NCBI RefSeq assembly: GCF_007988905.1 | Contig: NZ_BJVA01000020.1 | Span: 1 to 41,980, forward strand | Source: Gluconobacter kanchanaburiensis NBRC 103587 | GTDB taxonomy: Bacteria > Pseudomonadota > Alphaproteobacteria > Acetobacterales > Acetobacteraceae | Length of the DNA stretch: 41,980 bases | Reading direction: 5' to 3' | Shown: piece by piece, positions 1 through 41,980 of the stretch | How the letters are laid out: the number at the start of each line of letters is the position of its first letter | Position numbering within the stretch: the stretch's first letter is position 1 | Program-made: the position numbers and the translations under genes | Notes under the pieces: generated by a model | What the model was told of the DNA's origin: nothing | What the model saw: only the letters and a program-made list of their open reading frames with translations | Databases searched by the model: none

Positions 1-31
1 TACCGAACTTGCGATAAGAACGCATCACGAA

Positions 32-63
32 CCCCAGTCCGGAAACGGCCTGGGGTTTTTTTT
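32..63 (+). terminator. Rho-independent terminator of an upstream, off-window gene
   Basis: A 6-bp outer stem (CCCCAG with CTGGGG) encloses a T/C mismatch and an inner CCG-GAAA-CGG hairpin with a stable GNRA tetraloop. It is followed directly by eight T residues. This is a textbook intrinsic terminator on the + strand. No gene in the window lies upstream of it, so it probably ends transcription of a gene beyond the left edge and insulates the thiamine operon. Confidence 0.88.
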
Positions 64-142
64 GTTGTCGGGCCGATGCATAGGTCACGTTTATTTTTGT
101 TCTGTTGATTTTCTTTCGTTTTTCTTGCACGCTCGAGGTTCG

Positions 143-257
143 TCAGGGGGGTCCCGCCTTAAGGGACTGAGAGGCTGATTAGTGTTGCTAGGGTAACCTG
201 CGGCACGGTGAAGCGACCCTTTGAACCTGACCCAGTTGATACTGGCGTAGGAAGACC
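143..257 (+). promoter_or_regulatory. TPP (thiamine pyrophosphate) riboswitch, THI element
   Basis: The conserved THI-box elements occur in order: CTGAGAG at 167-173 (pyrimidine-sensing arm), ACCCTTTGAACCTGA at 216-230 and CTGGCGTAGGAA at 242-253 (pyrophosphate-sensing arm). The paired region near 146-166 (GGGGTCCC and GGGAC) forms the expected P2/P3 side. The element lies about 150 nt ahead of thiC, whose thiamine operon it should switch off when TPP is plentiful. Identification by motif is firm; exact 5' and 3' edges are approximate. Confidence 0.95.
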
Positions 258-278
258 GAGGGAATCACATTTCCATAA

Positions 279-3122
<2,844 letters not shown>

Positions 3123-3133
<11 letters not shown>

Positions 3134-3320
3134 TCTGAACGGCGAGATCGTCAGGACACAGGCCCGGACGCTGGCCGACCTGCTGACCGAACAGGGTTTC
3201 GATGCCCCCTGCGTGGCGACGGCCTTGAATGGTGATTTCATTGCCCGTTCCATGCGTGATGCAACCCGTCTGGACGAGGGCATGAAGGTCGAAGTCCTGT
3301 CTCCGATGCAGGGAGGCTGA
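3123..3320 (+). CDS. thiS: Sulfur carrier protein ThiS
   Basis: A 65-aa ubiquitin-like protein ending in Gly-Gly. The ThiF-type enzyme adenylates this C-terminus, which is then converted to the thiocarboxylate that gives sulfur to ThiG. The sequence opens MRIDLNGE and ends SPMQGG, both typical of ThiS. A second in-frame ATG six bases upstream (3117) would add only Met-Arg. The gene overlaps the end of thiO and stops one base before thiG. Confidence 0.94.
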
Positions 3321-3321
3321 C

Positions 3322-4080
3322 ATGTTTTATGGCGTTGATCTGACGTCGCGGTTGATGCTCGGGACGGCTCAGTACCCGTCGCCAGCGGTGTTGCTGGAGG
3401 CGATCGAGGCATCTGGCGCGGAGATCATCACGGTTTCGCTGCGGCGGGAGGGCGTTGCGGGGGCTGCGTTCCGGAACATTCTGTCCGAAAGCCGCTGCCG
3501 ACTGCTGCCGAACACGGCAGGGTGTCATACGGCCCGCGAAGCCGTCACCACGGCGCGCATGGCGCGCGAAGTGTTTGGAACATCGTGGATCAAGCTGGAA
3601 GTCATCGGCCATGCCGACACACTCCAGCCGGACCCGTTCGCGCTCGTCGAAGCCGCGCGCGTGCTGTGTGCGGAGGGGTTCGAGGTGTTCCCCTACACAA
3701 CCGAAGACCTGATCGTGGGGGAAAAACTCCTTGAGGCCGGATGCAGGGTGCTGATGCCGTGGGGCGCGCCGATCGGATCGGGGCAGGGGTTGCGCAATCC
3801 TGAAGGTCTGCGGACTATGCGGGCGCATTTCTCCGGGATTCCGCTGGTTGTGGACGCGGGGATCGGCGCGCCAAGTCAGGCGGCACAAGCCATGGAAATG
3901 GGTCTGGACGCCATCCTGCTCAATACGGCGGTGGCCAAAGCCGTGGACCCGGCAGCCATGGCGCGGGCATTTGGGCGCGCCATTCAGGCGGGGCGGGAAG
4001 CGTTCGAGGCCGGGCTGATGCCCAGACGGGACATGGCCTGCGCCTCAACGCCAGTCTTCGGTTTGGCGGAGCTGGCGTGA
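3322..4080 (+). CDS. thiG: Thiazole synthase ThiG
   Basis: A 252-aa TIM-barrel enzyme that condenses deoxyxylulose phosphate, dehydroglycine and ThiS-thiocarboxylate into the thiazole phosphate. Visible signatures are the KLEVIG segment, whose lysine (about residue 91) is the Schiff-base residue, the [16 protein letters not shown] phosphate-binding loop, and VDAGIG / LLNTAVA near the C-terminus. Start ATG 3322 has GGGAGG 7 nt upstream inside the thiS end. It normally works in complex with ThiS or the ThiF protein, both made from this operon. Confidence 0.97.
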
Positions 4081-4691
4081 TGACAGTGCTTGATCCGTTT
4101 TATCTTTTGGTGGGCGATGTGGCGTTTCTGGAAACGCTGCTGCCCTGTGGCGTGCGTCTGGTTCAGCTTCGGCTGAAGGACATGACGGAGCCGGAACTGC
4201 GCCGTCAGATCCGTCATGCGCGGACGCTGTGCGCGACACATGGCGCGCAGCTTGTCATCAATGATTACTGGCGTCTTGCGCTGGAACTGGGATGCGATTT
4301 CGTCCATCTCGGGCAGGAAGACATGGAGACCGCTGATTTTGATGCTCTGCGGCATGCGGGGATCCGGTTCGGACTGTCCACCCACGATCCGGCGGAACTC
4401 GAACGGGCCCTGTCTTACGACCCGGCCTATGTCGCACTTGGTCCCGTATATCCAACGCTTCTGAAGAAAATGAAATGGGGGCCGCAGGGGCTGGAGCGCG
4501 TCAGGAACTGGAAAACCCGCGTCGGGGAGACGCCGCTCGTCGCCATCGGCGGCCTTACGCCGGAGCGCCTTGAAGGGGTTTTTGCGGCGGGGGCGGACAG
4601 CGCGGCCGTTGTGACGGACATCCAGCAGGCCGAGGACCCGGTGGCGCGCTGTCGGGAATGGGTCGCAGCGACGCAGGCCTACAGACGATGA
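4080..4691 (+). CDS. thiE: Thiamine-phosphate synthase ThiE
   Basis: A 203-aa TIM-barrel enzyme that couples hydroxymethylpyrimidine diphosphate with thiazole phosphate to give thiamine monophosphate. Family motifs are present: QLRLKDM, INDYWRLALELGCDFVHLGQED (split over residues about 60-83), LGPVYPT and AIGGLTPERL. The ATG at 4080 shares its A with the thiG stop (TGATG). A GTG three bases upstream (4077) is an alternative that adds one residue. The stop overlaps the next gene by ATGA. Confidence 0.94.
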   Translation: MTVLDPFYLLVGDVAFLETLLPCGVRLVQLRLKDMTEPELRRQIRHARTLCATHGAQLVINDYWRLALELGCDFVHLGQEDMETADFDALRHAGIRFGLSTHDPAELERALSYDPAYVALGPVYPTLLKKMKWGPQGLERVRNWKTRVGETPLVAIGGLTPERLEGVFAAGADSAAVVTDIQQAEDPVARCREWVAATQAYRR

Positions 4692-5650
4692 GCCGTTATT
4701 CGCGACAGACCGGGCTTTTCCCGCAGGGGGAAGCGGACCAGAAGCGCCTTTTGGACGCCCATATCCTGGTGGTGGGCGCGGGAGGTCTGGGTGCGACTGT
4801 TCTGCCTGCGCTTGCCGGAGCCGGATGCGGGCGGATGACGGTGGTCGATCATGATCGTGTGGATGAGAGCAACCTGCATCGTCAGACGCTCTTTCGCACG
4901 GACGATATCGGCCGCTTCAAGGCATCCTGCGTGGTTAGCCGGCTGTCGGACCTGAATCCGGACTGTCAGATCGTACCTGTGGCAGAGCGTCTGGAGCCGG
5001 CACTGGCCCGGAGCCTCCTGACGGATGTGTCCGTTGTCGTGGATGCGGCGGACAGCGTGGCGGTCACCTATCTGTTGTCCGATCTGTGTGCTGAAGCAGG
5101 TCTGCCCCTCGTGAGTGCTTCGGTGCTTGGACGGTCGGGATATGCGGGCGGGTTCTGCGGCACGGCGCCGGATTACCGGGCTGTTTTCCCGGATCTTCCC
5201 GCCATTCTGCCGAATTGCGCGGAAGCCGGTGTGATGGGGCCTGCTGTGGCGGCGCTCGGAGCCATACAGGCGCAGTTGGTGCTCTCCGTTCTGCTTCAGA
5301 CACAGCCCTCTCCGCTGGGGCAGATCATGACGCTGGATCTGGAGCGCTGGAGAAGTTCGTCTTTCCGCTTCGATACGGCTCCTCCGGCGGAAGGAAACGG
5401 CCCTTTCGTTCTTGGTCTTGCAGAGATTGCGGAAGCGGATCGGGTGTTCGATCTTCGTGGGGCGGACGAAGAGGGCCCCCCTTCCGTGGAATGGGCGGTT
5501 CGTGGCGCGATCGAACACCCGGAAATGCTGGCTCCAGCGGCCGGAAGAACCGTTTTTGTCTGTGCCAGTGGCCTGCGGGCTTGGCGTGCCGCTAAGCGTT
5601 TTTCCGGGAAGAACGGTGGCGCCGCGTTCATTGCGGCAACGGGCCGGTGA
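4688..5650 (+). CDS. thiF: ThiF/MoeB-family adenylyltransferase with C-terminal rhodanese domain
   Basis: A 320-aa E1-like enzyme expected to adenylate the Gly-Gly end of ThiS. The N-terminal domain carries VVGAGGLGATV (about 28-38) and the DHDRVDESNLHRQ nucleotide/Mg segment. It also has the conserved NCAEAG cysteine (Cys177). The usual MoeB CxxC zinc knuckle reads PDYRAVF (161-167), so those two cysteines are missing. Residues about 250-320 form a rhodanese domain with active-loop Cys292 in CASGLRA. The fusion resembles MoeZ/Uba4 and could activate ThiS and also deliver sulfur. The start is set by ATGA overlap with thiE; a longer form from 4658 is less likely. It could also serve MoaD. Confidence 0.88.
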   Translation: MSRYSRQTGLFPQGEADQKRLLDAHILVVGAGGLGATVLPALAGAGCGRMTVVDHDRVDESNLHRQTLFRTDDIGRFKASCVVSRLSDLNPDCQIVPVAERLEPALARSLLTDVSVVVDAADSVAVTYLLSDLCAEAGLPLVSASVLGRSGYAGGFCGTAPDYRAVFPDLPAILPNCAEAGVMGPAVAALGAIQAQLVLSVLLQTQPSPLGQIMTLDLERWRSSSFRFDTAPPAEGNGPFVLGLAEIAEADRVFDLRGADEEGPPSVEWAVRGAIEHPEMLAPAAGRTVFVCASGLRAWRAAKRFSGKNGGAAFIAATGR

Positions 5651-6408
5651 CGCGTCCCGTCCTTCTGATCGGCGGTATGGATTCCAGCGGCGGGGCCGGA
5701 CTGGCGCGTGACCTGCTTGCGGTTCATGACGCGGGTCTGACGGCGCATATGGCTGTCACGATCGTCACGGCCCAGACCGATCGCGCCGTGCTGGCCGTGG
5801 AGCCTGTCTCACCGACAGTGCTGATCGCCCAGATTGATGCTGCGCTGGAAGACGGCGTGGGAGCCGTTAAGATCGGAGCCATGGGGAATGCAGCGTTCGT
5901 GCGTATTGTGGCGGCACGTCTGCCCGATGTGCCGGTCGTTCTGGATCCGGTCCTCTGTTCCAGTTCGGGTCATACCCTTCTGGAGCCGGCAGGAATTCGG
6001 GCGCTTCTTGAAGATATCCTGCCGCACACGACTGTCCTCACGCCCAATCTGCCGGAACTTGCCACGTTGGGAACTGCTCTGGGGTTTGACGTGTCCGCAG
6101 GGCAGGGGGATGTGGTGGCTGCACTTCTGGCCCAGGGCTGTCAGAGCGTTCTGGTCAAAGGCGGGCATGATCATCAGGCCCCGTCTGCGACCGATATCCT
6201 CTATCAGCGCGACGGCCTGCCTTTGTCCTTCGGGTCCGTGAGATACCCGTTCGACCTCAGGGGAACGGGATGCCAGCTCGCCAGTGGGCTGGCTGCGGGA
6301 CTGGCGCAAGGAAACTTCATACCACAAGCTGTGAGAGCCGCCCGGGCCGGGCTTGAGGACCGTTTCAGAATGGAGCAGGCGAGACTTTCCCGTGCCTGCT
6401 CTGTGTGA
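5647..6408 (+). CDS. thiD: Hydroxymethylpyrimidine/phosphomethylpyrimidine kinase ThiD
   Basis: A 253-aa ribokinase-fold enzyme that phosphorylates HMP-P to HMP-PP for ThiE. It shows GGMDSSGGAGLARDL at the N-terminus (usual form GSDSSGGAG), DPVLCSSSGHTLL, VLVKGGH, and the GTGCQLASGLAAGLAQG anion-hole motif near the C-terminus. The start is a GTG whose last bases overlap the preceding stop (GTGA). It is the last gene of the thiamine operon. Its TGA lies in a palindrome shared with the convergent ROK gene. Confidence 0.94.
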   Translation: MTRPVLLIGGMDSSGGAGLARDLLAVHDAGLTAHMAVTIVTAQTDRAVLAVEPVSPTVLIAQIDAALEDGVGAVKIGAMGNAAFVRIVAARLPDVPVVLDPVLCSSSGHTLLEPAGIRALLEDILPHTTVLTPNLPELATLGTALGFDVSAGQGDVVAALLAQGCQSVLVKGGHDHQAPSATDILYQRDGLPLSFGSVRYPFDLRGTGCQLASGLAAGLAQGNFIPQAVRAARAGLEDRFRMEQARLSRACSV

Positions 6409-6420
6409 GCCGACGGCTCA
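6406..6420. repeat. 15-bp perfect palindrome covering two convergent stop codons
   Basis: TGAGCCG-A-CGGCTCA. The left arm begins with the thiD stop TGA and the right arm ends with TCA, the stop of the opposing ROK repressor gene. The arrangement could act as a compact bidirectional hairpin at the junction of two operons only 9 bp apart. There is no T tract on either side, so it is not a classical terminator. Confidence 0.55.
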
Positions 6421-7641
6421 GCGATGATCGAACGGTCGTTCGTCGCTGCCGACCTGACGGAGATACAGATGACGAAAGTCAGGTTTCGTATTGACGAAAA
6501 CCGGCAGCGTCATGCCGCCGATGACAGGACCATCGGTGAGGAGCGTTGCGGTTGTCAGACGGGGTAATTCCCGCTCCCGGATAGCGCTTAACGAGGGGAG
6601 GAGCGGATAGGCGCGTTCAACCAGTGCCGACAGGACCGAGTGCGGAAAGCCGCCGCTGAGAAAAATCGTTTCGGGATCAAAGGCCGTCTCCACGATCGCA
6701 ACCAGAACGCGCAGGGTTCTTGCAGCTGTCTCCATCCAGTGCATGAGGGCGCTGTCGCGGCGGGCGTGCATGTTGCCAATGGCCTCTGGTGTCAGTTCCG
6801 CGACCGGACAGCGCAGCATGCGGGCGATCGCATGGAGGGAAAGCTGGTCATCGATTACGTTCCCCGCGCTGTCGGGCACACAGAGCGAGAGCGGCAGAAG
6901 ACCGAGCTCGCCCGCGTTGCCACGCGCCCCTTTCATGGGCATGCCGTCCACGACGATGCCGGCTCCGGTTCCATATCCGATATAGATCAAAACGGCATTT
7001 CGCGGTGAGATGCCGGGATGAGAAAACAGTTCGGCCATCGCGGCCGCGGTCGCGTCATTTTCCATGAGGACGGGCAGGCCCAGCAGGGAGCCAAGTTTGC
7101 CCGCCATATCAAAGCCGCGCCACAGATCCCAGCCCGGCATGGTCATCTCGGCTTCATACGTATCCGCGTTCAGCGTCGGAAGAACGAGGCCTATTCCCCA
7201 GATCTTGTGTTTTTCGATACCGCTCTCACGGATCATCGTTTCCGCAAGACGTGCCATGACTGTCGCCGTAGCCGTGGGATCGGTTGTCTCTCCCGTCCAC
7301 TCGATCCGCTGGCGGATATTGAGCAGAAGATCGCCGAGGACAACGGAAATCCGCCCCTGATCAACATGCATCCCCAGCGAATATCCCGCATCCGGATTGG
7401 GGGCGAGATAGGTCTGGGGCTGGCCGCGCTGGCCTACGGATTTGCCGACCTCGTGGATCAGACCCTGCGTCAGAAGTTCGCGGGTGATCCCTGAGATCGT
7501 CTGCGGTTTGAGGCCGATGCGGTCCGCGATATCCACGCGGCTCAGCGGCCCCGCCTGATGGAGAAGCTCGAAGATCAGGCGACGGTTGTAAATCCGGGAA
7601 TAGGCCTGCCCGGCACCGTCTGATCTCGTATTTTCAGTCAT
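6418..7641 (-). CDS. ROK-family transcriptional repressor
   Basis: A 407-aa NagC/XylR-type regulator. Residues about 20-75 are a winged helix-turn-helix (LSRVDIADRIGLKPQTISGI...). The rest is a ROK sugar-binding domain with EMTMPGWDLWRG, ENDATAAAMAEL and GYGTGAGIVVDGMPMKGARG. The zinc motif CxCGxxGC expected after GNAGELG is absent (the stretch reads LCVPDSAGNVIDD), so the zinc-stabilised site is not conserved. It is the last gene of the mannanase/ABC operon (ATGA overlap with the permease) and so probably the local, sugar-responsive repressor. Its ligand is unknown. Confidence 0.88.
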   Translation of the reverse strand: MTENTRSDGAGQAYSRIYNRRLIFELLHQAGPLSRVDIADRIGLKPQTISGITRELLTQGLIHEVGKSVGQRGQPQTYLAPNPDAGYSLGMHVDQGRISVVLGDLLLNIRQRIEWTGETTDPTATATVMARLAETMIRESGIEKHKIWGIGLVLPTLNADTYEAEMTMPGWDLWRGFDMAGKLGSLLGLPVLMENDATAAAMAELFSHPGISPRNAVLIYIGYGTGAGIVVDGMPMKGARGNAGELGLLPLSLCVPDSAGNVIDDQLSLHAIARMLRCPVAELTPEAIGNMHARRDSALMHWMETAARTLRVLVAIVETAFDPETIFLSGGFPHSVLSALVERAYPLLPSLSAIRERELPRLTTATLLTDGPVIGGMTLPVFVNTKPDFRHLYLRQVGSDERPFDHR

Positions 7642-8465
7642 TTGACAGCCCCCGCAGTCAGACCGGAGGCAATGCGGTTCTGAAAGAACAGGACGAGCAG
7701 GATCGGAGGGAGAGTGGCGAGGAGAGATGCGGCCATGATGGTTCCGAAAGGAAGTTCAAACCGGCCTGGGGCGGAAATCAGTCCGATACCGACCGGGAGG
7801 GTACGGGCTGAGTCGTTCAGTGTGAAGGTCAGGGCAAAAAGAAACTCGTTCCAGCATGTCATGATGTTCAGAAGTCCTGTGGCGGCAATTCCCGGCCAGA
7901 CGAGTGGCAGATGAATGCTGAGGATACGGCGCGTCAGGCCACAGCCATCAAGTTTTGCAGCGTCGTCCAGTTCTGCCGGAAGGTCCCGGAAGAAGCCGCT
8001 CAATAACCAGATCGTGAAAGGCAGGGCAAAGAACAGATCAGCGAAAATGAGGCTTCCCACATGGTCATACAGCCCCAGGGCCGAGATCAGTTCAAAAAGT
8101 CCCGACAGGATGGCGATCGGGGGCAGCATGGAACACAGGAGCAGAAGAACCAGTATCGTTTTCCGGCCGGCAAAGGTCATCTGCCCAAGGGCATAGGCGG
8201 CGGGAATGCCAAGAATGAGGGACAGGAGTGTAATCGAACCGGCGCAAAGGACCGAGTTGAATGTCTCCCGCCACAGCGCCGGACCGCCAAGAACTGTTCT
8301 GTAATTGCCGAGATCCGGTGTGGTGAGCAGGGCCGTGGAAAAGAGTGTGGTTCCGTGACGGAAGGACGTAACCAGCGCCCAGTAGAGAGGGAAAAGGGTA
8401 TGCAGGAGGATGAAAGCCAGCATGATCAGGCGTCCGGCTCCCGGCATGTCCGTTGTCACTCTCAC
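7638..8465 (-). CDS. ABC sugar transporter permease, MalG-type
   Basis: An inner-membrane permease of about 275 aa with six predicted hydrophobic helices. The cytoplasmic EAA loop reads DDAAKLDGCGLTRRI followed by HLPLVWPG, the site that contacts the ABC ATPase. The chosen GTG start overlaps the stop of the preceding permease (GTGA); an ATG at 8447 would remove six residues. The open frame continues upstream to about 9200, but that stretch is antisense-free read-through of the neighbouring permease in another frame. It pairs with the MalF-type permease to import a mono- or oligosaccharide bound by the protein encoded at 11191-12531. Confidence 0.9.
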   Translation of the reverse strand: MRVTTDMPGAGRLIMLAFILLHTLFPLYWALVTSFRHGTTLFSTALLTTPDLGNYRTVLGGPALWRETFNSVLCAGSITLLSLILGIPAAYALGQMTFAGRKTILVLLLLCSMLPPIAILSGLFELISALGLYDHVGSLIFADLFFALPFTIWLLSGFFRDLPAELDDAAKLDGCGLTRRILSIHLPLVWPGIAATGLLNIMTCWNEFLFALTFTLNDSARTLPVGIGLISAPGRFELPFGTIMAASLLATLPPILLVLFFQNRIASGLTAGAVK

Positions 8466-9376
8466 GAGGAACGCAGCCACGTGGGAACCTTCAGGCACAT
8501 CGCATAGAGAACGCCTGCAAGACCGATAATGCCAAGGGTCCCGAGCGCCGCTGCTGCGCCATAGCCAGGTGCGCCGAACTGGACGATCTGGGTCTGGACG
8601 AATGCCGAGAGGGTCATGCCACCTGTATCCGTTCCGTACAGCACACTGGCCAGATCGAACATCCGCAGCGCATCCAGCAGACGGAACAGCACGGCAATGG
8701 ACAGGACCGGGGCAACAAGGGGCAGGGTTATGGCGATGAAGCGCTGCCGGGCAGAGGCACCATCCAGTCTGGCCGCTTCGAGAACATCCGTGGGGATGGA
8801 CTGCAATCCTGCAAGCGAGAGCAGGGCCATGAAGGGCGTGGCCTGCCAGAAATCTATGGCGACCATGACGGCGATCATGCTGCGCGGATGGGTGGTCCAG
8901 GCCCCCCCCTGATGCAGCAGACCGGCGCGGACCAGCAATGCGTTGATGATGCCGTACTGGTCGTTGAGCATCCAGTTCCACAGCCGTGCGGCTACCACCG
9001 CGGGTACGGCCCAGGGCAGAAGGATGATGGCAAGTAGAATGCCCCGGGTCCTCATGCCGTAGCCCTGAAGAAACCCCGCAATCGCCAGCCCTGCACAGGT
9101 TTCGCTGATGACGGCTGCGGAGGCGAAAAGCAGGGTCGTGCCGACGGCTTTCCACCATGCCATGTCCTGAAGAAGCGTTCTGAAATTGGTCAGGCTCCAC
9201 CCCGGCTCTGCCGGCATGAAGCCGTGTGGATCATCATGAAACGCAAGCCAGACTGTCCGCGCGAACGGGAGAGCGATCACCCCTGCCAGAACGATCATGG
9301 CCGGGGCAACGAGAGCCCAGGGCCGCCAGTCGAAACTCCTGAATGCAAGCCTCATCGGGCGCGGTACAGTCAGCAC
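8462..9376 (-). CDS. ABC sugar transporter permease, MalF/UgpA-type
   Basis: A 304-aa inner-membrane protein with about six transmembrane segments, the first at residues about 20-42. The EAA loop reads DVLEAARLDGASARQRF followed by ITLPLVAPV. The start is taken at GTG 9376, 7 bp after the kinase stop. ATG 9355 (MRLAFRSFDW) is a good alternative, since neither has a clear Shine-Dalgarno. It is the partner of the MalG-type permease. No ATP-binding subunit is encoded in the operon, so an MsmK/UgpC-like ATPase from elsewhere must energise it. Confidence 0.9.
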   Translation of the reverse strand: MLTVPRPMRLAFRSFDWRPWALVAPAMIVLAGVIALPFARTVWLAFHDDPHGFMPAEPGWSLTNFRTLLQDMAWWKAVGTTLLFASAAVISETCAGLAIAGFLQGYGMRTRGILLAIILLPWAVPAVVAARLWNWMLNDQYGIINALLVRAGLLHQGGAWTTHPRSMIAVMVAIDFWQATPFMALLSLAGLQSIPTDVLEAARLDGASARQRFIAITLPLVAPVLSIAVLFRLLDALRMFDLASVLYGTDTGGMTLSAFVQTQIVQFGAPGYGAAAALGTLGIIGLAGVLYAMCLKVPTWLRSS

Positions 9377-9383
9377 GGAGCAG

Positions 9384-10325
9384 TCAGTCCGCCGCCAGCG
9401 CGCTTAGCGCCGCACCGATGATGCCGGACTGTTCGCCCAGCCCGGCGATCAGGATGGGAATGTCCGCACAGGACCGCTCCCAGATATTCGCGCGGACATG
9501 TTCCTCCAGTTTCTGACGGTACAGCCCCTCGGAGCATCCCAGGCCGCCCCCCAGAACAATTTTCTCGGGGTCGAGCATGTTGATGGTCTGGGCGATGAGA
9601 CGGCCTGTCATGTCGGCGGCATCCTCGATGACGCTCCGGGCGAGCGTGTTTCCCGCAGAGGCAAGGGTTTCAAGCGTATGTCCCCCTTCCTTCAGGCTTT
9701 CACCGCCCCGCGCGGCCCACAGGCGCTCCATCCCCAGTCCGGACGCGAAATCCTCTGGAATGGCGACGCTAAGACGGCCGCGATCCTGTGTGGGAACGGC
9801 AAGGGCGGAACTGGCAAAATGAATGGCGAACCCGTGTGTTCCTTTGTAGGGACGCCCCTTGAGGCACAGCGTATAGCTGATTCCCGATCCGAGCGAGAAA
9901 TAGGCAAAACTGTCGCAGGACTGTCCTGAGCCAAAACGGGCTTCCGCGAATGCCGCGGCCCTGACATCGCTTTCCAGACGAACGGAAACCCCTGTGCGTT
10001 CACGGATGATACCTGCGAGACCGGGAAGAGCGAAATTCCAGGTGCTGCGGATCTGTCCCTGCCTGTCAACAAGTTCCGGTACCGCAATGCCCGCTGTCTG
10101 CGGCATATCCTCCGGACCGTTGGCATCCCGCCGGGCATCGGTCAGGACCTGCGTGACGACATCGCTGATATCGGAAACGATTTCGTCCGGTGTAACATGA
10201 CGCCGTGTGGGAATGCGCGTGAGAAAACGGATGTCTCCCGTGCTGGGATCGACAACGCCCGCAGCGATCTTGGTGGCACCAACATCAATTCCGAGAACCG
10301 GGGTGCAGGAGAGGGAAACGGTCAC
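9384..10325 (-). CDS. ROK-family sugar kinase
   Basis: A 313-aa protein of the actin-like ATPase fold. It has the N-terminal phosphate loop GIDVGATKIAAGVV, a DVRAAAFAEARFG segment whose Asp is in the catalytic-base position (ESD), SLGSGISYTLCLKG, and a C-terminal VLGGGLGCSEGLY adenosine motif. No DNA-binding domain is present, so it is an enzyme rather than a regulator. The family zinc motif CxCGxxGC is missing. GTG start overlaps the isomerase stop (GTGA). It probably phosphorylates the imported sugar; the substrate cannot be read from sequence. A mannose- or glucose-like hexose fits the adjacent mannanase. Confidence 0.86.
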   Translation of the reverse strand: MTVSLSCTPVLGIDVGATKIAAGVVDPSTGDIRFLTRIPTRRHVTPDEIVSDISDVVTQVLTDARRDANGPEDMPQTAGIAVPELVDRQGQIRSTWNFALPGLAGIIRERTGVSVRLESDVRAAAFAEARFGSGQSCDSFAYFSLGSGISYTLCLKGRPYKGTHGFAIHFASSALAVPTQDRGRLSVAIPEDFASGLGMERLWAARGGESLKEGGHTLETLASAGNTLARSVIEDAADMTGRLIAQTINMLDPEKIVLGGGLGCSEGLYRQKLEEHVRANIWERSCADIPILIAGLGEQSGIIGAALSALAAD

Positions 10326-11194
10326 AGGCCGAGCCGTTTCAGCACGTTTCTGTTGTGCCGTGCGATGGGAAGAGGCTTGTCAGGCGCACAGGGATACATG
10401 TCCTGTTCGACGACGATAAAACCATCGAAGTTCCGTTCGCGCAGGAAATCCACGACTTCGCCAAAGTCCAGAACGCCTTTGTCCAGTTCGCACATCACAC
10501 CGTTCTGGAAAACGTCCATGAAGGGTGTTCCCGCAGCCATTGCCTTGGCATGGATGTCTCCGTCCAGATTCTTGAAATGATAATACGGGATGCGCGATGC
10601 GTGCTGCCGCATGAAAGCGAGGGCGTCCGCGCCCGTATAGGCATGGTGGCCGAAATCGAAGCAGAGTTCGACCTGATCGGCGGGCGTGTCATTCAGGAGC
10701 CGCAGAATTTCAGCTTCGGTCTCGATGGCGGTGCCGACATGAGGATGGAACAGGAGGCGCAGGCCGTGCTCCTGCCGGATTTCCTGCGCGATCGTCGTGA
10801 TGACATGCATCATGCGTCCCCAGACCCCGGATGTTGCGATCCGGGCCTGAGGGGTAAGATACGCGTCGGAATCGTCCATCAGCAGCAGCCACGGAGTGCC
10901 CGTGGCAACCAGGTTCCGGCACAGGGGGCGCAGCCGTTCCCGCAGCGTCGCCAGAGCATCCGGGGCACTCAGGGAATGGACGACCGCTGCGCCGCAAAGG
11001 CCGAGGCAGCGACTGGACAGGGCATCCTGAAGCTGCACGGGATCAGTCGGCAGATAGCCCCACGGTCCCAGTTCGGTCCAGTCATAGCCGGATGCGGCAA
11101 CCTCATCGAGATAACGCTCCCAGGGGGTCTGCTTTGGGTCGCTGGCATACCAGACGCCCCAGGCGTCAGGTGCTGTGGCGGTTCGGAAGGTCAT
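10322..11194 (-). CDS. Sugar phosphate isomerase/epimerase (xylose isomerase-like TIM barrel), IolE-like
   Basis: A 290-aa TIM-barrel protein of the AP endonuclease 2 / xylose isomerase superfamily. Several stretches look like 2-keto-myo-inositol dehydratase (IolE): DPKQTPWERYLDEVAASGY near the start, LGPWGYLPTDP, LLFHPHVGT, CFDFGHHAY, YYHFKN, and EQDMYP...PLPIARHNR at the end. The His, Asp and Glu in these motifs are the usual divalent-metal ligands. IolE activity is a guess by resemblance; an epimerase or isomerase acting on another sugar is equally possible. ATG overlaps the stop of the binding-protein gene (ATGA). Confidence 0.82.
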   Translation of the reverse strand: MTFRTATAPDAWGVWYASDPKQTPWERYLDEVAASGYDWTELGPWGYLPTDPVQLQDALSSRCLGLCGAAVVHSLSAPDALATLRERLRPLCRNLVATGTPWLLLMDDSDAYLTPQARIATSGVWGRMMHVITTIAQEIRQEHGLRLLFHPHVGTAIETEAEILRLLNDTPADQVELCFDFGHHAYTGADALAFMRQHASRIPYYHFKNLDGDIHAKAMAAGTPFMDVFQNGVMCELDKGVLDFGEVVDFLRERNFDGFIVVEQDMYPCAPDKPLPIARHNRNVLKRLGL

Positions 11195-12531
11195 GGCTGT
11201 TGTCTCTCAATGAGTGAACTGGAAGAGGATCGGAAAGGGGACTGTCGCGACCACTGACCCAGCAGGGCAAGACGTTGCAGATCGGAAACAAGCTCGGTAA
11301 GGGCCTGTTGCGTGACCCCCGGAGTACGAAGAACATCCTTGAAGCGGTTCGCCATCATCCATGAGACGCGGGGATAATCGACGCCCGTCTGCGCCACGGG
11401 ACGCAGCTCCAGCGATGACAGGGCGGGGCGAATGGTGTCGAGGATGGGGATCGCGCGCCGGACTTCAGGATCGTCCAGAAGGTCCGTTCGGGCGGGGATA
11501 TAGCCTCCTGCAAGCGCCTGATGGCGTTCGGTGCTGCCGCTGGTCAGAAAACGCAGCAGGGAGAGGGCTTCGGCCGCATGCTCCGTATTGCGTGCGATGC
11601 CGAGATAGACTGTGCCGTCCATCCCCGTTGCGGAACTCGTGGCATCCCGTGGAAGGGGGGCAACGCCGATCTTTCCCGAGACCGGGCTGTCGGGATTGTT
11701 GGCGAGGGCCCAGGCATACACCCAATTCCGCATGAACACTGCCTGACCCGACTGAAAAATACCGCGGGCATTTTCCTCGTCGTAATTGAGAACGCCGGGA
11801 GGAGAGACCGTTCCGACCCAGTGAGCGGCCCGCATCAGGGCATGCTGCAGTCCGGGCAGACTGTTTTTGACCGTTCCATCGGCTTCGACCGGATTTTCCG
11901 AAGCGTCCCATTCCAGAACATTGCAGACAAGACTTTCCGTTGTCCGACCCTGCCACACATACCCCCAGACCGGGCGGCCTGCCTGACGTTCGGCGCTCTG
12001 GATGAACGCTGCGGTCCGTTCCAGTTCGTCCCAGTGCGTCGGAACGGGCATGTGGTAGCGCTCAAGAAGGTCACGACGATAGAACAGCAGACCGATGTCG
12101 CGGTACCAGGGAAGGGCGACCCGCCGACCCCCGACCTGAAAAAGACCGGGCTGGATGCCTCTGTCATCGTCGGCAGGAGGAATATCAAGAAGAAGCGGCG
12201 CCAGGGTTCCGATCCAGGTACTATCAAGGATCAGGATATCGGCAGCAGGGTGGGCGGCCGGGAGAAGCTGCCGATACAGTGGCAGGACTGTTCCCCAGTC
12301 AGACGGAAGGGCTATGACCCTGACCTCCTGTCCCGTTTTCGCCGTCCAGGTTTGAACGGCCTGATGGCACAGTGACAGCTCGGTGCCACTGGAAGAGCAG
12401 AAAATGGTCAAAGGAGCGGCTTCGGCCGAACGTGTGGCGACCATTCCTACCAGAAGCGCGCCGCAAAATATCCATGAACGGCATTTCTGCTTCCTGCGCA
12501 GGAAATCTCTTCGATATTCTCGCTTTCTCAC
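11191..12531 (-). CDS. ABC transporter sugar-binding protein, family 1
   Basis: A 446-aa extracellular solute-binding protein. A basic N-terminus and hydrophobic stretch (about residues 19-34, ending RSAEA) make a signal peptide for the periplasm. The remainder has MalE/ThuE-type features: ADILILDSTWIGTLAPLL, ALPWYRDIGLLFYRRDLL, GIFQSGQAVFMRNWVYAW and a GYIPAR segment near the C-terminus. The GTG start overlaps the mannanase stop (GTGA). It should deliver a mono- or short oligosaccharide to the two permeases. Its position after a secreted GH76 enzyme suggests mannose or manno-oligosaccharides as ligand (inference). Confidence 0.89.
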   Translation of the reverse strand: MRKREYRRDFLRRKQKCRSWIFCGALLVGMVATRSAEAAPLTIFCSSSGTELSLCHQAVQTWTAKTGQEVRVIALPSDWGTVLPLYRQLLPAAHPAADILILDSTWIGTLAPLLLDIPPADDDRGIQPGLFQVGGRRVALPWYRDIGLLFYRRDLLERYHMPVPTHWDELERTAAFIQSAERQAGRPVWGYVWQGRTTESLVCNVLEWDASENPVEADGTVKNSLPGLQHALMRAAHWVGTVSPPGVLNYDEENARGIFQSGQAVFMRNWVYAWALANNPDSPVSGKIGVAPLPRDATSSATGMDGTVYLGIARNTEHAAEALSLLRFLTSGSTERHQALAGGYIPARTDLLDDPEVRRAIPILDTIRPALSSLELRPVAQTGVDYPRVSWMMANRFKDVLRTPGVTQQALTELVSDLQRLALLGQWSRQSPFRSSSSSLIERQQP

Positions 12532-13709
12532 GGCGTTTCCGCACTCCGGGTCAGAGCATCAGCCATGAAGAGAGAGGCCGCCGTAATCTGAGCCTGTACC
12601 GACGGGTGAAACGGCCTGTCGCTCCATGTGTCGCTGATTCTGGTGCCCGCTTTTCTGGTCGCCCAGGCAGATCGTGCCTGTTGCGACAGCCAGGCTGCTA
12701 TTTCGGTACATGCTGCGGCGTCGATTCCGGTTGCTGCAATATGCCCAAGTGCCCGAACGAAGATACCGCGAAAAATCCTCGCATCCGTGTTCATTGGTCC
12801 GCCGGGCTCCCTGAACGCTCCGGCCGCTGGTGTGAATGCCCGAATGGCGGCCAATGCAATCCGTAACGCTGTCTGTTGGGGCGCACCGTCGTTCGTTAGT
12901 GGGACAATTTCCAGAAGTCCATCAAGAATAACGCCCTGATTATAGCTGTAAGCCGGACCGCCATTATTGCGGCACCGGCTGTCCAGCCCATCACTGATCA
13001 GGTTGGCGGACGTGATCATTCCGCTCTGCCGAAACCATGCCCAGCTTTTGAGGGCCCAGTTTTTGTAAGCAGGATCATGCGTGGCCTCGTAGAGCCGCGC
13101 CGCCGTGCTCAGAAAAAGCTCGTTGGTGATGGCGTTCTTGTAAGTCCGCGCATGATCCCACCAGACGCCGCCTCCGCAATGCCCGTCCCAGTATTTTGAG
13201 GCAATGGTATCGAAAATGGCGCGTGCATCCTGAGCCTGGCTCGGGTTGTGAGTGAGGCGCACCATGTCGAGATCGGCCTGTGCAACCCACAGGTCATCGT
13301 CGTTTCCATCAAGACCCCGACGGTTCTGAAGTGCGCGTAAAGCAGTACGGCGGAAGAGAACGTTTCCTGAGAGGGCTTCGTAATCCGTCAGCATACTGAC
13401 TGTCACAAAACGCTGCCAGGCATGCAGTCCCCGCCAGTCCGGGCCGTCAGGCATGCCGTAGCGGGTCATGAGTGTCTGGAGTGTTTTCTCAGCCCGTTGC
13501 TGATTGACGGTGGGAGCATCGTGCGACTTCCGGGAGGTCTGTGCGCAGGCATTCCGCACAGAAAGTATTGTGCCGGACGCCAACAGGGTCAGCAGAGCAA
13601 TCATCCCGACTGCACGGCCGGTCCATCTCCGCCCAGCTCGCATGTGAGCTGAGGGTTTTTCAGCCTGAAATCCTGTGGGGCCTGGGCGGGGCGAAGAACA
13701 GTCTGGCAT
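12528..13709 (-). CDS. Secreted glycoside hydrolase family 76 (alpha-1,6-mannanase-like)
   Basis: A 393-aa protein with the (alpha/alpha)6-barrel motifs of GH76: the acidic triplet NDDDLW at about 136-141, which holds the catalytic aspartate pair, GGGVWWD, YKNAITNELFLSTAARLY and YNQGVILDGL. Known GH76 enzymes cut alpha-1,6-mannan backbones of yeast or mycobacteria; the fungal members process GPI glycans. An N-terminal hydrophobic stretch (about 33-56, ending NACAQ) exports it. ATG 13709 gives an unusually long N-region; ATG 13643 (MRAGRRWTG) gives a tidier signal peptide. It is the first gene of the operon. Confidence 0.9.
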   Translation of the reverse strand: MPDCSSPRPGPTGFQAEKPSAHMRAGRRWTGRAVGMIALLTLLASGTILSVRNACAQTSRKSHDAPTVNQQRAEKTLQTLMTRYGMPDGPDWRGLHAWQRFVTVSMLTDYEALSGNVLFRRTALRALQNRRGLDGNDDDLWVAQADLDMVRLTHNPSQAQDARAIFDTIASKYWDGHCGGGVWWDHARTYKNAITNELFLSTAARLYEATHDPAYKNWALKSWAWFRQSGMITSANLISDGLDSRCRNNGGPAYSYNQGVILDGLLEIVPLTNDGAPQQTALRIALAAIRAFTPAAGAFREPGGPMNTDARIFRGIFVRALGHIAATGIDAAACTEIAAWLSQQARSAWATRKAGTRISDTWSDRPFHPSVQAQITAASLFMADALTRSAETP

Positions 13710-13735
13710 GACGTATCCGTGGTTTATCGCTTAAA

Positions 13736-13765
13736 TTGATACTCGGAGTGGAATAAATCAGGCAA
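13736..13765 (-). promoter_or_regulatory. Possible promoter of the GH76/ABC operon
   Basis: On the minus strand TTGCCT (complement of 13760-13765) and TATCAA (complement of 13736-13741) are 18 bp apart. Each matches 4 of 6 bases of the -35 and -10 consensus. They lie just upstream of the ATG at 13709, so the leader would be very short. This is a weak match seen by eye. Confidence 0.3.
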
Positions 13766-14006
13766 GTTGCTTTTTTATGCTGGTTCGAGCGAGAGCATGC
13801 ATTCGAAAGTGGCTCAGGTGGAGCAATGGTGACAGATATCATTCGTTCTAAAAAATCCTGTTTCTAAGAGTTTTCAGGTCTTTCCTAATTAAATCTATTA
13901 TTTTGTTCTAAGTCTCAAAATTTAACGTCATACGTTCACCATTGAGCCCTTCCTGACCCGCATGAGTCATATTTTTCACAGTGCTCAGGCTTTGAGGGAC
14001 TTCGTA

Positions 14007-14045
14007 AGAAGTAAAGTGAAGTTTTTGCGAAAAACGTTTACTTCT
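14007..14045. promoter_or_regulatory. Nested inverted repeat, candidate operator
   Basis: AGAAGTAAA (14007-14015) is the exact reverse complement of TTTACTTCT (14037-14045). Nested inside, GTTTTT (14021-14026) pairs with AAAAAC (14030-14035) around GCG. ROK regulators bind AT-rich dyads, so this could be the operator of the repressor encoded at 6418-7641. It could equally be an RNA hairpin in the leader of the Gfo/Idh gene. No second copy was found by eye. Confidence 0.4.
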
Positions 14046-14238
14046 CGGTCTTATAACATTGAAATACCTAGATATCCCCCTGTTTGTATGGAGATGTTCA
14101 TAAGAATCACGATCGGTCTCGGGGGATGTCAAAAAGGGTTTTTGGGTGTCATGATAGTTTCATCAAGTTCCCGTTGCTAAACAGGCCTGCTGTCCAATAA
14201 ATCAACTCCGGGAAATTAATTCGCGGCAGGGATCATTC

Positions 14239-15336
14239 ATGATGGTGAAACGGGTAACTCTCGGGCTGATCGGTGCTGGCGAAGTGGCCCAGCTCATTCA
14301 TCTCCCGATTCTTCACCAGTTGTCGGATCGGTTTGAGGTTGTTTCGCTCTATGATCCGTCCCCTTCGGTCGCGCAAATGGTAGGCGCGCACTGGGGCGTG
14401 CCGCATATCCATACCGATATCGAAAGCTTTTTCTCTGATCGGGTTTTTGATGCCGTCATGGTCCTTAGTCCGGATCAGTACCATGCCGAACATGCGCGCA
14501 TGGCATTTGCGGCCGGACTGCATGTTTTTCTCGAAAAACCGGCCTGCCTGACGGAAGCGGAATTCAGTCTGCTGAACGCCGATTTTGAACGCGCCGACCG
14601 TGTAGGTATGGTCGGTTACATGCGCTGTTATGCGCCGGCGTTCCAGAAAGCGCGTGCGTTGCTGCCGGAATTCGGTCCGATCCGCCATGTCCGCATAAGG
14701 GACGTTATCTGCGAAGGGCCATGGTTTTTTGGACAGGTAACGCCCGTCGTTGTGCCGGAAGGCGATATCCCGGCCGATCTGCTGGATTCCGGCCGACGGG
14801 CACGACGCGATGCTCTTCTCTCCGTGTGCGGAGCAGATGCTTCACCGTCGCTTTTGCGGGGATATGAAGTTCTGACCGGGCTGGGCATTCATGCTTTCTC
14901 AGCGATGCGGGTTCTGCTGGGTAGCCCCGTTCGTGTGATTGCGGCGCATTTTGGCGCCACGGGAACGGAAATCAGTATCTGGTTTGATTATGGAAATTTC
15001 ATCGCGTCTTACGAATGCCTGATTGACGACGTTGCACGATTTGAGTCGTCCATTGAAATACTGTCGAACACGCAGAGCCTCAAGGTTCGTTACGACACGC
15101 CGTATATCCGGAACCTGCCCGCAGGGGTCACTTTTCAGGAAACTGTCGGGGCCGGGAACCGTGTGACGGAATATGGTCCATATTACCAGGATCCTTTCAA
15201 CGCCGAACTGATCGCGTTTTACGATGCCGTTGTGGCGGGTGTAGCGCCTGTCGATCGGTTTTCGAATGCGCTCGCTGATCTGACCCTGTGCCGGCAGATT
15301 ATCGAAGCCGCAAAAACCACCATGTCGCCCGCCTGA
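14239..15336 (+). CDS. Gfo/Idh/MocA-family NAD(P)-dependent oxidoreductase
   Basis: A 365-aa cytosolic dehydrogenase. The N-terminal Rossmann fold has LGLIGAGEVAQLIHLP (about 8-23) and the family signature EKP at 99-101 (VFLEKPACLTEAE), whose lysine is the usual catalytic/nucleotide residue. The C-terminal half is the alpha/beta domain, with GYMRCYAP and GIHAFSAMRVLLG. Members oxidise inositol, glucose or related polyols. The substrate here is unknown, but an IolE-like gene across the promoter and a PI-PLC/phytase downstream make an inositol-type substrate attractive. The start is ATG 14239 or 14242, with CAGGGA upstream. Confidence 0.85.
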   Translation: MMVKRVTLGLIGAGEVAQLIHLPILHQLSDRFEVVSLYDPSPSVAQMVGAHWGVPHIHTDIESFFSDRVFDAVMVLSPDQYHAEHARMAFAAGLHVFLEKPACLTEAEFSLLNADFERADRVGMVGYMRCYAPAFQKARALLPEFGPIRHVRIRDVICEGPWFFGQVTPVVVPEGDIPADLLDSGRRARRDALLSVCGADASPSLLRGYEVLTGLGIHAFSAMRVLLGSPVRVIAAHFGATGTEISIWFDYGNFIASYECLIDDVARFESSIEILSNTQSLKVRYDTPYIRNLPAGVTFQETVGAGNRVTEYGPYYQDPFNAELIAFYDAVVAGVAPVDRFSNALADLTLCRQIIEAAKTTMSPA

Positions 15337-15421
15337 GGCCACGTCTTTCCAACTGAAATCGACGCATGAGCAGGATCTTCCGGATGGGGAGGCTGTTCGT
15401 GTGTCCGCTGGAGAAATTCTG

Positions 15422-18325
15422 ATGTCCAAATCTTACCGGCAGCCTTCGCCCTGGAAGGCGTTCAGCTGTCTTATTCCGGTGGTGATTGCAGGGGTCCAGC
15501 TCGGACATCCGGCAGCGGCCGAGACGAAATCGTTCAAGAAAGTTCATGCCCGCAAGGCTTTGAAAGCGCATGAGGTTCCTGTCGTTGCCCATGCAAAACC
15601 TGCTGTGCCTGCCCCGGTTGTGGCACCGTCCGGGCATGCTGCCCCAAGCGATCTGGTGAGCCATGATCAGGAGCAGATGCATGTCACGGGGTTCGGCACA
15701 TCTTCAGGACGGCAGCTTAAAGCACCTAATGAAATGATGAGCCTGAGCGCAAAGGATCTTGCACGTCTGCCGGCGCAGAACGTGACGGAAGCGCTGGCTC
15801 GGCTGCCGGGCGTCACCGTCATGCCGACCAGCATGCAGGGCAATTTCGGCGGTATCGATACCGCTGCCCGTGGGGCAGGGGCCACGGTGTCCCTGCGTGG
15901 CATGAACGGGCAGTATAATATCAACCAGATCAACGGGATCGATGTTGCGGAAGCCGCACCGTTCAGCCGGACCGTATCTCTGGATCTGTTGCCGCCCACC
16001 GGTTTTTTCCGGATTGATGCCAATAAGACGCTGACCCCGGGCATGGACGGAGACGCGATCGGCGGTATCGTCAATTTCGAGATGCCGAATGCGTTCGATT
16101 ATGGCCACGGGACGCACGGTTCCGTGCAGCTTGGCGGTCAGTATAATGAAAAAGCCGCCGATTATGGTGCGAGCGCCATCGGTGGAAATGGTGCGGCGGA
16201 AATTTCTTCGGTTTTCGGAAAGTCGGATGAATTCGGCTTTTACATGAGCGGATATTACAACCAGCGCTATTTCGCGGCCGGGGAGCAGACTTATTCAGGC
16301 GGCGAATGGGGTGTCTCGCGTGCGATGAATGCGCAAGGTGAGCTTTATCCCGGACAGGACCCGGTCAAAAGCCTTCAGCTTTTCGGCGTCGATCCCCAGG
16401 CCAGTATTGGTGTTACGAAGCGCTATGGCGGCACCGCAGGCTTCGAATGGCGCCCCGACAGTGCCACACGCGTATATATCCAGGGAACGGAATCCTATTC
16501 GGACACACAGCAGGACATTTATCAGGTCGCGGTGCATGGTAATGATGGCGGTGCTGCGGATAACGGCATGATTTCTTATGTAGAGCAGGCTGACGGCTCT
16601 TACGCGCCTTCCATCACGAGAACAAACGTCCATTACTGGTACGAAACAAACCCGACACTGGAACAGCTTGGCACGATGAAGCTGGGTATGGACAAGAAGC
16701 TCGGCCGCTTTTCCATTTCTCCCTCAGCATTCCTGAGCTGGGGCACGATCAGTCGCGATCATATCGAGACATCTGCCTGGAATTCGGGTGAAACCACTTT
16801 TGAAGGCTCCCCCAATTTCGTTTACCGGGACGGAATGCCCACACTGGGACTGACAGCAGCGCAGGCGGCGGTTGCGAATAATACGCTGAATTTTCCGTCC
16901 CATAACCGCGGCGAATATGTTCAGTCCGACGCCTGGCAGCTTCGCACAGGCGCATCGCTCGACATGAGTTACCGTCTTGAGAAATTTCATATCGACACGG
17001 TTTCCGCGGGCTTTAAATACCAGACAAGCTGGCGCAATTACGTCAATCGTGACACCGAAGGTCAGGATAACGGGGGCTCAGGCGGCTATCCCGCCGGGGG
17101 AACGCTCGCGCAGAGCGGTGTTGTGGATGGCGGACTGTCCTCGCTTATTCCGGGTGCCTATAATTTCTACACGCCGACCATCAGTCGTTCCGTTCTTCTC
17201 GGTAAATATCTGGCCGATCCGTATAACTGGAAGTATATGGACAGGGATTCCTGGAATGGAAATACGATCGGCGGGACGGAAAGCGTTTATGCCGGGTATA
17301 TTTCCGCGCAGATGCATTTCGGAAAGCTTCAGGTCGTCCCCGGCATCCGGTTCGAACAATCCGACCTGCACAATACGTATTGGGCCAGTGGTAATGAAGG
17401 CGTATCGACCGCCGATGCCCATTACGGCTGGTCGGCCAGCAACAGCCATTACTTCAAGGCACTGCCGAGCATTCACCTGACCTATCGTCCCTGGCAGGAC
17501 ACCGTCTATCGCGCATCCGTCTGGACCAGCTATACGCGCCCGTCTTTCTTCCAGCTCAGTGGTGGCTCCCAGACCACACGTAATGATGACGGCACGCTGA
17601 ACATCACGACGGGCAATCCAAACCTCAAGGCCACAACCGCCGTCAACTACGATCTGTCATGGCAGTGGATGCCGAGTTCGACCACGAGCGTTTCAGTGGC
17701 CGGGTTCTACAAGCAGCTTTCCAACTACATCTATGACAACGGCGGGTCGTATAATAACCAGACTACGACCGCAGGGATCGCCAACAGCGTATCCCACCCT
17801 GAAAACGGGGGAAGTGCTACGCTTTTTGGTGTGGAATTCGCGTTCGAACATCAGTTCAAGGGATTACCTGCTCCTTTTGACGGGTTGGGTGTCCGCGGTA
17901 CGGCGACCTGGGAAATGTCCCGTGCGCATCTGAACAACGCCTATCTCAGCCCGACGGAAAATATGCAGGATGCACCGCGCTGGATGACCAATGCCGGAGC
18001 TTTCTACAACAAGGGACCGTTCCAGTTCGATGTGAACTGGCGCTTTGTGGATGCATATCTGTACCAGTATGGCCTGTGGGGGACGCCCAACAATTTCAAG
18101 ACGAACCTGAACAGCAGTTCGCTGAATGCGTGGGTGCAGCCGAGCCTGAATCTGGATGCACATATTGGTTATGCGGTGACCAAGCGGCTGCATGTGGATT
18201 TCTCGGCGCAGAACCTTGGTGTGAATCGTTTCTATCGTCTGACGATCGGGCGGCACAGCAATGCGGTTCCGCAGAACATCCTGACGTCCCGGACTTTCTT
18301 CCTGAACGCCGGTTATCGTTTCTGA
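15422..18325 (+). CDS. TonB-dependent outer-membrane receptor (Caulobacter/Xanthomonas type)
   Basis: A 967-aa protein with a signal peptide ending near GHPAAA. A proline/alanine-rich linker carries a possible TonB box (EQMHVTGFG). A plug domain follows (RLPAQNVTEALARLPGV, TVSLRGMNGQYNINQING), then a long beta-barrel ending in YRF. NPNLKATTAVNYDLSWQW and FGKSDEFGFYMSGYY put it in the TonB_Xanth_Caul-like group, which often imports carbohydrates or organic phosphates rather than siderophores. ATG 15422 has GGAGA 7 nt upstream; a GTG at 15401 is less likely. It is paralogous to the receptor at 24611-27577. It lies between a dehydrogenase and the PLC/phytase fusion. Confidence 0.93.
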   Translation: MSKSYRQPSPWKAFSCLIPVVIAGVQLGHPAAAETKSFKKVHARKALKAHEVPVVAHAKPAVPAPVVAPSGHAAPSDLVSHDQEQMHVTGFGTSSGRQLKAPNEMMSLSAKDLARLPAQNVTEALARLPGVTVMPTSMQGNFGGIDTAARGAGATVSLRGMNGQYNINQINGIDVAEAAPFSRTVSLDLLPPTGFFRIDANKTLTPGMDGDAIGGIVNFEMPNAFDYGHGTHGSVQLGGQYNEKAADYGASAIGGNGAAEISSVFGKSDEFGFYMSGYYNQRYFAAGEQTYSGGEWGVSRAMNAQGELYPGQDPVKSLQLFGVDPQASIGVTKRYGGTAGFEWRPDSATRVYIQGTESYSDTQQDIYQVAVHGNDGGAADNGMISYVEQADGSYAPSITRTNVHYWYETNPTLEQLGTMKLGMDKKLGRFSISPSAFLSWGTISRDHIETSAWNSGETTFEGSPNFVYRDGMPTLGLTAAQAAVANNTLNFPSHNRGEYVQSDAWQLRTGASLDMSYRLEKFHIDTVSAGFKYQTSWRNYVNRDTEGQDNGGSGGYPAGGTLAQSGVVDGGLSSLIPGAYNFYTPTISRSVLLGKYLADPYNWKYMDRDSWNGNTIGGTESVYAGYISAQMHFGKLQVVPGIRFEQSDLHNTYWASGNEGVSTADAHYGWSASNSHYFKALPSIHLTYRPWQDTVYRASVWTSYTRPSFFQLSGGSQTTRNDDGTLNITTGNPNLKATTAVNYDLSWQWMPSSTTSVSVAGFYKQLSNYIYDNGGSYNNQTTTAGIANSVSHPENGGSATLFGVEFAFEHQFKGLPAPFDGLGVRGTATWEMSRAHLNNAYLSPTENMQDAPRWMTNAGAFYNKGPFQFDVNWRFVDAYLYQYGLWGTPNNFKTNLNSSSLNAWVQPSLNLDAHIGYAVTKRLHVDFSAQNLGVNRFYRLTIGRHSNAVPQNILTSRTFFLNAGYRF

Positions 18326-18357
18326 TTTCCGGCCCGGTTTCCGGAATATCAAAACGC

Positions 18358-18385
18358 GCCGCCCGGACCTCGCAGTTCGGGCGGC
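18358..18385 (+). repeat. GC-rich hairpin between receptor and PLC/phytase genes
   Basis: GCCGCCCG (18358-18365) is exactly complementary to CGGGCGGC (18378-18385), and three further pairs (one G-T) extend the stem to about 11 bp. No T tract follows. It may be a factor-dependent or partial terminator, or an mRNA stabiliser after the receptor gene. It stands 35 nt before the next start codon. Confidence 0.5.
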
Positions 18386-18420
18386 TGCGTCAATTCTTCC
18401 ACTGACGTGCCAAGACCTTA

Positions 18421-20673
18421 ATGCGGAACACAGCCATGATCTCTTTTCCCCTTGCGTCGCGTCTGGCCATCGCCCTCATGGCGGCGGGAGGTGTCCTGAC
18501 AGCCACAGGCGCTGTGGCGCAGGACAGTCTACGGCTGGATCAGCTCCAGGTGATCGGTTCGCATAACAGCTATCATGCCGGGCTGGACCCTGCGATCCGC
18601 TCCAGGCTTCTGGTTTCTGATCCTGACCTCGTAAAGGAACTGGATTATCAGCATCCGTCATTGACGGCCCAGCTTGATGGCGGCGTCCGGCAGCTTGAAC
18701 TGGATCTCTATTCGGACAGGGCAGGTGGACGTTTCGCCCATCCGCATCGACCCGGTATTCCGGGAGAGGCGTGGCCGCTGTCGTTATCGGATCAGGCCGT
18801 CATGAACCAGCCCGGGTTCAAGGTCATGCACATTCCGGACCTTGACCAGCATGCAAGCTGTCAGCCCCTGCTCAGATGCCTGGGGCAGATCCGGGACTGG
18901 TCCAACGCCCATCCGGATCATGTGCCGGTTTTTGTCATTCTGGAAGTCGAGCAGCATAACGACGTCCCCGGCGGAACGGATGTGGAGCCGTTCGATGCGT
19001 CGTCATACGATGCGCTTGATGCGGCCATCCGCAGCGTATTTCCTCCTTCCGGGATCGTGACGCCGGACGATGTGCGGGGCGATGCTCCCGATCTGCGCGC
19101 GGCAATTCTGGACAGGGGATGGCCTGCCCTGAAACAGGCGCGTGGTAAGGTGATTTTCCTGCTGGATCAGCGGAATGACCGAACGCTTTACCTGAAGGGC
19201 CATCCGTCGCTTCGCGGGCGCGTGGCCTTCACGAACGCCGATCCACAGGCGCCGGATGCTGCGTTCACGGAACTCAATGACGGGCCGGCTGCCGACATTG
19301 CGGCACTTGTGCGCCGTCATTTTCTGGTCCGGGCACGGGCTGACGCCGATACGGTCGAGGGGCGTTCCGGGGACGGACAGCGTCGGGATGCGATCCTGGC
19401 CAGCGGAGCGCAGATTGTCAGCACGGATTACCCGGATGCCGAGCCTGCACGATGGAGCGGCTACCATGTCGGATTTCCTGAGAATACCCCAGCTCGCTGC
19501 AACCCCGTTTCCGCGCCGCCCGCGTGCCAGTCTCGTTTGATCGAACCACCCGCTCAGGGAGATTTTCATCTCACGCGGATGATCATGGTGATGCGCCATG
19601 GAATTCGTTCCCCGCTTGTCGGTCAGGTGCCTCCCGGCGTTGGAATTCCCGGAGGATGGCCGGCATGGAAGGGCGCGCCGGGCGATCTGACAGCACACGG
19701 CGCTGTGGGGATGATGGCGCTTGGAACCTTTGACCGGACCTGGATGACGGATGCGGGACTGATTCCGGCAAAAACCTGCCCGGCAGCAGGGAGCGTGGCC
19801 GTCCGCGCCAACTCTTCCGCCCGGACGATTGCCAGTGCCGAGGCTTTCGTGCGCGGTTTCATGCCGGGTTGTCCAATAACCGTCCAGCACAAGCCGCTTG
19901 GGCAGCCGGATGTTCTGTTTTCGCCGCTGGATGCGGATCCGGGGAGGTTCGACATGCGTGCAATCGTGCCGCAACTGCCTGATGCAGAACGGATTTTCCG
20001 CGAGAGGGAAGCAGCCCTCAGACTTCTGGGCAATGTTCTGACCTGTGCTCCAGGCGCCTGTGATTTTCTGCATGCGCCTGCGCATATTGCTGCCGATGCT
20101 ACGGGACATCAGCTTGTGCTGTCGGGGCCGGTCGCGCAGGCCTCGTCGCTGTCAGAAGCGCTCATGCTGGCGTATCTGGACGGACGTCCTCTTTTGCAGA
20201 CTCCATCCGGCACTCTGGATGTTGGACAGCTTGGGACATTGAGTGCGTTGCATGCCGGGATGCTGGAAGCGGTGGTCCGTCCGCGGGCGCTGGCCGAACT
20301 GTTGTCGCGCGACATGAGAACGCGGCTGCTCAAGGATCTCATGCAGGAAGACGGTCCTGTATTCAGACTGTATATGGGACACGACGACACGATCGCCCCG
20401 CTTCTGACCATGCTGGGAATTCATATCCGTGTTCCGGGTTATGCGGAGGATGAAATTCCCATCGGCTCGGCTCTGGGTTTTGCGGTGTATGATAACGGGA
20501 ACGGAGAGCGACGTGTACGTCTCCTGATCCAGTCCCAGACACCCCAGGCTCTTCGCGAACCTGATAGGGCTGAACTGCCTGTCGTGCTCTACCCGCAGGT
20601 TCCTGACTGTATCCTTTCCGGCGGAATGTGCCTTCTGGAAAATCTCGCAGGCCGCCTCTCGGCGTCGCTTTAG
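18421..20673 (+). CDS. Exported fusion of Ca2+-dependent PI-PLC-like domain and AppA-like histidine acid phosphatase (phytase)
   Basis: A 750-aa protein with a signal peptide ending at GAVAQ (about 34). Residues about 40-345 resemble the SaPLC1-type phosphoinositide phospholipase C: GSHNSYH (His48), QLELDLYSD, FKVMHIPDLD (His137) and VILEVEQ, with two active-site histidines in the expected places. Residues about 384-745 are a histidine acid phosphatase: RHGIRSP (392-398), an AppA-like WPAWKG...LTAHG and NSSARTIASAEAF, and GHDD with His654 and Asp655. The two activities in series would cut phosphatidylinositol and then strip phosphate from the released inositol phosphate. The start could also be ATG 18436. 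It follows a TonB receptor. Confidence 0.88.
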   Translation: MRNTAMISFPLASRLAIALMAAGGVLTATGAVAQDSLRLDQLQVIGSHNSYHAGLDPAIRSRLLVSDPDLVKELDYQHPSLTAQLDGGVRQLELDLYSDRAGGRFAHPHRPGIPGEAWPLSLSDQAVMNQPGFKVMHIPDLDQHASCQPLLRCLGQIRDWSNAHPDHVPVFVILEVEQHNDVPGGTDVEPFDASSYDALDAAIRSVFPPSGIVTPDDVRGDAPDLRAAILDRGWPALKQARGKVIFLLDQRNDRTLYLKGHPSLRGRVAFTNADPQAPDAAFTELNDGPAADIAALVRRHFLVRARADADTVEGRSGDGQRRDAILASGAQIVSTDYPDAEPARWSGYHVGFPENTPARCNPVSAPPACQSRLIEPPAQGDFHLTRMIMVMRHGIRSPLVGQVPPGVGIPGGWPAWKGAPGDLTAHGAVGMMALGTFDRTWMTDAGLIPAKTCPAAGSVAVRANSSARTIASAEAFVRGFMPGCPITVQHKPLGQPDVLFSPLDADPGRFDMRAIVPQLPDAERIFREREAALRLLGNVLTCAPGACDFLHAPAHIAADATGHQLVLSGPVAQASSLSEALMLAYLDGRPLLQTPSGTLDVGQLGTLSALHAGMLEAVVRPRALAELLSRDMRTRLLKDLMQEDGPVFRLYMGHDDTIAPLLTMLGIHIRVPGYAEDEIPIGSALGFAVYDNGNGERRVRLLIQSQTPQALREPDRAELPVVLYPQVPDCILSGGMCLLENLAGRLSASL

Positions 20674-20731
20674 GCTTATGGATCGTCGGCCGTTCGCGCG
20701 CTCTGCTGGGAATCAGGGCGCCGGGCGGCTT

Positions 20732-21607
20732 TCACAGCGTTTTTTCGATCTGACTGAGGAAGGCCGTAGCGGCTTTGCCTGGAGAGCGCTCTTTGTGCCG
20801 CAATCCGAAAAATGTTCGCGTTCCCAGATCCGCGGGGATGATGTGAAGCGTTCCCGCGGCGACGGCCGGCGCCACAACAAGCGAGGACAGGGCCGCTATT
20901 CCGAAGCCTGCCTCGACTGCGGTCCTGACACTTTCGTTTGACGGCAATACAAGAAATTCTTCAAGATTTTCCGGTCGTACACCGATTTTCCGCAGACAAT
21001 CGTCGGCGCAGGACCGTGTGCCGGATCCCCGTTCGCGCATGATCCAGGGAGCCTTTTCAAGCCATGTCGCACTCACCGTACGGGTCTTGAATACTCCGGC
21101 CTGCACCAGATGAAGACGGTCCTCCCCGACAGCCCACTGGGCAAGGAGCGGGTCACGGATTTCGCCTTCGATAAAGCCCAGATCAGATTGCCCTTCCCGA
21201 ATATGGGCTGCCACCTGTTCGGTATTGCCAATTTTCAGATCGACGGTCACTCCCGGGAACTGACGGCGAAATGCGCTGAGCGGTGCAGGCAGCCAGTAAG
21301 CCGCAATCGTCTGGCTGGCGACGACCCTCAGAGTGCCGCGCTTCAGGCCATTGAGTTCATCCAGAACGGCTTCCGCGCTCCTCGCCTGGGCCAGAACGCG
21401 ACGGGCTTCTTCCAGAAAAACCTGACCTTCCTCTGTCAGGACGATGTTTCGCCCGACCCGGTGGAAGAGCTTGACGCCGTGGCGCTCTTCGAGAGCCGCA
21501 ATGGCCGCCGAGGCGGTTGACTGGGTGATATTGAGCATGCGCGCAGCCGCAGTCACATGCTCCAGCTCTGCAACACCAACGAAAATCCGCAGTTGTTCGA
21601 GGGTCAT
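20732..21607 (-). CDS. LysR-family transcriptional regulator, YeiE-like
   Basis: A 291-aa regulator with an N-terminal winged HTH (LEQLRIFVGVAELEHVTAAARML, followed by TQSTASAAIAALE) and a substrate-binding effector domain (LRVVASQTIAAYWLP, LGFIEGEI, GFGIAALSSLVV). It is divergent from a YeiH-family transporter gene, the same pairing as yeiE-yeiH in enterobacteria, where YeiE responds to sulfite. ATG 21607 is used; the frame opens four codons earlier at a TTG with no better ribosome site. It probably autoregulates and controls the transporter from the 21645-21676 dyad. Confidence 0.88.
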   Translation of the reverse strand: MTLEQLRIFVGVAELEHVTAAARMLNITQSTASAAIAALEERHGVKLFHRVGRNIVLTEEGQVFLEEARRVLAQARSAEAVLDELNGLKRGTLRVVASQTIAAYWLPAPLSAFRRQFPGVTVDLKIGNTEQVAAHIREGQSDLGFIEGEIRDPLLAQWAVGEDRLHLVQAGVFKTRTVSATWLEKAPWIMRERGSGTRSCADDCLRKIGVRPENLEEFLVLPSNESVRTAVEAGFGIAALSSLVVAPAVAAGTLHIIPADLGTRTFFGLRHKERSPGKAATAFLSQIEKTL

Positions 21608-21644
21608 GAGCAGCTTCAATCAATCGTTTTTGACGAACGGAATA

Positions 21645-21676
21645 AGGAAAACAATTTGTTATATTAATTATTTCCT
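21645..21676. promoter_or_regulatory. Dyad in LysR/YeiH intergenic region, candidate LysR site
   Basis: AGGAAA (21645-21650) is the reverse complement of TTTCCT (21671-21676). Inside it, AACAATTTGTT (21650-21660) is an 11-bp perfect palindrome of the T-N11-A kind that LysR proteins favour. The block sits in the AT-rich 100-bp gap between the divergent regulator and transporter genes. Confidence 0.45.
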
Positions 21677-21709
21677 CGGCGATAGAGGAGGACGCGAAAG
21701 GACAGTGTC

Positions 21710-22780
21710 TTGCCTCGAAATACAGCCTCACGCTTTTTTACAGGGGCCTGCGCCTCTCTGCCCGGCCTGATCTTATGCTCCGCCGTCACCCTGTTTTCTT
21801 ACGGGCTGGAGGCAGGAGAACGCGCGCTGTTCGGCCGGGCATGGCTGGAAGCTCTGGTTCTGGCCATTCTGAGCGGGGCCATTGTCCGCAGTATATGGAA
21901 ACCCGGGCCGCGATGGGACGCGGGAATGGCCTTCAGTTCCGGCTTCCTGCTGGAGCTTTCCGTCTGTCTGCTCGGAGCCTCTGTCCGTGCGGCGGATCTT
22001 CTCGCCATGGGGCCGCTGCTGATCGGCGCTGTTGCCATTGTTGTGGTGGGTGCTCTTGGCGCAGGATACGGGATTGGCAGAATGCTTGGGCTGTCATCGC
22101 GCATGGCGCTGCTGGTTGCCTGCGGAAACGCCATTTGTGGGAATTCGGCGATCGCTGCTGTGGCGCCTGTGATCCGTGCGAATGCGAAAGATATCGCCGC
22201 TTCCGTTTCCTTTACGGCGGTTTTCGGAATTGCTGTCGTTATCACGCTGCCGGTTCTGGGACAGGCCTTCCAGATGACGGACGTGAGGTTCGGGGCATTT
22301 TCCGGGATGACAGTCTATGCCGTTCCGCAGGTTCTTGCCGCCACGGTCTGCATGGGAAGTACCGCAGTCCAGACGGGCACGGTCATAAAACTCGTTCGGG
22401 TTCTGATGCTCGGGCCGGTCTGCTTCATGCTCTCGCTGCTGGTATCGCGCCTGCCAGACGGACCAGCCGAAAACACTGGGGTGAAAGTCGGTGAACGTCT
22501 CCAGTACGCTGGGCTGTTCAGTTTCGTCCCCTGGTTCATCATCGGATTTATTGTGCTTGCTGCGTGCCGCTCCTTTGGCCTGCTGCCGTCATGGTTTTTT
22601 CATACTGTCAGTCCTGCGGCAACGATAATGACGGTAGTTTCAATGGGTGCTCTGGGTCTGAGTGTCGATATCAGGGCGGTTGCTTCTGCGGGGAGGCGTG
22701 TGGCGGCCTCCGTTATCCTGTCTCTCTTGTGTCTGGGAGTCTTCAGCTACGGCGCGCTCACACTGTTGCATGTCGGATAA
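21710..22780 (+). CDS. yeiH: YeiH-family putative sulfate/sulfonate-type exporter
   Basis: A 356-aa inner-membrane protein with about ten hydrophobic segments. It carries the family core CGNAICGNSAIAAVAPVI (about 137-154), followed by a run of small and hydrophobic residues. YeiH proteins are annotated as sulfate exporters; the real substrate is unsettled. The TTG start at 21710 is supported by AAGGA 7 nt upstream, and no ATG or GTG in frame has a comparable site. Its regulator is presumably the divergent LysR protein. Convergence with sulfur metabolism is suggested only by the family. Confidence 0.87.
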   Translation: MPRNTASRFFTGACASLPGLILCSAVTLFSYGLEAGERALFGRAWLEALVLAILSGAIVRSIWKPGPRWDAGMAFSSGFLLELSVCLLGASVRAADLLAMGPLLIGAVAIVVVGALGAGYGIGRMLGLSSRMALLVACGNAICGNSAIAAVAPVIRANAKDIAASVSFTAVFGIAVVITLPVLGQAFQMTDVRFGAFSGMTVYAVPQVLAATVCMGSTAVQTGTVIKLVRVLMLGPVCFMLSLLVSRLPDGPAENTGVKVGERLQYAGLFSFVPWFIIGFIVLAACRSFGLLPSWFFHTVSPAATIMTVVSMGALGLSVDIRAVASAGRRVAASVILSLLCLGVFSYGALTLLHVG

Positions 22781-22890
22781 ATCCAGACGTCGATCGCCTG
22801 CACGGCCTGCAGATGTCAGCCCGGGGGATGTCATGAAACTGTCAAGTGTTCCCGCGTTGAAAACAGCTACATGCAGACGCGCTCACGCTC

Positions 22891-23502
22891 ATGCAGGTTG
22901 CTGGATTGGAAGATTTTTCAGACAATAGTTCCGGGCAGAACGCGAAAATCGAATGGCTCTCCCGGCATATCATCCCTCACGAGGGAGCCCTGCGGGGATG
23001 GCTGGCGCAGTTTCGCGACATCGATGTCGATGATGTCGTGCAGGAATGCTACGCGATGCTTCTGGACATCGAGACCGATCGGATCCGTACACCCCGCGCC
23101 TATCTTTTTCGGATGGCCCGCAATGTGGTGCTTCAGAGTTATCGGCGCGCGCGGATTATTTCCATCACCGCACTGGCGGATTTCGACACCCTGAGCATCA
23201 TGGATGATGCGCCGTCGCCTCACGACGTGATCGAGGCACGGCAGGAGCTGGAAAACCTTCATCAGATGGTAACCCAGCTTCCGGAACGCTGTCGGCAGGT
23301 TTTGTTGCTGCGCCGGCTTGAAGGATTGTCACAGAAACAGGTTTCGGAGCGGTTGGGCATTTCTGAGAACATCGTCGAAAAGCAGGTGGCCCGTGGATTG
23401 CGTGCCCTCAGCCGCCTGTTTTCGGATGAAAACAGGGTGACTGCGCGCCCGTGCCCACGCTCCGGGTCTCGCGGGAAGGTAACGACAGTCGTTGACAGGT
23501 AA
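22891..23502 (+). CDS. ECF sigma factor, FecI-like
   Basis: A 203-aa sigma-70-family protein. Region 2 (about 38-105) includes DVDDVVQECYAMLLDIE and TPRAYLFRMARNVVLQSYRR. Region 4 (about 125-180) includes LPERCRQVLLLRRLEGLSQ and SERLGISENIVEKQVARGL. It precedes a FecR-type gene, overlapping it by 11 nt, and an STN-domain TonB receptor. This is the usual FecI-FecR-FecA layout, in which an extracellular ligand bound by the receptor releases the sigma factor. ATG 22891 lacks a strong Shine-Dalgarno, so the exact start is uncertain. Confidence 0.92.
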   Translation: MQVAGLEDFSDNSSGQNAKIEWLSRHIIPHEGALRGWLAQFRDIDVDDVVQECYAMLLDIETDRIRTPRAYLFRMARNVVLQSYRRARIISITALADFDTLSIMDDAPSPHDVIEARQELENLHQMVTQLPERCRQVLLLRRLEGLSQKQVSERLGISENIVEKQVARGLRALSRLFSDENRVTARPCPRSGSRGKVTTVVDR

Positions 23503-24490
23503 GGAACTGAAGGGAAACCCGGTTGACGCCATAGCCTTTGAGTGGGTGGCGCGGTCTGACAGAGCACCGCTTCATGATGCCGAACGTGCGGCCCTGAAGG
23601 CGTGGCTCGAACAGGATGTCCGGCATCGTGGGGCGTTCATTCGTGCGCGTGCGCTGTGGGCGTCAGCAGAGCGGCTGGCAGCGTTTCAGGGCATGTCGTC
23701 GTCTCCTGTGTCGTTACCCTGTGTGCCTTTGCCCGTTACGCGTCCCCTTGCAGCATCTGTCTCCCGTCGCGAGACCCGTCTGACGACAGGGCGGCGCTCT
23801 TTTGTCCGAATGGCGATTGCGGCCGGAATGGCAGGGATGGCGTTGGTGCCCGGATCTCCTGCCGAAGCGGCGCGTGTCTATCAGGCGCGCGATGGCCTGA
23901 TGCATCTGCATGACGCGCATTGGGGTGACATCCTGCTCGATCAGGGTGCGCTGCTGCGGGTCCGCGAAGGACGCGGGCAGCCCTGCCTGGATCTGCTGGA
24001 AGGGCAGGTGCATCTGATTGCCGGCAATACGGATATGCAGCTCAACATGAACGGGCTGTCTCTTGTCCTGCCGCGCGCTGCCAGTCTGATGGCTCATGCC
24101 GGAAGCGGTGAAAGCGATGCCCTCGTCATGGCGGGGAATATTTCTGCGCGCTGCGCCGGGGAGCGTACCGGGCGGCTTCTGCATGCCTGCGACTGGATCC
24201 GTTACGACCACCGGCATGTTTCGATAAAGAAGGTTTCCCGGAATGATATTGACCGTTTGACGGCCTGGAGTCGGGGTCTGCTGGAATTTCGCTCCGTCGA
24301 GGTGGTGTCAGCCATCGCGCAGATTAATCGCTACAATGCCCGGAAGATCGCCTTGAAAAACTCCCGCTTGGGCGGAGAAAGAATCAGTGGTGTGTTCTCG
24401 CTCAACGATCCGGAGGCTTTTGCGCGTGTGCTGGGGGAAATCTTTGGCGCGGAAATTCTGATGTCTTCCGGCGGGATCACTCTGCGGTGA
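23492..24490 (+). CDS. FecR-family anti-sigma factor / sigma regulator
   Basis: A 332-aa membrane protein. The N-terminal cytosolic domain (about 12-60, AIAFEWVARSDRAPLHDAER) is the DUF4880 sigma-binding unit. RRSFVRMAIAAGMAGMALV (101-119) is a twin-arginine-like motif leading into the single membrane segment. A periplasmic FecR domain follows, then a C-terminal STN-like DUF4974 domain (about 262-332) that meets the receptor's signalling domain. The reading frame opens at a TTG within the end of the sigma gene, and no better start is visible. It should hold the ECF sigma factor until the receptor at 24611 signals. Confidence 0.92.
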   Translation: MTGKELKGNPVDAIAFEWVARSDRAPLHDAERAALKAWLEQDVRHRGAFIRARALWASAERLAAFQGMSSSPVSLPCVPLPVTRPLAASVSRRETRLTTGRRSFVRMAIAAGMAGMALVPGSPAEAARVYQARDGLMHLHDAHWGDILLDQGALLRVREGRGQPCLDLLEGQVHLIAGNTDMQLNMNGLSLVLPRAASLMAHAGSGESDALVMAGNISARCAGERTGRLLHACDWIRYDHRHVSIKKVSRNDIDRLTAWSRGLLEFRSVEVVSAIAQINRYNARKIALKNSRLGGERISGVFSLNDPEAFARVLGEIFGAEILMSSGGITLR

Positions 24491-24610
24491 GAGCGTCGCG
24501 CCATGTCGGGCAGTGAGCGTGTAAGAAAAGCTTCATAACAGCAGGGCGGCGGATTTTCGCGTGCGTCACACCGTTTGGGCGAACCTATCCATACGGGGAT
24601 CCAACCTGCT

Positions 24611-27577
24611 GTGTCTCGCTTGATCAGTCGTCGGTATTTCTTTCCTGTCCTTGCCACAACATGTCTCGCCGGAGGGGGGCTGACACAGGGCGCGTACGCC
24701 CATGCGGTGTTTTTCAATATCGGCCGGATGCCGATTTCCCGTGCCATCGTCGCATATGGGAATCAGGCCAATGCGCGGATCGTTCTTGCCGACCCGGCAC
24801 AGCAGGGGATCGCTGGCAACGCTGTCCGGGGAAGCATGGACAGCGTAATGGCTTTGGACCAGCTTCTGTCCGGGACGGGACTTGCGGTTCTTTCCCGGCG
24901 TGGGGATGTGATCGTGGTGGGGCGTATGACATCCGCCACACATCCAGCCCCAAGGTCTTCGAAAAAAAACGGAGTGGGTGCTCTGAAAGCGGAAAGCGTC
25001 ATGGTGCATGCCAGACGCGATACCGTCTCGACGAAGCGTTATGCCGCACAGATCGTTGATACGCTGAGTGCCGAGCAAATGCGGACCGCTCCAGACCTTA
25101 CGGTCGTGGAGGCAGCGCGGCGTATCGTGGGTATTTCCGTGATGCCGAGTACGGATGACAACCGTTCGGACAACAACATCGAAAACATTACCATCCGTGG
25201 CCTGAACAATTCCTATAACCTGATCACGATCGACGGGGCGCAGCTGGCGAGCGCGAATAATACCTATCGTGGTGCCCGTCTCGATCTCATCCCCTCGTCA
25301 ATGCTGGGCGAACTTCAGGTTCTCAAGACCATTGACGCCTATAACGATCCACAGGGGATCGGCGGTCAGGTGAACATGGTCACCAAAAATGCGTTTGATT
25401 ATGGCAACAGCTTTGATACCCAGCTTCTGGGCGGCTGGAACAATCTTGCAGGCAGTGTCGTCCAGCCATCACATGAAAACTGGCGTGTTGATGGCGCGCT
25501 GACGCGTGTTTTCGGAAAACACAAGGAGTTCGGTTTCGTCCTTTCCGGAAACTATCAGGAACTCCACTCGGCGACCCATGCCATTCTCCCGGGAGACAGC
25601 ACCGGAGATGGCTGGAATTACTATGCCGCTTCCGGGACCTCTGTTGGATCGCCGACGAATACGGACGCTCAGGCCGCGACGGGTAGTGCGGTGCCGGTTC
25701 GCTCACAGGACTACGCGTTTGATGACGCCTATCGCCGATACAGCCTGACCGGGAAGTTCCAGTACCGTCCTTCGCATCGTTTCGATCTGTCGGTATTCGG
25801 CGGATACTTCCACACATTCGATCAGGAGACCCGGAACGAGGCGCTGTCGATGCCGTCAGGAACATGGACGCAGGGAGACACGCCCAACACCGGTTCCGTC
25901 ACGCAAGGGCAGTATCAGTTCGGTATCACGCAGCAGCCGGAAACGCAGCGCACATGGTTCGTCAATGGAAAAATCCATTATGACATCAATGACCATATGC
26001 ATCTGAACTTTCTGGCGTCGGATTCCATCGCGTGGGACGACAGTTATCGCACGATGATCAAATACAACACCGGAATGAACGAAAATACCAACAAGACGAC
26101 ATATCAGACTAATTATGGCTACAGTTATTCCGTCGATAACGGTGCCCCCGTCATCTCGCTCAATGATCTGACATCTGCCAACAATCCCGACAATTACAAT
26201 CCGCGTTACTGGCGGTTTTACGGATTTCACGTCAAAAACAATGTCCGTTTTCTGCGTGGAGACTGGCGTTGGGAGGCAGGACGGGGATTCTGGATGAACG
26301 CAGGTGTCACCCAGACCATGACCCATGTCACGAATAGTGAAACCTACACGCAGTGGATCCCGAAAGATGCGGTTGCGGCTGCTGAAATCGGCAATATGGA
26401 TCAGGTCCTCGCCTCGAAAACCCTGACGATGGAATCGGCGCCAGGGCTGAAATATTTCACTCTTGATTACCAGCAGGCGCTGAACAGGCTTTTGAATAAC
26501 AAATCCCTGTTCAAAACGACCAATACGCTCTCCACCACGAAGCCCGCTTATTACCGGCTGCAGGAATCCATTACGGCGGCCTATTTCCAGACGGGCTGGC
26601 ACAATCGTTTCGTGTCGCTTCAGGGCGGTTTCCGCTGGGATCATACGCGTGCCAGCATAGGTAATTTCGATGGCATCACACAGGACAGCGCGACTGATTA
26701 TGTCTTCCAGACCCGTGGGTCCGGCTATGACTATCTTCTGCCTTCGGTGCTCGCAACATTCAACGTGACGCCGACGATGAAGCTGCGCGCCGCCTTTACC
26801 GAAACGGTCGGGCGGCCCAATTACGGCAATTACGGTGCTGCGACGAGTACGACATTTGACGGCGCGACGGTCAATATTTCCCAGGGCAATCCCAACCTGA
26901 AACCCCGTCATGCCTGGAACTACGATCTGTCCTACGAATGGTATCCGCAGAAGGATACGATCCTGTCCGTCGGACTGTTTTACAAAGACATTCATGACGA
27001 AATCTATACCCGGACATCCTATGGGAGCGTCATGATGGACGGTGCCTCCTATGCGGCCGTCATCTCTGAGCCGCTGAACGCGCAGGGGGCGGGACTGCGG
27101 GGTGTGGAAATGCAGATCGCCAGACAGCGTTTCGGGTTTCTGCCGGGTATTCTCAAGAATTTCGGAGTGTCGTTCAATGCGACCTTCCTTCAGGGTTTCT
27201 ATGAAGAGACCATGGATGACGGCTCGCAGCGCAGGGTCAACGGGTTGTCGAACCAGCCGTCCCATATCTACAACGCGTCACTCTTTTACGCGGACAAGCG
27301 CCTTGAAGCGCGTGTCGCTTATAACCGTATCGGAAAATCGCTCTATTCAACCTCCGGGACTGCCCGGTGGCAGGATATGTGGCTTCAGGAGCGGGGACAG
27401 CTTGACCTTCAGGCGAGCTATCGTTTCTTCAAATGGCTGTCCGCAACCGGTCAGGTTCAGAACCTGACGGGAGAAGGCTATGTCACCCGGATGGGGCCAC
27501 GCGAAAATCTCATTCAGGATCGTCACCCCGCCGGGCGCAGTGTCTGGCTCGGTCTGCGTTTCCAGCCGGATTTCTGA
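24611..27577 (+). CDS. TonB-dependent transducer/receptor with N-terminal STN domain
   Basis: About 988 aa. A signal peptide (ending GAYA) is followed by a secretin/TonB N-terminal (STN) domain at about 34-103 (VFFNIGRMPISRAIVAYG...LLSGTGLAVLSRRGDVIVVG) that talks to FecR. A plug (DLTVVEAARRIVGI, NITIRGLNNSYNLITIDG) and a beta-barrel ending in RFQPDF follow. NPNLKPRHAWNYDLSYEW and FGKHKEFGFVLSGNY show kinship with the receptor at 15422. GTG 24611 is chosen for its signal peptide and GGGGAT upstream; a TTG at 24575 would add 12 residues. The ligand is unknown. Downstream genes hint at a phosphate-containing or sugar compound rather than iron. Confidence 0.92.
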   Translation: MSRLISRRYFFPVLATTCLAGGGLTQGAYAHAVFFNIGRMPISRAIVAYGNQANARIVLADPAQQGIAGNAVRGSMDSVMALDQLLSGTGLAVLSRRGDVIVVGRMTSATHPAPRSSKKNGVGALKAESVMVHARRDTVSTKRYAAQIVDTLSAEQMRTAPDLTVVEAARRIVGISVMPSTDDNRSDNNIENITIRGLNNSYNLITIDGAQLASANNTYRGARLDLIPSSMLGELQVLKTIDAYNDPQGIGGQVNMVTKNAFDYGNSFDTQLLGGWNNLAGSVVQPSHENWRVDGALTRVFGKHKEFGFVLSGNYQELHSATHAILPGDSTGDGWNYYAASGTSVGSPTNTDAQAATGSAVPVRSQDYAFDDAYRRYSLTGKFQYRPSHRFDLSVFGGYFHTFDQETRNEALSMPSGTWTQGDTPNTGSVTQGQYQFGITQQPETQRTWFVNGKIHYDINDHMHLNFLASDSIAWDDSYRTMIKYNTGMNENTNKTTYQTNYGYSYSVDNGAPVISLNDLTSANNPDNYNPRYWRFYGFHVKNNVRFLRGDWRWEAGRGFWMNAGVTQTMTHVTNSETYTQWIPKDAVAAAEIGNMDQVLASKTLTMESAPGLKYFTLDYQQALNRLLNNKSLFKTTNTLSTTKPAYYRLQESITAAYFQTGWHNRFVSLQGGFRWDHTRASIGNFDGITQDSATDYVFQTRGSGYDYLLPSVLATFNVTPTMKLRAAFTETVGRPNYGNYGAATSTTFDGATVNISQGNPNLKPRHAWNYDLSYEWYPQKDTILSVGLFYKDIHDEIYTRTSYGSVMMDGASYAAVISEPLNAQGAGLRGVEMQIARQRFGFLPGILKNFGVSFNATFLQGFYEETMDDGSQRRVNGLSNQPSHIYNASLFYADKRLEARVAYNRIGKSLYSTSGTARWQDMWLQERGQLDLQASYRFFKWLSATGQVQNLTGEGYVTRMGPRENLIQDRHPAGRSVWLGLRFQPDF

Positions 27578-27581
27578 GTCT

Positions 27582-28427
27582 ATGAAAAACCTTCTTCTTG
27601 CTGCTTGTCCGCTCCTGATGATCTTGTGTCTGGGGTCAACCGCTGTGGCCGCTACGCAGGGTGTGTCGTCAGGTGACTTCACCGTTCTGCGCACGCTCCC
27701 GGCTCGGGAGGCCACGCAGGGCGTCGCGAACGACAGGCAGTTTCTGTATGCAGTCCAGAACAGCAGTATCGGAAAATACGACCGGGAAACGGGAAAACGT
27801 GTTGGCGGCTGGTCCGGGGACCCAACGGTTTTCATTCACATCAACAGTTGTCAGGTCCGGGGAAAGGACCTTGTCTGCGCGATGTCGAATTATCCTAATG
27901 TGCCGATGTGGAGTTCTGTGGAGTGGTTCGATACCGCGACCATGACCCATGTCCGCACGCACAGTTTTGGTCCAGGGCGGGGATCTCTGACCTGGATCGA
28001 CTGGCATGACGGTAACTGGTGGGCGTGCTTCGCCAATTATGATGGGGATGGCGGCGAGGCCCCGCGCGATCATCGGGCTACGGTGCTCGTCAGGATGGAC
28101 GAAAATTTTGTCCCGCAGGAACAGTGGCTTTTCCCTGAGGATGTCCTTGAGCGGTTCGGGCATCATAGCGCGTCCGGTGGCCGCTGGGGCAGGGACGGGC
28201 GTCTTTATGTTACGGGGCATGATGCCCCGGAGCTGTACGTGCTCGAGCTTCCCTCGGCGGGAGGGCGCTTGCAGCATGTTGCGACCTACCGCCTTCCGAC
28301 ACATGGGCAGGCCTTTGACTGGGATGCCGTGGATGACAGTCGTCTGTGGACGATCGACAGGGAAAGCCAGACATTGGTGACCAGCCAGCTTGCCGCGCCT
28401 CGGGCACATCTGTCGCAGGGGAAGTAA
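27582..28427 (+). CDS. Secreted protein of unknown function, probable beta-propeller
   Basis: A 281-aa protein starting at ATG 27582, four bases after the receptor stop, with a clear signal peptide (MKNLLLAACPLLMILCL, cleavage near VAA). The body is rich in short strands and aromatic turns recurring every 40-50 residues (LYAVQNSSIGKYDRETG, VEWFDTATMTHVRTHSFG, LWTIDRESQTL), which suggests a propeller of four to six blades. Many Asp, His and Trp residues (HDGNWWACFANYDGDGG, GHHSASGGRWG, GHDAPELY) could bind metal or sugar. I do not recognise a named family. Tight coupling to the receptor suggests a periplasmic partner or hydrolase for the same ligand. Confidence 0.75.
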   Translation: MKNLLLAACPLLMILCLGSTAVAATQGVSSGDFTVLRTLPAREATQGVANDRQFLYAVQNSSIGKYDRETGKRVGGWSGDPTVFIHINSCQVRGKDLVCAMSNYPNVPMWSSVEWFDTATMTHVRTHSFGPGRGSLTWIDWHDGNWWACFANYDGDGGEAPRDHRATVLVRMDENFVPQEQWLFPEDVLERFGHHSASGGRWGRDGRLYVTGHDAPELYVLELPSAGGRLQHVATYRLPTHGQAFDWDAVDDSRLWTIDRESQTLVTSQLAAPRAHLSQGK

Positions 28428-28556
28428 ATTTTGACCGGAAGGGTTTCCTTCAGGCTCATGCCATCCCCTGGTCATAATAACTTAACTTTTAATCGTCGGC
28501 CGTTCTGACGGACAACGCTCACGGCACAAAGGGCCTTGGTGAAAAGGGAGGATGCC

Positions 28557-30167
28557 TTGTCCGACACAACGATATCGCGCGGGCGCTTTTCGCGAATTTC
28601 CATGAAGGGGGGAGAAAAACCCGTCTTCAGAATGATCTTTCTCGCGGTTCTGGTGGTTGTGCTGGCTTTTGTGGGTTACAGCGTGTTTACAGATCTCAAG
28701 GCCGCGGGAGAGCACGGTCTGGCAGTGAGCGCTTTCGCTCTACTCGCCCTGGCCCTTATCACCGCGCTGGGCTTCGAGTTCGTCAATGGCTTTCATGATA
28801 CGGCGAATGCCGTCGCGACGGTGATCTACACCAACAGTCTTCCGCCTCTGGTTGCAGTGGTATGGTCGGGGATGTGGAATCTGTTGGGCGTCCTCGTGTC
28901 CTCGGGGGCGGTCGCCTACAGCGTGATCACACTTCTTCCGGTCGAACTGATCCTTCAGACCGGCAGTGGCGCGGGTCATGCGATGATTTTCGCTCTGCTG
29001 ATTGCCGCCATTCTGTGGAACCTTGCCACCTGGGCGATCGGAATTCCCAACAGCTCTTCGCATGCTCTCGTCGGTTCGATCATGGGTGTCGGCGTCGCTA
29101 ACCAGCTTATGGCGCCTGCCGGCGTGCCGACTTATGGCGTGGACTGGTCGCAGGTCGGAAAGGTGTTTTCCTCGCTGCTGTTCAGCCCGATCTGCGGGTT
29201 CGTCTTGTCCATGTCGCTGTTCTGGACCTTCCGGATCCTGATCCGTAACCGGGCCCTGTTCGAAGCACCGGAAGGTAAGACGCCACCCCCTCTGTGGATC
29301 CGCAGTCTTCTGATCGGAACCTGCACGGGCGTGTCCTATTTTCATGGTGGCAATGACGGGCAGAAGGGAATGGGCCTCATCATGCTCATTCTGATCGGCG
29401 CGGCCCCCACGGCCTATGCGCTCAACCGTGCGATGCCTGAGGCGGCCATGCCGGCCTTCGTGCAGTCCGCCAACGAGGCAACCTCGATTTTCCATACGCA
29501 TGCGCTGGGCACCGACACTGTGGACGCGGCCACAGCCCGTACGATCGTCATGAACGGACTGCATGAAAAAGCGCTTGCGGATCGTCAGGTCTACGGTGCG
29601 CTGGCCGTTCTTTCGCGCGACATTACCGGTGCGGTCGAGGGCTACAAATCTCTTAACGCAATTCCAGCCGCGCAGGTGCCGAACGTCCGGACCGACATGT
29701 ATCTCGTCTCCGATGCGATCCGCACCCTGAACCAGTCCCCTGCATTTGGTGGGGCGGAAGCCCAGCACCTGAAGCAGTTCATGGGGCAGCTCGATGCCGG
29801 AACACGCTTTATTCCCACCTGGGTGAAAATTGCTGTTGCCGTTGCGCTGGGGATGGGCACGATGGTCGGATGGAAACGCATCGTGGTGACCGTTGGAGAG
29901 AAGATCGGCAAGACCCATCTGAACTATGCGCAGGGCGCTTCGGCGGAGATCGTCGCCATGGGTACAATCGGGCTGGCGGAAGGTTTCGGGATGCCGGTCT
30001 CCACCACGCATATCCTGTCGAGTGGCGTTGCCGGCACCATGGCGGCTGCCGGTTCGGGCCTGCAATGGCGCACCCTGCGGACCATGGCGATGGCGTGGGT
30101 CGTGACTCTGCCGGCCGCGATGCTGATGAGTGGCGTGCTGTTCTGCATTCTGCGATACGTTTTCTGA
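28557..30167 (+). CDS. pit: PiT-family inorganic phosphate transporter
   Basis: A 536-aa inner-membrane H+/phosphate symporter of PitA size with about ten transmembrane segments. The two inverted PiT signatures are present: FEFVNGFHDTANAVATVIY near the N-terminus and GFGMPVSTTHILSSGVAG near the C-terminus. They are separated by a hydrophilic loop at about 240-430 that includes SYFHGGNDGQKGMG. TTG 28557 is preferred because AAGGGAGGA lies just upstream; TTG 28536 and GTG 28539 are alternatives. It is 129 bp after the propeller gene with no clear terminator. It would take up phosphate freed in the periplasm by phosphatases such as the 18421-20673 protein. Confidence 0.93.
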   Translation: MSDTTISRGRFSRISMKGGEKPVFRMIFLAVLVVVLAFVGYSVFTDLKAAGEHGLAVSAFALLALALITALGFEFVNGFHDTANAVATVIYTNSLPPLVAVVWSGMWNLLGVLVSSGAVAYSVITLLPVELILQTGSGAGHAMIFALLIAAILWNLATWAIGIPNSSSHALVGSIMGVGVANQLMAPAGVPTYGVDWSQVGKVFSSLLFSPICGFVLSMSLFWTFRILIRNRALFEAPEGKTPPPLWIRSLLIGTCTGVSYFHGGNDGQKGMGLIMLILIGAAPTAYALNRAMPEAAMPAFVQSANEATSIFHTHALGTDTVDAATARTIVMNGLHEKALADRQVYGALAVLSRDITGAVEGYKSLNAIPAAQVPNVRTDMYLVSDAIRTLNQSPAFGGAEAQHLKQFMGQLDAGTRFIPTWVKIAVAVALGMGTMVGWKRIVVTVGEKIGKTHLNYAQGASAEIVAMGTIGLAEGFGMPVSTTHILSSGVAGTMAAAGSGLQWRTLRTMAMAWVVTLPAAMLMSGVLFCILRYVF

Positions 30168-30220
30168 CTGTTTCGCTCCGGTACCGCAGACCTGCCGTCT
30201 CTTATCGGGCGGAAGGTCTC

Positions 30221-31645
30221 GTGGTGCTCATGTTTTTCTGCTGTTTTTCCGGGATGGTGGCCCGGGCAGAAACACGACCTCTGGTCACTGACGTCCTGCC
30301 GTCGGGCGTGCCCATTCCTGCTCCGGCCCCTTCTTTTCAGGTGCCCGCAGAAGATCCAGACGCGGAACTTTTGGGAGAGGCATGGGGCGCCCGGCCCTGG
30401 CTGCGGCATTACGGCGTCCATCTCAATATTCAGGATGTGGAAGAACTCTGGGGCCTCGCTGCGGGAGGCGTTCATCCCGGTCCCACCTATGACGGGATCA
30501 CCGCCGCCACCCTTCAGGTCGAAACGCAACCCCTGTTCGGATGGCATGACGGACTGCTGAACATCAGCGCGCTCCAGATCCGGGGCCGCTCGCTCACTGG
30601 CGAGAGGCTTGGGGCGCTGAATGCGGTCAGCGGTTATGATGTCGGACGTTCGACGCGTCTTTTCGAGATGTGGTACGGGCAGGGCTTTTTTTCGAACCGC
30701 CTCGACATCCGCGTGGGATCGCTGGACCTGGATACGGAATTTCTCGTCAGCTCAAATGCCTCTTTTTTCCTTAATTCCAGTTTTGGGTGGCCTCTCTCGA
30801 CGGCAAGTAACCTGTATTCCGGTGGGCCGTCCTGGCCATTCTCCGCATTGGGGGGGCGCGTCAAATGGGCACCCGTCGATCCGCTTGTGCTTATGGGAGC
30901 GGTGACGGACGACAATCCGACTCATGGACCATTTTACAGCTCCGTTTCCGCAACGCAGCGCGATCCGTCGGGAACAACTTTTTCCACGGCAGGTGGTGTT
31001 TTGTTCATGGGTGAAGCGCAGTATTCCCTGGACCTGGGGCAGCCCCACCCGCATCAGGACGGTCCCAGTCTGCCAGGAACATGGAAGTTTGGCGGCCTTT
31101 ATGATACCGGCCGCTTCCCCGATCAGGCCTATGACAGTCGCGGCCTTCCGCTTGCTAGTCCCGGCAGTTCGGGTCAGCCACGCTATCATCGCGGAAACTG
31201 GCTGGCTTACGCGGTGTTTGATCAGATGATCTGGCGAAGCGGGCGGGACGAGCGCAAGACCATCAACCTTTTTGTTCGCGGTACGACCAGCGATGCGGTC
31301 CGCAACCGCTTTTCGCACGAACTCCAGGCCGGTCTCACTTTTGACGGCCTGATCAATGGTCATCCGGATGATACGATCGGTATCGCCTGGGGAACCAGTT
31401 TCTATTCCCATTCCTTCAAGGTGAATGCGCGGAACGCCGAGTACTTCGGTACGGATGCCTCGGGCCATCTCCAGCAGGAGCATTATGTCGAACTGACCTA
31501 TCAGGCAGCGATGACACCCTGGCTTATCCTTCAACCTGATCTCCAGTATTTCCGGCATGTCGGTGGTGTGTCCCTCAATCCCGATACGGGGCGTCCGGTT
31601 CGTGACGGATTTGTACTGGGTCTGAACGTGACGACTACGCTCTAA
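30221..31645 (+). CDS. OprB-type carbohydrate-selective porin
   Basis: About 474 aa, with a short signal peptide (MVLMFFCCFSGMVARA) and an outer-membrane barrel of OprB type. Visible features are WLRHYGVHLNIQDVEELWGL near the N-terminus, FEMWYGQGFFSNRLDIRVGSLDLDTEF, WPFSALGGRVKW, HELQAGLTFDGLI and a strand-rich C-terminus ending in LNVTTTL. OprB proteins pass glucose and related sugars; the selectivity here is not readable. GTG 30221 or 30224 follows GGAAGG. The frame is open further upstream over the PiT gene, but that is not coding. It lies about 55 bp after the PiT stop and is likely co-transcribed. Confidence 0.87.
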   Translation: MVLMFFCCFSGMVARAETRPLVTDVLPSGVPIPAPAPSFQVPAEDPDAELLGEAWGARPWLRHYGVHLNIQDVEELWGLAAGGVHPGPTYDGITAATLQVETQPLFGWHDGLLNISALQIRGRSLTGERLGALNAVSGYDVGRSTRLFEMWYGQGFFSNRLDIRVGSLDLDTEFLVSSNASFFLNSSFGWPLSTASNLYSGGPSWPFSALGGRVKWAPVDPLVLMGAVTDDNPTHGPFYSSVSATQRDPSGTTFSTAGGVLFMGEAQYSLDLGQPHPHQDGPSLPGTWKFGGLYDTGRFPDQAYDSRGLPLASPGSSGQPRYHRGNWLAYAVFDQMIWRSGRDERKTINLFVRGTTSDAVRNRFSHELQAGLTFDGLINGHPDDTIGIAWGTSFYSHSFKVNARNAEYFGTDASGHLQQEHYVELTYQAAMTPWLILQPDLQYFRHVGGVSLNPDTGRPVRDGFVLGLNVTTTL

Positions 31646-31700
31646 GGCTTTGCAGCGGGTTCTCGCAGAGGCGTCTCCAGGACGATGAAGGGTTTCTGAT

Positions 31701-32267
31701 GTGCCAATGAAGAACACTCTCCAGCCGGCTTCGGCTCTGGCGCAGCGTTCTACCAGGCTGGCTTTCCTGACCACGGTGCGTCATGTCGATGTACGGTATA
31801 CGGGGCTGGGCTACGTTGCGTTTGCCAGTACGATGACGATCGGCCGACTGCTGGGCGACTGGCTTGTGAAACGTGTTTCAGGTCGCGTGCTTGTCACGGG
31901 GGGCGGCCTTCTGGCGGCACTGGGGATGGGTCTTGTAACAACGGTTCCGGTCTGGCCCCTCACGCTTGCGGGCTATGCGATGGTCGGGGCCGGATGTTCC
32001 AATGTGGTTCCAGTGCTTTACTCAGCCATAGGGCGACAGGATTTCATGCCTGAACATCTTGCCGTGTCTGCCATCACCACGCTCGGGTATTCGGGAATTC
32101 TGGCGGGGCCGGCGGCTCTCGGGGGCCTGGCGCAGGTCACCGGCCTGCCTTTTGCACTGGGAAGCGTCGGCGTTCTGCTGGTCGCGGTTGCGGTCATGGG
32201 TCTGTGTCTGCCCCGCCTGCTGCTCAACGGGGCGCCGTCAGAGGCATCGTCCCCTTCGGCCGACTGA
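31701..32267 (+). pseudogene. C-terminal remnant of a major facilitator transporter (YbjJ-like)
   Basis: The 188-codon frame encodes only the second half of an MFS protein. Family-like sequence starts at about 31794 (TGLGYVAFASTMTIGRLLGD) and continues through GRVLVTGGGLLAALGMG, MVGAGCSNVVPVLYSAIGR and LGYSGILAGPAALGGLAQV, about five helices. A complete member has about twelve helices in 380-400 aa. The first 30 codons resemble nothing, and the N-terminal half is not found nearby. I therefore call it a 5'-truncated pseudogene. It separates the OprB gene from the IclR cluster and may mark an old rearrangement. Confidence 0.7.
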
Positions 32268-32280
32268 AGCGGTGCGGGAT

Positions 32281-32309
32281 CTGTCGTCTGGCAGGGGCGT
32301 GTTCTATAA
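32281..32309 (+). promoter_or_regulatory. Candidate promoter of the IclR gene
   Basis: A perfect TATAAT lies at 32304-32309. The -35 position 17 bp upstream (TGTCGT, 32281-32286) is a poor match. Transcription would begin near 32316, about 30 nt before the IclR start. Confidence 0.4.
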
Positions 32310-32345
32310 TAGGGCTCTCGGAGACGAAGGGACTGGATTTTCTTG

Positions 32346-33092
32346 ATGCAGGGCAGCGGTGTGGGTGTTCTGGACAAATGCATGGAGCTGACGACCTGCC
32401 TGTCCCTCTCCGCGCGTGGTCAGACCGCACTGGAACTGGCGCGGCAGACCGGAATTGACCGCGGGACGGTCCATCGACTGCTCAAGGCCCTCGTGTACTG
32501 GAAACAGGTTGAGGCCGAGGACGGCCTTTACCGGCTTGGGGCAGGGGCGCTTCTGTCGGCCAGTTCCTATCTGACGCGTCTTCCGCTGCGGCGTGTCGCG
32601 CTGCCTTACGCCATCGATCTGCAGAATGTGATTTCGGATCGCCCCGCGATCGTCTCCGTCGCACTCCCCGTCGGTGACCAGATCGTCCTGATCGACCGCA
32701 TGTGGACCGCCACGACGCCGTTCAATGTCATTGCCGATCTGGATGACCGCTTTGATATTGACGGCTGCACGAGCGGCCGCGCCGTTCTGGCGACATTCCA
32801 TCCCTCTGCGGTGGAGATCCTCCTGGGGCAGGAGCGTTTCATAGCCGTGGAGCCCCGGCTGGACGCGATCCGGGAGAATGGAGGTTATTCACTGGGATAC
32901 AGCGAGCAGCGGAAGGGGCTCTCCTCCATCGCCTATCCCATCTGCCATGCGGACAGGCCTGCCATGGGCGCCCTCGTCGTCGCGGGGCTGGATATGGAGG
33001 CAGACATGCGGGCCTCTTCGTCCCTGGCACACCATATGCAGCGCGCCTGCGCCGGGATTGCCGAGCGGCTGGTCATGTCGACCCCTTCGTGA
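32346..33092 (+). CDS. IclR-family transcriptional regulator
   Basis: A 248-aa regulator. Residues about 5-65 form the winged HTH (LELARQTGIDRGTVHRLLKALV). The C-terminal effector domain follows (IVLIDRMWTATTPFN, DIDGCTSGRAVLATF, RKGLSSIAYPICHADR, ALVVAGLDM). IclR proteins usually control adjacent degradation genes for aromatic or other organic acids. It lies at the edge of the ligase/dehydrogenase/crotonase cluster and overlaps the convergent ligase gene by 20 bp. ATG 32346 is used; a TTG one codon earlier is possible. Confidence 0.9.
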   Translation: MQGSGVGVLDKCMELTTCLSLSARGQTALELARQTGIDRGTVHRLLKALVYWKQVEAEDGLYRLGAGALLSASSYLTRLPLRRVALPYAIDLQNVISDRPAIVSVALPVGDQIVLIDRMWTATTPFNVIADLDDRFDIDGCTSGRAVLATFHPSAVEILLGQERFIAVEPRLDAIRENGGYSLGYSEQRKGLSSIAYPICHADRPAMGALVVAGLDMEADMRASSSLAHHMQRACAGIAERLVMSTPS

Positions 33093-34569
33093 TGTCCTCC
33101 CCGAGCATTTCCAGAAGTTTGGTCTGCTGAACCTTCCCATAGTGGGATCGGGGAAGATGCGGGACGAACAGGATCTGCTTGGGCACCTTGTGACGGGACA
33201 GGATGCCCCGGCAGTGCTCGATGAGTGTTGTTGCCGGAACGTGCCTGTCGGCCTGGAGCACGATAGCGGCGCAGATGCGCTCACCCCATTCTGGATCGGG
33301 CAGCGCGAAGACATGGACGTCCTGAACGACAGGATGTTCCATCAGCGCCTCCGCGACTTCGCGCGGCTGGACGGACATGCCGCCCGTCCGGATGATCTCC
33401 TTGCGTCGACCGACGACATGGAGCAGCCCGTCATGGTCGCGTTCTCCCAGATCCCCCGTTGCAAGCCATCCATCCCGGAGGATGGCTGCCGTAAGGTCCG
33501 GACGTTTCCAGTAACCGGCCATCAGATGAGGGCCGCTAATTTCAATTTCTCCCTTCCGGGATATCGGATCCTGATCCGTCAGCCGCGCCTGTACGGTATT
33601 CAGTGCGAAGCCGACGGCACCGCTGGACTGTCCGGCTCTGCGAAGGGAGGCCAGCACATCTGCGGGAAGATAGAAGCTCCAGGGGGCTTCCGTCATGCCA
33701 TAGAGAATGCTGAGACGAGGCCCCAGAAGAGCGGTCGCGCCATCAAGGACATCCTGTGACAGTGCGGCGGCCCCGACGTCGAGCGATCGGAGATTCAACA
33801 GGTGTTTCGGGGCGGACGGCGCTTCAGCTTCATGCCGGACAAGGCGACCAAGTTGTGTCGGGACGAGGGAGCTGAAGACGGCGGCTGTGGTGTACAGTTG
33901 GGACAGGAAAGCTGCCGGGTTGAAGCGGCCCCCGAGCACCACGGTGCCGCCGCTGCACAGATGAGCCAGAACGGAAATGGAGGCAATCGGCCATAGGGGG
34001 CGCACATTCAGCAGGACATCCCCCACAGAGGTGGGGCGTGCCAGACGGATGTTGCTGATGACGGCTGTAAGACTGCCGTGGGTATGCATGACGGCTTTTG
34101 GCTGCCCGGTGGTGCCCCCGGTGTAGTTCAGGGAAGCGAGAGTGTTTGGAGCAGTGGCTGGAAAGGAGGCCCCACGTCCGGCCCATGCGGTTGGGAGGGG
34201 CTGGCTGGGCACGCTCCCGAGGTTCAGAGCCTGTGCCTGTGCGGCTGTTCCGTACAGCAGAAGACCAATATCCGCGTCTTCTATCTGGCTTTCCAGTTCC
34301 CGCGGAGACAGTGAAGGATCAAGCGGAACGCGCACATAGCCGTTTGCCATCGCGCCATAATCAGCGACGAGATAGGGAATGCTGGCGTCCGAAAGAATAC
34401 CGATCCGCGCGCCCCTGGGCAGGGAGAGCCCGGTCAGAAAATCTCCGAAGCCGGCCAGCGCTGCCACAAACTGGCTGAAGGTCAGGTGGTTTCCTGTGGC
34501 CAGGTCCTGAACCGCGACGGTATCGGGCCACTGTTCGGCAGCACTGGAGAAGAGAGCGCCCAGCGTCAT
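33073..34569 (-). CDS. AMP-forming acyl-/aryl-CoA synthetase (ANL superfamily)
   Basis: A 498-aa adenylate-forming enzyme expected to activate a carboxylic acid with ATP and CoA. Motifs in order: YTGGTTGQPKAV (149-160, P-loop-like A3), LYGMTEAPW (about 283-291, A5), WLATGDLGERDHDG (A7), GRRKEIIRTGGMSVQP (A8 hinge), and PRSHYGKV with the adenylation lysine Lys478 (A10). The A5 and substrate-pocket residues do not identify the acid. Its neighbours (ADH, crotonase, ACS transporter) suggest a small aromatic or branched acid. It is last in the two-gene minus-strand unit, 4 bp after the ADH gene. Confidence 0.9.
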   Translation of the reverse strand: MTLGALFSSAAEQWPDTVAVQDLATGNHLTFSQFVAALAGFGDFLTGLSLPRGARIGILSDASIPYLVADYGAMANGYVRVPLDPSLSPRELESQIEDADIGLLLYGTAAQAQALNLGSVPSQPLPTAWAGRGASFPATAPNTLASLNYTGGTTGQPKAVMHTHGSLTAVISNIRLARPTSVGDVLLNVRPLWPIASISVLAHLCSGGTVVLGGRFNPAAFLSQLYTTAAVFSSLVPTQLGRLVRHEAEAPSAPKHLLNLRSLDVGAAALSQDVLDGATALLGPRLSILYGMTEAPWSFYLPADVLASLRRAGQSSGAVGFALNTVQARLTDQDPISRKGEIEISGPHLMAGYWKRPDLTAAILRDGWLATGDLGERDHDGLLHVVGRRKEIIRTGGMSVQPREVAEALMEHPVVQDVHVFALPDPEWGERICAAIVLQADRHVPATTLIEHCRGILSRHKVPKQILFVPHLPRSHYGKVQQTKLLEMLGEDITKGST

Positions 34570-34573
34570 GACG

Positions 34574-35599
34574 TTACCATCCGCTCAGAATGATGCGGCC
34601 GTCCACCTGTCTGGATTCAAGCAGCGCGTGGGCCCGTGAGGCCTCTGGGAAAGGCAGGATGCGATCGATCTGCGGCCTGACGATTCCCGAGGAGATCATG
34701 GCAAGAGACTGTCTGACCTCGTCGAGCGTTGCGCTGCCAGAGCCCTGCACCCGGATGCGGCGGCCAATCAGAAGGCCGGGCGAAACTGCCACATCGGCGG
34801 GCGAGACATTTCCCAGAACGACGACCCGTCCCCCCATTCCCATGCAACGCAGGGTCTGGGGGAGGGTGAAGCCCAGATTTTCCATGGCGATGTCCACACC
34901 CTGTTTTGCTGTCGCAGCCCAGACATCCCGACTGTACTGACCGTCTGAGACGAGAACCGTTCCGGCGCCAAGCTCCCTGAGAAAGCCGACTTTCCGCTCG
35001 CTGCCTGTGATGGCGATGACATGGGCCCCCAGTGCCTTTGCGATCTGGACCTGATGAACGCCCAGACCACCGCTGGCGCCATTGACCAGAACAGTATCGC
35101 CCGCCTGTATGCCGGCCTGGGAGACCAGGGCCCGCATTGCTGTGCCAATGGGACAGGACGCAAGAGCAGCCTCCGGATAGGGAACGTTGTCAGGAATGCG
35201 GATGGCCGAAATGGCGGGCAGACGAATGTATTCGGCGTAGGCGCCTTCGGTATCGATGGCTGGCAGGGAGAGGGAACGACACAGGTCCTGACGCCCGCGC
35301 AGGCAGTCCCGGCAGGTGCCGCAGAAGCGCCGCTGATACCCTACAATCCGGTCGCCGACGGTCAGGGCGGTGACGGAAGACCCTGTCTGGACGATCTCAC
35401 CCGAGACTTCATGTCCCAGAATCACACCGGCGGGGGCACCAGGCAGCTTTCCGGCACGGTGCAGCAGGTCGTGATGACAGATCCCCGCCGATTCGACGCG
35501 GACCAGAACATCGTCCGGACCCACCTGAGGCACCGGAATTTCGCGGAGAACCAACTGCTCCGGGCCGCCGAAATCCTTGAGAAGAATGGCTTTCATCAT
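34574..35599 (-). CDS. Zinc-dependent medium-chain alcohol dehydrogenase
   Basis: A 341-aa MDR-family enzyme. The N-terminal GroES-like domain has the catalytic zinc ligands Cys41 and the His63-Glu64 pair (GHE), and a full structural-zinc loop (Cys93, Cys96, Cys99, Cys107). The Rossmann domain starts at VLVNGASGGLGVHQVQIAK. It would interconvert an alcohol and an aldehyde or ketone with NAD(P). ATG 35599 or 35596 is preferred, with AGGGA 5 or 8 nt upstream; a start at 35635 would run through the operator palindrome. It is divergent from the crotonase gene. Confidence 0.9.
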   Translation of the reverse strand: MMKAILLKDFGGPEQLVLREIPVPQVGPDDVLVRVESAGICHHDLLHRAGKLPGAPAGVILGHEVSGEIVQTGSSVTALTVGDRIVGYQRRFCGTCRDCLRGRQDLCRSLSLPAIDTEGAYAEYIRLPAISAIRIPDNVPYPEAALASCPIGTAMRALVSQAGIQAGDTVLVNGASGGLGVHQVQIAKALGAHVIAITGSERKVGFLRELGAGTVLVSDGQYSRDVWAATAKQGVDIAMENLGFTLPQTLRCMGMGGRVVVLGNVSPADVAVSPGLLIGRRIRVQGSGSATLDEVRQSLAMISSGIVRPQIDRILPFPEASRAHALLESRQVDGRIILSGW

Positions 35600-35617
35600 G
35601 CGGTTCCCTGCATATAT

Positions 35618-35632
35618 GTTCATATTATGAAC
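35618..35632. promoter_or_regulatory. Perfect 15-bp palindrome, candidate IclR operator
   Basis: GTTCATA-T-TATGAAC, with 7-bp arms and a single central base, lies in the AT-rich gap between the divergent ADH and crotonase genes. IclR-family operators are commonly 15-bp palindromes of this 7-1-7 form. A further half-site-like ATTGCGAAC occurs at 35644-35652. The palindrome overlaps the upstream end of the ADH leader, well placed for repression. Confidence 0.6.
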
Positions 35633-35707
35633 CATTAGATCGAATTGCGAACTTTTTTATATTCCACATGGATTTCCGTTGCTATGGTAATTTAACGATC
35701 AAAAAAT

Positions 35708-36427
35708 ATGAGCGATCAGGGTTATACTATGATTTCAAGTGATATATCGGAAAACGTTCTGACGCTCACCCTTGATCGTCCCGAGCGTCTGAATGCTCTG
35801 GACAGTGCGGGCAAAGCGGCTCTGGGGCGTGCCTGGCATGATGCGCTCCGTAATCCTTCGGTGCGCGCGGTGGTGTTGCAGGGAGCGGGCGAACGCGCAT
35901 TCTGTGCCGGGTCGGACCTCAAGGAGATCGGCGCAACGGGGCAGGTCGCACGGACCGATGTTCTGGCGTCGTGTCTGCCGGGCGTGGCTGAAGATTTCAC
36001 CAAACCGGTTGTCGCAGCGCTTCATGGTCATGTGATTGGCCTCGGCATCAGCATCGCCATGTACTGTGATTTCAGGATTGCGGCTCCAACGGCGCGTTTC
36101 CGTTTTCCAGAAGTCGAACACGACATGCTTTCCGGTTTCAGCGCCATTGAACTGCCCTCCCTGATTGGTGAGGCCGCGGCTCTGGATATCATGCTGACCG
36201 GTCGTTCATTTGACGCGTTCGAAGCACAGAGACTGGGTCTTGTCTCGGTTGTTGAAGAGGACCCTCGGGAAGCCGCCCGTTCTCTGGCCCTTAGACTGGC
36301 GGCGTTGCCTGTTTCTGCGATGGGCTGGAGCAAGCGGCTGCTTCTTGCGGAGCGGCGGACCCGTATCGACAGGCATCTGGCTCTTGTGGACCAGGCGCGC
36401 AGGGAGGTGGGCGAGCATGAGCGCTGA
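35708..36427 (+). CDS. Enoyl-CoA hydratase/isomerase (crotonase) family protein with Ser/Glu active-site pair
   Basis: A 239-aa crotonase. The oxyanion-hole segments AFCAGSDLKEIG (64-75) and HGHVIGLGISIAMYCDFRIA (106-125) are intact. By motif alignment, the position of the first catalytic glutamate of enoyl-CoA hydratase is Ser115, while the second glutamate is kept as Glu135 (RFPEVEH). Standard hydratases need both. A Ser/Glu pair is found in hydroxycinnamoyl-CoA hydratase-lyase, so a lyase, isomerase or hydrolase role is more likely than simple hydration. The C-terminus is shorter than in the lyase. It is first in the +-strand unit; the next gene overlaps by 11 bp. Confidence 0.87.
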   Translation: MSDQGYTMISSDISENVLTLTLDRPERLNALDSAGKAALGRAWHDALRNPSVRAVVLQGAGERAFCAGSDLKEIGATGQVARTDVLASCLPGVAEDFTKPVVAALHGHVIGLGISIAMYCDFRIAAPTARFRFPEVEHDMLSGFSAIELPSLIGEAAALDIMLTGRSFDAFEAQRLGLVSVVEEDPREAARSLALRLAALPVSAMGWSKRLLLAERRTRIDRHLALVDQARREVGEHER

Positions 36428-37763
36428 CGACCTTTCCCTCGCCACGCAAAACGCTGTCTTCAGGCGGATTGCCTGGCGTCTGATGCCGTTTCTCTTTGCG
36501 TGCCTGGTCTTTAATTGGCTGGACCGGGTAGCCATCAGCTTCGCCCATCTCCAGTTCCGTCAGGATCTGGGCATTACCGACACTGTATTTGGACTGTCCG
36601 TCGGCCTCTTTTCAGCCGGTTATCTGCTGTGTGAAATTCCGAGCAATCTGGTTCTGGAACGTTTCGGTGCCAGACGTTCTTTGGCACGGATCATGATTCT
36701 GTGGGGAATCGTTACGATCAGCATGGCGTTCGTGCAGGGACCATACAGCCTCTATCTGACCCGGACGCTGCTGGGGATGGCCGAAGCGGGATTCTTCCCC
36801 GGCGTGATCCTGTATCTGACGTACTGGTTTCCGGATGCCTACCGCGCCCGGATTACGTCACGCTTCATCATGGCGATCGCGGTATGCGGCATTGTGGGCG
36901 GCCCGGTTTCCACATGGATCATGACGCATCTCGCAGGGGTGTGGGGCTGGCATGGGTGGCAGTGGCTGTTCGTGGTGGACGGTCTGCCGCCGGTTCTCGC
37001 CGGGCTGTTGGCCTATCGCTGGCTGTCCGACCGCCCCGCAGACGCGCACTGGCTGAGCCCTGAGGATCGTGCCACGGTTCAACAGACACTTGGGCAGGCT
37101 CTCGGACCCGCGCAGGACCAGCGAGGCGTGGTGCTGAAAAGCACTCTCAGGGACGCTTTGGCGAACCGTACGCTCTGGCTGCTCTCCCTGAGCTACTGCA
37201 TGACGATCATGTGCACCGGCAATGTCGTCAATTTCTGGGTTCCGTCCATTCTGCGGGCTTCGGGGGTGCGGGACCTTCAGACACTCGGAAATCTCAGCGC
37301 TCTGCCCCATGTCATCGGGATCGGCGCCATGCTGCTGGCCTGCAGGAGCTCCGACCGGAAGGGTGAGAGGCGCTGGCATTTTGCAGCGGGCGGCGGTCTG
37401 GCCGTGCTGGGCATGCTGCTGTTGCCCTGGAGCCTGCATCATGCGGCGCTGACCATGGTCTTCCTGACGTTGATGGTCTGCGGATATCTGATTGCCACCG
37501 CTATATTCTGGAGCATTCCGGCGACGCTGCTTCCGGTCGGTGAACGGGCGGTCGGGCTGGCCGTCATCAATTGCGCCGGTCAGATCGGCAGCATCCTAAC
37601 GCCCGTAATGATCGGGTTTCTCAAATCCAGGCTGGGCGGCTTCGAGGCTGCCCTGACCACCGTCAGCGTTCTGGTCGCTCTTGGCGTGCTGGTCCTGCTG
37701 CGATGTACAGCCCCATCTTCCGCCAGACGCTCCTTTTTTTTCCTACCGGACGCAAAGTCATGA
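36417..37763 (+). CDS. MFS transporter, anion:cation symporter (ACS) family
   Basis: A 448-aa inner-membrane protein with twelve predicted helices. It shows the ACS pattern: FNWLDRVAISFAHLQFRQDLGI in two parts near helix 1, GLFSAGYLLCEIPSNLVLERFGARR (helix 2 to loop 2-3), GMAEAGFFPGVILYLTYWFP and RITSRFIMAIAV. This family imports organic anions such as phthalate, tartrate and hydroxyphenylacetate, matching a ligase that activates an acid. ATG 36417 is preceded by AGGGAGGTG. It ends in an ATGA overlap with the monooxygenase gene. The frame is open from 36210 inside the crotonase gene, without support. Confidence 0.91.
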   Translation: MSADDLSLATQNAVFRRIAWRLMPFLFACLVFNWLDRVAISFAHLQFRQDLGITDTVFGLSVGLFSAGYLLCEIPSNLVLERFGARRSLARIMILWGIVTISMAFVQGPYSLYLTRTLLGMAEAGFFPGVILYLTYWFPDAYRARITSRFIMAIAVCGIVGGPVSTWIMTHLAGVWGWHGWQWLFVVDGLPPVLAGLLAYRWLSDRPADAHWLSPEDRATVQQTLGQALGPAQDQRGVVLKSTLRDALANRTLWLLSLSYCMTIMCTGNVVNFWVPSILRASGVRDLQTLGNLSALPHVIGIGAMLLACRSSDRKGERRWHFAAGGGLAVLGMLLLPWSLHHAALTMVFLTLMVCGYLIATAIFWSIPATLLPVGERAVGLAVINCAGQIGSILTPVMIGFLKSRLGGFEAALTTVSVLVALGVLVLLRCTAPSSARRSFFFLPDAKS

Positions 37764-38959
37764 CCGATTATTCAGCCCTTGCCAGACAGCTTGCTCCGGC
37801 CATCGCGGCATCCGCTTCGGAGCGTGATGCCGAGAGAATCCTGCCCTATGATATTTTCGACAGTATCCGGGCATCGGGTCTGGGGGCTGCCCGCGTTCCA
37901 CTGGCGCTTGGTGGCGGAGACGTCAGTCAGACTGTCGTAGCGGATATTTTCATTACGCTTGGGCAGGCGGATCCGAATGTTGCGCAGGGGCTGTTTCCCC
38001 ATTTCATGAATATCGAGCAGTTCCGCCTTATGGCGCCGTCTGCGATGCAGGAGCTCTATCTTGGGAAAATCGGCGAGGGCAAGCTGAGTTCCGGTGCGGT
38101 TGCAGAGCGGGGCGCAGGCTTCCGTGGCGATATTCACACCCATGTCGCCCTGGAGCACGGACAGAAAATCCTCCGGGGGAGCAAGTTCTACAGCACAGGC
38201 TGCCTGTTCGCGGATTTCATCAAGGTGCAGGCTGTCGATGAAGACCGCCGCGCACTCTATGTCGTTCTTCCCCGGGACGCGGAAGGGCTTGTCCTGAAAG
38301 ACGACTGGGACGGGATGGGCCAGCGTCTCACGGCGAGTGGCACGACGGAGTTTCACGATATCGTCGTATCGGACGAGCAGGTCATTCCGGTTCATCACTG
38401 GTCAGGACGGCGAAACTATGCGGGGGCGGCGGCGCAGTTGATCCACTGTGCCATTGATGTGGGGATCGGACGTGCTGTCGTGGAGGACGCCATAGACTGG
38501 GCGAAAAACCATACGCGCCCTCTCAGGGAGAGCGGAGTGAGCAGGGCGAGTGACGACCCGTACATTCTTTATGCGATCGGAGAGATGTCCACCCGTGTTC
38601 GCGCTGCTGAAGTTCTGGTGCGTCATGCAGCGCAGGACATCGAGCGCGCAGCCCGCGCGCAGCTTGAGGATGTCGCACGCGGCAGTTCGGAAAATTCTCC
38701 GGAGACGGAACAACATCTGGTGCAGGCGTCCATCAGCACTGCGGGGGCAAAAATCGCTTCAACCGATGCTGCGCTTTTCGTCTCCCAGCGCATGTATGAT
38801 GTTGGCGGTGCTGCGACCACGCAGAAGCGCTTCAACTATGACCGGCACTGGCGCAACGCCCGCACACACACGACACATGACAGTGTGGCTTACAAATACA
38901 AGGCGATCGGCAACTTCCTCCTGAACGACACGCCTCCGCCCATCACCTTCACCTACTGA
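37760..38959 (+). CDS. Acyl-CoA dehydrogenase-fold flavin monooxygenase, DszC/SfnB-like
   Basis: A 399-aa protein with the acyl-CoA dehydrogenase fold. The C-terminus reads VSQRMYDVGGAATTQ followed by DRHWRNARTHTTHD, the hallmark of group D flavin monooxygenases and related oxidases such as DszC and SfnB, not of true acyl-CoA dehydrogenases with their catalytic glutamate. Such enzymes use reduced flavin from a separate reductase, and none is encoded nearby. Known members oxidise sulfur or nitrogen in small molecules. The substrate here is open: a sulfur-containing or ring compound handled by the same cluster. The ATG overlaps the MFS stop (ATGA). Confidence 0.85.
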   Translation: MTDYSALARQLAPAIAASASERDAERILPYDIFDSIRASGLGAARVPLALGGGDVSQTVVADIFITLGQADPNVAQGLFPHFMNIEQFRLMAPSAMQELYLGKIGEGKLSSGAVAERGAGFRGDIHTHVALEHGQKILRGSKFYSTGCLFADFIKVQAVDEDRRALYVVLPRDAEGLVLKDDWDGMGQRLTASGTTEFHDIVVSDEQVIPVHHWSGRRNYAGAAAQLIHCAIDVGIGRAVVEDAIDWAKNHTRPLRESGVSRASDDPYILYAIGEMSTRVRAAEVLVRHAAQDIERAARAQLEDVARGSSENSPETEQHLVQASISTAGAKIASTDAALFVSQRMYDVGGAATTQKRFNYDRHWRNARTHTTHDSVAYKYKAIGNFLLNDTPPPITFTY

Positions 38960-38989
38960 AACGGTCTCCCATGCGTCGAAGGGCGCATT

Positions 38990-39033
38990 CCCTCTATATT
39001 AAACTATATAAAATAGTATATAAATAAAAAGGA
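38990..39033 (+). promoter_or_regulatory. AT-rich promoter region with small dyad and ribosome site
   Basis: A sharply AT-rich block precedes the third receptor gene. ACTAT (39003-39007) and ATAGT (39013-39017) form a dyad, and several TATA-like hexamers overlap it. AAGGA at 39029-39033 is a good Shine-Dalgarno 9 nt before ATG 39043. An own promoter for the receptor seems likely, but no single -10 can be fixed. Confidence 0.4.
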
Positions 39034-39042
39034 CTCAAATCT

Positions 39043-41637
39043 ATGGTTGTTAGAGCGTTTCCGGTCAGGCGATACCTGTCCGTTCTGACGGTTGTTTCCG
39101 TTCTCCCGTACTCCGTTTTTGCAGCGGAAGACCCTGTGCGGAAAAACGAGGCCGGATCGAAGGTGAGGACCATCGTTACCCATCGTCATGCTCCAGCAGG
39201 TCAAAAGCCACCTCGAAATGTGGCTTCCGGAGCGGGACGAACAGGCCGTATTTCCGCTCTTCGTCAGCCGCCCGTCCAGTCTGCTCCGGAGAGCATTTCC
39301 GTTCTCGGGCGGCAGGAGGATCCTGTGCTGTCCCCGTCCACCCGTCGCCACAGCACAGTCAATGTGCAGGTTGTCAATGCCGAGGAAATCGTAAGGACGG
39401 GACAGAGTAACGCCATGGCGGCTCTGGAACAGCTTATCCCTTCGGTCAGTTCCCCGTCTTTTAGCGGCGTGGGTTCCAACCGCTTTATCCGGACTATGCA
39501 GTTAAGAAACCTGTCGGCCGATCACACGCTGATCCTCGTGAATGGGAAACGCCGTCATCTGACGGCCAATTTTAACGCAAATGCCGGACCAAACTCAGGA
39601 ACGGAGCCTGCGGATCTTTCCCTGATCCCTCTGAGTGCCATCGACCATATCGAAGTCATAACGGAAGGGGCTTCAGCGCTTTACGGGCAGGACGCGATTG
39701 CCGGCGCGGTCAATATCGTTCTCAAACATAATACGAGCGGCGGATCGCTTAATTTTGTCGATAGCGGATATTATAAGGGCGATGGCGTCGGCGTGAACGG
39801 GTATGGTGATTATGCGTTCAAACTGGGGAAAAATGGCGGTTATCTAGACCTCGCGGCTCAGGTATCCAATCAGTTGCCGACCAATCGGTCGGGCCTTTAC
39901 ACCGGCTCCATGTATTTCCCTCTGGCTGACGGAAGCGTTGACCCGCGCCAGACGAAGGCTGGTCGGAACTACAACCGGCTGGAAGGGCTGGGGCATACGA
40001 CGATGGAAACGGTGTCGGCAAATGGTGCCATACCGCTAACCGATCATATCCGCGCCTATATGACGTCTACATACGGCCATCGAACCGTGGAAAATCAGGT
40101 GACGTTCCGAAATCAGTCCAACAACAATACGATCCGCGCGCTGTATCCGGATGGCTTTATTCCGCTGATGGGGATGACTGAAAACGACTTTCAGGTGAAT
40201 GGCGGCGTACAGGGAACAACAGCAGGGTGGAACTGGGACAGCTACGTTACATATGGCCGTGATTACGAAAGCTATACCACGCTGAATTCTGACAACCCGA
40301 CATTTGGCCTGGCCAGCAAAAGAAATTTCTATGATGGCGCCGATATTGCAACGCAGCTTGTTGCCGGCTTCAAGACATCACACAATTTCCATCCCTCGTT
40401 TCTCTCCGGTCCCCTTCTGCTCGAACTCGGGGGAGAGTACCGGCATGATACCTTCCAGTTGACCGCGGGTGAATATCAGTCCTGGGCAGATGGCGGGGTA
40501 ACGGTTCTTGACGGTCCCAATGCAGGTGCCCGGGCCACCCCCGGCGCATCGGGACATATCGGCGCATCGCCAGACACGGCCAGCAATACGGCACGGGACG
40601 TTTTCGACGGGCATGTTAATCTTTCGTTTCATATTCTGCCCAAATGGGAATGGACGCTGGGTGGACATGCCGTGAGTTATTCGAACCTGACCACCACGGA
40701 AACGGGTTCGATCGGAACACGATACGACTTCAACAAACGTTGGGCCATTCGCGCCAACATCAACACCGGCTACCGGCCACCCACCCTCGGGCAGGAAAAC
40801 TATTTCTACACGTCGACCTTTCCAACCTATACCTTCGCCCAGCTCCCAACGACGAGCGCGGCGGCCAAGGCGCTGGGGGGAGGCAACCTGAAAGGCGAGT
40901 ATTCGCGCAGCTACAGCATTGGAATTGATGCCCATCCTGTAGAAAATTTTACGCTGACCGCCAATCTGTACCGGATCGCGATCAACGACCGTATGGCCAA
41001 TTCTACCCAGTTCGGTGGAACTTCGGTCGAGAATATTCTGAACAATCTCGGGCTTAACGGGATCCGTTATGTGCAGTATTATACCAATCCGGTTGATACC
41101 GTCACGAATGGCGGAGACGTCAATGCATCTTATGCTGTCGATCTGCATGATTTCGGGCATTGGCTGTTTTCGATAGGTGTGAATTTCGCGGATACGGAAA
41201 TCAGTCATTTCAACCAGACGCCCTCTGCCCTCGTGGCGCTCAATCAGACTTATTTCGACGGGTATGCCCGTAATACGCTGCTTCATTCAGCCCCGAAAAA
41301 TCGCGAGACGCTTGGTATCACATGGAACCTGAAAAAGTGGACGGTCGCGTTTGAAGAACAACGCTATGGCGAACTGACATTTATTGCGAACCCTAGTCTG
41401 GCCTCAAAAGACTGGAGCGTTGTCAAGCCGGGATTTATCAGCAATCTGACTGTCGGGTATGATATCAACCCGCGTTGGTCAGTCAGCGTCGGCGCCCAGA
41501 ACCTGTTCAACAAATATCCTGCACAGGTTTCAAAAACTGCTCAGGCGTCATCTAGCGGCGCTTTCAAATATCCTTATTATTCCGCTTATGGATTCATGGG
41601 GGGATATTACTTCGCCAAAATCAGCTTCCATCTCTAA
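39043..41637 (+). CDS. TonB-dependent outer-membrane receptor
   Basis: An 864-aa protein with a signal peptide (cleaved near VFAAED). A basic linker is followed by the plug (VNAEEIVRTGQSNAMAALEQ, MQLRNLSADHTLILVNGKRR, IDHIEVITEGASALYGQDA, AGAVNIVLK) and the barrel, with TGYRPPTLGQENYFY and LTVGYDINPRWSVSVGAQNLF near the end. It lacks an STN domain and belongs to the general iron-complex/cobalamin-like receptor group, unlike the receptors at 15422 and 24611. It follows the monooxygenase gene by 83 bp and may import the substrate of that cluster or an unrelated chelate. Confidence 0.92.
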   Translation: MVVRAFPVRRYLSVLTVVSVLPYSVFAAEDPVRKNEAGSKVRTIVTHRHAPAGQKPPRNVASGAGRTGRISALRQPPVQSAPESISVLGRQEDPVLSPSTRRHSTVNVQVVNAEEIVRTGQSNAMAALEQLIPSVSSPSFSGVGSNRFIRTMQLRNLSADHTLILVNGKRRHLTANFNANAGPNSGTEPADLSLIPLSAIDHIEVITEGASALYGQDAIAGAVNIVLKHNTSGGSLNFVDSGYYKGDGVGVNGYGDYAFKLGKNGGYLDLAAQVSNQLPTNRSGLYTGSMYFPLADGSVDPRQTKAGRNYNRLEGLGHTTMETVSANGAIPLTDHIRAYMTSTYGHRTVENQVTFRNQSNNNTIRALYPDGFIPLMGMTENDFQVNGGVQGTTAGWNWDSYVTYGRDYESYTTLNSDNPTFGLASKRNFYDGADIATQLVAGFKTSHNFHPSFLSGPLLLELGGEYRHDTFQLTAGEYQSWADGGVTVLDGPNAGARATPGASGHIGASPDTASNTARDVFDGHVNLSFHILPKWEWTLGGHAVSYSNLTTTETGSIGTRYDFNKRWAIRANINTGYRPPTLGQENYFYTSTFPTYTFAQLPTTSAAAKALGGGNLKGEYSRSYSIGIDAHPVENFTLTANLYRIAINDRMANSTQFGGTSVENILNNLGLNGIRYVQYYTNPVDTVTNGGDVNASYAVDLHDFGHWLFSIGVNFADTEISHFNQTPSALVALNQTYFDGYARNTLLHSAPKNRETLGITWNLKKWTVAFEEQRYGELTFIANPSLASKDWSVVKPGFISNLTVGYDINPRWSVSVGAQNLFNKYPAQVSKTAQASSSGAFKYPYYSAYGFMGGYYFAKISFHL

Positions 41638-41687
41638 AAATTACAGAAAGTCTTCTAAATTCTATTGAGTGTTATCTGATCTCTCCA

Positions 41688-41980
41688 GTCTGTCAGCTTT
41701 ATCTACCCGACGGGGTTGCCGTCAGTGGGACGATCAAGGGCGAACTCTATGTTAATTCGGGTGACGTCATGTTCCGCTCGACTGTCCGTAGTGGAGGGAA
41801 AGTCGAAGTTAATTTATGGGGACGGGGCCAAGATAAGATCGTGGCCCCGTCCGGCTCTGAAGTTGGTGGCACGATTGTCGAAATAGGCGTTTACTTTGTG
41901 GAGCTCAATGGCAATCATGGTGCCGGAACCCTCCTGTCTGGCGGAGCTCTCGTCTCGAGCGGTGTCATGGAACACGAGGT
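41688..41980 (+). pseudogene. Fragment of an AIDA-like autotransporter passenger, runs off the window
   Basis: One frame from about 41688 to the window end encodes glycine/valine-rich repeats of the AIDA/adhesin type (LYVNSGDVMFRSTVRSGGKV, VAPSGSEVGGTIVEIG, GTLLSGGALVSSGVMEHE). Between the receptor stop and these repeats this frame has no ATG, GTG or TTG and no signal peptide. The first Met (41769) lies inside a repeat. The 5' end of the gene therefore seems to be missing. The rest lies beyond the window, so whether the remainder is intact cannot be seen. Confidence 0.55.

Follow-up and report, generated by a model that had tools for sequence, protein, structure and literature searches.

A PI-PLC-C1/histidine acid phosphatase fusion of Acetobacteraceae and its receptor- and mannan-associated loci

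Related enzymes and utilisation loci

The Ca2+-dependent phosphatidylinositol phospholipases C (PI-PLCs) of the SaPLC1 type and from Pseudomonas have been solved as single-domain enzymes (PDB 3h4w and 5fyo/5fyp/5fyr; PF16670). The protein described here, from Gluconobacter kanchanaburiensis NBRC 103587, differs from them in that a second catalytic domain is fused to the phospholipase C (PLC), and its locus differs in holding a TonB-dependent receptor (TBDR) and mannan genes. This second domain falls in the AppA/Agp branch of histidine acid phosphatases (PF00328; PDB 1dkp, 4ars, 1nt4, 3ntl), to which it is ~25% identical, and is set apart from it by its place behind a PLC, by scores below both equivalog cut-offs and by Leu-Val where Hafnia phytase has Thr-Lys. 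Both enzyme families are known; neither their fusion nor the type of locus was found described among the literature matches listed, and a search of the open-licence literature returned no description of a PI-PLC/acid phosphatase fusion in the titles and abstract beginnings of those matches.

Two kinds of described locus resemble the surroundings of the fusion. Bacteroides-type alpha-mannan utilisation loci combine GH92 or GH76 enzymes with a TonB-dependent receptor, as do most of the fusion loci, though in Acetobacteraceae these glycoside hydrolases are tied to a PLC-phosphatase fusion. The phosphate utilisation systems (PUS) of Flavobacterium johnsoniae place a TonB-type outer-membrane transporter beside a PF16670-type phosphodiesterase, include a PF00149 phosphoesterase and are induced by phosphate depletion, but they consist of separate genes with SusCD, and neither a fusion nor a mannan hydrolase is seen in the available part of the source, whose table apparently mixes up names and Pfam numbers between the PF16670 and PF00149 genes (PMC8115612).

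Architecture and conservation of the fusion protein

In the window, by which we mean the whole stretch of 41,980 nucleotides that was analysed, the fusion comprises the following features:

18421..20673, plus strand: PI-PLC-C1/histidine acid phosphatase fusion, read as 750 aa; the ATG at 18436 is probably the conserved start
18436..18519, plus strand: putative Sec-type signal peptide, to AVA|Q34, by eye
18529..19506, plus strand: PI-PLC-C1 domain, residues 37-362, with H48, N49, E93, D95, H137 and E175
19564..20670, plus strand: histidine acid phosphatase domain, residues 382-750, with RHGIRSP (392-398), R468, H654 and D655

A sequence-only reading had described one uninterrupted frame of 750 codons that joins a signal peptide, a PI-PLC-like domain and an AppA-like phytase, and most of this description holds. 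The frame at 18421-20673 is open throughout, and GSHNSYH with His48, VMH with His137 and RHGIRSP at 392-398 stand where they had been placed; GHDD is likewise present, but at 653-656, one residue away from the 654-656 first given. The proposed signal peptide agrees with a hydrophobic stretch followed by AVA|Q34, recognised by eye, and with low confidence of the predicted structure over residues 1-30 (pLDDT < 50), and from this signal-like start we infer that the protein is exported. Translation more likely begins at Met6 (18436) than at Met1: where the window has Met1 its two nearest relatives read TTG, and the ATG that follows is common to all three.

Both domain assignments were borne out by profile search, each above its curated cut-off. 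PI-PLC-C1 (PF16670) matches residues 37-362 over the full profile (E 2.2e-123; 412 bits against a cut-off of 29.9), and the branch-2 histidine acid phosphatase profile His_Phos_2 (PF00328) matches in two stretches, the better of which covers 384-500 (E 2.5e-19; 70.3 bits against 23.6). The predicted model of the whole protein (pLDDT 89.4, pTM 0.86) contains both folds, and each half has fold matches to its own family. The first half adopts the barrel fold of bacterial Ca2+-dependent PI-PLCs, its nearest fold neighbours being inositol-lipid PLCs, one of which (5fyr) has myo-inositol in its title; the phosphatase half resembles both Agp and AppA, and no match spanning the two halves together was found among the fold matches listed.

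Residues of both putative active sites are conserved. All 17 intact fusions aligned keep H48, N49, E93, D95, H137 and E175 in the PLC half, where we take the His pair to be catalytic and the HN and ExD residues to form the Ca2+ site, following the roles given in the PI-PLC literature. The same 17 keep R392, H393, R396, R468, H654 and D655 in the phosphatase half, so that conserved residues lie on each side of the junction. Variation in this alignment (A3) includes Ala in place of Pro398 of RHGxRxP in four of the 17, and Asn in place of E175 in three of the non-fused PLCs. A chance origin is excluded by the Pfam E-values, the residues shared by 17/17 and the fold matches of both halves, and the protein is almost certainly an intact fusion of a PI-PLC-C1 domain with an acid phosphatase.

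The label of AppA-like phytase fits the phosphatase half as a family resemblance and no further. Its score against the AppA phytase equivalog (NF007552) is 105.1 of 585 bits and that against the Agp glucose-1-phosphatase equivalog (NF007553) 131.6 of 425 bits, both far below the NCBIfam cut-offs, which leaves the name phytase unproven. A Thr-Lys pair after RHGxRxP has a role in phytate binding; Hafnia phytase has Thr-Lys at the positions aligned to 399-400, whereas Leu399 is found in 17/17 intact fusions and is followed by V, A, P, S or N. The same genome encodes two more histidine acid phosphatases without a PLC match (G000:C8:82226-83224 and C3:78213-78917), which are 30% and 27% identical to the fused phosphatase, respectively.

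Distribution and gene neighbourhood

The fusion was traced in samples of one family and one phylum and among the best 80 of 203 relatives from named genomes. A PI-PLC-C1 gene is present in 30 of 397 Acetobacteraceae genomes, and the fusion recurs intact in 15 of them, at 16 loci, and broken in one more; one survey genome, identified as Gluconacetobacter sacchari by the named-genome scan, has two fusion loci. At 19 further loci of this survey the PLC is not fused; of these, L040 and L041 hold broken PLCs, and L062 and L070 are duplicates in a single genome. The phylum-wide sample holds PI-PLC-C1 in 11 of 398 genomes, and in the nine of these outside the family no acid phosphatase match was found in the frame of the PLC. 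The named-genome scan yielded 17 fusions, 16 of them intact, among the best 80 of 203 relatives, from Gluconobacter, Acidomonas, Novacetimonas, Gluconacetobacter, Brytella, Swaminathania and Asaia and also from Acetobacter senegalensis. The 17 loci of the survey and the 18 formed by the named genomes and the window lie largely on the same contigs, and their counts overlap and are not additive. When 92 PLC rows were placed on a tree, rooted at its midpoint and built by a short search with no bootstrap, a single branch with a support of 99 set all 18 fusions, among them that of the window, apart from the rest.

The fusion of Asaia astilbis (L096:7935-10213) is broken by a frame change within its phosphatase half. 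The tandem PLCs of Novosphingobium (L115, L116), considered as distant fusions on account of a match spanning 2.4 kb, were rejected as such, being two PI-PLC-C1 genes, from different parts of the family tree, with no phosphatase.

A split counterpart occurs in Dyella acidiphila (L102:7833-10270), where PLC and acid phosphatase are separate, overlapping genes; the ATG of the phosphatase, if it is the start, overlaps the TGA of the PLC by one base. The Dyella phosphatase has its own signal-like start and Ser instead of H654, the His of the distal HD motif, and a TBDR gene lies divergently at the locus. In the PLC tree the Dyella PLC is one of a group of five rows; this group, the fusions and Neokomagataea diverge from a single fork without branching order. 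The arrangement in Dyella looks like a two-gene state from which a fusion could arise. In one of the nine genomes outside the family, a 623-aa frame (L072:790-2658) carries PI-PLC-C1 followed by a PAP2 phosphatase-family domain, the latter barely over its cut-off (27.7 bits against 27.2), and is perhaps a separate PLC-phosphatase fusion. Together, the Dyella pair and this PLC-PAP2 frame suggest that placing a PLC beside a phosphatase has been selected more than once.

Within the window, the fusion is flanked by the following features:

15401..18325, plus strand: TonB-dependent receptor (TIGR01782), on the same strand as the fusion frame, 95 bp upstream
14239..15336, plus strand: Gfo/Idh/MocA oxidoreductase; IolG is its best NCBIfam match, below cut-off and confined to the N-terminal part
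14146..14163, plus strand: Pho-box-like site ahead of the MocA, TBDR and fusion genes, matching the strict consensus at 11/14
12528..13709, minus strand: GH76 family protein (alpha-1,6-mannanase family; PF03663), divergent from the MocA gene
11191..12531, minus strand: sugar-type ABC solute-binding protein
10322..11194, minus strand: xylose-isomerase-like TIM barrel, IolE-like; sole NCBIfam match (E up to 1e-5) IolE
9384..10325, minus strand: ROK family sugar kinase
7638..9200, minus strand: frame whose C-terminal part holds an ABC sugar permease domain
6418..7641, minus strand: ROK family, NagC/Mlc-like regulator

The GH76 assignment is well above its curated cut-off (136.5 bits against 25.9). 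The MocA-type protein reaches 79.1 of 355 bits against IolG (TIGR04380) and the TIM barrel, over nearly its full length, 135.5 of 290 bits against IolE (TIGR04379; 2.6e-39). A run of thiamine genes occupies 318-6408 of the window (ThiC, an FAD-dependent oxidoreductase, ThiG, thiamine monophosphate synthase, a ThiF-type protein and phosphomethylpyrimidine kinase).

A TBDR gene lies directly upstream of the fusion and on the same strand at 18/18 fusion loci (the window and L081-L097), called by Pfam for the window, L088, L090 and L093 and by a profile built in this analysis for the others. An adjacent receptor was considered as a mark of the fusion and rejected, since TBDRs, shorter ones found by Pfam, also lie beside many stand-alone PLCs; a TBDR barrel is present in 18 of 116 neighbour frames of stand-alone PLCs at L098-L160. 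This tally (A2) drew on 122 frames picked by length, leaving out four very long frames as well as two from L160, which nearly duplicates L157; at L102 and L112 frames with known matches took the place of wrong-strand picks.

Beyond the receptor, most fusion loci are of two types. Nine (the window, L081-L087 and L097) carry on the other side a GH76 gene along with genes for a solute-binding protein and an IolE-like TIM barrel, and have a MocA-type oxidoreductase before the receptor or after the fusion. Six (L089-L092, L094, L095) begin with an ECF sigma factor and a FecR-like gene, which are followed by receptor, fusion and GH92; at five of these six Gluconacetobacter loci the inferred GTG start of GH92 overlaps the TGA of the fusion by 4 bases, and at the sixth (L090) it lies at the fusion's stop or 2 bases after it. 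The stretches fetched for Swaminathania, Asaia siamensis and Asaia astilbis (L088, L093, L096) contain neither GH76 nor GH92.

In the family survey, GH76 (eight loci) or GH92 (six) is close by at 14 of 17 fusion loci as against none of 19 stand-alone PLC loci, in fetched stretches of ~8 to 20 kb. GH76 with E < 1e-30 occurs in nine of the 397 genomes, eight of which have it ~3-5 kb from the fusion (Fisher p 8e-12, a value that ignores kinship), and the ninth (G189) has no PLC match. GH92 is found in 23 of the 397 genomes and adjoins the fusion at 6/6 loci of the ECF/FecR type. One GH76 match of a close relative (G279:C12:40280-41155) has an in-frame TGA, and that gene may be decaying. Among the 63 non-fused named loci (L098-L160), searched with one query for each family at E up to 1e-10, GH92 was found at three, directly ahead of the PLC in Nitrospirillum iridis and in Luteibacter and at a distance of one frame in Croceivirga, and GH76 at none within the stretch searched. 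The link of PLC with alpha-mannosidase extends beyond acetic acid bacteria but is rare outside them, and on these counts the majority of PF16670 genes found elsewhere have no tie to mannan.

The Pho-box-like site at 14146 is matched equally well in 18 of 200 shuffles. Such sites lie upstream of nine of the 18 fusions, a count obtained from related, non-independent loci with a consensus loosened after the first matches, and the loosened pattern matches 26 times in 603,925 bases. A second Pho-box-like site in the window (22828-22845; 12/14, with 0/200 shuffles as good) precedes genes at 22891-30167 for an ECF sigma factor, a FecR-like protein, a TonB-dependent receptor, an unassigned protein of 315 aa and a phosphate transporter of the PHO4 type; these may form a further cluster for phosphate uptake. 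The fusion locus may serve phosphate supply.

Candidate substrates and competing explanations

The combination of an exported PLC and phosphatase, a receptor and an alpha-mannan enzyme fits a substrate that unites mannose, inositol, phosphate and lipid, such as the GPI anchors of mannoproteins or the mannosyl-inositol-phosphoceramides of yeasts. Our preferred reading, held tentatively and at somewhat less than even confidence, is that the fusion is a two-step exported enzyme that removes phosphate and inositol-glycan from mannosylated inositol lipids or GPI anchors of fungi, the substrate being suggested by the neighbours. Two enzymes would then act in series within one exported protein, an order that we infer along with both activities: the Ca2+-type PI-PLC half would cut the bond between the lipid and inositol phosphate, and the histidine acid phosphatase half would take off the phosphate left on the inositol (glycan). 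On a mannosylated inositol lipid or GPI-type anchor of yeasts or other fungi, GH76 or GH92 would trim mannose, the adjacent TonB-dependent receptor would import the glycan or a captured product, the IolG/IolE-like enzymes would process a polyol or sugar, and phosphate shortage may help to switch the locus on. Among GH76 enzymes, those of the Dfg5 kind are reported to act on GPI-anchored proteins, and GPI anchors can be recognised by a fungal member of the mixed fungal/bacterial subfamily (PMC12295086), a comparison in which the GH76 of the window is placed at family level (PF03663).

A wider form of the preferred reading, which we regard as rather doubtful, would make the whole locus a dedicated yeast anchor-stripping system, in which TBDR, fused PLC-phosphatase and alpha-mannanase or mannosidase dismantle GPI anchors or mannosyl-inositol-phosphoceramides and yield phosphate, mannose and inositol; no utilisation locus of this kind was found described in the open-licence literature among the matches listed. 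The IolG- and IolE-like neighbours would fit an inositol product. They may do something else, such as 3-keto-sugar chemistry, and a standard inositol pathway is unsupported because both score below their cut-offs and a genome-wide profile search found no IolD above its cut-off; a complete inositol catabolic pathway in this genome, for which IolD and IolE were looked for, was accordingly rejected. A possible special cyclic intermediate of SaPLC1-type enzymes, which stands outside this argument, would bear on 2-O-mannosyl or 6-O-glucosaminyl inositol as substrates; no paper on it was found in the open-licence literature among the matches listed.

Another route had been proposed from the sequence, in which the fusion channels phosphatidylinositol to inositol plus phosphate. 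Its inositol-lipid theme is supported and the reaction is possible, but it leaves the conserved TBDR, GH76/GH92 and IolG/IolE-like neighbours unexplained and is incomplete as an account of the substrate. What these neighbours indicate is an inositol lipid or anchor that carries mannose and is probably of fungal origin. As a rival to the preferred reading, plain phosphatidylinositol (or glycerophosphoinositol) would be used for phosphorus scavenging, with mannan genes as neighbours since yeast debris supplies both. PI-PLC-C1 is named for phosphoinositide hydrolysis and two solved relatives are PI-PLCs; nine of 18 fusions have Pho-box-like sites upstream, three fusion loci have no mannan gene nearby, and neither GH92 nor GH76 is matched at 60 of the 63 non-fused named loci. 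The induction of a PF16670 gene by phosphate depletion in F. johnsoniae (PMC8115612) points the same way. We nevertheless consider this explanation rather unlikely, as it accounts neither for GH76 or GH92 at 14/17 fusion as against 0/19 stand-alone loci nor for the overlap of GH92 start and fusion stop.

The two halves could also act on unrelated substrates, for example a lipid together with a sugar phosphate or phytate, and be joined only because this gives them common export and dosage. The likeness of the phosphatase half, by score and by fold, is to Agp as well as to AppA, and Agp-type enzymes act on sugar phosphates, yet the overlapping pair of Dyella and the PLC-PAP2 frame suggest repeated selection of the PLC-phosphatase pairing itself, and we hold such independence to be distinctly improbable.

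A shift of the PLC-like half to another phosphodiester, such as the mannose-phosphate-mannose of yeast phosphomannan, with the phosphatase removing the resulting sugar phosphate, would agree with the linkage to GH76 and GH92 and with the Agp-like match; it is very unlikely, in that all PI-PLC residues considered are kept and the folds closest to that half belong to inositol-lipid PLCs, including one whose title names myo-inositol. An artefact, in which misassembly or the loss of a stop codon would have created the joint frame, has practically no chance of being the explanation. Nothing was found in its favour, although one relative, that of Asaia astilbis, is indeed broken, and it is refuted by the recurrence of intact fusions at 16 loci in 15/397 genomes, by conserved residues on both sides of the junction and by the one well-supported clade.

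Should the preferred reading of a two-step enzyme on inositol lipids hold, a one-pot conversion of such lipids to free phosphate could serve oil degumming or GPI analysis, and a substrate class would be suggested for the PF16670 enzymes of the fusion clade. It also leads to the testable idea that yeast lipids or anchors could serve acetic acid bacteria as food, an idea that rests on an exported fusion confined to one clade, its split counterpart in Dyella, and its tight link with an alpha-mannan enzyme and a TonB-dependent receptor.
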